Shown: positions 1-40,860 of the stretch, piece by piece
Numbering within the stretch: the first letter of the stretch is position 1
Layout: every line of letters begins with the position of its first letter
Virus record (IMG/VR): IMGVR_UViG_3300024507_000282
Span: 1 to 40,860 of that record
Strand: one strand, 5' to 3'
DNA from: a virus
Length of the DNA stretch: 40,860 nucleotides
Position numbers and translations under genes: made by a program
Notes under the pieces: model-generated
Databases searched by the model: none
What the model was told of the DNA's origin: nothing
Seen by the model: the letters and a program-made list of their open reading frames with translations, nothing else

Positions 1-348
1 CTCTATATCGCCTTTGAGTGTGCCCAGTACTGCTAAGACAGTCTGGGGGTCTGTTAGTTCTGTCCAGGGTATAGTATCTGTTAACCAGTCTGGGTTAACG
101 TCTCGGGTAATACATTCCTTGAGGTATGCTTCAGCCCAGTCAGGGTCTAGGTAACGTAAAGCCTGGGTACCTGGGAATAACTCCAAGCAATAGATCTGCC
201 CTGTGTTTAAATCAAATACCATACTGGCCACGTGGTTCTCCTCGCCACCCCAATCCAAGTACTGGCTGTTAGGCCCCCAACACTGCCATTCAAACTTGTT
301 GGTACCTCTGGGCTGGCCTAGTATAGGCAGTATCTCTAAGATGTTCAA
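1..348 (-). CDS. Unrecognised protein, 3' end beyond window; paralog of 4559-5113
   Basis: The reading frame is open from 348 to the left edge (116 codons seen), so the C-terminus is missing. The only usable start is TTG at 348, because an in-frame TAA lies two codons upstream. The TTG overlaps the stop of the preceding gene as TTGA. The N-terminal part resembles the protein at 4559-5113: both have G-(T/S)-N, then a W-(Q/E)-C-(W/Y)-G-P-N motif, then an LD pair, a short D/G-rich turn and a hydrophobic (V/I)-(I/V)-F-D-x-x-(T)-(G/Q) strand. Function is unknown. It is the last visible gene of the minus-strand early-type operon. The TTG start is inferred from the overlap, not from a strong ribosome binding site. 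Confidence 0.7.
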   Translation of the reverse strand, partial: MNILEILPILGQPRGTNKFEWQCWGPNSQYLDWGGEENHVASMVFDLNTGQIYCLELFPGTQALRYLDPDWAEAYLKECITRDVNPDWLTDTIPWTELTDPQTVLAVLGTLKGDIE

Positions 349-566
349 AACTTAAATCCAAATATCGTATGACTAGCGGCATTGTGTGGTACGCTACTAA
401 AGCGAGCTAGGAAACTGTCAGTCCAACAACTGTACTCCAAGGCATCCTTTTCCCTACGATAGTGTACCCATTCGTGCCCTAGGTCATCTGTGATCACGTG
501 TATGATTTGAAAGTGATTACCATCACTGTCTACCCAACGGCTGTACTGCTCAATTTTTTGTGACAT
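345..566 (-). CDS. Small unrecognised phage protein (73 aa)
   Basis: The start ATG at 566 is chosen over an upstream TTG (590) because GGAG lies seven bases before it. The protein contains a compact W-V-H-Y-R-R segment followed by a C-W-x-D-x-F-L-x-R-F segment, which suggests a small folded beta/alpha domain. No catalytic motif, membrane segment or metal site is visible. Its 5' end overlaps the end of the preceding gene by 17 bases and its stop overlaps the next TTG start, so it is co-translated within the minus-strand operon. Function unknown. Confidence 0.75.
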   Translation of the reverse strand: MSQKIEQYSRWVDSDGNHFQIIHVITDDLGHEWVHYRREKDALEYSCWTDSFLARFSSVPHNAASHTIFGFKF

Positions 567-957
567 TCTTATCTCCAAATGTGTTAACAATGGCCTGGAC
601 TAAGGTCTTGGCTTCCTGTTCTGTTAGATCCAACTTAGTTGGGTTGATTCTAAAACTACGTCCTGGAAAGCGACTTTTGATAGCGGCAAACATGGTCTTA
701 AAGTCTGGGCCCTGTGCTAGAAACTCACCTGACTCAGCAAAGGCATACCAATGACCCTGATGACGTTCTACACCAAATACACACTCTTCTGGCTCTGCGT
801 CTACGTCAACAATGTCTCGGACCGCAGAGCTGACAGAATCCCCACGCATAATGCGCTCACGCATTTCGTCTTTGAGTATGGCTAAAATGCTGGCCTGTCC
901 CAAACGAAAAGCAATCCAAAAGCCAAGGCCAATTAATACATAGTCCCAAAAGTTCAT
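550..957 (-). CDS. Membrane-anchored unknown protein (135 aa)
   Basis: The start ATG at 957 (protein begins MNFWDYV) is preferred to ATG 969 because GGAG sits six bases upstream. Residues of about 5-30 form one hydrophobic segment rich in L, I, F and W, followed by a basic/acidic stretch. This suggests an N-terminal membrane anchor with a soluble domain in the cytoplasm or periplasm. The soluble part has a G-H-W-Y-A-F-A-E-S-G-E-F-L-A-Q-G-P strand-turn-strand look and ends in a charged helix. No family recognised. It lies 14 bases after the nucleotidase gene in the same operon. Confidence 0.75.
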   Translation of the reverse strand: MNFWDYVLIGLGFWIAFRLGQASILAILKDEMRERIMRGDSVSSAVRDIVDVDAEPEECVFGVERHQGHWYAFAESGEFLAQGPDFKTMFAAIKSRFPGRSFRINPTKLDLTEQEAKTLVQAIVNTFGDKNVTKN

Positions 958-971
958 AGCAGTCTCCATGA

Positions 972-1478
972 TTAATTATTTACACCAAGGGTTGAATCAA
1001 GCCAGGGCTGGCAAGCAGTCCAGGTACGATAGATATGGGCCCGGCCTCCACGGCTTTCCCATTGCATACAGTTATCTGTGCGGTCATCAATTAGGATATC
1101 TCCGGGTTGGCAGTGGTCCTGCTTGTCATGACTGTATGGCCCAAGGAATACAGGAATGCCTTCAAAGTGTTCATGTGCCCACCATACTTTATCTTGTATA
1201 GCCCAAGGCATGTCGTTGTTGTGTGGAATAGCACTTAAGAATGCCATGCCATCTGCTCGTCCTTTGCTGACTGCATCACGACAATATTGTACTAGGTCAT
1301 GTGCATTTGGCTTTAATGGTAAGTTACGATAAAAACGACTATTGCGCTTGAGCTTGGCCCATTCATCATCTGGTATGCGAGCATAAGGATCATCGTTGGG
1401 GAACTTTAATTTTAAAAAGTCTTCAGCGGCCCGACGCCAATCGGCAACTACATCATCCATGTCCAAATATATTATCAT
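972..1478 (-). CDS. 5'(3')-deoxyribonucleotidase-like HAD phosphatase
   Basis: This HAD-superfamily protein of 168 aa carries motif I at residues 6-11 (D-M-D-D-V-V, with D6 the likely nucleophile and D8 the acid/base). It also has a late acidic motif D-I-L-I-D-D-R at 127-133 that would bind magnesium, and K119 is a candidate for the conserved motif III lysine. The length and the DMDDVVADW opening fit the NT5C/deoxyribonucleotidase branch, which dephosphorylates deoxynucleoside monophosphates in the cytoplasm. In a phage this would fit nucleotide-pool control during infection. The start ATG is one base away from the previous gene's stop. The family call is firm; the exact substrate is inferred. 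Confidence 0.87.
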   Translation of the reverse strand: MIIYLDMDDVVADWRRAAEDFLKLKFPNDDPYARIPDDEWAKLKRNSRFYRNLPLKPNAHDLVQYCRDAVSKGRADGMAFLSAIPHNNDMPWAIQDKVWWAHEHFEGIPVFLGPYSHDKQDHCQPGDILIDDRTDNCMQWESRGGRAHIYRTWTACQPWLDSTLGVNN

Positions 1479-1479
1479 C

Positions 1480-1779
1480 TTAGGTCCACCTTAGAATAAA
1501 CCAATCACGCTTGGCTTCTTTACGCCAACTAAACAATCCTTTGTCTTCTACAACATAGGCATCGTTTTCTTTGGCCCAGGCTATCATTTCCTGGATTTGA
1601 TCCTCTGTGTACTGTGCAAAGTCTACCTTAACACCTTTGAGTCTAAACGGACCCACTTCACAGGTTTCCAATTTAGGACCCTTGTTTTCGTCTGCACTCA
1701 TAGGAGGCATAAACGTTCCGGGTGCGGGTATGTTTACTGTTGCGGCGGCCTTGGCCTTCTTTTTACCTTTTGTTGCCAT
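1480..1779 (-). CDS. Small protein with lysine-rich N-terminus and F-x-L-R-W tail (99 aa)
   Basis: I choose ATG 1779, which overlaps the upstream stop as TAATG; an alternative ATG lies at 1797. The N-terminus is strongly basic and Ala-rich (residues 1-16), followed by a Pro/Gly linker and then a folded C-terminal half with T-E-D-Q-I-x-E-M-I-x-W, ending in R-D-W-F-I-L-R-W-T. That tail is shared, with variation, by several other small genes between here and 3828 (a basic or acidic residue pair, aromatic, F-x-L-(R/K)-(W/F/Y)). Function is unknown. The basic head could bind nucleic acid, which is inference only. Confidence 0.75.
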   Translation of the reverse strand: MATKGKKKAKAAATVNIPAPGTFMPPMSADENKGPKLETCEVGPFRLKGVKVDFAQYTEDQIQEMIAWAKENDAYVVEDKGLFSWRKEAKRDWFILRWT

Positions 1780-2081
1780 TATTGAAACTTCATCCAAAAT
1801 TTAGTTACTAGTTCATTGCTAATCGGTTTAGTTATTATAACATAGGTCCTGGGTGCTGTGTCAACTGTATTGGTCCAGTGATCCCATTCTACGTGTATGA
1901 CCCAGCCATCTCCGTGTAGACTTTCGTGTAGATCCTTGGGCCAGCAGATATCGCCAATGTTTTGAACACACCAATCTACCACGGGCAGTTGTAGATAGTC
2001 TGCTAACTCAGGACTCTTGCCTCTAAGTATAGCATTGCCGTAGCCCTTGCTGGCACGAAACTCTAGGATCATTTCCTGCAT
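1779..2081 (-). CDS. F-x-L-R-W-family small protein, divergent tail (100 aa)
   Basis: This unrecognised protein has a W-C-x-x-x-I-G segment (around residue 37) followed by two tryptophan-rich strands, and it ends N-E-L-V-T-K-F-W-M-K-F-Q. The order W-C, Gly turn, W-rich strands, tail F-x-x-K-F matches the small proteins at 3197-3427 and 3424-3828, so I place it as a diverged member of that set. The start is uncertain: ATG 2081, or ATG 2072 in an ATGA overlap with the upstream stop. Neither has a convincing ribosome binding site at normal spacing. Confidence 0.7.
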   Translation of the reverse strand: MQEMILEFRASKGYGNAILRGKSPELADYLQLPVVDWCVQNIGDICWPKDLHESLHGDGWVIHVEWDHWTNTVDTAPRTYVIITKPISNELVTKFWMKFQ

Positions 2082-2428
2082 AGTTCTAATAGAGTTAGAT
2101 ACTTCATGTAGGCTTTTTGCACCACAGGATGCTCGATGCGTACACGTTCATCTCTGCGTAGCATTTGAACTATTTCGTCATTGTCTTTAATTCTGTGTTC
2201 GCGTTGTTCGTACCATGCCAGGATGTCTTCTAGTTCTTGCAGTTTATCTCTGGGCAGGGTTACATCCACGCAGTCAACTTCTTCTACTTCAAATGTTTGA
2301 TTTGCCAGGGCTTCTGTAGCAGTAACATTCCAAAGGTTAGTGTAGTTGCGTAGGCGAGGGATCCTACGCATCTTACGCTGACTAGGAAAGACCTGCATGT
2401 CATATTTTCTAAAGAAGTCTTTACTCAT
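2069..2428 (-). CDS. Unknown protein, paralog of 3821-4300 (119 aa)
   Basis: This mainly helical charged protein begins M-S-K-D-F-F-R-K and ends with a helix H-P-V-V-Q-K-A-Y-M-K-Y-L-T-L-L-E-L. The gene at 3821-4300 begins M-S-K-T-I-F-Y-K and ends N-P-S-V-R-K-A-Y-E-R-F-L-M-V-A-E-L, so the two share both ends. Each is followed in the operon by an F-x-L-R-W-family gene. The start overlaps the previous stop by eight bases. No catalytic motif is seen; a pairing or adaptor role with the following protein is possible but is inference. Confidence 0.72.
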   Translation of the reverse strand: MSKDFFRKYDMQVFPSQRKMRRIPRLRNYTNLWNVTATEALANQTFEVEEVDCVDVTLPRDKLQELEDILAWYEQREHRIKDNDEIVQMLRRDERVRIEHPVVQKAYMKYLTLLELCRK

Positions 2429-2678
2429 GATATGCTATTAATAAATCAAATGCTGTGGCATATTGTACTTCGGGCTCCATATGAAACCCTGTACCCCAAA
2501 CTATCCAAACTCGACGTTTGTATATTTTACGCCACCAGACAACTTTGCCTGCAATAGTTCTAACAGGCCACCACGCAAATACTTCGCGCCAGGGATAGCA
2601 GTCTGCACCATCTGTGATTATTTCGGTTGGAGTCATATCTCTAATCTTTACCCATTGATAGCCCGGGGGTGCTTTCAT
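2421..2678 (-). CDS. Trp-rich unknown phage protein (85 aa)
   Basis: This small protein is very rich in tryptophan. It has a W-W-P-V-R-T-I-A-G-K-V-V-W-W-R-K-I-Y-K-R core and ends G-F-H-M-E-P-E-V-Q-Y-A-T-A-F-D-L-L. The spacing suggests a beta-rich fold. The ending (Y-A-T-A-F-D-L-L) is loosely like the tail of the neighbouring F-x-L-R-W proteins. The start overlaps the upstream stop as TAATG with a GGGG stretch just upstream. No function can be assigned. Confidence 0.75.
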   Translation of the reverse strand: MKAPPGYQWVKIRDMTPTEIITDGADCYPWREVFAWWPVRTIAGKVVWWRKIYKRRVWIVWGTGFHMEPEVQYATAFDLLIAYHE

Positions 2679-2947
2679 TATCGATCCCCGTACTTTAAAA
2701 TGAACAATGAATGTTTTTTATCATCTACAATTTGATAACTGCTGTCTATATTGCCACCAGTCATGTTTACACGCAGTCCCCAACGGCGTTGCATGAAGTA
2801 ATTGAAACTGCTGAGGTTTGGTTCCCCATACGGACCTAGTTCATTGGCCTGATAGTCTGCCCAAGCGGCACGTAGCATACGCCAATATTGATTACGGCGT
2901 TCAATATAAGATTCGTGCGCTTCGTCGAGTTCTTTATATGCAGTCAT
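2678..2947 (-). CDS. Unknown protein of the F-x-L-R-W neighbourhood (89 aa)
   Basis: ATG 2947 is chosen because it overlaps the upstream stop as ATGA; a TTG further upstream would add eight residues. The N-terminal half is a long charged helix with several aromatics (Y-K-E-L-D-E-A-H-E, then N-Q-Y-W-R-M-L-R-A-A-W). The C-terminal half has R-R-W-G-L-R-V-N-M and ends D-D-K-K-H-S-L-F-I-L-K-Y-G. The tail K-H-S-L-F-I-L-K-Y matches the family pattern of the surrounding small genes. Function unknown. Confidence 0.72.
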   Translation of the reverse strand: MTAYKELDEAHESYIERRNQYWRMLRAAWADYQANELGPYGEPNLSSFNYFMQRRWGLRVNMTGGNIDSSYQIVDDKKHSLFILKYGDR

Positions 2948-3204
2948 GATGCCCACTTCAATGTGAACCAAGTTGCATCCTGTTCACGTTCAAATATCCA
3001 AACTAGGCCCAGGGTTTCAAAGTTGCCTTTGACATAAGCGGCTGTCCATGCGTCCACAGCCATACCCTGCTCCATGGTCATGGGTTTGAGTATAACCTTG
3101 CGCCAACCTAGTTCTTCTAAGAAACTACATAGCACACCAAAGTCTATCTCCTGTGCCATTTGTTGTCCGGCTCGATCAATTATCTCTTCTTGTATGTCAC
3201 GCAT
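2944..3204 (-). CDS. F-x-L-K-W-tailed small protein (86 aa)
   Basis: The start ATG 3204 has AAGG seven bases upstream and overlaps the previous stop by eight bases. The protein has an N-terminal amphipathic helix (I-Q-E-E-I-I-D-R-A-G-Q-Q-M), then L-E-E-L-G-W-R-K-V-I-L and an A-W-T-A-A-Y-V-K-G segment. It ends E-R-E-Q-D-A-T-W-F-T-L-K-W-A-S. The ending is the clearest form of the recurrent tail (acidic/basic pair, D, x, x, W/L, F, x, L, K/R, W). Function unknown. Confidence 0.75.
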   Translation of the reverse strand: MRDIQEEIIDRAGQQMAQEIDFGVLCSFLEELGWRKVILKPMTMEQGMAVDAWTAAYVKGNFETLGLVWIFEREQDATWFTLKWAS

Positions 3205-3427
3205 CACTGAACCTTAGACTGAATAGCATAGCATCCTTGCCACTTTTAAAGTAATAGACATTTTCAGTATCTGTCCAGCCATAGCGCCAGCGATACTTAC
3301 GACTGCGTCCGCCAGGACCAAATGTCTTTTCACACCATTGCTTAATTTCATCGTGCTCTTGCGCGGCCCAACGAGGACTAAACACTACCTTATGTTTGTA
3401 TTTGCTTTTGCGTTCTTGTATTATCAA
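3197..3427 (-). CDS. F-x-L-R-F-tailed small basic protein (76 aa)
   Basis: TTG at 3427 is preferred to GTG at 3436. An AAGGTGG ribosome binding site lies five bases before the TTG, and the TTG overlaps the upstream stop as TTGA. The protein has a basic N-terminus (E-R-K-S-K-Y-K-H-K), an I-K-Q-W-C-E-K-T-F-G segment, an R-W-R-Y-G-W strand and the ending K-D-A-M-L-F-S-L-R-F. The W-C-x-x-T-F-G element is shared with 3424-3828 (W-C-T-Q-T-F-G). It is the simplest two-motif member of the family. Function unknown. Confidence 0.74.
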   Translation of the reverse strand: MIIQERKSKYKHKVVFSPRWAAQEHDEIKQWCEKTFGPGGRSRKYRWRYGWTDTENVYYFKSGKDAMLFSLRFSDA

Positions 3428-3828
3428 CTGCGCCACCTTAATGTAAACCAGTTACGATCCTTTTCCTCTTTAAACCAAAACTTACGATTGTTCATGTACC
3501 ATCGTTCGCCGGGTGCGGGTGCTGACTTCTCTCCCCACATATTGTCACCGCTGGAGCCAAAGGTTTGTGTACACCATTCTTCCATCTTGTGCCAATTGCC
3601 GCCCACAGGCTCAACACAGTAATAACGACGACCATAGACTGTGCCTTCTGTGAGTATTAGGTCTTCTACGGGTCGCCCATAGATATCGTCAAACAATCGT
3701 TTGTATGCGGCTACCTGACTCTTGCCAGCATTACGCCCTGTAATCTGTACAATACCTCGGCCTTTGTAGGTCTTCATCTTGTCCAAGGCACGTTGTTGCC
3801 AGGGCTCTAGTTCTGCTGATTCACTCAT
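3424..3828 (-). CDS. P-loop/terminase-like N-terminus joined to F-x-L-R-W module (134 aa)
   Basis: Residues 1-45 read like the start of a phage terminase ATPase: L-x-P-W-Q-Q-R-A-L, a spacer, then V-Q-I-T-G-R-N-A-G-K-S. G31-S37 is a deviant Walker A close in form to the R-Q-x-G-K-(S/T) loop of large terminases. No Walker B or nuclease domain follows. Instead, residues 80-134 carry the W-C-T-Q-T-F-G, R-W and final D-R-N-W-F-T-L-R-W elements of the small-protein family in this operon. AGG lies six bases before ATG 3828. ATP binding is plausible; hydrolysis and role are unknown. Confidence 0.78.
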   Translation of the reverse strand: MSESAELEPWQQRALDKMKTYKGRGIVQITGRNAGKSQVAAYKRLFDDIYGRPVEDLILTEGTVYGRRYYCVEPVGGNWHKMEEWCTQTFGSSGDNMWGEKSAPAPGERWYMNNRKFWFKEEKDRNWFTLRWRS

Positions 3829-4300
3829 CAGTTACCTTATGCTCTTTGGTTAGTTCTGCTACCATTAAAAATCGTTCGTAGGCTTTACGCACACTGGGAT
3901 TTTCTAACAATGCTTCTGCTTCCTTGGCCATGGCTTTGACTGCTTCTTCACAGGCTTCTCTGGCACTGGGCCATTCTAGACTGCGAGCATCTTCGCCAAA
4001 CTCTTCGATTAACTTTTCCCAAGCGGCCTTTTGGCCCGGAGTCATCTCTTTGGCCATTTTATAGTTACGTCGAAGTTCTGTGGCCCGCATAATAACTTCA
4101 CTGATCCTGTCTTCAGCAACACGGCCAGCGGCAATCATAGGAGCATAAGCCGGATCAATATTGAAACGACGACTACTACCTCCAGGATAACATATAACAA
4201 GATGACTTCCTTTTGGAAAACTATCCATTAATGTTTGATCGTACTCATGCACAGGAATATACCTGCGCCCTTCTTTTTTGTAAAAGATTGTCTTACTCAT
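3821..4300 (-). CDS. Unknown protein, longer paralog of 2069-2428 (159 aa)
   Basis: The N-terminal third is beta-like with a P-K-G-S-H-L-V-I-C-Y-P-G-G-S-S-R-R-F segment. The rest is strongly helical and charged, with A-rich helices around residues 120-140 and the ending N-P-S-V-R-K-A-Y-E-R-F-L. Both ends match the protein at 2069-2428, but this copy carries an extra central region. ATG 4300 overlaps the upstream stop as ATGA. It is directly followed by the P-loop gene, just as its paralog is followed by an F-x-L-R-W gene, which suggests a duplicated two-gene unit. Function unknown. Confidence 0.75.
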   Translation of the reverse strand: MSKTIFYKKEGRRYIPVHEYDQTLMDSFPKGSHLVICYPGGSSRRFNIDPAYAPMIAAGRVAEDRISEVIMRATELRRNYKMAKEMTPGQKAAWEKLIEEFGEDARSLEWPSAREACEEAVKAMAKEAEALLENPSVRKAYERFLMVAELTKEHKVTDE

Positions 4301-4557
4301 AAACCACGTTTACGTCTTTCATGCAGTTCCTGGCAGAAGATACAGCGTGTGACACCTGGCTGGGCCAATTGTCTTGCCTTAGGAATATCTTCACCGCACT
4401 CTTCGCACTCCTCTAAACTAGGCTGTGCTCGTTGTTTGGCTAACTCCTGTTGAACTCTACCAATAGCATTTTGGTTGCTGATGATACTGTTAAGTTGAGC
4501 AAGTTCTTGCTCCTCATTAACGCCTGATTCAAATGTTTCGTTTTCGTTATCTGACAA
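4297..4557 (-). CDS. TraR/DksA-family C4 zinc-finger protein
   Basis: The last 40 residues carry C51-x2-C54 and C72-x2-C75 with the typical G-E-D-I-P-K-A-R between them and a C-x-x-C-Q-E-L-H-E ending, as in TraR/DksA proteins. A short helix precedes the finger. From TTG 4557 the protein is 86 aa, near the usual size of phage TraR. AAAGG lies eight bases upstream and the gene starts one base past the previous stop. An upstream in-frame start at 4644 would overlap that gene by 86 bases and add an unlike, basic N-terminus. TraR-type proteins bind the secondary channel of host RNA polymerase, so this is a likely regulator of host or phage promoters. Confidence 0.87.
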   Translation of the reverse strand: MSDNENETFESGVNEEQELAQLNSIISNQNAIGRVQQELAKQRAQPSLEECEECGEDIPKARQLAQPGVTRCIFCQELHERRKRGL

Positions 4558-4558
4558 G

Positions 4559-5113
4559 TTATTTGCCTTTCTTTTTCTTTTTTGGTTTAGGAATATCAAT
4601 AGTTGTATCTGCGTTCGCGATTGCTTCTCGTAGAATATTTTCAACTAATTGGTTAAGTGTAATGTCTTGCTCGTGTGCTAACTTCATTAATTCAAACATA
4701 TGGTCATCGTCGAGTGTAAGCGGAACCTGTACACGATCGTCGTAGTCCAGTTCCTCTAATTCGATTGCCATGGCCTTTTGGATCCAGTCATCGTCTACTT
4801 CCAAATCAACAAAGTTGACATCGTCCCATGCTTCTCTGTGATCAACCTGATGTCGTCTTGCTTCTGCGTTATGCAATTCAACAAAGGATTGATTTATTAA
4901 ACGATAGGCACGATTGCTACGATAGTCATAGGAAGTAACTTCATAGACTTCCTGCGTCTTAGTATCAAATATAATGCTGTGACTGTGTCCGTCTTGATCG
5001 CCATTCCAAGCATCCAGACAATAAGCATTGGGACCATAACATTCCCAAAGATAGTTACTACCTTCAGTGATGCGATAGTCTACAACTTCCATCCATTCTT
5101 TTAAAGTAATCAT
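4559..5113 (-). CDS. Unknown acidic protein with poly-Lys tail (184 aa)
   Basis: The N-terminal half shares the W-E-C-Y-G-P-N, L-D, I-I-F-D-T-K-T layout with the partial protein at 1-348. The centre (residues ~85-135) is very acidic. A C-terminal segment (L-T-L-D-D-D-H-M-F-E-L-M-K-L-A-H-E, then I-T-L-N-Q-L-V-E-N-I-L-R-E-A-I) resembles a ribbon-helix-helix or Arc-like helix pair. The protein ends in a run of lysines. It may be a DNA-binding protein with an acidic mask, but that is inference. ATG 5113 overlaps the upstream stop as ATGA. Confidence 0.75.
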   Translation of the reverse strand: MITLKEWMEVVDYRITEGSNYLWECYGPNAYCLDAWNGDQDGHSHSIIFDTKTQEVYEVTSYDYRSNRAYRLINQSFVELHNAEARRHQVDHREAWDDVNFVDLEVDDDWIQKAMAIELEELDYDDRVQVPLTLDDDHMFELMKLAHEQDITLNQLVENILREAIANADTTIDIPKPKKKKKGK

Positions 5114-5289
5114 TCCTCTTCTCCAAAAATATAAGCGGCCATTTTACGTTTAGTTGTTTCTTCGTCCTTCATGGCACAATCAAAACAGATGTTCTCATCG
5201 TTTGGGCCATAAGGTCTGCACTCGGCAATGATGCCACACATCTCGCAGGCTTCAGGAGCCTGCTCTGCAATTATGCCTCTGCTACTCAT
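5110..5289 (-). CDS. Small zinc-ribbon-like protein (59 aa)
   Basis: Four cysteines in two pairs (C15-x2-C18 and C35-x2-C38) with R-P-Y-G-P-N between them make a small zinc ribbon, followed by a charged helix K-D-E-E-T-T-K-R-K. A fifth cysteine is at 24. ATG 5289 overlaps the upstream stop by eight bases; an upstream start would overlap much more. Small zinc-binding proteins of this type are common in phage early operons, usually with unknown partners. Confidence 0.78.
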   Translation of the reverse strand: MSSRGIIAEQAPEACEMCGIIAECRPYGPNDENICFDCAMKDEETTKRKMAAYIFGEEE

Positions 5290-5446
5290 AGGTATGTGCC
5301 AATTTAATGTTAATAACAACTAACACCGCATTGAGCAACGCCAGTCCGTAACTTTCTTTGAGTAAACTGTCTAGGCAAGCAAATGCACACCAGCCAGCAA
5401 CAAAGTAGTTCATTTCATATATGTGTTCTTTAATCCATTTAAACAT
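5282..5446 (-). CDS. Small membrane protein (54 aa)
   Basis: ATG 5446 overlaps the previous stop as TAATG and has AAGGA eight bases upstream, so it is preferred to an upstream start at 5482. After a short basic N-terminus the protein has two hydrophobic stretches (about residues 11-25 and 30-48), consistent with one long or two short membrane segments. No lysis motif is evident. Function unknown. Confidence 0.7.
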   Translation of the reverse strand: MFKWIKEHIYEMNYFVAGWCAFACLDSLLKESYGLALLNAVLVVINIKLAHTYE

Positions 5447-5742
5447 TAGTGCAATCCTTCTTCCTCTGTATAAATCATCCAACGATGTTCTTCATTATTC
5501 CAATGACGATTGTCATAGAATGTAAAGCCAATGTGATAGCCTAGCAATGCCAGTTCAATGTTCACACCAGCATGGTCTTGTTGTGTAGTAAATTCAAATT
5601 CTAACCGCAATAGCTCTGGACATTTAAGAATTTGAACTTCCCAGAACTTGTTCTCGAAAGGAGTTGCACCTGCCCAATACTTGATGTTAGCAAAACGATC
5701 CCACCACTTAGGGTTACGGATGTTAAGGTTGAAGTAAATCAT
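5446..5742 (-). CDS. Conserved-looking unknown phage protein (98 aa)
   Basis: The protein opens M-I-Y-F-N-L-N-I-R-N-P-K-W-W-D-R-F and contains P-F-E-N-K-F-W-E-V-Q, D-H-A-G-V-N-I-E-L-A-L-L-G-Y and F-Y-D-N-R-H-W-N. The high density of aromatic and polar strand-forming residues suggests a beta-sandwich or barrel. I have an impression of this type from other tailed phages but cannot name a family. ATG overlaps the upstream stop as TAATG. Function unknown. Confidence 0.75.
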   Translation of the reverse strand: MIYFNLNIRNPKWWDRFANIKYWAGATPFENKFWEVQILKCPELLRLEFEFTTQQDHAGVNIELALLGYHIGFTFYDNRHWNNEEHRWMIYTEEEGLH

Positions 5743-6092
5743 TAGGCCGCCTTTTGTTCAGGCACTGGCAATGGTACAGGTTCACCGCCGTCGGGATCAT
5801 CCGGAGTATGATCATCTTCTTCATCTAACTGACTTTGGAAGAACTTGATTTGGTCAATCATTTGTTGACAACCTGCGCGACTCATAGTGATTTCATTGTA
5901 ACCCATGTAAAAAGAAACACGGTTATTATCGGTTAGACCCAATCTATAAAATGTTACAGGATCTTTTTCCTTTGGAGGCTCCGGCTGTTTTGCTTCCGGC
6001 ACCTTTGGCACTGCCTTGGGTTTGGGAAACTCTAAAACTTCTGCGCTATCGTCAATCATTTTCTTAAATCCTAGAAATGTTAAAAAACTCAT
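5742..6092 (-). CDS. Unknown phage protein with Pro-rich linkers (116 aa)
   Basis: The protein has a short hydrophobic N-terminus, a Pro/Lys/Glu-rich linker (about residues 23-45) and a folded core F-Y-R-L-G-L-T-D-N-N-R-V-S-F-Y-M-G-Y. A helix that could pair with another protein follows (M-I-D-Q-I-K-F-F-Q-S-Q-L), then an acidic Pro-rich tail. The two disordered arms around one small domain suggest an adaptor or inhibitor, though nothing specific can be assigned. ATG overlaps the upstream stop as ATGA. Confidence 0.75.
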   Translation of the reverse strand: MSFLTFLGFKKMIDDSAEVLEFPKPKAVPKVPEAKQPEPPKEKDPVTFYRLGLTDNNRVSFYMGYNEITMSRAGCQQMIDQIKFFQSQLDEEDDHTPDDPDGGEPVPLPVPEQKAA

Positions 6093-6409
6093 TCTATTAC
6101 TGCCTTTTGTTTAGGTGTTGTGAAAACTTTGGTACCGTGCTCGCGAATTGCGTCAGCCAGTGCCTGCGGGGTGTCGTTACTATACTTGATTAATGTCTCT
6201 ATGTCAACCTCTGAATGAAAGGTCCAAATCTCTGGAAAGCGATGTGGATTGGCTTTGGCCCTCATGATCATTATACCTACCTCAGGTAATCGTTTTGGTG
6301 CTTCACCTTTGAGTTCAGCCCACATGGCTTTCTTGTCGTGGTCGGTTAGGTCTATGATACACTCAAAGCCTAGGCTGTCCCAATAGGCAATAAACAAATG
6401 TGCAGTCAT
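6089..6409 (-). CDS. Unknown phage protein (106 aa)
   Basis: The protein opens with F-I-A-Y-W-D-S-L-G-F-E and has a central segment I-M-I-M-R-A-K-A-N-P-H-R-F-P-E-I-W-T-F. A helical C-terminus contains P-Q-A-L-A-D-A-I-R-E-H-G. The R-A-K-A-N-P-x-R-F-P-E-I-W stretch looks like a conserved surface, but no known catalytic pattern fits. AGGA is positioned five to six bases upstream of ATG 6409, and the start overlaps the previous stop as ATGA. Function unknown. Confidence 0.75.
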   Translation of the reverse strand: MTAHLFIAYWDSLGFECIIDLTDHDKKAMWAELKGEAPKRLPEVGIMIMRAKANPHRFPEIWTFHSEVDIETLIKYSNDTPQALADAIREHGTKVFTTPKQKAVIE

Positions 6410-6750
6410 TTTGATCCTAGATGCTTACAAGTTCCTCTAAAAGTAAATCCAGGACAGGTACAACTGTGACTAGTTACTTCGTAGACTTTGCCGTTACTGC
6501 CTTGGACCAATCTAACTTCTTCTTTCTTATCTTTAACTTCAAATGAATAAGGTTTGCCATCCATTTCACGTATCCATTTGCGTTGTATGATACGGAAAGG
6601 AAACTCTTTGTTGCCAGTACTGATAGCAATCTCTTCTGGCTTGCACCATTTAACTTTTACTTCGTCGCCTTCATAAAAGTTAAACTCAGATATTTCAAAG
6701 AAGTATGATGTTCTACGATCATACATTGAATTGTAAACTTTTAGTTTCAT
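6406..6750 (-). CDS. Small protein with C-terminal SWIM-like zinc finger (114 aa)
   Basis: The C-terminus has C97-x-C99-x8-C108-x-H110, the C-x-C-x(n)-C-x-H pattern of SWIM zinc fingers, preceded by the usual K-V-Y-E-V-T-S strand. The N-terminal ~80 residues are beta-rich with E-G-D-E-V-K-V-K-W-C-K-P-E-E. SWIM fingers bind nucleic acids or proteins. ATG 6750 is chosen because AAGGA lies six bases upstream; the in-frame TTG at 6756 lacks this spacing. Confidence 0.8.
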   Translation of the reverse strand: MKLKVYNSMYDRRTSYFFEISEFNFYEGDEVKVKWCKPEEIAISTGNKEFPFRIIQRKWIREMDGKPYSFEVKDKKEEVRLVQGSNGKVYEVTSHSCTCPGFTFRGTCKHLGSK

Positions 6751-6947
6751 TGCCAATCCTTACGATTGAGTGTGCCTGCTTCGAACTGTGCTTCAAATGG
6801 ATGACGCTGTATGACATCCCATTTCTCTCCGCAACGGATACAAGGATCTTCTGGACGATAACCATATCGTGCCTTAGTACCAGTCCACTCTGTATTAGCA
6901 CAACCACTTAGTACGCTCAGTGCTATTACTAACAATATTGGACGCAT
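6747..6947 (-). CDS. Small secreted lipoprotein (66 aa)
   Basis: A signal peptide with a short basic head, hydrophobic core and lipobox L-S-G-C (Cys15) predicts a lipidated protein of about 52 residues after cleavage. The mature part contains P-C-I-R-C-G-E-K-W, a C-x-x-C pair. It is the first gene of the minus-strand operon, with AGGAG eight bases before ATG and a consensus promoter upstream. Phage lipoproteins at such positions can act in superinfection exclusion or lysis, but nothing in the sequence decides this. Confidence 0.8.
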   Translation of the reverse strand: MRPILLVIALSVLSGCANTEWTGTKARYGYRPEDPCIRCGEKWDVIQRHPFEAQFEAGTLNRKDWQ

Positions 6948-6979
6948 TCGTCTTGCTCCTAGTTGTTTACGATGTTAAT

Positions 6980-7008
6980 ATTATATGCTCGTTAGAGCGT
7001 TTTGTCAA
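6980..7008 (-). promoter_or_regulatory. Consensus sigma70-type promoter for the minus-strand operon
   Basis: Read on the minus strand, TTGACA (7008-7003) and TATAAT (6985-6980) are separated by exactly 17 bases. Predicted transcription starts near 6973, about 25 bases before ATG 6947. This is a perfect match to the host housekeeping promoter, so the 22-gene block can be read without phage factors. Confidence 0.9.
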
Positions 7009-7025
7009 CCTGAAAACCAAAACCA

Positions 7026-7033
7026 AATAAATA
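7026..7033 (+). promoter_or_regulatory. T4-type late promoter motif (NATAAATA)
   Basis: AATAAATA lies 26 bases upstream of the ATG at 7060, with the ribosome binding site in between. The motif fits the late promoter of T4-like phages, recognised by the gp55-type sigma factor; no gp55 gene is in view, so this is by motif only. Confidence 0.5.
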
Positions 7034-7059
7034 CTTTGTTAGTCCAAAAGGAGATAATC

Positions 7060-7275
7060 ATGACTCTACGCAACTTAGCCATTAATTTGGAAGTAGGGCA
7101 GGAGATTGTAGTGGGTCCAAACGATGAACACGCTAAAATAACCAAAATTGAATATCATGAGAAAAGTGGAGAAGTTACAATAAACACTACCAAAGGACCA
7201 AGAAAGGCCTTAACATTTAAACTTGCTCCAACCTACGCAGAGGATTGGATTAACCCAGCGGATAAATATAGATAA
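7060..7275 (+). CDS. Small unknown protein (71 aa)
   Basis: ATG 7060 follows AGGAG by six bases. The protein looks like one small beta-barrel domain: E-V-G-Q-E-I-V-V-G-P-N, then A-K-I-T-K-I-E-Y-H, then E-V-T-I-N-T. The strand pattern is of the kind seen in OB- or SH3-like folds. No conserved catalytic residues. It opens the plus-strand block divergent from the small-gene operon. Function unknown. Confidence 0.75.
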   Translation: MTLRNLAINLEVGQEIVVGPNDEHAKITKIEYHEKSGEVTINTTKGPRKALTFKLAPTYAEDWINPADKYR

Positions 7276-7276
7276 T

Positions 7277-7522
7277 ATGAAAGTTTACGAAATATTAGAA
7301 AACATTGAAACTGATTTGGATGAAAAAGCATCCAGAAAACTCTGCGTCTCTACTCGTTCAGATGCTGAGTTGGGTGCAAGTAATCTAGCAAGTTGTAAGT
7401 CACAAGGCTTACGTGCCCGCGATGGACAGAAAAGCCACTTAGTAGGCAAGAAGCGTATTACAGTTGGCGGTAAGAAAATCAAAGGTAAAAAATACGGCGG
7501 CCCATTGCCGGACTATAGTTGA
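7277..7522 (+). CDS. Small basic protein with Lys/Gly-rich tail (81 aa)
   Basis: The N-terminal 20 residues form an acidic helix. The middle has S-N-L-A-S-C-K-S-Q-G-L-R-A-R-D-G-Q-K. The last 30 residues are highly basic with repeated K-K, G-G-K-K and G-K-K-Y-G-G. Such a tail suggests binding to nucleic acid or to an acidic protein surface. ATG 7277 lies one base past the previous stop; there is no clear ribosome binding site. A GATAAATA motif just upstream (7261-7268) is too close to serve as a normal late promoter for it. Confidence 0.68.
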   Translation: MKVYEILENIETDLDEKASRKLCVSTRSDAELGASNLASCKSQGLRARDGQKSHLVGKKRITVGGKKIKGKKYGGPLPDYS

Positions 7523-8088
7523 AATGCGAGCACTCAGATATGATTGGCCAACTACTTGTGGCTCCACCAGCTCAGAAGAATGAGTTCTGGGAAGAGTCAG
7601 TTATATTCTTATATGAGCAAACTGCTCAAAGTGTTGTTGGCCTCATCGTAAACAAACCCAGCGAAAGATCCCTAGCAGACCTAGCAGAACATCACGAATT
7701 AGATTACACAGGCGACGAACAAATTTATGTCGGTGGCCCAGTAAATCCTAGTGCGTTGGTTATGCTACACACAGATGATTGGGCTTGTACTAATACAATG
7801 CACATTGGCGGACCTTGGAGAATTAGTTCAGACAGAACGATGCTTAGTCGTATCTGCAAGGGCGACGCTCCCCGCAAATGGAGATTATTCTTAGGTATGA
7901 GTGTTTGGTCACCCGTGCAGTTAGAAGGAGAGATTATGGGCAATCCTCCGTGGGACAAGAAAACGTCCTGGGTCACAGCACCAGCAACAGAATCAATCTT
8001 GTTTGCCAAATCACCCGAAAGAGCTTGGAAGAAAGGCATCGATTTAGCCGCCCAATCGATGGTCTCCAATTACTTTACAATAGAATAA
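7519..8088 (+). CDS. yqgE: YqgE/AlgH (DUF179) family protein
   Basis: The protein has the family's signature order: G-Q-L-L-V-A-P-P near the start, G-L-I-V-N-K-P-S (loop after strand two), V-G-G-P-V near residue 75, then L-G-M-S-V-W-S-P-V-Q-L-E-G-E-I in the C-terminal half. The total of 189 aa is the normal length. The bacterial family is widespread (YqgE, AlgH) with an uncertain role, linked to transcriptional control. The start is TTG 7519, overlapping the upstream stop as TTGA; ATG 7540 is the alternative and would remove seven residues. Carriage by a phage suggests it tunes a host process. Confidence 0.87.
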   Translation: MKCEHSDMIGQLLVAPPAQKNEFWEESVIFLYEQTAQSVVGLIVNKPSERSLADLAEHHELDYTGDEQIYVGGPVNPSALVMLHTDDWACTNTMHIGGPWRISSDRTMLSRICKGDAPRKWRLFLGMSVWSPVQLEGEIMGNPPWDKKTSWVTAPATESILFAKSPERAWKKGIDLAAQSMVSNYFTIE

Positions 8089-8093
8089 ATCGG

Positions 8094-8122
8094 TTGACAA
8101 TATGGCGCAAAGGCCATACAAT
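8094..8122 (+). promoter_or_regulatory. Sigma70-type promoter upstream of the HNH gene
   Basis: TTGACA (8094-8099), a 17-base spacer and TACAAT (8117-8122) form a near-consensus promoter. Transcription would start near 8129, about 33 bases before ATG 8162. The -35 box is preceded by GG, as at the two other sigma70-like sites in the window. Confidence 0.8.
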
Positions 8123-8161
8123 CGACTGGTAAATAGTTTTTTAACCCCGAAGTGAATTAAA

Positions 8162-8674
8162 ATGTCAGATACCCTATTACTGAACGCAGATGCACAACCA
8201 GTGAGCTACTTGCCACTGAGTACACTCTGCTGGCAAGATGCTATCAAGTATATGGTCTTAGAGAAAGGCCGTGTATTGGAATGGCACGACGATTGGGTCG
8301 TACGCTCTGCCCGTTGGGAAACTCGTGTACCTAGCATTATTATGCTATCAGAATACATGAAGCCAAAACATACAGTACGTTTCTCTAAGAGCAACGTGTT
8401 CCTGCGCGATGGCTATACCTGTCAGTATTGTGGTGACCATTTAGAAAAGAAAGAATGTACGCTAGACCACGTGCTACCAGTTAGCCACGGCGGTAAGAGC
8501 ACATTTGAAAACAGCACTACTTCTTGTGGACCTTGTAACGCTGGCAAAGGTGCTAACCATAAGATTAAGCCAAAGCACAAGCCACACAAGCCAGACTTCT
8601 GGGAACTAGTGAACAAACGCAAAGCCTTGGGCTTTCAAGTTCGTTACGAGGCTTGGATGGATTATATTAAATAA
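8162..8674 (+). CDS. HNH endonuclease
   Basis: This stand-alone HNH protein of 170 aa has a zinc-binding C87-x2-C90, the catalytic L-D-H-V (D102, H103), S-H-G-G (H109), E-N-S, and a second zinc pair C122-x2-C125 followed by N-A-G-K-G. The N-terminal 75 residues (L-L-L-N-A-D-A-Q-P, W-Q-D-A-I) are the usual N-terminal part of the bacterial and phage HNH family with this layout. It would nick or cut DNA; it could be a homing-type nuclease or part of host DNA attack. It has its own promoter and is followed four bases later by the YbaN gene. Confidence 0.9.
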   Translation: MSDTLLLNADAQPVSYLPLSTLCWQDAIKYMVLEKGRVLEWHDDWVVRSARWETRVPSIIMLSEYMKPKHTVRFSKSNVFLRDGYTCQYCGDHLEKKECTLDHVLPVSHGGKSTFENSTTSCGPCNAGKGANHKIKPKHKPHKPDFWELVNKRKALGFQVRYEAWMDYIK

Positions 8675-8678
8675 TTCC

Positions 8679-9098
8679 ATGAAAAAACTATTCTGGAATT
8701 GTTTAGGCTTTCTTAGCCTTGGTATGGCCTATATAGGGGTTGTCACACCTGGCATCCCTTATAGTCCTTTTGTAGTGTTTGCGGCTTATTGTTTTAGTAA
8801 GGGCAGTGAGCGTATGCACAAGTGGATCTACAATCACAAACTGTTCGGACCATTCCTTACTAACTGGAACGAAAAACGTGTGTTCCCGCAGAAGATGAAA
8901 TATCTAATGCTGGGCATGATGAGTTTGAGTTTAATACTAATGTATACTGGCGGAGTAAAACCAATTGGAGTTATCAGTACTGCTGTGTTTATGGCCTTTG
9001 TTGCCATTTGGGCTTGGCGTTATCCTTCCTCTGTTGCCGAACATGACAAGCGCATTGAGGAAGGACGCAAAGTAGGTTGGTTTAATAACTCTTTTTAA
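8679..9098 (+). CDS. ybaN: YbaN-like DUF454 inner membrane protein
   Basis: The 139-residue protein has three to four hydrophobic segments (about residues 5-22, 27-40, 68-85 and 90-108) and the family's [20 protein letters not shown] motif after the first segment, plus a basic amphipathic stretch (H-K-L-F-G-P-F) and a charged C-terminus. DUF454/YbaN proteins sit in the bacterial inner membrane; their function is unknown. The last 17 bases overlap the 3' end of the opposite-strand hemA gene. Confidence 0.85.
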
Positions 9099-10284
9099 AG
9101 ACTGCTGTAAGGGCAGTAATCAAATCCTCAATCATACCATCATCGTGTAAAGGACTAGGCGCAAACCTTAATCGTTCTGTGCCTACGTCTACAGTTGGAT
9201 AGTTAATTGGCTGTACATAAATGCCAAACTCATTTAACAGTTCGTCACTCATTGCCTTACAACGTTTAGCATCTCCAACTAACACAGGAACAATATGTGT
9301 AGTTGAACAGTCCATAACTGGAATGTCTGCTTTCTTCAATCTGTGTTTTAGTTTACGAGCTCGCTCTTGATGCTTCTCACGCACTTCATTATGTTCACGT
9401 AGATACTTAACTGCGGCCAGTGCTCCAGCACAGGTAACTGGACTCATACTCGTTGTAAAGATAAAGCCTGCGGCCACGCTACGAATAGCATCAACCACTG
9501 TCTTGTCTGCGGCAATGTATCCTCCCTGCGTACCAAATGCTTTACCAAGTGTACCGTTAACTATGTCAACACGATCCTGTAAGCCCAACTCTTCTAATTT
9601 ACCTGCGCCTTCTGCACCATAAAGGCCAACAGCGTGTACTTCGTCAATGTAGGTAATGGCATGATATCTATCTGCTAGGTCGCAGATTTCCTCAATAAGT
9701 CCTACATCTCCGTCCATACTGTATACACTTTCAAATACAATACAAGGAGTCTTTCCAGACAACTTACAGTTGGCTAATTTGTTTTCTAAGTCAGCCATGT
9801 CATTGTGTTTGAATACTTGTTTAGGTGCGCGACTATGTTGAATACCAACAATAATACTGTTGTGGTTGTTCTCGTCTGATATGAATTCTATATTGTCTAT
9901 GATCTTAGATAATGCTATCAGTGTCCACTCGTTGGCTACATAGGCACTACTGAATAACAAAGCACCTGTCTTATTATGTAGACTGGCTAGTTCACGTTCT
10001 AGGGCAACGTGATAATGGCTAGTGCCTCCAATGTTACGTGTACCGCCCGAGCCTGCACCTGTATGGTCTAGGGCTGTGTGCATAGCATCTAACACTACTT
10101 TGCTTTGACCCATACCCAAATAGTCATTACTGCACCAGTTAACTATCTGTTTGATGTTATATGGGCCGTACCAAAGTGCCTGCGGAAACTTGCCGTTCTC
10201 ACGTAGAATATCGTTGAATACACGATATTTGCCGTTGTCCTTAAGGTCTGTGATTAGTTTTTTGAAAGGTTCTTTGTTTATCAT
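9082..10284 (-). CDS. hemA: 5-aminolevulinate synthase
   Basis: This PLP-dependent alpha-oxoamine synthase condenses glycine and succinyl-CoA to 5-aminolevulinate, the first step of tetrapyrrole synthesis by the C4 route. At 400 aa it has full length. Visible landmarks are C-S-N-D-Y-L-G-M-G (51-59), G-S-G-G-T-R-N (78-84), [10 protein letters not shown] (214-223), T-L-G-K-A-F-G with PLP lysine K248, and the C-terminal N-Y-P-T-V-x-x-G-T-E-R-L-R, which favours ALAS over the sister enzymes KBL and AONS. ATG 10284 is chosen because the 61-residue upstream extension of the open frame is unlike the family and reads into the opposite promoter region. It stands alone on the minus strand and no clear ribosome binding site is present. 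Confidence 0.92.
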
Positions 10285-10301
10285 AGTAATAATATTTAAC
10301 C

Positions 10302-10309
10302 AATAAATA
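10302..10309 (+). promoter_or_regulatory. Possible T4-type late promoter motif
   Basis: AATAAATA lies in the gap between the divergent hemA and UDP-glucose dehydrogenase genes, 52 bases before the latter's ATG. It would let the 21 kb island be transcribed late. By motif only. Confidence 0.4.
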
Positions 10310-10330
10310 TCACACACTGAGTCATAGTGG

Positions 10331-10358
10331 TTGACTTTTAAAACTAGAGCGTTATAAT
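10331..10358 (+). promoter_or_regulatory. Sigma70-type promoter abutting the dehydrogenase start
   Basis: TTGACT (10331-10336), a 16-base spacer and TATAAT (10353-10358) make a strong promoter. Its predicted start point (about 10364-10366) falls on the tandem ATG codons at 10362 and 10365, so the transcript would be leaderless. The -35 box is preceded by GG as at the other two sigma70-like sites. Confidence 0.75.
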
Positions 10359-10361
10359 AGC

Positions 10362-11099
10362 ATGATGATTGGAATAATTGGCTACGGAATGGTGGGCAAG
10401 GCAGTAGAGTTTGGTTTCTCAAACACTGAAGTAATCTACTCAGACCCAGAATATAACACAACAACAATAGAAGATGTTTGTAGGGCTAACCCTTCTGCAA
10501 TCTTTGTCTGTGTTCCTACACCCACGGACGATACAAACTATTCCTTATTGCGCTCTGTGCTAGATACTATACAAAAGAACTACACAGGAATTACAGTAGT
10601 TAAAAGTACTGTACTACCTCAGTACTTAGATGGATATGATGTTGTTTACAATCCAGAGTTTTTAAGTAGAGCAACTGCTAACAATGACTTTGTCAATCCT
10701 CCCATGGTTATCCTAGGAGGACCTATGGATAAAACTCAGAAGTTGGCAGACGTCTACAGATCATATTCTACAGTCAATATGGATCAAGTGGTGTTTACTG
10801 ATATTAAAACAGCCGCTCTGGCCAAATACTGTATGAATAGTTTCTATGCTACCAAAGTTACATTTATGAATCAGATGTATGATGTAGCACAGCAACTAGG
10901 AGTAGAGTGGAGCCAAGTCACTGACATATTAGCAAAGCAACCTTGGATGGGAACACATCACTTTCAAGTGCCCGGACCAGATGGCCAAAGAGGATTCGGT
11001 GGTCCATGCTTGCCCAAAGACACAGAAGCACTAACTAAAGAATTTGAAGTACCTTTGTTAGATACTGTGCTACTATTGAACAAGGTATATAGACAATGA
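10362..11099 (+). CDS. ugd: Short UDP-glucose/GDP-mannose-type dehydrogenase
   Basis: This NAD-dependent sugar-nucleotide dehydrogenase of 245 aa has a Rossmann G7-x-G9-x2-G12, V-C-V-P-T-P near 50, S-T-V near 82, A-K-Y-C-M-N-S-F with K155 and N159, and the catalytic cysteine C216 in [10 protein letters not shown]. It would oxidise a UDP-hexose to the uronate. Usual family members are about 390-450 aa; here the whole C-terminal UDP-binding domain is absent and the gene stops soon after the cysteine motif. The dinucleotide MM start has no ribosome binding site and abuts a promoter. Its stop overlaps the first radical SAM gene as ATGA. Whether the short form is active alone is not known to me. 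Confidence 0.87.
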
Positions 11100-12121
11100 A
11101 AACATTATTAGTTGTCCTATCCGAAAAATGTAATTTAAACTGCTCCTACTGCGGAGTAGACAAGTGGAGTAAAAATCGCATCGACCCTGTGTTGTACTTG
11201 GCAGAGTTTCGTAAGATGCGAGAGCAATATCCAGACGAAACAATTAAGATTGATTTCTTTGGTGGAGAGCCTTTGCTTCAGATAGATTTGATAGAAGAGA
11301 TTTTAGACGGAGTCCGTGACGATGGCAACATCAAATTGTTTATGCCTACTAACGGGCTACTGCTCACAGAAGAAACTGTAGACTTCCTAGTTCAAAATAA
11401 CATAGAAGTTTCTATTAGTTTTGACGGGCTATGGCAGGATCGCAATAGACTACAATTAAACGGCAAAGGAACTAAACAACGTTTCTTTGAAAAGCGTGAA
11501 CTATTTAAAAAACTGCCCGGAGTTAGTTGTCACAGCATGATAACCAAAGGCTGTTATAATCTACTAGAAAATCATCTATGGATTAAAGAACATTTTGGAT
11601 TCAATCCAGAACTTACGCTGGTACGAGATGTAGGTACATGGGATCAGGACAGCGTCGATAAACTTAAAATAGGTATTACCGAGATGTTTGACTGGTACAT
11701 TGCCAATCCAGACCAAGGAATGCCCTATTTTGTGTTATTTTATCTAAGACACTTTTTAGATTATCATTCTAAGGGAGTTACTACAGATAATTGCGGTGCA
11801 GGTACAAATATGTTTATGTTCAGCGAAAACAAAGTTGTACCCTGTACCCGATTTAAAGACAGTCCGGACATGATAGCGGCCATACCACAATATGCCCAAA
11901 TGCCCGTTTGTCAAACCTGCGAAGTTAGAAACTACTGCAAAAAGGGCTGTTTATTTGAACAGATTAAAAACCAAGGTCCTATAGTTGAGCTCTGCGATAT
12001 CTATAAATATACGTACAGAGAAGTCAAGCGCATGACAGCGGCCTTAAGAAACAACGAATTTTTCAAACAAGTTGTTAAAGAAGAAATGGAAAAGGAATAC
12101 GAAGATGGCTACGAGTATTAA
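11096..12121 (+). CDS. Radical SAM/SPASM enzyme 1
   Basis: C12-x3-C16-x2-C19 (C-N-L-N-C-S-Y-C) binds the SAM [4Fe-4S] cluster and F-F-G-G-E-P is the SAM-contact motif. The C-terminal third has the cysteine spacing of a SPASM domain: D-N-C-G-A-G, V-P-C-T-R-F, then C-Q-T-C-E-V-R-N-Y-C-K-K-G-C and a late C. SPASM enzymes typically modify peptides or proteins (sulfatase maturation, thioether and C-C crosslinks in RiPPs). At 341 aa it is within the family range. It is translationally coupled to the dehydrogenase upstream. The substrate is unknown; the nearby Cys-rich tail protein is a candidate by location. Confidence 0.9.
   Translation: MKTLLVVLSEKCNLNCSYCGVDKWSKNRIDPVLYLAEFRKMREQYPDETIKIDFFGGEPLLQIDLIEEILDGVRDDGNIKLFMPTNGLLLTEETVDFLVQNNIEVSISFDGLWQDRNRLQLNGKGTKQRFFEKRELFKKLPGVSCHSMITKGCYNLLENHLWIKEHFGFNPELTLVRDVGTWDQDSVDKLKIGITEMFDWYIANPDQGMPYFVLFYLRHFLDYHSKGVTTDNCGAGTNMFMFSENKVVPCTRFKDSPDMIAAIPQYAQMPVCQTCEVRNYCKKGCLFEQIKNQGPIVELCDIYKYTYREVKRMTAALRNNEFFKQVVKEEMEKEYEDGYEY
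12002..12009 (+). promoter_or_regulatory. Possible internal T4-type late promoter motif
   Basis: A perfect TATAAATA lies inside the 3' end of the first radical SAM gene, about 96 bases before the start of the 76-residue gene. It could be chance, because it encodes an Ile-Tyr-Lys-Tyr stretch, or it could allow late transcription of the following tail-protein genes. Confidence 0.3.
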
Positions 12122-12335
12122 AAGGATGAACAAGGCGTTGTACAATGCGAGCTTCCACTTGTTAGAGGCAAGTAAGCATTTATCTAACGAAGAATTGTTT
12201 CGTGAAGAGGCGGAGTTCTTGGCTAATCTAGCAAAGGATATGGCTAGTATTATCCAACAAGAAGAAGAAAAAGTAACTGAAGATAAAATGCTGTCAGTTC
12301 TAGATGAAATATTAAACATTGAGGATATCAAATGA
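12105..12335 (+). CDS. Small helical acidic protein between two SPASM enzymes (76 aa)
   Basis: ATG 12105 has AGGA eight bases upstream; a longer frame from 12072 would overlap more of the previous gene. The protein looks entirely helical, with basic residues at the start (S-I-K-R-M-N-K) and heptad-like hydrophobic spacing through to the end. The C-terminus is acidic. No cysteine or glycine-rich core is present, so it does not look like a RiPP precursor core. It overlaps the next radical SAM start as ATGA. A role as partner or substrate carrier for the flanking SPASM enzymes is inferred from position only. Confidence 0.72.
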   Translation: MATSIKRMNKALYNASFHLLEASKHLSNEELFREEAEFLANLAKDMASIIQQEEEKVTEDKMLSVLDEILNIEDIK

Positions 12336-13507
12336 AAGTATCAAAAGGATCGTTTACCTTAGAGATTACAACTACAGCACTATGTAACTTAGGTTGCTCG
12401 TACTGTTTTGAAGGTGTGAAAACAGACACACGTAGACTCGATGACAAAGTAGAAATTTTAAAAGTACGCATCAAAGAGTTTTATGACAGCGCATGGTTCA
12501 AAGAAAACTATGACGAATTAATGATCGATTTCTGGGGAGGCGAACCTACACTTAATGGCAACTTAATTGTTGATATTATGAAAGAGTTCCAACACATCGA
12601 AAATATTGGATTTCATATCTACACAAACGGATACAACCGTAAACGTTTAGAAAATGTATTAGATAATGTCGACCTAAAAAAGATTAATATCCAGTTTAGT
12701 TATGACGGTAAGAATATCAACGACAAGTTCCGATTAACGCATAGTGGTAAACCTACATCGGCACAGGTTATTGAGAACTTTGAATATTTCGCACGTAAAG
12801 GTGCTAACTTGTCATTGAAAGCCACAGTGCCATTAAAGAGCATGACAGGTATGCTTGCGGCATGGCGTGACTACAAACAACTCTACGAGCGTTTTAAAGA
12901 TATTGGGCCTAACTGCCGTGTTGAGTATGCTCCGACTATTGACTATGTAACAGACCTACCAGTAGACGAACTACCGGGAATGGTAGCAGACTTCCGTAAA
13001 GAAATGTTGATGATTGCTAAGGAAGAAATCGAGTTTGTTAAAAAGTATGGGCATCATTTATGCACTTGGTTTAATGGCGGCGACGCAAAGAGTCACTGTC
13101 AGAGCGGCGCTTCGATGCATGCCATTAACGTAGACGGTAACAGTTATGCTTGCCACGGATCACTATATAGTCCAAATAAAGAATTAATGGGTTCTGGTGG
13201 TAATATTGATGATGCTGATTTTATTGATAAAGTTATTAAAATGGCTACAACTTATCAGCCAAAAGCACGTGAAGTCAGCGATATCTGCAAGGGCTGTGTA
13301 GCAACAACCTGTATGATTTGCCCTGTTTCTAGTTTAGATAATAGTAAGCAGGAAGACTACTTCGATCGCTGGACTGATCGTTGGGTAAATAACATGTGCG
13401 GTTTCTTTAAAACATTTGGAGAAATCGATAGAACAGTTCAGGCTTATCTAGATAGAGATTTAGCAGTTAAACCTGAGCTTGCAGAAAAGGAAAAGGAAAC
13501 TCAATAA
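12332..13507 (+). CDS. Radical SAM/SPASM enzyme 2
   Basis: C18-x3-C22-x2-C25 (C-N-L-G-C-S-Y-C) and D-F-W-G-G-E-P mark the radical SAM core. The C-terminus carries a SPASM-like set: S-H-C-Q-S-G followed by V-D-G-N-S-Y-A-C-H-G, then C-K-G-C, T-T-C-M-I-C-P and a final M-C-G-F-F. At 391 aa it is longer than enzyme 1 and not a close copy of it. It is coupled to the 76-residue gene by an ATGA overlap and is followed within two bases by the Cys-rich S74 tail protein. The enzyme class is clear; the substrate is not known. Confidence 0.9.
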   Translation: MKVSKGSFTLEITTTALCNLGCSYCFEGVKTDTRRLDDKVEILKVRIKEFYDSAWFKENYDELMIDFWGGEPTLNGNLIVDIMKEFQHIENIGFHIYTNGYNRKRLENVLDNVDLKKINIQFSYDGKNINDKFRLTHSGKPTSAQVIENFEYFARKGANLSLKATVPLKSMTGMLAAWRDYKQLYERFKDIGPNCRVEYAPTIDYVTDLPVDELPGMVADFRKEMLMIAKEEIEFVKKYGHHLCTWFNGGDAKSHCQSGASMHAINVDGNSYACHGSLYSPNKELMGSGGNIDDADFIDKVIKMATTYQPKAREVSDICKGCVATTCMICPVSSLDNSKQEDYFDRWTDRWVNNMCGFFKTFGEIDRTVQAYLDRDLAVKPELAEKEKETQ

Positions 13508-13508
13508 A

Positions 13509-14297
13509 ATGGCATGTAGCGGAACCTTTTGTAATCAAAACAGTAGTGGAACAACGACCTGTTTTAACCATCGTGGTGCGTGTTCAACAAACCGCCCACT
13601 ATCTCCAAGTGCAGAATTTGCAATAACCTCGGGTCGTATTACAGCGGCAGACATTGAAGACTTGCGTAGTAAAATTGACGCTGAACTACAAAGATATCAA
13701 TTGCACTTGACCAACAGTGGCACTATTAATCATTTTGGTGTTGTTTCAAGACTTGAAACTAGTGCATACGGCACTAGTACCTTAATTTCCGCTTCACATA
13801 TTAATAATATGGAAACTATGGTTCAGGGAATTCTTAACGTTAATGAACCAGTTGGATCTAACTATGCAGTATATACTAATCCTGCAGATGCTACAGGTGG
13901 TAATAACGTTTATAGTGCTGGATCAATTGCAACAACGACTCACTGGATTACTTTACGTGACAAATATAATGTTATGCGTCAGGACTGTATTTGTAACTCA
14001 GACTGTACGTGTAATGCTGTATGTAACTGCCACAATGACTGCGGCTGTAACTACAGTGATGAAAGACTAAAACAAAACATTAAATTCATTGGCACTAGAG
14101 AAGGTATTAACATCTACTCTTACAATTACACCTGGGACCCAGAAACAAAGTATATCGGTGTAATGGCACAGGAATTATTAGGTACAGAATACTCAGATGC
14201 AATCGAGTTGGGCGAAGATGGATTCTTTAAAGTCCATTATGACAGATTGCCAAATAAAGGAGAACTTTGGAGCGAACCAACAACTTTAAAGGATTAA
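13509..14297 (+). CDS. Tail-fibre-tip protein with C-x-C ladder and S74 chaperone domain
   Basis: Three parts are visible in 262 aa. Residues 1-30 hold four cysteines (3, 8, 18, 25) among Ser/Thr/Asn. Residues 40-157 are a low-complexity Ser/Thr/Asn fibre-like region. Residues 160-180 contain eight cysteines at 160, 162, 166, 168, 172, 174, 178 and 180, a perfect six-residue repeat C-x-C-x-x-x. Immediately after comes the S74 intramolecular chaperone: S183-D-E-R-L-K-Q-N-I, then Y-I-G-V-M-A-Q-E-L and a Y-D-R-L. S74 domains trimerise phage fibres and are then cut off by self-cleavage at the start of the domain, usually before the Ser. If so here, the cysteine ladder becomes the tip of the mature fibre. 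Confidence 0.9.
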   Translation: MACSGTFCNQNSSGTTTCFNHRGACSTNRPLSPSAEFAITSGRITAADIEDLRSKIDAELQRYQLHLTNSGTINHFGVVSRLETSAYGTSTLISASHINNMETMVQGILNVNEPVGSNYAVYTNPADATGGNNVYSAGSIATTTHWITLRDKYNVMRQDCICNSDCTCNAVCNCHNDCGCNYSDERLKQNIKFIGTREGINIYSYNYTWDPETKYIGVMAQELLGTEYSDAIELGEDGFFKVHYDRLPNKGELWSEPTTLKD

Positions 14298-14298
14298 G

Positions 14299-14916
14299 AT
14301 GAGTAGCATCATATATGATTTAGCCATAGTTCAAGATCGTGGCTCACACTGGTTTGTAACAAACGTAACTCAAAACACATTAGACAATCAAGCAGACAAA
14401 GACGAAAAAATTCTTCGTCTTTCCTACATGAGCCATCAACTTATTAAACAAGCACTGATGGAAGGCAAGAGAGTACATATCCATAAAACTCTATTAACAG
14501 GAGAAGTGTTGCCTGGAGAGTTTGATATCATTGATTTAAAAGAAACTGATCCTGTCCAAGAATCAAGAGATGCGGCAATGGTGAAAGTCCGTATGCTTGT
14601 AACCCCAGAGTTATCTAAAGCATCTGGTTTGTCCATGTATGGATTTATTGTTTTAAACAATGACCTGGCCAGCGCAGGCTACTTTATTACAAATGAGAAT
14701 AGAGAAGAAAAATATCTTGAGATTCTCGAAACAGGTGATGAAAAACTAATTGCTAAATTAGAAGATTATCTTAACTACAAGGATGAGATCGAAGCCGTTG
14801 CACAGTTAGAACGTAGATTCAGTGCATTTAAAAATGAACTTCGAACAGCATCGACAGTCGAAGAAATCAAATCAATAGAAGAGCGATTTTTAGAACGATT
14901 CTACGCTAACTTCTAA
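14299..14916 (+). CDS. Unknown protein with C-terminal coiled coil (205 aa)
   Basis: AAAGGA lies five bases before ATG 14299. The first ~130 residues are an alpha/beta domain with no recognisable motif (I-I-Y-D-L-A-I-V-Q-D-R-G-S-H-W-F near the start). The last ~60 residues have heptad-like helices (A-V-A-Q-L-E-R-R-F-S-A-F, then I-K-S-I-E-E-R-F-L-E-R-F). It directly follows the S74 tail protein and could be a fibre chaperone or attachment protein. That is inferred from position alone. Confidence 0.75.
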   Translation: MSSIIYDLAIVQDRGSHWFVTNVTQNTLDNQADKDEKILRLSYMSHQLIKQALMEGKRVHIHKTLLTGEVLPGEFDIIDLKETDPVQESRDAAMVKVRMLVTPELSKASGLSMYGFIVLNNDLASAGYFITNENREEKYLEILETGDEKLIAKLEDYLNYKDEIEAVAQLERRFSAFKNELRTASTVEEIKSIEERFLERFYANF

Positions 14917-14918
14917 TA

Positions 14919-15707
14919 ATGAACTATGGTGTTGTATACAAGTTTAAACCACACAATAAGATCAACGGAACATTATTTTACTGTTTCGAATACTTTAAAT
15001 TTCTAAGAAAGTATGTTGATGCAAAGTTTTATATTGTTGGTATAGACACAAAGGATCTTGAATTAGTTCTAGATATCCTTACGACAAAATACAACACCAC
15101 AGTTGATAACATCGTTCCTGTAACACTAGTAGAGTTATACAAACTCAATCTTGATCGTACACTTATCCTAGATGTAAACACCTTTTACGATTGTAAAGAA
15201 TTCTTAACTAACGAAATACATTGTTTCAGCAATGACACGCACGAGATGTTTCGTTATAAGAATAATCGCACAGTAACTTACTACGGACTGTATCCATATC
15301 AACGCTACGATGTAGAGTGTATCCTTAAATTAAACTTTGAGATATTCAAACCCTGTGCTAGCCAGCCAGGTGTATTTGTTAGTTGCTTGGATCCAAAGTA
15401 CATTCGATACGAGTACGAACGATTAAAGGCGCAGTTCAATCGTCCTATCCTATTAAAAAAACAACACACCGGCATTGGAGATTTGTTTGATCAAATTGAT
15501 GCTGTCCACTATATTCATGTTGTAAGAGATACTAACAACAGAATAATCCCAGAAGGGTTCTTCTATAATAAAGCAGTAACTATTGAAGAACCATACAATC
15601 TTGACATAGACTCAATACAATTACGCTATAATGATATAGTTGCTAACGGGCTAGGCAATTATACTCTTACAGAAAACTGTCCAATGGTGCAGGCATGTCT
15701 AAGATAA
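14919..15707 (+). CDS. Glycosyltransferase-like protein A (GT-B-like, 262 aa)
   Basis: The protein shares its layout with the next gene: an opening G-T-L-F-Y-C-F-E-Y-F-K-F-L-R after the first strand, a middle I-L-D-V-N strand, a segment R-Y-D-V-E-C-I-L-K-L-N-F-E-I-F-K-P and a C-terminal D-L-F-D-Q-I-D, then I-P-E-G-F-F-Y. These positions match N-terminal and nucleotide-sugar-binding elements of GT-B glycosyltransferases only in outline. No confident family signature is visible. It overlaps the next gene by 13 bases. Confidence 0.5.
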   Translation: MNYGVVYKFKPHNKINGTLFYCFEYFKFLRKYVDAKFYIVGIDTKDLELVLDILTTKYNTTVDNIVPVTLVELYKLNLDRTLILDVNTFYDCKEFLTNEIHCFSNDTHEMFRYKNNRTVTYYGLYPYQRYDVECILKLNFEIFKPCASQPGVFVSCLDPKYIRYEYERLKAQFNRPILLKKQHTGIGDLFDQIDAVHYIHVVRDTNNRIIPEGFFYNKAVTIEEPYNLDIDSIQLRYNDIVANGLGNYTLTENCPMVQACLR

Positions 15708-16591
15708 CACAGTTAGATAACTCCTATGACCTTTGGCTCAGTTATACTTGGAGCAACAACAATCACGGCATCTGTGGACACACCTACGAAGTTATAGATT
15801 ACTATCATATACTGCGTAACGATTTCAAAGTAGGCATATTGTTATGCGAAGACATTAACTGGGCAAGGTTTGAATCTAGTATTAGAAGCAAATACAATTT
15901 TACAGATGCTGAGATAGAAGACATGCAGTCTAACACAGTATTTGCCAACAGGCCCACTCTAGTTAAAGGACGTAACATATTATTCACAGACGGTGGCGTT
16001 GTTAATATGCAGTCTGTAACATTATTGTTTGATAATATCTTTTACTTTGCCTGCGGCAATAAAGAAATCAAATACAATGACAAAGGCAATGTGTGGATCT
16101 TACAAGACAATAGAGTATATGAACCTGTAAAGAAAAACGGTATCAACTACAAAAAGAAAATACTATTTGATAAGTTAAAACCTTTAGGCGAAAGCAAGGA
16201 TGCTGTGTTAGTATACGCTACTAAGAACTGTAGACAGTTGGATACCTACGAGGAGTTATTACAGTACGGAGATAACATCCTTGCTATAACTAACAAAGAA
16301 AATATGCCCAAACCTATGCCAGGGTTCACATTTGTCATTCCTCCTGTGGATAACTTATTCGAACAGTTTAGAACTTACGTGTATACTCCTGTTAAACGTA
16401 AATGGGATTGTAGTCCACGTTTCATAGCAGAGTGTAAATATTACGGCAAATCTGTAGTGTTTCATAACATTGATTATTGGGACGAAGATTTAGGATTATA
16501 CTGGCGTAACTGGGATATAGAAAACGACTTCGATAGTCTGTGTCTACGACCCAGTGACGATATAGTAAACATACTTAAAGGCATTATATGA
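15695..16591 (+). CDS. Glycosyltransferase-like protein B (298 aa), paralog of 14919-15707
   Basis: An early G-I-C-G-H-T-Y-E-V-I-D-Y motif resembles the glycine/histidine loop of GT-B enzymes. The C-terminal half has N-L-F-E-Q-F, then S-P-R-F-I-A-E-C-K-Y-Y-G-K, a typical GT-B sugar-nucleotide site shape (S-P-R-x-I-x-E-x). The gene before it has the same elements in the same order but weaker. Location in a sugar-enzyme island supports a glycosyltransferase role. Donor and acceptor unknown. The stop overlaps the next start as ATGA. Confidence 0.6.
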   Translation: MSKITQLDNSYDLWLSYTWSNNNHGICGHTYEVIDYYHILRNDFKVGILLCEDINWARFESSIRSKYNFTDAEIEDMQSNTVFANRPTLVKGRNILFTDGGVVNMQSVTLLFDNIFYFACGNKEIKYNDKGNVWILQDNRVYEPVKKNGINYKKKILFDKLKPLGESKDAVLVYATKNCRQLDTYEELLQYGDNILAITNKENMPKPMPGFTFVIPPVDNLFEQFRTYVYTPVKRKWDCSPRFIAECKYYGKSVVFHNIDYWDEDLGLYWRNWDIENDFDSLCLRPSDDIVNILKGII

Positions 16592-17451
16592 TTGTAGTTG
16601 AAATTTTAGAATACTGTAATTTTAAATGCTATTTCTGTAAAGCAAAGGACATCACTGAGCCTAAGTATATGCCGTTGGATTTATTCAAACGCATAATACT
16701 AGAAGCAAAGGAAATGGGCATAACTGAAATTGATCTAATCCCTGCCAAAGGGGAGCCTTTCCTACATCCAGACATCTATGAGATGCTGGCGTTTCTCAAT
16801 GAGCATATGAAGTATACTATTGTGTTTACTAATGTCACTGCAATTAATGTGCGTAAGTTAGCAGAAGTTCCAATGAACAACATTAAGTTGTGTGTTAGTT
16901 ACTATGGCGACACTCCTGCACGTTTCAAAGAACTAACAGCAATGGACAAGAACTTGTTTGATATTGTACATAAACGTTTACAAGAATTAACTGACGCAGG
17001 CATTCAATACAAACTTGAACGCAGAGACTATGGCTACGAGTTTAACTACACAGGCACAAAGGTAACAGAAGAGTTTGATCCGAAGCTCAAGTGTCACTTC
17101 CACAGCATGCCTAAGATTATGGCTAATGGCGATGTAGTATTTTGTAAGTTCGTAAAGGACAACACACCTCCTAACGACAAGGTTGCGTTTGCCAACTTAC
17201 ATAATACATCATTAAAGGATGCACTAACAGATCCTATTAGATACAAGTTCTTCGATAGCCAAAGCATTTGTGTAAAACATTGTAGTAGTTTTAGCAGAAC
17301 TTGTTACAAAGAAAGTATTAGTAGTTTTAAATTAATGGCCGCAAGTAAGAAGGCTTACTTTGCTAACCCCGATCCAGTAGATCAACAGTACGAAGAGATA
17401 GAACGTGAGACTATACAACGAGCTCAGCAACAAGTTACAGATAGACCGTGA
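16588..17451 (+). CDS. Radical SAM enzyme 3
   Basis: C10-x3-C14-x2-C17 (C-N-F-K-C-Y-F-C) starts right at the N-terminus, and the SAM motif is I-P-A-K-G-E-P. A C-terminal region with K-C-H-F-H-S-M-P-K-I-M-A-N-G-D-V-V-F-C, then S-I-C-V-K-H-C-S-S-F-S-R-T-C is SPASM/twitch-like and probably binds a second cluster. Length 287 aa. It is coupled to the glycosyltransferase-like gene by an ATGA overlap, and its own 3' end overlaps the next radical SAM gene by 47 bases. Substrate unknown. Confidence 0.88.
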   Translation: MIVVEILEYCNFKCYFCKAKDITEPKYMPLDLFKRIILEAKEMGITEIDLIPAKGEPFLHPDIYEMLAFLNEHMKYTIVFTNVTAINVRKLAEVPMNNIKLCVSYYGDTPARFKELTAMDKNLFDIVHKRLQELTDAGIQYKLERRDYGYEFNYTGTKVTEEFDPKLKCHFHSMPKIMANGDVVFCKFVKDNTPPNDKVAFANLHNTSLKDALTDPIRYKFFDSQSICVKHCSSFSRTCYKESISSFKLMAASKKAYFANPDPVDQQYEEIERETIQRAQQQVTDRP

Positions 17452-18430
17452 CGAACCTATTTGCGAACGTGCTAAGTTAGATACTGGTACGCATTGCAAT
17501 TATCGTTGCGAGTTCTGTTATTACAAAACACAGTTAAATGAAGTAACTGAGTTTGAAGTCATACGACAACGTATTGACTATCTCGTTGCCTGTGGCATTA
17601 AAGAAGTTGACTTGAGTGGCGGTGAGTCTAGCATACACAAACAATGGTTTGACATTCTTGACTATTGTAAAAGCAAAGGCTTAAAGATTAGTTGTCTAAG
17701 TAATGGCTACAAGTTTGCTGACAAGGAGTTCTTGCGTAAGAGTAAAGAACACGGCTTAGATGAAATACTGTTCAGTGTACACGGTTACGATAAAGAAAGC
17801 CACAACATACTAGTTGGGCATCGCAAGGGCTTTGAAAACATTATCCAAGCAATACACAATGCACATGAGCAAGGTGTTCTTGTGCGTGTTAATTGTACAG
17901 TAACACATAAGAACTATAAGAACTTGCCAACTAAGTTTGTTCAATTAGTTAACGAACTAAAGCCGTTTGAAGTTAACTTCTTAACTCTTAACTACTGGGA
18001 CGATGCAGGCATACAGGAAACTATCGACTACGGAGAAGTAACTCCTTACGTACATCAAGCAATAGATTTACTAAAGGATAGTGTTCCTAAACTTAACGTT
18101 CGTTACACGCCGTATTGCTTTATGAAAGGATACGAGCAGTACGTATGCAACTACTACCAACACATATATGACATTTATGATTGGAACATTGCTGTGTACA
18201 ATGGTGACATAGACCCAGACGTGTACCGAGCAGACCCACACAAGGCAATGTATGATGCGGCCGCATTTAAACGTAACCGTACCTATTACAAAACAAAGGA
18301 CTGCTTAAACTGCAAGCACTACTATATCTGCGATGGTGTAGAGAAACAAATCAAAGACATTAAACTACGACCCGAAGAAGGTCCTAAGATTGATCAAGTA
18401 AATTTTTACCGCAAAGGATACTACAAATGA
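17405..18430 (+). CDS. Radical SAM enzyme 4
   Basis: The start is GTG 17405. C31-x3-C35-x2-C38 (C-N-Y-R-C-E-F-C) follows a 30-residue leader, and D-L-S-G-G-E-S is the SAM motif. The first 200 residues are a classical partial TIM barrel (S-C-L-S-N-G-Y, I-L-F-S-V-H-G-Y). Extra cysteines near the end (C-L-N-C-K-H-Y-Y-I-C) may hold an auxiliary cluster. Length 341 aa. It overlaps the previous gene by 47 bases and the next one as ATGA. Function unknown; the Rossmann-type SDR that follows may act on its product. Confidence 0.88.
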   Translation: MRLYNELSNKLQIDRDEPICERAKLDTGTHCNYRCEFCYYKTQLNEVTEFEVIRQRIDYLVACGIKEVDLSGGESSIHKQWFDILDYCKSKGLKISCLSNGYKFADKEFLRKSKEHGLDEILFSVHGYDKESHNILVGHRKGFENIIQAIHNAHEQGVLVRVNCTVTHKNYKNLPTKFVQLVNELKPFEVNFLTLNYWDDAGIQETIDYGEVTPYVHQAIDLLKDSVPKLNVRYTPYCFMKGYEQYVCNYYQHIYDIYDWNIAVYNGDIDPDVYRADPHKAMYDAAAFKRNRTYYKTKDCLNCKHYYICDGVEKQIKDIKLRPEEGPKIDQVNFYRKGYYK

Positions 18431-19059
18431 ATATTATAGTCGTAGGCGGTGGAACCTTTGGTCGATTTGGTAATGACTTTGTAAGACAAGCAAAGGCAGA
18501 TGGACATGTTGTCCGTGTGCTTTCTCACAGAACTAACGATGACACAGATGCTACGCTAACTTTCTTAACAGCAGAAGATGCAGTAACTAAGTTCAATAGC
18601 ATTACACAAGACTTAGATACAATTGATATCTTGTTGTACAACTCAACATATAAAGGCTATCCAGACGATCCTAGTACATTTACTAGCAAAGGTGTAATAA
18701 AAGAAAAGTTATATGTACATGGATTTTATGTACAGGCAATCATACCACACGCACTATCTATCGAAGCATTAAAGAAAATGACAACACAGTCTAAAATTGT
18801 GTTTATGACCACAGATGTAATCTACGATAGAGAACGCACACTTGGACTACACAAGTTGGGCTACTACGGTGGCAAGGCATATCAACATCAATTGATGTTA
18901 GCACTAGCAGAACACAACGACAAAGATGTAACTGTGAGTTCAGTAAGTCCCGTGTTTGACTATGAGGATAGAAAAAACTATCAAAGGCAGTTTAATACAG
19001 TCTATGAACATATCTTTGGCACTACACAGAATGGAAAAATATATGACTGCTGGGAATAA
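18427..19059 (+). CDS. Short-chain dehydrogenase/reductase-like protein (210 aa)
   Basis: The protein has an N-terminal V-V-G-G-G-T-F-G-R-F-G glycine-rich loop, a D-I-L-L-Y-N-S-T strand in the position of the usual N-N-A-G, M-T-T-D-V-I after the fifth strand, and Y146-x3-K150 as the catalytic pair. It should bind NAD(P)(H) and oxidise or reduce an alcohol/carbonyl, probably a sugar. It lies between radical SAM genes 4 and 5, overlapping both, which suggests the substrate is shared. Confidence 0.8.
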   Translation: MNIIVVGGGTFGRFGNDFVRQAKADGHVVRVLSHRTNDDTDATLTFLTAEDAVTKFNSITQDLDTIDILLYNSTYKGYPDDPSTFTSKGVIKEKLYVHGFYVQAIIPHALSIEALKKMTTQSKIVFMTTDVIYDRERTLGLHKLGYYGGKAYQHQLMLALAEHNDKDVTVSSVSPVFDYEDRKNYQRQFNTVYEHIFGTTQNGKIYDCWE

Positions 19060-19711
19060 CTTACACGACAACTATGAGTTCTTCCAAGGCGGCTTGGATG
19101 GCGCAAACTCCTATACTCTTTATGTTACATATAAATGTAATTGGTTCTGTAACTACTGCTCAGAAGATACACACAATCGTCCAGATGTAACCATAGAAGA
19201 CTTACAGCGTAAGGTACAGGCCATTCCTCCTAACAGCGATGTAGCCATTACAGGAGGAGAACCGGGTACACTTAATAAAGAAGTAATGCTATGGTTGCTA
19301 ACAGAATTAAAAAGCAAAGGTTGTTTCATTAATGTAAACACTAACGGAACATTCTTTAAGAAACATAAAAACGTTTGCCATATCCCAGATAGTTTTCTAT
19401 ATCACTGTAGCGAACACTTAGATGATGAAGAGATATGGATTCCAGAACATGTTGATCGTTCTAAGATAGACTTTCAACTTGTGATAACAGATGATACTGC
19501 GGACAGATTAGAATACTATATCAACAAGTATCCAGACATAAAGTTTTTGATATTTGGTGCAGACAATGTAATTGGAAAAGGATTAAGTAGAGCAAATGGA
19601 TTTAAGGTTTATCAAAAGTTTAAAGATAAGATTGATCCAAACAGTTACATACATTTGATTACAACCTGTAGAGAAGTAAATGATATACGGAAACTAAAAG
19701 CATTGAGATGA
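19043..19711 (+). CDS. Radical SAM enzyme 5 (short, triplet member 1)
   Basis: ATG 19043 is chosen because GGA lies seven bases upstream; the open frame extends further but would run deep into the SDR gene. C32-x3-C36-x2-C39 (C-N-W-F-C-N-Y-C) is followed by E-D-T-H-N-R-P, and A-I-T-G-G-E-P-G is the SAM motif. The 222 aa are just a minimal barrel with no auxiliary cluster domain. Shares C-N-W-x-C-x-Y-C, D-T-H-N-R-P, N-T-N-G and Y-H-C-x-E with the next two genes. The stop overlaps the next ATG. Confidence 0.88.
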   Translation: MTAGNNLHDNYEFFQGGLDGANSYTLYVTYKCNWFCNYCSEDTHNRPDVTIEDLQRKVQAIPPNSDVAITGGEPGTLNKEVMLWLLTELKSKGCFINVNTNGTFFKKHKNVCHIPDSFLYHCSEHLDDEEIWIPEHVDRSKIDFQLVITDDTADRLEYYINKYPDIKFLIFGADNVIGKGLSRANGFKVYQKFKDKIDPNSYIHLITTCREVNDIRKLKALR

Positions 19712-20286
19712 AAGAGATAGAACTTCCTTTAACTTATAAGTGTAATTGGCACTGTGACTATTGTGTAGCAGACACACACAATCGTCCAGAGTTACCTTAC
19801 GAGGAAGTTCTGCGTAGAGTAGAGGCTATTGAGCCAGGTACAGAAGTTACCTTTGGTGGAGGTGAGCCAGGACTACTAAAGCGTGATCAACTAGAACATA
19901 TTATTAAAATACTCAAAGACAAAGGTTGTGTGATTGATTTACTAACTAATGGACTGTTCTTTAAACGTCATATGCCTTTGGTACATGAGTTTGGTAAGAT
20001 ACACTATCACTGTGTTGAGTACTTACCAGACGACATAGAGTTTCCAGACTTACAATTAAATCATGTATCCTATGGATTGGTAGTTACAAACACAAACTTC
20101 CTAGACGGAAGCATACATGAAATGATTAGACGTTACCCGCACATTAAGTTTTTATTGTTGCCCGATGTGCGTAGTCAAAAGAAGATTAACTTAAACTTAA
20201 TGATGGACTTCTTTAATGAACACGGCGATAAGGTACATCCAGGATCATTGCAGGAATTCATCACAGTTGTGGCAAGGTGGCACTAA
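19708..20286 (+). CDS. Radical SAM enzyme 6 (short, triplet member 2)
   Basis: C12-x3-C16-x2-C19 (C-N-W-H-C-D-Y-C) and D-T-H-N-R-P match the flanking two genes. The SAM motif is F-G-G-G-E-P-G. At 192 aa it is one of the shortest radical SAM proteins here, with a Y-H-C-V-E motif near residue 110 and no second cluster domain. It is coupled to its neighbours by an ATGA overlap before it and a TAATG overlap after it. Such short barrels resemble activase or QueE-sized enzymes, but no specific family fits. Confidence 0.87.
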   Translation: MKEIELPLTYKCNWHCDYCVADTHNRPELPYEEVLRRVEAIEPGTEVTFGGGEPGLLKRDQLEHIIKILKDKGCVIDLLTNGLFFKRHMPLVHEFGKIHYHCVEYLPDDIEFPDLQLNHVSYGLVVTNTNFLDGSIHEMIRRYPHIKFLLLPDVRSQKKINLNLMMDFFNEHGDKVHPGSLQEFITVVARWH

Positions 20287-20900
20287 TGGCAATTCACGCA
20301 CAAGAACGAGAAATTGAATTAGTCGTTACATGGGTATGTAACTGGCACTGCGACTATTGCTGTGTTGATACACACAATCGTCCTAAACTTACTATGGATG
20401 AAGTAAAGGCCAAGTTAGACAAAGTTATTCCAGGATACAACGTAACACTCAGTGGCGGCGAAGTTGGCAGTATGAAACGTGCAGACATTGAATATATCCT
20501 AGACGAACTAGAAAAGAAAGGTTGCCGCCCTAGCATTAATACTAATGGATTGTTTATCAAACGCTATCGTGATCTATTGCCTCGCTTTGATACTATCCTG
20601 TATCACTGTAGCGAAAACTTAGACTTAGACGAAGAGATCATTATAGATCCAGAATTAAATTTACAGTATCTATTAATAGTTACTGACACTAACTTTGACA
20701 AGTTAGAAGCATTTATTAACAAGTATTCAGACATAGAGTTTCATTTAGTTGCGGCTACTATGCCCGAAGGTATCAATGGTGTAACATTATCAAACAAACT
20801 CAAACACGCTATGCTGACTAGATTCCACAAGCGTATGACAGCAGAATCTAAAGTGCGAGTATTTAAGGAGAAGGACTTTGACTCAATCATCTATCTATAA
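20286..20900 (+). CDS. Radical SAM enzyme 7 (short, triplet member 3)
   Basis: ATG 20286 overlaps the previous stop as TAATG, with AAGG eight bases upstream. C18-x3-C22-x2-C25 (C-N-W-H-C-D-Y-C) is followed by another Cys (C26) and D-T-H-N-R-P. The SAM motif is changed to L-S-G-G-E-V-G, losing the usual Pro. 204 aa. The three tandem genes 19043-20900 are related by duplication but have diverged strongly outside the motifs, so they probably act on different substrates or form a hetero-complex. Confidence 0.87.
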   Translation: MAIHAQEREIELVVTWVCNWHCDYCCVDTHNRPKLTMDEVKAKLDKVIPGYNVTLSGGEVGSMKRADIEYILDELEKKGCRPSINTNGLFIKRYRDLLPRFDTILYHCSENLDLDEEIIIDPELNLQYLLIVTDTNFDKLEAFINKYSDIEFHLVAATMPEGINGVTLSNKLKHAMLTRFHKRMTAESKVRVFKEKDFDSIIYL

Positions 20901-21786
20901 AGTCCAACCTAACGCAGACATTGAACGTATTGAGTTAGAGTTAACTTCTGCTTGTAATCTCAAATGTCCGTTGTGTGTTCGAGCAATAACCAACGTGCCT
21001 GATGAAAACAATTATAGAAGTCTAGAAGAAATAATTGCACAGTTAGACAGTTATCCAAACTTAAAGTTTATTACTATTGCTGGCCCAATCTCAGAGCCAA
21101 CAACTTATCCTAAACTATTGGAGTTGATTGCTTATATTAACAAACGTGATATTGAGATATCTCTGTACATCAACGGAGATACTAGAAATGATCTGTATTA
21201 TAAAAAACTAGGCACATTGTTTAGAAACAAGACAGGACATGTATACTTTACCATCTGCGGTAGCACACAAGAGTTACACGGAACATACAGAGTTAATTCA
21301 AAGTTAGATAGAGTGTTATCTAGATTAGAAATAGTAGATAAGTTCAGCGGTGGGAAGGGTGTATTAACTTGGATTGTGTTTAACTATAACGAGCAGGACT
21401 TTATAGAAAACTATCCAAAGTTCAGTGAACGATACAATACAGAATATTTCCATACTTTGCCAATTACAGAGCATCACCAGTTAAAGAGTAAAATACACTT
21501 ACCAGATCGTTTAAAGGCATTGTACGAACGAGAAATAGATAGAAAGGATTTTAACAATATAGTATGCCCAGCCAACGCTAGTAACTATATACAAATAAGA
21601 CATGACGGCAAGATAGATCCTTGTTCGTTATATAGGCAGTTTGGGGAAGAACATTGTTGGGAATGTAGTAAGAAGAATCTTACAACACTAAGAACAAATA
21701 AGATATTCCAATGTGCAGAACCAGAAACAGAAACATCATCAAGGAGTGTGTTGTTATATTATGAACGTCACTATGAAAAAGAGTGA
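20878..21786 (+). CDS. Radical SAM enzyme 8 (S-E-P-T group, member 1)
   Basis: The start is TTG 20878, supported by AAGGAG seven bases upstream. C26-x3-C30-x2-C33 (C-N-L-K-C-P-L-C) is followed by a variant SAM motif G-P-I-S-E-P-T-T-Y. F-T-I-C-G-S-T-Q-E-L-H-G-T-Y-R is shared with the next two genes. The C-terminus has V-C-P-A-N-A-S, D-P-C-S-L-Y and H-C-W-E-C, a SPASM-like auxiliary cysteine set. 302 aa. Function unknown; the S-E-P-T form instead of G-G-E-P and the C-G-S-T-Q-E segment are the group's hallmarks. Confidence 0.88.
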   Translation: MTQSSIYKVQPNADIERIELELTSACNLKCPLCVRAITNVPDENNYRSLEEIIAQLDSYPNLKFITIAGPISEPTTYPKLLELIAYINKRDIEISLYINGDTRNDLYYKKLGTLFRNKTGHVYFTICGSTQELHGTYRVNSKLDRVLSRLEIVDKFSGGKGVLTWIVFNYNEQDFIENYPKFSERYNTEYFHTLPITEHHQLKSKIHLPDRLKALYEREIDRKDFNNIVCPANASNYIQIRHDGKIDPCSLYRQFGEEHCWECSKKNLTTLRTNKIFQCAEPETETSSRSVLLYYERHYEKE

Positions 21787-22687
21787 AGTAGAAGAGATGG
21801 AGATGGACTTGACAGGAGTCTGTAATCTCTCATGCCCACTGTGTACTCGTAACTATCAACATGCGAATCACTTGGTTGAAAAGAATGTACGAGACATAGA
21901 CACTATTATTAAACAGTTAGATCAGTACACAGGACTTAAACGTTTCTTTGTTGCAGGTGTAGTCAGTGAGCCGACTATGTACAAAGACTTCATTAAGTTT
22001 ATTGAATACCTAAACAGTCGTGATATCTATTACGAAATCTTTACCAACGGCAATACTAGAGATACAGCATGGTGGGAACAGTTGGGTAGCATTGTACCTG
22101 AGAAATGTATGTGTGCATTTACTGTCTGCGGAAGCACACAGGAAATACATGCCAAGTATCGTGTGGGCAGTGACCTACAACAGATCCTAGACAATGCCGC
22201 GGCGTTCCGTAAGAACAGACGTAAGAATGATTGGATACAACATATCCGTTTTGAGTACAATGCAGAGGATAGAGAAAGCCCAGAGATGAAAGCAATCTTT
22301 GATCAATTCAGTAATGTAATGAAAGTTGAAACAGAAGGTGTGCGTAGAGTAAACGTCTACAACAAAGAAGTAGAACTAGGCATTCGTCCTGTTAAGACCC
22401 GGGAGCAAACTATTAAGTTGTTGTTTAAGAATCGTCCTGAGCCCAACGACGGTAAACAATACAACATACAATGCCGTAGTCTACAACAAAAGAAAATATA
22501 CATTAACCAATGGGGACAGGTCAGTGCCTGTTATACTCATGCTGAGAATGAGCAAGACTACTTTCCAGCAGACAAAGAAGACATGGACTACAGTGATATC
22601 CTATCCTTTAAGTTTCCAGATTGTTTCCTATGTGAGAAGCGTACACGTACCTTTATTGATAAAATGGGATTGGACTTTGTATGTTAA
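21761..22687 (+). CDS. Radical SAM enzyme 9 (S-E-P-T group, member 2)
   Basis: C21-x3-C25-x2-C28 (C-N-L-S-C-P-L-C), G-V-V-S-E-P-T-M-Y and V-C-G-S-T-Q-E-I-H-A-K-Y-R place it with its two neighbours. The C-terminal half has C-R-S-L-Q-Q-K-K, V-S-A-C-Y-T and D-C-F-L-C-E-K, again an auxiliary-cluster pattern. ATG 21761 or 21773 are both possible starts; neither has a well-spaced ribosome binding site, and translation may be coupled to the upstream gene, which it overlaps. About 308 aa. Confidence 0.87.
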   Translation: MNVTMKKSEVEEMEMDLTGVCNLSCPLCTRNYQHANHLVEKNVRDIDTIIKQLDQYTGLKRFFVAGVVSEPTMYKDFIKFIEYLNSRDIYYEIFTNGNTRDTAWWEQLGSIVPEKCMCAFTVCGSTQEIHAKYRVGSDLQQILDNAAAFRKNRRKNDWIQHIRFEYNAEDRESPEMKAIFDQFSNVMKVETEGVRRVNVYNKEVELGIRPVKTREQTIKLLFKNRPEPNDGKQYNIQCRSLQQKKIYINQWGQVSACYTHAENEQDYFPADKEDMDYSDILSFKFPDCFLCEKRTRTFIDKMGLDFVC

Positions 22688-23592
22688 AGATGCCTAAGGT
22701 TATTGACCTAGAGTTAGAACTTACAACATACTGTAATGCTCAGTGTGGACTATGCTATAGAAACTATACAGCATTCAAAGAACACTACCCAGAGAATAAA
22801 GTTCGTCCACTACAGGAAGTCATAGATCAATTAGAAACGTTTCCAGACTTAGAATGGATACGTCTTGTTGGTACTATATCGGAACCAACTATCTACAAAG
22901 ACTTCTTTCCTTTAGTCAAATACATGAAGGCCCGTGGACTAAAGATTGAAATCTGTACTAACGGAGCAACACACAAGCCCGACTGGTGGAAAGAGTTATC
23001 TACTCTAATGAACGCAGATGACAAAGTTTATTTCAGCATCTGTGGTAGCACACAAGAACTACACGAAATATATCGTACAGGAACTAGTCTAGCAAAAATA
23101 CTAGAGAATGCTCGTGCGTTCCGTAGTGATAATAAGAATGACTATGCTCAGTGTATTCGTTTTTATTATAACAGCGATGACTTTGATGGGCTAGAGTTCA
23201 AACAAATGGTCAGCGAGTTTAGTCATGTCTATTGGACAGAAACATTCCTGCAGAAAGAAGAATCCAATTACGTAGACAAAACGAACCTACTTAAATTAAG
23301 ACCCAATCCTAAAAAAATAGATGACTATCAGCAGATGGATAAGTTTGCCCGTGCCAAATATGCTAGTCCAGTTAAAGGCAAAGCCTACTGCATGAGTTGG
23401 GAAAACAAAAGCCAGCAAGTGGACATTGACGGCAAAGTATATCCCTGCTATTTGTTTTTGGAAGCCAGCAAAGGCAAAGAATGGGACGGCGACTACGAGA
23501 AAATTTTGAACATGCAGTACGAAGTCTGTAAATACTGCGACCGTGCAGTTATAGAACTCTGCGATAAAAAAGACTTACGTTACATTATATGA
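22681..23592 (+). CDS. Radical SAM enzyme 10 (S-E-P-T group, member 3)
   Basis: C18-x3-C22-x2-C25 (C-N-A-Q-C-G-L-C), G-T-I-S-E-P-T-I-Y-K-D and S-I-C-G-S-T-Q-E-L-H-E-I-Y-R are seen. The C-terminus has Y-C-M-S-W, V-Y-P-C-Y-L-F and V-C-K-Y-C-D. At 303 aa it matches its two paralogs. Its start overlaps the previous stop by seven bases, and its stop overlaps the next ATG. The three proteins are similar over the whole length, so duplication preceded divergence. Confidence 0.88.
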   Translation: MLKMPKVIDLELELTTYCNAQCGLCYRNYTAFKEHYPENKVRPLQEVIDQLETFPDLEWIRLVGTISEPTIYKDFFPLVKYMKARGLKIEICTNGATHKPDWWKELSTLMNADDKVYFSICGSTQELHEIYRTGTSLAKILENARAFRSDNKNDYAQCIRFYYNSDDFDGLEFKQMVSEFSHVYWTETFLQKEESNYVDKTNLLKLRPNPKKIDDYQQMDKFARAKYASPVKGKAYCMSWENKSQQVDIDGKVYPCYLFLEASKGKEWDGDYEKILNMQYEVCKYCDRAVIELCDKKDLRYII

Positions 23593-25115
23593 ATCATTGT
23601 TTACTTTTGGCTGTGAATGTTGTGCTAATTGATAGAGTTGGCGGCATACACAGAATGGCTAATCACCTTCGTTCCTTGAATTGGGACTGCGAAGTTGTGG
23701 ACTTTATAATGTATTGGACTCCGGAAGAACTGTTAGAACTTGTAAAATCTAGAGTTACATCAAATACAAAGTTTATAGGATTTTCTTATCTTTGGAACAG
23801 AGCGCAGTCTATACATAAATTTCGTCTAGCCTTTGAATGGATAAAAAAGAATTATCCAGACATAGTTTTTATATCAGGCGGGCAATCGCAACTTATTGAT
23901 TATTCATATTCGGACTATCACATTTATGGCTATGGCGAGTATGCTATAGAAGAGTTACTTAACTATAAATTTTCAAATGGCCAAAGTCCAAAGTTTGAAA
24001 ATATTTCTAGCAGAACTAAGATTATAAATGCCAATAGAGACTATCCTGCATATCCTATGAAACATGCTATGATCAAATATGAGGATAGAGACTTTTTAAT
24101 GCCTAACGAATGGGGCAGAATAGAATTCAGTCGAGGTTGTAAGTTTGCCTGTAAGTTCTGTAATTTTCCTGTGATCGGTGCCAAAGAAGATTATACTAGA
24201 GATATTAAAAACGTAAGAGAACAATTCATGGATGCCTATGATCGTTTTGGTATAGAGAACTATCATATTAGCGACGAAACATTCAATGACAGGCCCTATA
24301 AGATTTCTAGAATAGCAGACTTAGTTGAAACGTTACCGTGGAAGCCATACTTTGCTGGATTCATCCGTGCTGATTTATTAATAAATCGTAAGCACGATAG
24401 AGAAGATTTATTAAGAATGGGGTTCCTTGGACATTTCTATGGCATAGAAACATTTAACCCTAAATCAGCAAGTTACATAGGAAAAAATGGTAACACTACA
24501 CGAATGAAAGAAGGACTAGTAGAAGTTAAAGAATACTTTCAAAAGCACGTAGGTAACAAGTACAGGGCAACTATCAGTTTGATAGCAGGCCTGCCACACG
24601 AAACATTAGACAGTTTAGAAACTACTTACCAATGGGTTAAGAATCATTGGAGAGATCAGTTAGCAGTGGCTTGTCCTTTAGAAATAATGGACTGGGGAGA
24701 CTCTAGAGAAAATAGAATTTCCGATGATTTTCAAAAATACGGATATGAACAGATTGAAATAGATCTTAATCCTAATCCTAATTTTATATTTGAAAAAGAT
24801 AAAACAGTAGACAGAACAAAAGTAATGTTACCTGGAACAGGTAAAAATCCTCCCATAGCCTGGAAGAATCCTAACATGGATATTATGCAAGCATGGGATT
24901 GGTGTAACAAATTAGATAAAATTTGGTTAGTGGGAGAAAAGAATCTTGCTAGGACTGAAGGATACTTATTGTCAAGAATATTGTGTCACGAAAACGGCGA
25001 TGTGCTTACTCTTGAAGAAAAATTAAAATTAGTCGAAGAGACTGCTATTAAACACACAGAAAATTTTAAAGTGTTTGTCAACAACTATAAAACGAAGAAA
25101 CTAAATTGGAAATAA
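23589..25115 (+). CDS. Radical SAM enzyme 11 (B12-binding-like N-terminal domain)
   Basis: At 508 aa this is the largest radical SAM protein here. Residues 1-125 look like the Rossmann-like domain of B12-binding radical SAM enzymes (K-F-I-G-F-S-Y-L-W-N, I-V-F-I-S-G-G-Q-S, G-Y-G-E-Y-A), but no D-x-H-x-x-G cobalamin motif is visible. The core is C184-x3-C188-x2-C191 after S-R-G, then Y-H-I-S-D-E-T-F and G-L-P-H-E-T. Such enzymes do methylations, ring contractions and C-C bonds. It overlaps the previous gene as ATGA and the following dehydratase by ten bases. Confidence 0.88.
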   Translation: MNHCLLLAVNVVLIDRVGGIHRMANHLRSLNWDCEVVDFIMYWTPEELLELVKSRVTSNTKFIGFSYLWNRAQSIHKFRLAFEWIKKNYPDIVFISGGQSQLIDYSYSDYHIYGYGEYAIEELLNYKFSNGQSPKFENISSRTKIINANRDYPAYPMKHAMIKYEDRDFLMPNEWGRIEFSRGCKFACKFCNFPVIGAKEDYTRDIKNVREQFMDAYDRFGIENYHISDETFNDRPYKISRIADLVETLPWKPYFAGFIRADLLINRKHDREDLLRMGFLGHFYGIETFNPKSASYIGKNGNTTRMKEGLVEVKEYFQKHVGNKYRATISLIAGLPHETLDSLETTYQWVKNHWRDQLAVACPLEIMDWGDSRENRISDDFQKYGYEQIEIDLNPNPNFIFEKDKTVDRTKVMLPGTGKNPPIAWKNPNMDIMQAWDWCNKLDKIWLVGEKNLARTEGYLLSRILCHENGDVLTLEEKLKLVEETAIKHTENFKVFVNNYKTKKLNWK

Positions 25116-26074
25116 AAAACAAACTAAACATAGACGATTTGCAAAATTTTTTAGACAGCACAGTTTTAATAACTGGCGCTGGCGGAACTATTGGCAGTGA
25201 ATTGGTAAATCAGATACAGGCAAAAACTATTATAGCAGTTGATATCAGCGAATACGCTATCTATAAACTACAGCGCGGCATTGGTGCTAAGAACGTGCAT
25301 TGTATAGTCGGAGATGTCAGCGACAAGAAGTTAGTCGACATGATCTTTGACAAATATCAAATAGATTATATTTTTAATGCCGCTGCCTATAAACATGTAG
25401 ATACACTAGAAGATGAAAATAACTTTTATTCTGTAGTTAAGAACAATATTCTATCTGTTATTAATTTATGTAATCATTCGGACGAAGTGAAATGTATGAT
25501 ACACATATCCAGCGACAAGGCAGTAAACCCTACTAACAATATGGGCTACACTAAACTTTGGTGCGAACGTATTGTACAGCAATATGCTAGAACATCTGAC
25601 ACAGAAATGAAAATTGTTAGATTTGGAAATGTTTTTAGATCATCGGGATCCTTTGTAGAAACATTAGAGTGGCAGATAGCAAACAATTTGCCAATAACTA
25701 TTACAGATCCTGAAATGAAGCGTTACTTTATTTCAGTACAGGATGCAGTATCGTTAATCATTAATATTGTTCATTTAGAATTTGCCAAAGCAACATACAT
25801 CTTAGATATGGGCGACGAGCAGTCTATAATGGACCTAGTACCTAAAGATTACCCGCAGGTCATAATTGGATGTAGACCTGGAGAGAAACTACGAGAAGAA
25901 TTATTCTACGACTACGAACAACTGCAAGATACTAGCAACACTTTGATTAAGAAAATTGAATGGAAACCAGTGCCTATGATAACTAACATAGTCACTTTGC
26001 TAGACGAGTTAAAAAAGGATACAGTATGTCTAAAGACATTAAACGAGATTATCACAACAACAACGATTTTGTAG
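25106..26074 (+). CDS. FlaA1/CapD-type UDP-sugar 4,6-dehydratase
   Basis: This extended SDR has T-G-A-G-G-T-I-G (23-30), A-A-A-Y-K-H-V (92-98), S-S-D-K-A-V-N-P-T-N (135-144) and M146-x3-K150 in place of the common Tyr-x3-Lys, exactly as in the FlaA1/PseB/CapD group. That group converts UDP-GlcNAc to a 4-keto-6-deoxy sugar, the precursor of amino-deoxy sugars. The start is TTG 25106 in an overlap with the previous gene. 322 aa is normal for the soluble form. The next gene is an aminotransferase, the usual next step. Confidence 0.88.
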   Translation: MEIKNKLNIDDLQNFLDSTVLITGAGGTIGSELVNQIQAKTIIAVDISEYAIYKLQRGIGAKNVHCIVGDVSDKKLVDMIFDKYQIDYIFNAAAYKHVDTLEDENNFYSVVKNNILSVINLCNHSDEVKCMIHISSDKAVNPTNNMGYTKLWCERIVQQYARTSDTEMKIVRFGNVFRSSGSFVETLEWQIANNLPITITDPEMKRYFISVQDAVSLIINIVHLEFAKATYILDMGDEQSIMDLVPKDYPQVIIGCRPGEKLREELFYDYEQLQDTSNTLIKKIEWKPVPMITNIVTLLDELKKDTVCLKTLNEIITTTTIL

Positions 26075-26661
26075 AACTGTTTGAGCAACGCCTATGTGAA
26101 TACACAGGTGCTCCTTATGCTGTGGCAGTAGATCGTTGCACCAATGCTATACTGTTAGCAATGGAATACTATGGTAAGAAGAAACAGAAAGTCAGTATAC
26201 CAACACAGACATACCTAAGTGTTCCAATGACACTGATCAACTACGGATACAATGTATGGTTAGAGTTCGATGATTGGATGGGCAACTATCGTATTGGACA
26301 CACTAATGTCTATGACTATGCTGTAGGTTTTGAAAAGAATATGTATGTGCCTGGGCAAGTCCAGTGTGTTAGTTTTCAACAGAAGAAGCGTCTAGCAATA
26401 GGTAAGGGCGGAGCAATTCTATTAGACAACAAAGAGATGTATGAGAAACTAAAACGTATGCGCCACGACGGTAGAGACAGTGCTATTCCTACAGCACAGG
26501 ACACAGGTATCATTATGGGTTATCATATGTACATGAGCCCAGACGAAGCCGCACGTGGTGTATTGTTGCTTAATCAACTCAGCGAACACTACACTAATGG
26601 CTCACACAAAGACTATCCAGACATTTCAAAGTTTGCGTGTTTAAAGGACTATGCAGTATGA
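26026..26661 (+). CDS. Mini DegT/DnrJ/EryC1 sugar aminotransferase
   Basis: The large PLP domain is recognisable: Y-A-V-A-V-D-R-C-T-N-A-I (31-42), I-P-T-Q-T-Y, V-S-F-Q-Q-K-K with likely PLP lysine K121, G-K-G-G-A-I, and G-Y-H-M-Y-M-S-P-D-E-A-A-R-G. The protein stops at 211 aa, whereas family members are about 360-400, so the small C-terminal domain is absent. AAAGGA lies six bases before ATG 26026, and the gene overlaps the dehydratase's 3' end by 49 bases. The expected reaction is transamination of a keto-sugar; whether the short form is active is uncertain. Confidence 0.82.
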   Translation: MSKDIKRDYHNNNDFVELFEQRLCEYTGAPYAVAVDRCTNAILLAMEYYGKKKQKVSIPTQTYLSVPMTLINYGYNVWLEFDDWMGNYRIGHTNVYDYAVGFEKNMYVPGQVQCVSFQQKKRLAIGKGGAILLDNKEMYEKLKRMRHDGRDSAIPTAQDTGIIMGYHMYMSPDEAARGVLLLNQLSEHYTNGSHKDYPDISKFACLKDYAV

Positions 26662-27485
26662 AGTATGCCCTAATCACAGCCATCGAAGGAGATGCTAACA
26701 ACCTTAACGAGCAGAAAGGTATTGTTGGTACTAGACGTTTGTTTGAAAGCGAAGCAGTACTGTGCTTTGAGAACTGGCGTAAGAATGGCGGATGGTTAAA
26801 GGACTGTGCTATCTATGCTTTTTGTCCCACACACAACATTGTAACTGACAAAACAAAAGAACGATTTAAAGAATTAAATGTAACTTACATAGAAGAGTAT
26901 CAGCCTATCACAGAAACATTTATCAGTGGTTTCTTAAATGTTCCTTTAGTAGGTATGTTGCTAGAGCAGAGGCTTGCAGAAGATGTACTAATCAAAATAG
27001 ACTTAGACATGAATTTGATTAAGCCCTTACCGGAAGAGTTAGTTAACAGTGAAACATTGATCTGCGGACAGTACGATGACTACTGTACAGCACAACAGCG
27101 TACAGTTAAAGAAGGATGGAGTAATCCATTTGACACAGGCTTTACTATCAGCAGACGTGACAGTGGATTTTATAAATTCTTCTTTGATGTCCTAACTGAC
27201 ACAATGACTAATCATGATCCTGAATGGGAGAAAGTTCGTGCAGTCAGCGGAGACTACTACTTAGAAGAATACGTTATGGACAAGATCTATAACAACAAAC
27301 TGTGGCCAGTACAGCCAATACAAAAGTATCAGATAGGCGAGTGGTATACACCAGTAAAGGAGTTTACAGACGATGAACTTAGAACAGTATACTTCTGGCA
27401 CGAACACCTTATACATGATCCTGTGTATGACAAAGTCAGAGAGAAAGTAGAATATTTTAATAGAATGAGGAAGTTACGTGATTAA
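26658..27485 (+). CDS. Glycosyltransferase-like protein (GT-A-like, 275 aa)
   Basis: ATG 26658 overlaps the previous stop as ATGA. The protein opens with a strand M-K-Y-A-L-I-T-A and later has V-L-I-K-I-D-L-D-M-N with D115-x-D117 as the probable metal/nucleotide-sugar site. A W-S-N-P-F-D-T-G-F-T segment is consistent with the acceptor side, and F-W-H-E-H-L lies near the end. This order fits a GT-A transferase, but the family cannot be named with certainty. It sits between the aminotransferase and the amidinotransferase. Confidence 0.65.
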   Translation: MKYALITAIEGDANNLNEQKGIVGTRRLFESEAVLCFENWRKNGGWLKDCAIYAFCPTHNIVTDKTKERFKELNVTYIEEYQPITETFISGFLNVPLVGMLLEQRLAEDVLIKIDLDMNLIKPLPEELVNSETLICGQYDDYCTAQQRTVKEGWSNPFDTGFTISRRDSGFYKFFFDVLTDTMTNHDPEWEKVRAVSGDYYLEEYVMDKIYNNKLWPVQPIQKYQIGEWYTPVKEFTDDELRTVYFWHEHLIHDPVYDKVREKVEYFNRMRKLRD

Positions 27486-28551
27486 CTCACACACAAGTTT
27501 TGGCCGTTTAAAAGAAGTAGTAGTTGGCAGAGAATTAAAACTAGCCAAGCGTATCAGCGACATTACATTCAAACAGTTTTATAGAGAAGCCTTAGACGAA
27601 CGCATCTACGAAGCACCGTTTGAAAACTATACAGTCAGCATGGAATTGATTGATCAACGCAATGAACAGTTAGATGGGTTGGCAAAGACATTAGAAAGCC
27701 TAGGAGTAACAGTACACAGACCCGATGTGCTAGATAAGATTGTTCCGTTTACTACCCCTAGTTTTCGTAGTGAACTAAGTTCGGCAAGTAATGTACGTGA
27801 TCTAACATTAGTGTATGGCAACAAGTTAATTGAAACTCCTACTTTTGTACGCAATCGTTATTATGAAAATACTCTGTTACATGATGTGTATAGTCGTGCA
27901 TGGGATAGAGGACGTGGCGGGCAATGGATTAAGGCTCCGCACACTGAGTTAACAGAAGACACTATTGACCTAGGGCATTGGGGAGATAGTCGTGACTATG
28001 CAAACATTCCCAGTAACTATGTAATGGCAGTAGATGGCGCACAGTTCCTACGCATAGGCAAAGACTGTGTTGTTAACATCAACAGTTATAATCAATACTT
28101 GGGCTACGAGTGGATCAAGAGCTTTTATCCAGACACAGACTTCCATGTCTTACATGTAGCAGATAATCATATCGATGGTTGCCTAATCTGTCTACGGCCA
28201 GGAGTGTTCCTAGTTAATCCCTTGTACCCAAACATTAAAGATCTGTTGCCTGCTAAGTTCCGCAACTGGACTTACTTGTATCCTAAAGACCTAACAGCAA
28301 ACATTGATGTACGAGGTATGACAGATATTGATATTAGACTAGCCAGCAGTCGTGGTATGGACGTTAATGTATTAAGTGTTGACGAAAATACTGTGTTGGT
28401 TACCGATCGTGCTGTTGGTGTTGCAGACATATTAGATAAGAATGGTTTTACAGTCATTCCTATTAAACTAGAGCACGGTGAAATCTTTGCAGGCGGCATT
28501 CATTGCTCAACATTAGACTTGGTGCGTGAGGATGAATACATATCTTATTAA
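27478..28551 (+). CDS. Arginine:X amidinotransferase (GATM/StrB-like)
   Basis: The start is GTG 27478. The catalytic triad positions of glycine and inosamine-phosphate amidinotransferases are present: V-D-G-A-Q-F with D186, N-H-I-D-G with H231 followed by a G-x-x-L-x-N-like strand, and G-G-I-H-C-S-T with the nucleophile C343. The opening S-F-G-R-L-K-E-V-V-V-G is typical, and 357 aa is full length. The enzyme moves the guanidino group of arginine onto an amine. In this island, an amino sugar or aminocyclitol is the natural acceptor to suspect. The acceptor is inferred. Confidence 0.88.
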   Translation: MINSHTSFGRLKEVVVGRELKLAKRISDITFKQFYREALDERIYEAPFENYTVSMELIDQRNEQLDGLAKTLESLGVTVHRPDVLDKIVPFTTPSFRSELSSASNVRDLTLVYGNKLIETPTFVRNRYYENTLLHDVYSRAWDRGRGGQWIKAPHTELTEDTIDLGHWGDSRDYANIPSNYVMAVDGAQFLRIGKDCVVNINSYNQYLGYEWIKSFYPDTDFHVLHVADNHIDGCLICLRPGVFLVNPLYPNIKDLLPAKFRNWTYLYPKDLTANIDVRGMTDIDIRLASSRGMDVNVLSVDENTVLVTDRAVGVADILDKNGFTVIPIKLEHGEIFAGGIHCSTLDLVREDEYISY

Positions 28552-29173
28552 CAGTAAGGTGCAATTTATAAAGGAAGCCCGTGATGACTTTAAACGCATT
28601 TACGGACTAGACCACACGCCTTTTACTCGTAAGATATATTTTTACTTCTTTGAACACAATAACAAAAAGTACGTTCACAGGCGAGCGTTACAATTCATTT
28701 ACTCTAATGCAGATACTTACACTACTGAAGTAGATCCTTACTACTGCTATTTGACAAAACAAAAACAGCCCGTAGACATATTTGCATTTTTAGAATCTTA
28801 TCAGGGAAATCTATTACCCAAATTACTAGAAAGCAATGATAGTTTTTTGGTCTATGAATACTGGGAAGGAGATCCTGTAGAATCAGTTACAGAGCAGGAA
28901 TTTCATTATTTGAAACTTCAACACAAACAGTTAGAACTCACTCCATTCTACAACAGCATGACTTATAATTTGGCTAGAAACGGCAATCAAATTAAATTAA
29001 TAGATTTTAAGCACTTTGAACTCAAGGATAACAAGCCGTTCTTTCTCTATCTTTACAATGAAGATAATAGGGTAAATACACTATACATCGAACAAGGAAC
29101 AGATATTGATACTATAGTCAATCATTTGGGTATTGACTATCCTGTATTAGATGCTAATATTATAGAATATTGA
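28526..29173 (+). CDS. Possible kinase-like small protein (215 aa)
   Basis: The sequence F-L-V-Y-E-Y-W-E-G-D-P-V, then an L-x-x-Q-H-K helix, and N-L-A-R-N-G-N-Q-I-K-L-I-D-F-K-H-F is reminiscent of the catalytic loop and D-F-x segment of aminoglycoside/choline-kinase-type proteins. The catalytic H-x-D is not conserved (M-T-Y-N in its place) and the N-lobe is weak. It may be an inactive relative or an unrelated protein. The start is GTG 28526 or ATG 28532, both overlapping the amidinotransferase gene. Confidence 0.5.
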   Translation: MRMNTYLINSKVQFIKEARDDFKRIYGLDHTPFTRKIYFYFFEHNNKKYVHRRALQFIYSNADTYTTEVDPYYCYLTKQKQPVDIFAFLESYQGNLLPKLLESNDSFLVYEYWEGDPVESVTEQEFHYLKLQHKQLELTPFYNSMTYNLARNGNQIKLIDFKHFELKDNKPFFLYLYNEDNRVNTLYIEQGTDIDTIVNHLGIDYPVLDANIIEY

Positions 29174-29182
29174 GGAATAAAA

Positions 29183-29980
29183 ATGACAGAACCTACTAAC
29201 GAACAAGTCTCTATCCCTGCGTCTTCTGTGGAAAATTCCAAAGAAAACCTTTTTAGACTTTGTGAGTATAATCCAGACGGACAGTCTGGTTGCCGCAGAA
29301 CTAGTACAATACTTGCTTTAGAAGCAGAATACGACACGTTTGTCGATCCAGAAATGCAATGGGGTTATTGGGATCAATACTGTCTACACGAAGGCGCCGC
29401 ATACTACTACAAAGGTTGGTTAGAAACTAATTTAAACGAAGACATTACCGAATTAGATTTCTTAAAAGATAATCCAAATAGTCGTGTAGATGATAAGAAA
29501 AAATATATTTCTGTTGTAGGTTCTCAAATTTTAGACGCATTTGACTTTGAGCAACTTTCTAATTTGTTTAAAAATAGACCAGCAGGTTTTCCAGAGCTTA
29601 CTTTAGAAACTCCTCAGTTCTTTAAATGTATGGACGTAGGTACAGATGTTATCACTATAGACGAGCTCGATAAAACTTTACTGACAAAAATACAAAACAC
29701 ATTCACAGATAACATTAATCCACTTTTAACAGATCTTACAGATAAATTACATTTAGTTGACGGTAAAGTTTACTGTGTCGATTGTCTGTCATTTTTACAA
29801 AACCCAAATGTTAAATTAGGGGTATTAATGATTGCAAAGAATTCTGAAAAGTATATAAATGGAAATGGATACTTCTTTCCGTTTTCAACATTAACAGCAG
29901 AACAAACTGATTTCGTTAAAACTATTCCTCATGTTTATTTTGACGATTTTGCAGGGGAAGTGATTATAATTAATCTATGA
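29183..29980 (+). CDS. Unrecognised acidic protein (265 aa)
   Basis: GAGG is well placed before ATG 29183. After a disordered Ser/Glu/Asn-rich N-terminus comes C-E-Y-N-P-D-G-Q-S-G-C-R-R-T-S, a W-G-Y-W-D-Q-Y-C-L-H-E-G-A-A-Y-Y-Y-K-G-W segment rich in aromatics, then a longer alpha/beta domain ending V-I-I-I-N-L. No known motif fits. It is in the same direction and spacing as the sugar genes and its stop overlaps the next start as ATGA. Function unknown. Confidence 0.75.
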   Translation: MTEPTNEQVSIPASSVENSKENLFRLCEYNPDGQSGCRRTSTILALEAEYDTFVDPEMQWGYWDQYCLHEGAAYYYKGWLETNLNEDITELDFLKDNPNSRVDDKKKYISVVGSQILDAFDFEQLSNLFKNRPAGFPELTLETPQFFKCMDVGTDVITIDELDKTLLTKIQNTFTDNINPLLTDLTDKLHLVDGKVYCVDCLSFLQNPNVKLGVLMIAKNSEKYINGNGYFFPFSTLTAEQTDFVKTIPHVYFDDFAGEVIIINL

Positions 29981-30849
29981 AGTATCTATTATTAGGTGGC
30001 GCTGGTTTTATTGGCGCCCACTTAGCAAAGCGTCTTATCAAAGACGGACACGATGTTACTATTGTTGATTCCTTAATAACATCCAGTGCTCCAAACTTTC
30101 CAGTTAAGTTCATTCATGCAGACATACGCAACGCTGTACTTGATGAATTGCTGTTAGAAACAGATGTTGTATATTTTCTAGCAGGATCTGTAGGTGTTGC
30201 TAACATAGTCAACAATCCAACAACTACATTAAGAAACAATATTGAACTAATGAGTCGTTTGATTCCTTTGTTTGAAAGATATCAAAACAAAGTAATCTTT
30301 AGTTCTACATCAGAAGTCTACGGCGACGGACCATTCAGCGAAGATAACACTCTACACATTGGTCCTCCTACAGATTTGCGTTGGGGATATGCCGCGGCAA
30401 AGTTAATGACAGAGTTTATGATATCTGCCAGTACATTCCCTTACACTATAGTTAGATTCTTTAATGTAACAGGCCCTGGGCAGTTAGGCGAGCATGGCAT
30501 GGTGCTGCCAAGGTTTGTTGATGCGGCCAAGGTTGGTAGGGATCTTACAGTCTATAGCGATGGCGGGCAGGTACGTAGTTTCTGTCACATCAATGATGCT
30601 GTTGAGTTGTTGTTAAAGATCGAAAACATCAACGGAGAAATCTTTAATGTAGGCAGTGACAGCGTAGTGACTATCAAAGAATTAGCAGAGCGAGTGATTA
30701 AACTATCGAACTCTACATCTAAGATAAACTATGTGCCAACACCGCACAGTGACATTGTCAGTAGAATCCCAGATCTAACTAAAGTAAAATATCTTACAGG
30801 TTTTGTAGCACAGTATGACTTAGATGATATTATCAAGGACATGCTGTGA
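29977..30849 (+). CDS. NAD-dependent epimerase/dehydratase (UXS/GalE-like)
   Basis: This extended SDR has G7-x2-G10-x2-G13 in L-G-G-A-G-F-I-G, S-S-T-S-E-V-Y-G near 109-116, and the catalytic Y138-x3-K142 in G-Y-A-A-A-K. 290 aa, typical. The S-S-T-S-E-V-Y-G and L-P-R-F-V signatures fit UDP-glucuronate decarboxylase, UDP-glucuronate 4-epimerase or UDP-glucose 4-epimerase. The UDP-glucose dehydrogenase at 10362 would supply UDP-glucuronate. Which of the three reactions it does cannot be settled by eye. Confidence 0.87.
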   Translation: MKYLLLGGAGFIGAHLAKRLIKDGHDVTIVDSLITSSAPNFPVKFIHADIRNAVLDELLLETDVVYFLAGSVGVANIVNNPTTTLRNNIELMSRLIPLFERYQNKVIFSSTSEVYGDGPFSEDNTLHIGPPTDLRWGYAAAKLMTEFMISASTFPYTIVRFFNVTGPGQLGEHGMVLPRFVDAAKVGRDLTVYSDGGQVRSFCHINDAVELLLKIENINGEIFNVGSDSVVTIKELAERVIKLSNSTSKINYVPTPHSDIVSRIPDLTKVKYLTGFVAQYDLDDIIKDML

Positions 30850-31505
30850 ACATACTGTTTGTCCTAGCACACCCAGACGATGAAGCATATGGTCCATACG
30901 GTACTATGGCTCGGATGGTGGCTGAAGGACATAAGGTTACACTATTCTGCTTGTGTAACGGAGAGCGTCCGAACTTTGAACAAGTTGCCGCTGACAGAGT
31001 GTTTGCACTCAAAGCCAACTGCGAACAACTAGGAATAGAATGGAAGATTTGGAATAATAAAGATCTTAGTTTAGAACTTAATGATACTGCACATCTATTG
31101 ACACAGTTGTTTATTCAACATAAACCTGAAGTAGTTTACACACATAACATATCAGATATAAATCACGACCACAGAGTATTGGCAGATGCAGTTATGATAG
31201 CCAGTCGTCCCAAACCAGATAGTACTGTTAATCAACTTTATTTCTTTGAAGTGCCGTCTAGCACAGATTGGACATTTAATCAACTAACACCTGCGTTTCA
31301 ACCTACAACCTATGTAGACATCAGTGATTATATTGACTCTAAGAAAGAGGCCCTAAGTAGATACTCAACAGAAACTTACGAGTTTCCAGATGCTAGGAGT
31401 ATCGAGGCAATGACCACGCTGGCAAAGTATCGAGGCTATCAGGTTGGCCTTCCTTATGCCGAAGCATTTCGATTGGTATTCGACCGGATCCAGCGCAGTC
31501 AGTAA
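30846..31505 (+). CDS. PIG-L family N-acetylglucosamine deacetylase
   Basis: The start is GTG 30846, overlapping the previous stop as GTGA. A-H-P-D-D-E (8-13) and a later D-I-N-H-D-H-R are the zinc-binding and catalytic motifs of the PIG-L/LmbE family, which removes the acetyl group from GlcNAc-containing substrates. 219 aa is normal. The C-terminal Y-R-G-Y-Q-V-G-L-P-Y-A-E-A-F is a usual family ending. The last 113 bases are antisense to the end of the NodB-type deacetylase gene. Confidence 0.9.
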   Translation: MNILFVLAHPDDEAYGPYGTMARMVAEGHKVTLFCLCNGERPNFEQVAADRVFALKANCEQLGIEWKIWNNKDLSLELNDTAHLLTQLFIQHKPEVVYTHNISDINHDHRVLADAVMIASRPKPDSTVNQLYFFEVPSSTDWTFNQLTPAFQPTTYVDISDYIDSKKEALSRYSTETYEFPDARSIEAMTTLAKYRGYQVGLPYAEAFRLVFDRIQRSQ

Positions 31506-32001
31506 TCCCAAACTTTTTAACTAGTCCTTTGTACAGTCCGTGTGGATCTTCGTTGTAAGGGAAACAGAAGTGCGTTGGTTTAAATCCTAGATTTGTTTCA
31601 AACCATTGTATCATCTGTTCAGTGTCTTGATTAATATAAGCAACTTTTTCTGCTAGACTAGTAAAGTTATCTAACCTAGTGTGACTGTGGCTGTGTGCGC
31701 CAATGATAACATTAGGGTCTTGCATGAGCTCTTTGATCTGTTCCACAGTCATATAATCTTCAAAGTCGCCCAATCTTGCTTTTTTATGTGCTTGAACACA
31801 GTTTGGAAAATCTAGGCTTTGACAACCACTGCTAACAATGCCTGAACTGATGTAGTATATTCTCTGCGTAGTTAATTGTTTGAAACAATCGTTGTAGTAA
31901 TACTGGCTGTACAATCCGTCATCAAAGGTCAAGATGTAATCATTTAAGGGTAAATCAAACATCCATTCACGGACTTCGTGTATCATCAACAAAGGTTTCA
32001 T
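31393..32001 (-). CDS. NodB-type polysaccharide deacetylase
   Basis: L-T-F-D-D-G-L (24-30, with D27 and D28) is NodB motif 1 and G-A-H-S-H-S-H is motif 2, giving the metal site. C-F-P-Y-N is motif 3. The C-terminus ends G-R-I-P-I-E-M-L-R. 202 aa is short but complete for a minimal NodB domain. ATG 32001 is chosen; an upstream TTG (32007) is possible and neither has a ribosome binding site. It is the only minus-strand gene in this part, and its last 113 bases overlap the PIG-L gene in antisense. It should deacetylate a polysaccharide or chitin-like glycan. Confidence 0.87.
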   Translation of the reverse strand: MKPLLMIHEVREWMFDLPLNDYILTFDDGLYSQYYYNDCFKQLTTQRIYYISSGIVSSGCQSLDFPNCVQAHKKARLGDFEDYMTVEQIKELMQDPNVIIGAHSHSHTRLDNFTSLAEKVAYINQDTEQMIQWFETNLGFKPTHFCFPYNEDPHGLYKGLVKKFGITDCAGSGRIPIEMLRHKEGQPDSLDTLPAWSLPRYS

Positions 32002-32015
32002 AAGCAATATTTAAC

Positions 32016-32023
32016 GATAAATA
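32016..32023 (+). promoter_or_regulatory. T4-type late promoter motif for the structural block
   Basis: GATAAATA sits in the 105-base gap between the minus-strand deacetylase and the first structural gene. Transcription would start near 32030, giving a leader of about 77 bases before ATG 32107. The position is what one expects for a late promoter. Confidence 0.6.
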
Positions 32024-32051
32024 TATTACAGTTACAAATATTATGGAATCC

Positions 32052-32076
32052 TGATTAGAAATCAGTATTCTAATCA
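32052..32076 (+). promoter_or_regulatory. Stem-loop in the leader of the structural genes
   Basis: TGATTAGAA and TTCTAATCA form a perfect nine-base stem around a seven-base loop, 30 bases upstream of ATG 32107. No T-run follows, so it does not look like an intrinsic terminator. A role in messenger stability or translation is possible. Confidence 0.5.
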
Positions 32077-32106
32077 AACAGATTTTAAATATCAAAGGAA
32101 ATACAA

Positions 32107-32397
32107 ATGAGTCAATATTATACAATACAAACGCTGGACGGTGTTGATACTAATCGATATCAAACTGTGAGCACTAATAATGCCAGTGTACAAAGCACAG
32201 CAATTACAGCAAGAAGAATTTTAATCACAACAGGAGCCCAACCGACTTATATTGAATTTGGGACTAATCCAACCGCAAGCGTTACAAAATTTGTAATCCC
32301 TGCAAATGCACAAATGATTTTTAACTTCAAATCTGGAAATAAGGTTGCAATTTACACAGCAACACAAAGTTATACAAGTATTTTAGACCTAGATTAA
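32107..32397 (+). CDS. Small structural protein (96 aa)
   Basis: AAAGGA lies six bases before ATG 32107. The protein is Ser/Thr/Asn-rich with alternating hydrophobic strands (R-R-I-L-I-T-T-G-A-Q-P-T-Y-I-E-F-G-T-N, F-V-I-P-A-N-A-Q-M-I-F-N-F), which suggests a small beta-sandwich. No cysteine, no charged active site. Position after a late promoter and before a large structural gene suggests a virion or tail component. Role not assigned. Confidence 0.72.
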   Translation: MSQYYTIQTLDGVDTNRYQTVSTNNASVQSTAITARRILITTGAQPTYIEFGTNPTASVTKFVIPANAQMIFNFKSGNKVAIYTATQSYTSILDLD

Positions 32398-32420
32398 TTT
32401 CTAAATAACGGAGTTATTCT

Positions 32421-34043
32421 ATGGGTGTAAGAAATCCTAACTCGACAGACTACGTCCACTCGGACGAACCAAACCTTCTAAACCTACACAAGGCCATGGA
32501 GTACGACTTGGCTGGTAAGCCAATGATTCGTGTAGCGGCTAAATTGTCAGGGCCTAGTGTTGCCGGTCAGGTATCTGCTTTTGGCGAACCATTAGCAATC
32601 ACTCCTACTGCTGTTATACAATTAGATGGTATATATGGCGCCACAGCAGATGTTATACAAACATACACAAACGGTACAGGATCTAGTGCCGGTTCAGTAG
32701 ATCAGATGTTTAGAGTACACTCAGGAACCACAGCAGGTGGTTATGGTGTATTGCGTAGCAAACGTTTTGTTCGCTATCGTCCAGGACAGGGCATTATAAG
32801 TCGTATGACCGCAGGTTTTACTACGGGCGTTGCAGGCAGTAGTCAGTTTGCTGGTTTAGCCAATCAAGAAAATCGTGTGGGCTTTGGCTGGAATGGCAAT
32901 CGTTTTGGAGTTGTTCGAAGCACAGGCGGTAAGGCCACAATCTTAACATTAATTATAAACACGGCACCCAACGCTGGGCAGACTGCTACTATCACTCTTA
33001 ACGGAACGGCCTATACTGTAGCACTGACATCGGGCACAGCCGCACATGCAATTACAGAAATTGTTAACCGTGTAGGTGGATATGGTGGTTGGTTGATGCA
33101 ACAAACAGATGGCGCTATGATGTGGTTGGCACCTAGTCTAGGCCCGATGAATGGCACATTTAGTTTTAGCAGTACAGGCAATGCTACTGCTACATTTACT
33201 GTAAGACAAGCAGGGTTGGCACAAACAGATAACTGGACCTATCAAGAAGATTGGAACATTGACAAACTAGATGGCAGCAATTCCATTGACTCTAATCCTA
33301 GTGGTATGACTTTAGATCATACTAAACTTAATGTCTACCAAATTGCTATGCGCTGGTTAGGCGCAGGTGTAATCAGTTATGCTATAGAAGATCAAGATTC
33401 GGGAACAATGATCTATGTACATCGCGAACACTATGTTAATCAACATACTACTCCTCATACTGCTAATCCAAGTTTTAAGATTACCTACAACGCTGTTAAC
33501 ACAACTAATACCACAGACATAAGTGTATATGGTGCTAGTATCTATGCCGCTGTCGAAGGTACAATTCACCTAAACGAACTCACACGCTCTTATTCAACAA
33601 GCAAAACAGGCCTAGCAAAAGATATCATACATCATATAATGACTATTAAAAATGCTGTAGTCACTAACGGATTAGCAGGTGCTAACAACGGCAACTATAT
33701 CATCAATGCCAAAGAAGCCATTGTCAAAAGCATGAGCCTGTCAGTACAGAGCACAGACCCTGTGGAAGTTTACTTATACTTTGAACCAAGTAGTTTTTCA
33801 GGAACACACGAATACTATGCTATTACTCGTTGCAACGAAGTTCGTAGTACAGTCACAGGAACATTTGATAACACTATAGATACTCCTATATATACAGGCT
33901 TTTGTGGTATTAACGGAACTATTAACATTGACCTAAGTGCTTATCGTATCACAGTTCCGCCAGGTAGTTGGTTAAGTATTGCTGTTAAAAGCACAAACAG
34001 TATTAGTCCTTGTATTGCAGGATTAGTATGGAGCGAGGATTAA
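32421..34043 (+). CDS. Large phage structural protein (540 aa)
   Basis: GGAG is positioned seven bases before ATG 32421. The sequence is Gly/Ser/Thr/Asn-rich with many short strands, starting with a short N-terminal domain (N-S-T-D-Y-V-H-S-D-E-P-N-L-L-N-L-H-K-A-M). F-R-V-H-S-G-T-T-A-G-G-Y-G-V-L-R-S-K-R-F and R-Y-R-P-G-Q-G look like a conserved beta domain that I associate with structural proteins of marine T4-like phages. Likely a baseplate or tail-fibre-related protein. No peptidase or lyase motif seen. Confidence 0.75.
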   Translation: MGVRNPNSTDYVHSDEPNLLNLHKAMEYDLAGKPMIRVAAKLSGPSVAGQVSAFGEPLAITPTAVIQLDGIYGATADVIQTYTNGTGSSAGSVDQMFRVHSGTTAGGYGVLRSKRFVRYRPGQGIISRMTAGFTTGVAGSSQFAGLANQENRVGFGWNGNRFGVVRSTGGKATILTLIINTAPNAGQTATITLNGTAYTVALTSGTAAHAITEIVNRVGGYGGWLMQQTDGAMMWLAPSLGPMNGTFSFSSTGNATATFTVRQAGLAQTDNWTYQEDWNIDKLDGSNSIDSNPSGMTLDHTKLNVYQIAMRWLGAGVISYAIEDQDSGTMIYVHREHYVNQHTTPHTANPSFKITYNAVNTTNTTDISVYGASIYAAVEGTIHLNELTRSYSTSKTGLAKDIIHHIMTIKNAVVTNGLAGANNGNYIINAKEAIVKSMSLSVQSTDPVEVYLYFEPSSFSGTHEYYAITRCNEVRSTVTGTFDNTIDTPIYTGFCGINGTINIDLSAYRITVPPGSWLSIAVKSTNSISPCIAGLVWSED

Positions 34044-34045
34044 TT

Positions 34046-34207
34046 ATGAGCGAAAACAACGACACGACTTATCAAAGATTAAAACCTAAATGTCAGTGCT
34101 GGTGCACCGCACATTGCGGATTCAGTTGTATGACTGACGGCTGCGATTGCAACGAATGTGGTTGTTCGGATTGTTTAGATAAAAATGTCCAACGTAGCTC
34201 TAACTGA
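34046..34207 (+). CDS. Ten-cysteine mini protein (53 aa)
   Basis: ATG 34046 follows GAGG by about seven bases. Ten of the residues from 16 to 43 are cysteines (16, 18, 20, 24, 28, 33, 35, 38, 40, 43), flanked by Asp, Asn, Gly and aromatics, in C-x-C, C-x-x-x-C and C-x-x-C spacings. The N-terminus is polar. There is no signal peptide. This looks like a metal-cluster protein, a metallothionein-like coat element or a modified peptide. It lies between two structural or tail genes and overlaps the next start by 23 bases. Its cysteine density recalls that of the S74 tail protein. Function unknown. Confidence 0.8.
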   Translation: MSENNDTTYQRLKPKCQCWCTAHCGFSCMTDGCDCNECGCSDCLDKNVQRSSN

Positions 34208-34826
34208 TAACAAATTTGACGCCAACGGTTATTGGGATAAACCTGTAGAAAAGATAGTTTATATCCCAACAGTAGAGGATGTTGCATTATTTGATCAGAA
34301 CGGTTATGACCTAACTGATCTCGAAAAGCACTATGCCTACAGTAATTGGACCAAACCAAAGAAGCATAGGGAACATCGCACAGCACTTAAACAGCCGTGG
34401 TTTACTCAGGAACATACAATAGAAGGCAGTGTATTAAATCACAGTCTATTATTCGAACGTAAAGGTTACGCAGGAGCCGCCTTAGAAGAACTACAGTACT
34501 GGGCAAAAAGTTTACCCTTAATACATAAAGTTATAGCTCTAAGACCCAAATGGGGATTAGATTTTAGCATGGACTATGTAGATCAACAGGGCAACGCACT
34601 TGAAGTCCTACACTGGGAATGGGATAGTTTTGACTATGCGGAAATTGAATCTGTACGTGAAACTATAGAACCTGTGTTGTTGGCTATAGATTGGGAAGAT
34701 GCTGGTAAGCAGATACTAGCACATAAAAATTCTTGGCATCACTTGGATTTCTTTGCACAGAGTCGCTGGAAATGCGAATATTTCGGCATTCCTGAAGAAA
34801 GATTTAAAATGGTTGCGTGGAACTAA
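34185..34826 (+). CDS. Unknown tail-neighbourhood protein (213 aa)
   Basis: The N-terminal part has F-D-A-N-G-Y-W-D-K-P-V and W-T-K-P-K-K-H-R-E-H-R. The core has S-L-L-F-E-R-K-G-Y-A-G-A-A-L-E-E-L, I-A-L-R-P-K-W-G-L-D-F-S-M-D-Y-V and L-H-W-E-W-D-S-F-D-Y-A, then R-W-K-C-E-Y-F-G-I-P. The aromatic density suggests a compact protein. The R-P-K-W-G-L-D-F-S segment looks like a conserved feature, but I cannot name a family. Placed between the Cys-rich protein and the giant fibre; it may be a fibre chaperone or attachment protein. Confidence 0.75.
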   Translation: MSNVALTDNKFDANGYWDKPVEKIVYIPTVEDVALFDQNGYDLTDLEKHYAYSNWTKPKKHREHRTALKQPWFTQEHTIEGSVLNHSLLFERKGYAGAALEELQYWAKSLPLIHKVIALRPKWGLDFSMDYVDQQGNALEVLHWEWDSFDYAEIESVRETIEPVLLAIDWEDAGKQILAHKNSWHHLDFFAQSRWKCEYFGIPEERFKMVAWN

Positions 34827-34834
34827 ATAATTGT

Positions 34835-35041
34835 ATGAGAGCCGCAGAATTCCTAAGATCACTAGCAGATATAATTGATGCACTAGACGATAACTCTAGT
34901 GATAAACAAAGCCACGATGCCGAAGAAAAAGACCCAGATCCTGTAATGGTTCCGCCATTACAACAGCATTTAGAGCTGGACAAAGCAGAACAGGGCAAAG
35001 ACAGTCCTGTTATTCAAAAACTTACACGTAGCGAACACTGA
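34835..35041 (+). CDS. Small acidic protein (68 aa)
   Basis: ATG 34835 (M-R-A-A-E-F-L-R-S-L-A-D-I-I-D-A-L-D-D) starts a strongly amphipathic helix of about 18 residues, followed by a long charged and Pro-rich disordered region. An alternative GTG start at 34817 would overlap the previous stop. No ribosome binding site is obvious. The short helix with an acidic tail is typical of small scaffold or assembly factors. Function unknown. Confidence 0.6.
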   Translation: MRAAEFLRSLADIIDALDDNSSDKQSHDAEEKDPDPVMVPPLQQHLELDKAEQGKDSPVIQKLTRSEH

Positions 35042-35051
35042 TACGTTTTAC

Positions 35052-35059
35052 GGTAAATA
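35052..35059 (+). promoter_or_regulatory. Weak late-promoter-like motif before the giant fibre gene
   Basis: GGTAAATA lies 21 bases before ATG 35081, in the 39-base gap. It differs from NATAAATA at one fixed position and is positioned as a late promoter would be. Low certainty. Confidence 0.3.
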
Positions 35060-35080
35060 CATTAAACGTGAGATAGTTTA

Positions 35081-38000
35081 ATGTCATTTACACAAGATTT
35101 CCGAACCCAACGAAGAAACTACGAAGACGGCGACACCCGTATAGGTGAAAAAGACCGTCTTTGGTACGATGGAATAACCAATACAATACGCATCTCTGAC
35201 GGTGAAACTCCGGGCGGTTTAGCCGTAGGCGGAGCGGGCGGCAGTAGTTATGTGCTACCTACAGCAACTACCACAGTTAAAGGTGGTATTAAGATTGATG
35301 GCACAACTATTGCTATCGATAACAGCGTTATCAGTGTAGGCACAGTTCCCTACTCTAGTATATCAGGTGCCCCTACAGTTCCAACAAATGTTAGCCAACT
35401 TACAAACGACACAGGATTTATCACAGGTGTAAGTTGGGACGCAGTCACAGGCAAGCCTTCACTATTCAGTGGTGCTTACGCCGACTTAACTGGCAAGCCT
35501 ACAAATGTTAGCTCATTTACTAACGACAGCGGATACCTAACATCCAGTTCATTATCAAGTTATGCTACACAAAGTTATGTAACCAGTCGCGGCTATATTA
35601 CATCAGCAAGCATACCTACAGCAGTTAGCCAACTGTCAAACGACAGCAACTTTCTAGTTCAAAGTAATTTTGATCTAAACACTATCAATCTTGATGCTAA
35701 TGGCAAGTTACACACTACAGGTATCCTCCCTGGCGATGCTGATGGATTCACAGCAGTATTCGCAGGACGTGCGGCAGGTGTGGCAGCACTACCAAATACA
35801 GTTATCCAAAGTCAAGCACAGGTCAACGACTACGCACAGAATAACTTCCAAAATACCAGCGACGGTGCTCACTCAAGTACAGAATGGGTAGCAACAAGTC
35901 CTAATGGCAGTGACACAGACTACTACATTGACATGGGTATCAACGGTGCGAGCTGGGATGGTACAGCAGAGAATAGCCTATATGACAACGTGGGACAACG
36001 TGATGGTTGGTTGTATGTTCAAGGTGGCAATGCTGGCGGAGGTAATCTAGTATTAGGTACAAGTATTGCTAATACCTACACAAAGATTGTAGCAGGCAAT
36101 GTAGCCACAGGCGATAGAGAAGTCATTCGATTTAGTAGTACAGAAGTTAAACTGAGCAAACAGTTAACATTCAACGACAACACTACACAGACAACAGCGT
36201 GGTTAGGAACATACAGTTGGAATGATTTAACCGATGCTCCAACTATTCCATTAGATACCGGCGACTTAACTAACAACGCAGGATTTATTACCAGTGCCGC
36301 ATTATCTGGCTATGCTACTTTAACTGGCGAAGAAACACTAACCAATAAAACATTTACCAGTCCAACAATTAACAATCCAACCTTCAACGGTACATTTGCT
36401 TTTGAAAGTAATAACACTAACCAACCGGCTATGACATTGACAGCCAGTGTCTTACAGGATGGTGTTGGTATTCTTCGTGTTATTGGTAGCGAACCAGATA
36501 TTAACTTTAATCAAGTTTCGGCTAGTCCAGGATTTAATACATTTACATTTGAATGGAACGGAGATCCTAAACTGGCAATGGGTCGCAGAAACGATCACAG
36601 TTTCTATATTACTCGCAACGATGGTGCTTGGCACGACAACGCATTTGTCTTAGACTATGCTACTGGTGTACTGTCAGTAGAGTCTGGTATCTCTGTTCCA
36701 AGCATAAACTTTGCTGACGAAACTACACAGACAACTGCTTGGACTGGCTCTGTTGATTGGGCCAACGTAACTAATCAACCAACACTGACTACATCCTTGT
36801 CAGCACTGACAGATGTTAACGTCACAGGTGCTATCACAGGACAAGTATTAACCTATGACTCTGTTACACATAGTTGGATACCAGGCGGATCGGGTGGAGG
36901 TGCTACAGGTGCTCTAGGCTACTACGGTAGTTTCTATGATGTCACAGCACAACAGTCTAACGCAGGTGCTACCAGTGCTAACCTAGTATTAATTGGCGGA
37001 ACTTATGAAGCCAACGGTATTACAATACAGAACGGATCTAAGATCACGTTCAGTTATGCTGGCACATATTCTATCGTATTCAGTTTACAGTTTGTCAATG
37101 ACAATGCCGCAGAACAGGATGTCAGTGTTTGGTTAAAGACTACAGTCAATGGTGTTACTTCAAACGTAGATGACAGTACAGTGGTTTATACTATCGATGC
37201 TGATACAGGATCATTGGGCAAGTTGGTTGCTATCAATCCGTTCATTCTAACTGTTGAAGCAGGAGAACAGATACAGATATATTGGCAGAGTCCTAGCACT
37301 GATGTTTACCTTAAGACCATTGCCGCACAAACAAGTCCTTCAGTGCCACGAGCCCCGGCAGTTATTCTAACAGTTGAACAAACATCTAGTATCGTAGTTC
37401 CAGACAGTATTGCTGGCAATGCTGCCACCGTGACTAATGGTGTTTACACTACAGGAAGTTACGCTAATCCAAGTTGGATTACCAGTTTAGCAGGTAGTAA
37501 GGTTACTAATGCTGTTCTAACCACAGACACTGGTACTGTTACTAATACTATGTTGGCCGGCAGTATTGCCAATAACAAGTTAGCCAACAGCACAATCACA
37601 GTTAATGGAACAAGTATAAGTTTAGGTAGCAGTGGCACAGTCAACACAGCCAACGCACTAACTATCGGTAGAGGCTTAACAGGCACAGCCAGCACCTTCA
37701 ATGGTAGTGCCGCAGTCACAGTTAGTTTGGATACAAGTACTACTACCGTTGTGGCAACAGCAGGTGCTACTACAACATTAGATGCCGCAACTATAACTAG
37801 ATATTACAATGTTACAGGATCAATAAGCGGTACACACATATTCAAACTGCCAGACTTGACTACGCTAACTGCTGGGCAACAGATTACATTCTTTACTTCG
37901 GCAGCAACTATAACTTATCAGTTGAGTACCGGCACACAAATAGTTTCTAATACTATAGCGACAGCAAGACAAACTACATTCACCGTAGTCAGCACAGCAT

Positions 38001-40860
38001 CTAACGCAACTGCTAACTTGTCTTATACACAGTTAGTGAGTGGATTGGTTGGAACAGGTACATCATTAGTTACTAACTCAAGTCCAAGTATTAGTACTGC
38101 TTACATTACTAACCTTGACAGCACAACCAGTACCAATGCTTATGCCTCAACACCTTCTTTAACATTGGGTCCTAGTAGTAGTGTTTTTAATCACACACTA
38201 AACATTCTTACCGCGGCAACGGGTGCTACCTATGTTAAGAATTTAAACATTGGCACAAACTTAGCAGGCGGTACAAGTACTATTAACATTGGTACGGGTG
38301 TTACAAGTGGTACTGCTACACTTAACTTAGGTAGTGCTACAACTACAACAACTATGAACGGTGCTGTGACTATCACAAGTCTAACAGCAACTAACAGCAT
38401 TGTAGGTAGCATTACAGGCAATGCCGCAACAGCAACTAAACTAGGCACAGCAAGAACAATTAACAATGTGAGCTTTGACGGCTCTGCTGGCATTACTGTT
38501 ACAGCCAGTACAACTAACGCACTAACTATTGGCAGTGGATTGAGTGGTACAAGTTTTGATGGTAGTACCGCAGTTACTATCGCTGTAGACTCAACCGTAG
38601 CCCTACGAGCAGACACGCACTACATTGGTACAACCAGCATAGCACTAAACAGAACAAGTGCTAGCCAAACTTTAACAGGTGTAAGCATTGATGGCAATGC
38701 CGGTACAGTAACTGATGGAGTCTACACTACAGGAACATACAGTAACCCTGCGTGGATAACAAGCCTAGCCTACAGCAAACTAACTGGTACACCTACATTG
38801 TTTAGTGGCAGTTACACAGACTTAACAAACAAGCCAACTATCTACTCTAGTGCTTATATTGGCACAACCAGTTTAGACTTTACAAGACTAAGTGCTAGCC
38901 AAACACTAACTGGTGTAAGCATTGATGGTAATGCGGCAACAGTTACCAACGGATTATACTCAACAGGATCGTATGCTAACCCTGCCTGGATAACAAGTCT
39001 TGCCTACAGTAAGTTAACTGGTGCTCCTACAGTTCCAACTAACGTTAGCCAACTGACTAACGACAGTGGCTATGCTACTCTAACTGGTGCTGAAACATTA
39101 ACCAACAAGACATTAACACTACCAACGATAGGTGGTACTGGCGCTACGTTCAACGGCAGCTCAAGTGGTACTACAGTAGTAAAAGCATCAGCAGCCGCAG
39201 GTACTACAACTATTACTTTACCAGCAACTACAGGCACAGTAGTTACTACAGGTGATACTGGTACTGTTACAAATACAATGTTAGCAGGATCAATCGCCAA
39301 TGCTAAACTAGCCAACAGCACTATATCTGGTGTAAGTCTGGGCAGTAACTTAAATGCCTTAACTATTGGCACAGGATTAAGCGGCACAACTTATAACGGT
39401 AGTTCAGCAGTTACTATCGCTATTGATTCAACAGTAGCAACCCTAACTGGTAGCCAAACACTAACCAACAAAACTATTGCTCTAGGTTCTAATACAGTCA
39501 GCGGAACCACTGCTCAGTTTAACTCAGCACTGACTGATGGAGATTTTGCTACACTGGCGGGCAGTGAGACACTGACTAACAAAACGCTGACATTACCAAC
39601 CATAGGTGGTACTGGTGCTACATTCAACGGATCAACAAGTGGCACTACTGTATTGAAAGCAAGTGCGGCTGCTGGTACAACTACTATCACAATGCCAGCA
39701 ACAACTGGTACAGTGATAACAACTGGTGACACAGGTACAGTAACTAATACTATGTTGGCTGGATCAATAGCCAACAGCAAACTAGCCAACAGCGCAGTCA
39801 CAGTTAACGGTACAAGTATTAGTCTAGGCTCTAGTGCTACTATTGAAGTCAACAGTATCAAAGCCAGTGGCTTTACTAGTTCGTTAGGCTTTGATGGCGC
39901 CGGCAGTTTAATCTTATCTAACACAAATACATTTAGACAAGCAACTGGTTTAACAATCCAAACAGGCGGCCCAGCACCATACTATGAATGGAAGTTTAAC
40001 AACGATGGAACCACAACTCTGCCTAGTAATACTCTTGACAGCGGCACTAACAGTATTGGCGTAAAGAGCAGTGGTGATACATCTAGTTCTAATTTGTATT
40101 GGAAAGCCACTACTATTGGAGCAGGACTTCCTTTTGACAGTTATGTAACAACTGATACTTCAGGTGTTACTCTTTATGTGTCATCAGGAACAGCAAGTGT
40201 AAGGTCTATCAAGACTTGGGTATTTGACAAGGCTGGACAGATAACATTCCCAGATAGTACTGTACAAACAACAGCCTATACTGGTAATGCTACTACAGCA
40301 ACTACTCTACAAACTGCTCGTAATATTAACGGTGTAAGTTTTAATGGTAGCGCAAACATTACCGTTACAGCAGCCGCAGATACTCTAACTGGCGTAACAT
40401 TAAAATCTACTGTGGTAAACAGTAGTTTGACTAGTGTAGGAACATTAACTGGTTTAACATCTAGTGGTGCAGTTAGCATTACAGATACTACTAACAGCGC
40501 AAACACAACAACTGGAGCATTGAAAGTATCTGGTGGTGTAGGTGTTGCTGGTAACATATATCTTGGTGGCGGTATCAACTCAGTTGGCACTATCTATGCC
40601 GGCGGGTTCTCTACCAGTACCGGCGATGTTACAGCACAGAATTTATTAACCGGAAACACTAGTGCTAATATCTTTAACACAACAGCAACTACCGTTAACT
40701 TTGCAGGTGCCGCAACTACTCTAAACATTGGCAACAGCAGTGGCACTACAAACATTGCCAGTGCTGTTAAAGCGGGCACTGGTACATACACCAAAACACT
40801 GGGCACTGGTGATATTGCCCTAGACAACGGCACTACAGACACTCCGGGTGTGTTGATGTA
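35081..40860 (+). CDS. Giant repetitive tail-fibre protein, 3' end beyond window
   Basis: ATG 35081 opens a frame that stays open to the right edge, giving at least 1926 residues. Residues 1-45 (R-T-Q-R-R-N-Y-E-D-G-D-T-R-I-G-E-K-D-R-L-W-Y-D-G) look like a short attachment module. The rest is Thr/Ser/Gly/Ala/Asn-rich with many fibre motifs: V-S-Q-L-T-N-D-x-G-(Y/F), E-T-L-T-N-K-T, G-D-x-G-T-V-T-N-T-M-L-A, T-F-N-G-S and T-T-Q-T-T-A-W. A globular, more complex part near residues 600-780 is C1q/jelly-roll-like (37,000-37,350). It is almost free of cysteine. It should be a long tail fibre or receptor-binding stalk. The minus-strand open frames inside it are shadows of its repetitive code. Confidence 0.92.
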   Translation, partial: MSFTQDFRTQRRNYEDGDTRIGEKDRLWYDGITNTIRISDGETPGGLAVGGAGGSSYVLPTATTTVKGGIKIDGTTIAIDNSVISVGTVPYSSISGAPTVPTNVSQLTNDTGFITGVSWDAVTGKPSLFSGAYADLTGKPTNVSSFTNDSGYLTSSSLSSYATQSYVTSRGYITSASIPTAVSQLSNDSNFLVQSNFDLNTINLDANGKLHTTGILPGDADGFTAVFAGRAAGVAALPNTVIQSQAQVNDYAQNNFQNTSDGAHSSTEWVATSPNGSDTDYYIDMGINGASWDGTAENSLYDNVGQRDGWLYVQGGNAGGGNLVLGTSIANTYTKIVAGNVATGDREVIRFSSTEVKLSKQLTFNDNTTQTTAWLGTYSWNDLTDAPTIPLDTGDLTNNAGFITSAALSGYATLTGEETLTNKTFTSPTINNPTFNGTFAFESNNTNQPAMTLTASVLQDGVGILRVIGSEPDINFNQVSASPGFNTFTFEWNGDPKLAMGRRNDHSFYITRNDGAWHDNAFVLDYATGVLSVESGISVPSINFADETTQTTAWTGSVDWANVTNQPTLTTSLSALTDVNVTGAITGQVLTYDSVTHSWIPGGSGGGATGALGYYGSFYDVTAQQSNAGATSANLVLIGGTYEANGITIQNGSKITFSYAGTYSIVFSLQFVNDNAAEQDVSVWLKTTVNGVTSNVDDSTVVYTIDADTGSLGKLVAINPFILTVEAGEQIQIYWQSPSTDVYLKTIAAQTSPSVPRAPAVILTVEQTSSIVVPDSIAGNAATVTNGVYTTGSYANPSWITSLAGSKVTNAVLTTDTGTVTNTMLAGSIANNKLANSTITVNGTSISLGSSGTVNTANALTIGRGLTGTASTFNGSAAVTVSLDTSTTTVVATAGATTTLDAATITRYYNVTGSISGTHIFKLPDLTTLTAGQQITFFTSAATITYQLSTGTQIVSNTIATARQTTFTVVSTASNATANLSYTQLVSGLVGTGTSLVTNSSPSISTAYITNLDSTTSTNAYASTPSLTLGPSSSVFNHTLNILTAATGATYVKNLNIGTNLAGGTSTINIGTGVTSGTATLNLGSATTTTTMNGAVTITSLTATNSIVGSITGNAATATKLGTARTINNVSFDGSAGITVTASTTNALTIGSGLSGTSFDGSTAVTIAVDSTVALRADTHYIGTTSIALNRTSASQTLTGVSIDGNAGTVTDGVYTTGTYSNPAWITSLAYSKLTGTPTLFSGSYTDLTNKPTIYSSAYIGTTSLDFTRLSASQTLTGVSIDGNAATVTNGLYSTGSYANPAWITSLAYSKLTGAPTVPTNVSQLTNDSGYATLTGAETLTNKTLTLPTIGGTGATFNGSSSGTTVVKASAAAGTTTITLPATTGTVVTTGDTGTVTNTMLAGSIANAKLANSTISGVSLGSNLNALTIGTGLSGTTYNGSSAVTIAIDSTVATLTGSQTLTNKTIALGSNTVSGTTAQFNSALTDGDFATLAGSETLTNKTLTLPTIGGTGATFNGSTSGTTVLKASAAAGTTTITMPATTGTVITTGDTGTVTNTMLAGSIANSKLANSAVTVNGTSISLGSSATIEVNSIKASGFTSSLGFDGAGSLILSNTNTFRQATGLTIQTGGPAPYYEWKFNNDGTTTLPSNTLDSGTNSIGVKSSGDTSSSNLYWKATTIGAGLPFDSYVTTDTSGVTLYVSSGTASVRSIKTWVFDKAGQITFPDSTVQTTAYTGNATTATTLQTARNINGVSFNGSANITVTAAADTLTGVTLKSTVVNSSLTSVGTLTGLTSSGAVSITDTTNSANTTTGALKVSGGVGVAGNIYLGGGINSVGTIYAGGFSTSTGDVTAQNLLTGNTSANIFNTTATTVNFAGAATTLNIGNSSGTTNIASAVKAGTGTYTKTLGTGDIALDNGTTDTPGVLM
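38621..38797 (+). repeat. Fibre repeat unit A, copy 1 (59 codons)
   Basis: Begins Y-I-G-T-T-S and ends S-K-L-T-G-T-P-T. By eye 47 of 59 residues match the copy at 38855-39031. Both contain S-A-S-Q-T-L-T-G-V-S-I-D-G-N-A and N-P-A-W-I-T-S-L-A-Y. Confidence 0.85.
38855..39031 (+). repeat. Fibre repeat unit A, copy 2 (59 codons)
   Basis: The second copy of the unit at 38621-38797, offset by 234 bases and in the same frame. Differences are conservative (I/L, S/T, D/N, A/G) and concentrated in the first twelve residues. Confidence 0.85.
39086..39325 (+). repeat. Fibre repeat unit B, copy 1 (80 codons)
   Basis: Begins G-A-E-T-L-T-N-K-T and ends N-A-K-L-A-N-S-T-I. By eye 72 of 80 residues match the copy at 39560-39799. 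A shortened relative of its last part lies near 37,522-37,605. Confidence 0.87.
39560..39799 (+). repeat. Fibre repeat unit B, copy 2 (80 codons)
   Basis: The second copy of the unit at 39086-39325. The protein is nearly the same but the DNA carries many silent changes (for example tta/ctg, aca/acg, aag/aaa), so the duplication is old and the protein sequence is kept by selection. Confidence 0.87.

Follow-up and report, generated by a model that had tools for sequence, protein, structure and literature searches.

Genes for 5-aminolevulinate synthase (ALAS) have been described in many marine and freshwater phages, where the enzyme is known as viral AlaS (vAlaS; Wegner et al. 2024, PMC11480375). 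Such genes occur alone or together with genes for heme oxygenase and bilin reductase (PMC11480375). The vAlaS of the freshwater phage CB_2 forms 5-ALA and rescues an ALA-auxotrophic E. coli, and the bilin reductase of the same phage was shown to be PcyA (PMC11480375). Loss of the R. capsulatus residue His342 has been argued to free vAlaS from heme feedback, and a Rhodobacter-like bin was the sole bacterial exception with a viral-type AlaS (PMC11480375). The ALAS gene analyzed here lies in the first 40,860 bases (hereafter the window) of a 104,860-base virus record, the remaining pieces of which are labelled L082-L085 (Table 1). It is an additional case of the kind known since 2024 (PMC11480375). 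The original prediction had expected a phage ALAS to be notable in itself, an expectation overtaken by the many phage ALAS genes and the one active enzyme already published (PMC11480375). The value added by the present locus is a host signal, a link with DUF454 genes and a probable symbiont takeover.

Table 1. Features of the phage record (positions are those of the window unless a record or piece is named)
Feature	Position	Strand	Basis
AlgH-like (DUF179) protein	7519..8088	+	PF02622
HNH endonuclease	8162..8674	+	PF01844
DUF454/YbaN-like small membrane protein	8679..9098	+	PF04304, E 1e-30
5-aminolevulinate synthase (ALAS; viral AlaS), 400 aa	9082..10284	-	TIGR01821, active-site positions, trees
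Intergenic region, 77 bp, between divergent ALAS and UDP-glucose dehydrogenase-like genes	10285..10361	.	
UDP-glucose/GDP-mannose dehydrogenase-like gene, borders ALAS	10362..11099	+	PF00984, PF03721
Heme oxygenase (HemO)	record 68573-69127		PF01126
Bilin reductase, PcyX-like	record 69120-69800		PF05996
Circularly permuted tmRNA	L084:7671-8113 (record 88531-88973)		betaproteobacterial Rfam model

Heme and bilin genes in the same record

At a distance of about 58 kb from the ALAS gene, the record also encodes a heme oxygenase together with a bilin reductase. The ALAS gene had been described as sitting alone, which holds only locally given these two distant genes and a DUF454 gene overlapping the ALAS 3' end. 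The bilin reductase scores 237 bits against PcyX (5owg) and at most 47 bits against PcyA. The roles of Glu76, His88 and Asp105 in PcyA are well established. The phage protein has Asp at the position of Glu76 and retains the residues aligned with His88 and Asp105. Because of these residues and the PcyX-like alignment, phycoerythrobilin is the predicted product. The closest named phage bilin reductase is that of Pelagibacter phage Mosig (50% identity). Among the records of 45 relatives, many of which are fragments, HemO was found in nine and bilin reductase in eight.

We consider it highly probable (roughly 0.88) that the viral AlaS feeds one pathway with the phage HemO and the PcyX-like reductase. 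The phage ALAS would make 5-ALA in the infected cell and thereby bypass the regulated entry step of the host. The 5-ALA would go to heme, HemO would convert heme to biliverdin and iron, and the PcyX-like reductase is predicted to turn biliverdin into phycoerythrobilin. Presumably, ALAS is expressed during infection and benefits the phage. The proposal of an auxiliary metabolic gene is supported insofar as the gene is phage-encoded and the enzyme, judged from its sequence, probably functional.

Additional cofactor and stress genes are encoded by the phage. Record positions 59525-60533 and 65834-68576 (L082:18665-19673 and L083:4974-7716) encompass IscA-like, IscU and IscA-like genes as well as genes for a full-length DnaK (621 aa), then HSP20 and ClpS, the last of these standing directly ahead of the HemO and bilin reductase genes. 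Together they form a block of stress and cofactor functions.

Host of the phage

The phage tmRNA matches the betaproteobacterial Rfam model with 129 bits (cut-off 84), the best score among overlapping models of the clan. Rfam tmRNA models serve for subtyping (PMC11915505). Confidence in the host is limited by the fact that phages may retain the tmRNA of a former host (PMC9004378). The phage DnaK is nearest, at 73-74% identity, to proteobacterial genomes other than alphaproteobacterial ones, followed by 72% for a Neisseriaceae genome and about 67% or less for genomes known as Alphaproteobacteria. A full-length glutamyl-tRNA reductase (GluTR), indicative of the C5 route, is encoded by all 20 of the top DnaK-match genomes. 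These signals run against the alphaproteobacterial host of the original prediction and make a betaproteobacterial host using the C5 route the more probable option. The host is probably non-photosynthetic. A search of 34 bacteria with the beta_tmRNA model gave no match at cut-off, hence the host stays at class level. Because the virus record is partial and has no completeness estimate, neither the host nor the total gene content of the phage is certain.

An alphaproteobacterial host, in which vAlaS would supplement the host's own ALAS, is conceivable yet on the unlikely side. ALAS is the alphaproteobacterial route, the vAlaS phage CB_2 was proposed to infect Methylocystis and pelagiphages have related heme genes (PMC11480375). 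The affinity of the bilin reductase to that of phage Mosig points in the same direction. The beta-type permuted tmRNA argues against such a host without being decisive, as it could stem from a former host, and the DnaK similarities (up to 74% with other Proteobacteria) weigh against it as well. A methanotroph host as for CB_2 was considered and rejected, the sole PmoC-sized candidate ORF scanned being a D-alanyl-D-alanine carboxypeptidase.

If the host indeed relies on the C5 route, ALAS might mainly spare glutamyl-tRNA for translation rather than raise heme levels, as proposed for non-alphaproteobacterial hosts (Wegner et al., PMC11480375). The phage encodes a tRNA-Glu, and GluTR is found in all bacteria with the nearest DnaK. 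The phage HemO and bilin reductase nevertheless indicate a demand for heme and bilins beyond tRNA sparing, making this role improbable as the main one. The shared pathway from 5-ALA to bilins is the preferred explanation. Overall, the record encodes about 25 tRNAs and the permuted tmRNA. A GOLLD RNA (RF02032, 207 bits) is located in the tRNA array (L085:2240-2703; record 103100-103563) with a tRNA-Lys gene inside it (L085 2303-2376). The presence of tRNAs in the GOLLD linker is already known (PMC12286853).

Identity and integrity of the ALAS gene

The ALAS reading frame runs on the minus strand from an ATG at 10284 to a stop ending at 9082 and spans 400 codons without internal stops. The encoded protein begins with MINKEPFK and ends with FKKSY. 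The ATG is preferred over a longer TTG frame because relatives keep the same start (MINKDPF, MIDKTPF). The protein exceeds the cut-off of the ALAS model NCBIfam TIGR01821 by a wide margin (571.3 bits against 338.6). Models of the sister families KBL, AONS and serine palmitoyltransferase match far more weakly, each below its own cut-off (KBL 323 against 460, AONS 315 against 426). The top PDB matches are the C. crescentus-type ALAS 7x98 (444 bits) and the R. capsulatus ALAS 2bwn (430 bits), compared with at most 213 bits for KBL structures. In the alignment with R. capsulatus ALAS, R21, N54, T83, N85, H142, E185, S189, D214, V216, H217, T245, K248, T365 and R374 are identical. The PLP lysine K248 even keeps its residue number in the phage protein. 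These 14 checked active-site positions are unchanged across 80 viral relatives. The gene was predicted to be complete and intact with K248 in place, and both the model score and the active site bear this out. The phage ALAS is probably functional and would form 5-ALA from glycine and succinyl-CoA.

Relatives of the ALAS protein are encoded by 527 IMG/VR stretches identified with the first query. The nearest relatives are 79-84% identical and all come from viral contigs. A search of annotated phage records for ALAS returned only KBL/AONS-like matches of at most 36% identity, several of which are evidently host contamination. In a maximum-likelihood tree, the phage ALAS and all 80 viral sequences form one clade (support 100/100), with 29 alphaproteobacterial ALAS outside of it (100/100). 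Placement with KBL or AONS had been raised as grounds for doubt, and the sequence instead groups with ALAS. Among 50 close pairs of viral ALAS genes, the median dN/dS is 0.051 (range 0.019-0.077), showing that the gene is maintained by purifying selection. This selection lends indirect support to a use of the gene during infection. A different alpha-oxoamine synthase, such as KBL, AONS, serine palmitoyltransferase or an autoinducer synthase, is extremely improbable, as these families are homologous and have the PLP motif in common, yet ALAS is the sole model above its cut-off, ALAS structures match best with KBL next at half the score, and the tree places the protein among phage sequences of the ALAS family.

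The location of the gene on a phage contig, part of the earlier proposal, is corroborated in two ways. Phage genes (rIIA, NrdA, NrdB, an exonuclease and virion proteins) are found along the T4-like record, and a contig from another metagenome (L037) has the same gene order AlgH-HNH-DUF454-ALAS-UGDH at 67-83% identity, covering both ALAS flanks. Another contig (L027) repeats the UGDH-ALAS border only. The UGDH-like neighbor is 68% identical in L027 and 67% in L037. A bacterial hemA stretch joined to the phage contig through chimeric assembly or host contamination is hardly credible, since related ALAS genes do appear in bacterial bins but on contigs that themselves resemble phage, and the chimera is refuted by the independent contig L037.

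Viral-type ALAS in bacterial genomes

A scan of bacterial genomes for ALAS relatives yielded nine loci. Contigs L086 and L088-L090 contain matches to proteins of the present phage in addition to phage-type ORFs. The same is true for ALAS contigs L151-L155 from MAGs of Neomarinimicrobiota, Flavobacteriales and Rhodobacteraceae. The ALAS of Water_Bin34 is identical to the ALAS of an 81-kb IMG/VR contig. Because of the phage-matching genes and the Water_Bin34 identity, such bacterial copies look like phage contigs, and those in MAGs were most likely binned by mistake. A single Rhodobacteraceae bin contains three viral-type ALAS genes and a more distant one. Misbinned phage contigs of this kind may explain the published Rhodobacter-like exception, although it is unproven that the bin is the same.

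Neisseriaceae PsAf is a symbiont of the louse Polyplax serrata (PMC9376444). Its genome has an ALAS belonging to the phage clade, located on a contig of the chromosome (L087; L149-L150, G047 C31), the flanks of which were read by inspection as cellular genes for an ABC exporter, MutY, DapF and formaldehyde dehydrogenase. Of 83 Neisseriaceae genomes, that of PsAf alone contains ALAS. GluTR, present in 79 of the 83, was not found in the PsAf genome, which is an incomplete draft, and neither was GSA aminomutase above cut-off in the same draft. HemB is present. The PsAf ALAS nests among freshwater-type phage ALAS (support 98/87), and no bootstrap tree united the viral sequences to the exclusion of PsAf. 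The AU test for nesting gave p = 0.0625, making the direction of transfer likely and unproven. The PsAf gene probably represents a takeover of a phage gene by a bacterium, a point not found in the main text on vAlaS (PMC11480375). If true, PsAf would provide one of the rare examples in which a cellular core pathway has been replaced by a metabolic gene from a phage.

DUF454 and other neighbors of the ALAS gene

The DUF454 gene is arranged tail-to-tail with ALAS and overlaps it by 17 bp. Within the sequence stretches analyzed, 72 of 141 distinct ALAS loci have a DUF454 match, always downstream of ALAS and never upstream (72 and 0 of 72). The distance is within 1 kb in 40 of the 72 loci and within 150 bp in 24, and 23 of these 24 close genes share the strand of ALAS. 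The 72 loci are related by descent and do not represent 72 independent events. A working link between DUF454 and ALAS is suggested by the occurrence of two different arrangements in two clades. Among six plasmid-borne DUF454 copies, hemW was found beside one and unrelated genes beside the others, and a literature search on DUF454 and heme returned nothing useful. As a conserved ALAS neighbor, DUF454 is a point not found in the main text on vAlaS (PMC11480375). The recurrent association opens a first experimental approach to this widespread membrane protein. We tentatively suggest, at slightly less than even odds, that phage ALAS and DUF454/YbaN form a module and that PsAf lost the C5 route, which is typical of Neisseriaceae, and uses a freshwater-phage ALAS to make 5-ALA.

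Other neighbors recur too, with the HNH endonuclease matched in 71 and the AlgH-like protein in 43 of 80 viral-AlaS loci. The short region between ALAS and the UGDH-like gene presumably holds the promoters of both divergent genes.

The stretch of about 14 kb beyond the UGDH-like gene (window 11096-25115) is unusual for a phage in containing 11 or more radical SAM ORFs that pass the PF04055 cut-off. Several of these are short tandem paralogues (18956-20900 and 20878-23592). A link of ALAS to cobalamin enzymes nearby, as initially suggested, is weak: a single radical SAM ORF (23589-25115) matches a B12-binding radical SAM model with 51 bits (cut-off 360). Two radical SAM ORFs (11096-13507) precede a gene (window 13479-14297) whose Cys-rich product (CICNSDCTCNAVCNCHNDCGCN) includes a Peptidase_S74-like chaperone domain. 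The best NCBIfam match of the two ORFs is the PapB ranthipeptide maturase, below cut-off. The Cys-rich protein could possibly be a radical-SAM-modified, RiPP-like phage tail protein.

Comparison with known systems

The present phage shares several features with the vAlaS phages typified by CB_2. ALAS is found on aquatic phage contigs, forms a clade separate from bacterial ALAS and keeps the PLP lysine. HemO and bilin reductase are present in the genome and do not adjoin ALAS, as in the arrangement termed a broken cassette. Its C-terminal region likewise lacks a Cys at the position of R. capsulatus Cys400. In the present enzyme, residue 342 is Arg, with no Cys beyond it. The absence of His342 is not distinctive because only one of 29 sampled alphaproteobacterial ALAS has this residue. 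As an argument for escape from heme feedback, the loss of His342 is hence weak by itself.

The comparison with CB_2 was made through its published description, as a CB_2-type ALAS match was absent from the phage collection searched. Unlike CB_2, proposed to infect Methylocystis, the present phage carries betaproteobacterial host signals. The bilin reductase is PcyX-like with Asp in place of PcyA Glu76, whereas CB_2 encodes PcyA. The pairing of ALAS with a DUF454 gene is an additional difference, as DUF454/YbaN is absent from the main text on vAlaS (PMC11480375). A phage with betaproteobacterial signals and a whole ALA-heme-bilin gene set joins a kind known only since 2024. The case bears on why phages of hosts possibly using the other route carry a one-enzyme ALA synthase.

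Pelagibacter phage Mosig resembles the present phage in being a T4-like myophage with HemO followed by a PcyX-type reductase, the gene ends overlapping. Mosig differs in having no ALAS match and instead carries a ferrochelatase gene nearby. With alphaproteobacterial ALAS (2bwn, 7x98), the phage enzyme has the fold family and catalytic residues in common, at about 54-59% identity to the alphaproteobacterial sequences sampled. It is set apart from these by its separate clade (100/100) and by about 20 positions with residues that are fixed in viral ALAS but rare or absent among the alphaproteobacterial sequences, including Trp120 and Ala114, which are Ala and Gly, respectively, in all 29 alphaproteobacterial sequences.

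Follow-up and report, generated by a model that had tools for sequence, protein, structure and literature searches.

The window analysed here, a 40,860-nucleotide stretch of DNA, belongs to a virus record of 104,860 bases. It carries a gene for a protein with a ladder of cysteine pairs, next to genes for two radical SAM (rSAM)/SPASM maturases, in the following arrangement.

11096-12121, + strand: rSAM-A, a radical SAM/SPASM maturase of 341 aa with CNLNCSYC and SPASM-type cysteines
12105-12335, + strand: small helical protein of 76 aa, a putative partner, between rSAM-A and rSAM-B
12332-13507, + strand: rSAM-B, a radical SAM/SPASM maturase of 391 aa with CX3CX2C and a SPASM auxiliary-cluster cysteine pattern
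13509-14297, + strand: ladder protein, 262 aa
13515-13583, + strand: N-terminal Cys/His motif of the ladder protein (C3, C8, C18, H21, C25), semi-conserved in the alignment
13986-14048, + strand: cysteine ladder of four C-x-C-[N/H] units at residues 160-180, repeating every 6 residues
14052-14057, + strand: predicted S74 autocleavage point between Y182 and S183, with S183/K188 invariant and S74-less relatives stopping here
14055-14258, + strand: S74 intramolecular chaperone core (Pfam PF13884, 1.4e-5; HMM alignment of homologues)
14299-14916, + strand: cassette partner of 205 aa (PHROG 25260, 5.3e-15), next after the ladder gene in most cassettes
14919-16591, + strand: two conserved neighbours of 262 and 298 aa, co-conserved, glycosyltransferase-like only by eye

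The ladder protein has cysteines only at residues 3, 8, 18, 25, 160, 162, 166, 168, 172, 174, 178 and 180. A recheck of the translated ORF confirmed every number in the preliminary description, which had reported the last eight as a series with an exact period of six. Not even three rungs arose in 200,000 shuffles of the protein (0/200,000), and under an i.i.d. model four rungs would be expected at ~5e-9. Viral relatives were collected by a tblastn-confirmed search and by DNA patterns, and an alignment of 16 homologues, with identity down to ~25%, clearly revealed that all 12 invariant columns (C162, D165, C166, C168, N169, V171, C172, C174, C178, C180, N181 and Y182) are inside the ladder. 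C160 is kept in 15/16 homologues and C162, C166, C168, C172, C174, C178 and C180 in 16/16; the first ladder rung is lost in L128. The majority-residue fraction averages 0.80 across the ladder, vs 0.40 in the preceding part of the protein. A cysteine pattern not conserved in homologues had been named beforehand as an observation that would refute the proposed fibre tip; it is instead the best conserved part of the protein. The N-terminal Cys/His motif, which possibly has a docking or metal role, is also present in two Bdellovibrionales proteins (L289 and L290). In the AlphaFold2 monomer, pLDDT is <50 across residues 162-181, and Foldseek gave no meaningful fold match with this low-confidence model. 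Among cultured phages, tblastn with the ladder protein matched only S74 domains of Microcystis phages. The four-rung C-x-C pattern retrieved mostly low-complexity or wrong-frame DNA from viral contigs, with no new family member among the matches listed, and nearly all of its 59 matches in genome contigs were spurious, L179 (Bdellovibrionales) being useful and L173 possibly so.

Immediately after Y182 the protein continues with SDERLKQ. Consistent with the earlier placement of the S74 start at S183-D-E-R-L-K, just past the ladder, Pfam Peptidase_S74 (PF13884) matches residues 183-223 (E=1.4e-5, 25.7 bits vs a gathering score of 22), a partial match to profile positions 1-49 of 58. In MyRF, a C-terminal coiled coil of the S74 domain (ICA) drives trimerisation. 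The window protein (end ..VHYDRLPNKGELWSEPTTLKD, with no trimeric coiled-coil helix) and most close relatives stop soon past the S74 core, without such a helix, which is present in L128 and L140. The catalytic Ser-Lys pair S183/K188, with a spacing of 5, is invariant in 12/12 S74-bearing members and is spaced equally to S911/K916 of endoNF; both MyRF and endoNF are cut just N-terminal of the equivalent serine, and the Ser-Lys pair is required (PMC8326128). The domain thus resembles the endosialidase C-terminal domain and the MyRF ICA in its SDERLK start, its Ser-Lys spacing and its position C-terminal to the functional part (PMC8326128), but its core here is without the C-terminal coiled coil, it is variably present, and it is encoded in two ORFs in many relatives. 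Autocleavage in the window protein itself, whose S74 core has no MyRF-type coiled coil, is therefore a prediction.

The S74 domain is missing from four viral members (L145, L150, L156 and L162) and from three Bdellovibrionales members, which stop 0-2 residues from the predicted cut (..CGCNY before the S, ..CGCHY and then stop, ..CNYTQ and then stop). Ends among these members read ..CDCNYTQ, ..CECNYTA, ..CGCNYG, ..CGCHY and ..CGCHY, and two more S74-less phages end ..CGCNYS and ..CGCNYA. Because S74-less relatives stop where S74 would cut, these sequences indicate that the ladder is the mature C-terminus and very probably its exposed tip. The proposal of the preliminary description that the ladder forms an exposed tip is strengthened in this respect: the ladder abuts the S74 cut, the Ser-Lys pair does not vary, and relatives without the domain end at the same point. 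On the rSAM-B tree, S74 presence changed at least four times, with two changes forced by well supported branches, implying that the ladder/S74 junction was used repeatedly.

A split S74 was observed in several loci, where the ladder ORF stops shortly past the Ser-Lys start (..SDIRLKTEIIYF, then stop) and the remainder, with the C-terminal helix, is a separate downstream ORF, often in another frame:

L248:7163-7968, L251:9074-10059, L253:9144-10119, L258:9097-10001, L259:9156-10037 and L268:9040-9851: split-S74 loci

A chaperone supplied in trans, or recoding, are candidate readings of this arrangement. Programmed frameshifting was considered, but two cistrons are the better fit, as the ORFs have starts of their own and some of these carry a ribosome-binding-site-like sequence.

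The rSAM genes beside the ladder were absent from the preliminary description. The rSAM-B stop lies 1 bp ahead of the ladder ATG. Both enzymes match Pfam Radical_SAM (rSAM-A, 3e-15; rSAM-B, 1.4e-10), and rSAM-B passed the radical SAM/SPASM hallmark test (CX3CX2C plus auxiliary-cluster cysteines), with C18, C22, C25, C256, C274, C319, C322, C327, C330 and C356 invariant in the alignment; rSAM-A has invariant SPASM cysteines corresponding to those of rSAM-B. rSAM-A is kept upstream of rSAM-B in most ladder loci. The small helical protein is kept at the same position in hexad-type cassettes and in the Bdellovibrionales locus L179, and has no convincing family match in Pfam or NCBIfam. Pfam and NCBIfam likewise recognised no RRE (leader-binding) domain in rSAM-A, rSAM-B or the small helical protein. 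The 205-aa partner has a homologue in Campylobacter phage CP220 at 3.7e-23, and the 262-aa and 298-aa neighbours match no Pfam family and only PHROGs of unknown function. The order rSAM-A, small helical protein, rSAM-B, ladder, 205-aa protein recurs across very divergent phages and in Bdellovibrionales (L001-L005, L131, L150, L156, L162 and L179), and also in L127 and L128, where the rest of the ladder protein is hardly recognisable. The cassette is evidently kept while the ladder protein outside the ladder is rewritten.

The linkage between rSAM-B and the ladder was tested in both directions. rSAM-B was present in 13/13 ladder records searched. In the reverse direction, an rSAM-B profile search of viral contigs gave 49 loci, comprising a family of 38 (tblastn E<=2e-13) and an outgroup of 11 weaker rSAM loci (E>=9e-7). 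By an automatic criterion (an ORF with >=7 Cys in 24 aa, on the same strand, within 4 kb), a ladder was found in 36/38 family loci vs 0/11 outgroup loci, counts that overstate independence as the family set holds near-copies (L237/L239, L241/L267, L260/L261 and L263/L264). The background for the dense-Cys part of this criterion was 1/455 ORFs (>=150 aa) in unrelated bacterial loci. The ladder ORF starts directly after rSAM-B in 31 of the 36; the remaining two family loci are L251, with a degenerate ladder by eye, and the short contig L257, with none. HMM searches further revealed that rSAM-A and the 205-aa protein accompany rSAM-B across most of this locus set. These results bear on the view that the ladder is a plain disulfide ladder that staples fibre chains after release, its linkage to rSAM genes being hitch-hiking in a mobile gene island. 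Such a ladder would suit an extracellular tip with an even number of cysteines, and would make an enzyme unnecessary. However, a search that starts from rSAM-B and finds the ladder in nearly every family locus, and the persistence of the two genes together when most other genes differ, make this view very improbable.

The enzymes point to a class of peptide maturases. PapB (NF047865) is the top NCBIfam profile for rSAM-A (3.7e-32) and for the window rSAM-B (7.9e-23), and the best match of 12/12 rSAM-B members (top E 1.1e-30) as well as of the enzymes of L252, L262, L271, L289 and CP220; SCIFF, CXXX-repeat and Cys-rich maturase profiles match behind it. With 81 bits for rSAM-B and 112 bits for rSAM-A vs the NF047865 cut-off of 340, these matches, all far below NCBIfam cut-offs, are a class assignment and not membership. 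In a structure model of rSAM-B with pLDDT 79, the best Foldseek matches were CteB (5WHY) and anSMEcpe (4K36-39), followed by ChlB, TigE and SuiB. CteB is a thioether-forming maturase, and anSME acts on a Cys. The ladder units, C-x-C-[N/D/H] with period 6 or 7, differ from the PapB substrate motif CX3D/E; PapB itself forms Cys-Asp/Glu links within CX3D units and also accepts different spacings (PMC9413430).

Ladders of several types were found among the relatives. The hexad ladder of the window follows C-x-C-[N/H]-x-[D/V], heptad ladders (C-T-C-N-C-N-Y) occur in L252, L253, L254, L258, L259 and L271, a tetrad ladder (C-H-S-[N/D]) in L262, and irregular ladders in L269 and L270. The period is thus 6, 7 or 4, and the C-x-C-[N/D/H] unit recurs. 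Across ladders of differing period, ~90% of C-x-C pairs are followed by N, D or H (per-protein mean; N 66%, D 12% and H 12%, vs overall frequencies of 9%, 6.5% and 2.4%). By its sequence, this would look like a repeated enzyme-recognition unit.

Metal, disulfide or radical cross-links had all been envisaged for the tip in the preliminary description, with T4 gp37 as a model. In the gp37 needle, H-x-H repeats hold iron. The ladder resembles it in having two-residue-spaced, ligand-like repeats near a fibre tip, but has Cys in place of His and adjacent maturases, and its trimer and metal are hypothetical. A metal tip would have the C-x-C pairs of three chains stacked on the fibre axis, holding Fe, Zn or an iron-sulphur cluster, with the rSAM genes doing something else or only helping to load the site. 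Regular C-x-C rungs ahead of an S74 domain, which is trimeric, would be expected of such a tip, and further ligands could come from the conserved N/D/H that follows each pair. However, the tight and specific rSAM/SPASM association would stay unexplained, many relatives have no S74 domain or obvious trimer, and the variable period, together with the C-H-S-N type of L262, does not fit well with a single fixed axial metal geometry. We therefore regard a metal tip as unlikely. Because a conserved radical SAM/SPASM pair lies directly upstream, the radical-crosslinked option is favoured, and the gp37 iron analogy is not.

Structural genes lie near the cassette (virion structural PHROG at 32421, 2.2e-23; tail-fibre PHROG at 35081, 7.6e-7), and from these and the S74 domain we infer that the ladder protein is a virion part. 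Positions 16588-31505 of the window form an island with about eight more rSAM genes, of which one gives a weak B12-binding match, and with amidinotransferase-like, polysaccharide dehydratase, DegT aminotransferase, PIG-L-like and deacetylase-like genes. The ladder might in principle be an attachment scaffold, on which rSAM enzymes and the sugar, amidino and glycosyl-transfer enzymes of the island act, for example by S-glycosylation, to give a sugar-studded tip. Sugar epimerases, an amidinotransferase, a DegT aminotransferase, PIG-L, a deacetylase and several rSAMs do accompany the ladder, such an island is found in phages and on two Bdellovibrionales chromosomes, and rSAM genes also cluster with an amidinotransferase in CP220 (PMC2853527). 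However, distant heptad-type loci share, as far as tested, only rSAM-A, rSAM-B, the ladder and the 205-aa gene, and the putative glycosyltransferases have no Pfam match, so that we hold a scaffold to be improbable.

A ladder is also present in cultured phages. Campylobacter phages of the CP220 group encode an rSAM-B homologue with 28-34% identity, and CP220 also has an rSAM-A homologue. The relevant CP220 genes are:

L283:10158-11762: gp140, Cys heptad ladder protein
L283:13968-15137: gp136, rSAM-B homologue

gp140, encoded ~2.2 kb upstream of the rSAM-B homologue, has a heptad ladder (CLCDCNYCTCDCNY..) and scattered C-x-C-[N/D/Q] units, and the ladder copy number is lower in phage WX1 (vB_CjeM_WX1) than in CP220. 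The 2010 genome paper reported a 21-bp repeat as the only intragenic one in CP220 and called its 11-12 radical SAM proteins "highly unusual", with no link made between the two; its authors supposed that the latter had metabolic roles and were in part dispensable (PMC2853527). gp140 was absent from the 11 virion bands identified in that study (PMC2853527). The ladder contains neither Lys nor Arg, so that a tryptic digest would miss it, and a standard search would fail to identify cross-linked peptides. Two other Cys-dense CP220 proteins (L296, CP220 24206-24574; L302, CP220 138106-138528) have NC-x-x-C repeats without C-x-C-[N/D/H] units.

In bacteria, the cassette was found in three Bdellovibrionales genomes of the 369 in the phylum, on large contigs:

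L179/L285, L289/L291-L292 and L290/L293-L294: Bdellovibrionales ladder loci

Two of these genomes (G061 and G016) hold most of the window's island between housekeeping genes, including both rSAM maturases, the ladder, the 205-aa gene, the two conserved neighbours, more rSAMs, an amidinotransferase and sugar genes. A phage-only origin was accordingly rejected. In G061, a small, repeat-rich, fibre-like ORF lies just upstream of the ladder cassette.

Taken together, we consider it likely that the ladder forms the core of a RiPP-like, rSAM-modified maturation system for a fibre-type protein, probably thioether-linked. This reading is favoured because the ladder and rSAM-B find each other in both search directions, because the cassette persists while the rest of the ladder protein changes, because PapB leads the enzyme profile matches and CteB and anSME the Foldseek matches of rSAM-B, because N/D/H after C-x-C recurs across ladder periods, because relatives end at the S74 cut site and the S74 state changed repeatedly, and because cultured CP220 has ladder, rSAM-A, rSAM-B and 205-aa homologues. 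The ladder protein, which would be translationally coupled to rSAM-B, is the presumed substrate, and rSAM-A and rSAM-B, probably with the small helical protein, would act on its C-x-C-[N/D/H] units. Most likely, cysteine sulphur would be joined to a nearby carbon, giving thioether staples of a ranthipeptide-like kind, before or during assembly. The S74 chaperone would then cut between Y182 and S183 and expose the stapled ladder as the C-terminal tip of a presumably trimeric fibre, where it may contact the host surface; in relatives without S74, the protein would simply end at the tip.

Several points weigh against the RiPP-like reading. Synteny of rSAM genes and ladder is not proof of a substrate relation, and, as other rSAM genes crowd the island, the true substrate of rSAM-A and rSAM-B could differ. 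The maturase scores far below cut-offs, a ladder motif other than the CX3D of PapB, the lack of a recognised RRE, the low pLDDT of the ladder, the failure to find a fold match for its protein, an S74 core with no coiled coil and the absence of gp140 among the 2010 CP220 virion bands also count against it.

Bacteria are already known to have rSAM systems that act on Cys-repeat substrates. The PapB/PapA (freyrasin) ranthipeptide system likewise combines an rSAM/SPASM enzyme with a repeated-Cys substrate, but has one enzyme and a small peptide, in contrast to two enzymes and a putative phage substrate of 150-530 aa here. CXXX-repeat, Cys-every-fifth and SCIFF systems share regularly spaced Cys in an rSAM substrate, and their maturase profiles also match, but they concern bacterial peptides with other spacings and neither an S74 nor a virion link. 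The His-Xaa-Ser operon (HxsA/B/C/D) encodes two rSAM enzymes, a small protein and a repeat protein. The cassette has the same architecture, but its repeat is Cys-based; membership was rejected, with only weak, below-cut-off matches to HxsB (rSAM-A and rSAM-B) and HxsC (the gene at 17405), and the small helical and ladder proteins were unmatched by the HxsD and HxsA profiles.

The presence of a Cys-pair ladder beside rSAMs of the peptide-cross-linking type in many uncultured phages, in Campylobacter phages in culture and in a few predatory bacteria suggests stapled protein tips. Our search of the open-access literature turned up neither a Cys-ladder phage protein linked to rSAM enzymes nor an rSAM system that targets a structural-type phage protein carrying a cleavable chaperone. 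To our knowledge, no other radical-SAM-modified virion structure is known. We tentatively propose, at somewhat less than even confidence, that in a widespread group of phages, and in some predatory bacteria, dedicated rSAM enzymes cross-link surface-fibre tips after translation, a virion part being a displayed RiPP and S74 autocleavage the release of a follower domain. If true, this would be the first known radical-SAM-modified virion structure and a trait common to phages and predatory bacteria, would explain part of the 2010 puzzle of the many radical SAM proteins in CP220-type phages, and would predict that chemically stapled tips of high stability exist as a new class, along with many new cross-linking enzymes that recognise a simple C-x-C-[N/D/H] unit. 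Phages already in culture would allow an rSAM-modified tip to be tested directly by mass spectrometry.

Elsewhere in the window's virus record (G000:C1:73.7-77.1 kb, L304), CsgG-like and curlin-repeat-like proteins and DnaK were recognised by eye only, genes that are odd for a phage. In a Clostridia MAG, a 49-aa ORF (IDCSCNMVCACNVDCSCSG; L173:6622-6771) has the same hexad, and two other short ORFs upstream, which also contain Cys, begin much alike (MNFEI/MNFEV); by their sequences, these short ORFs are possible small RiPP precursors.
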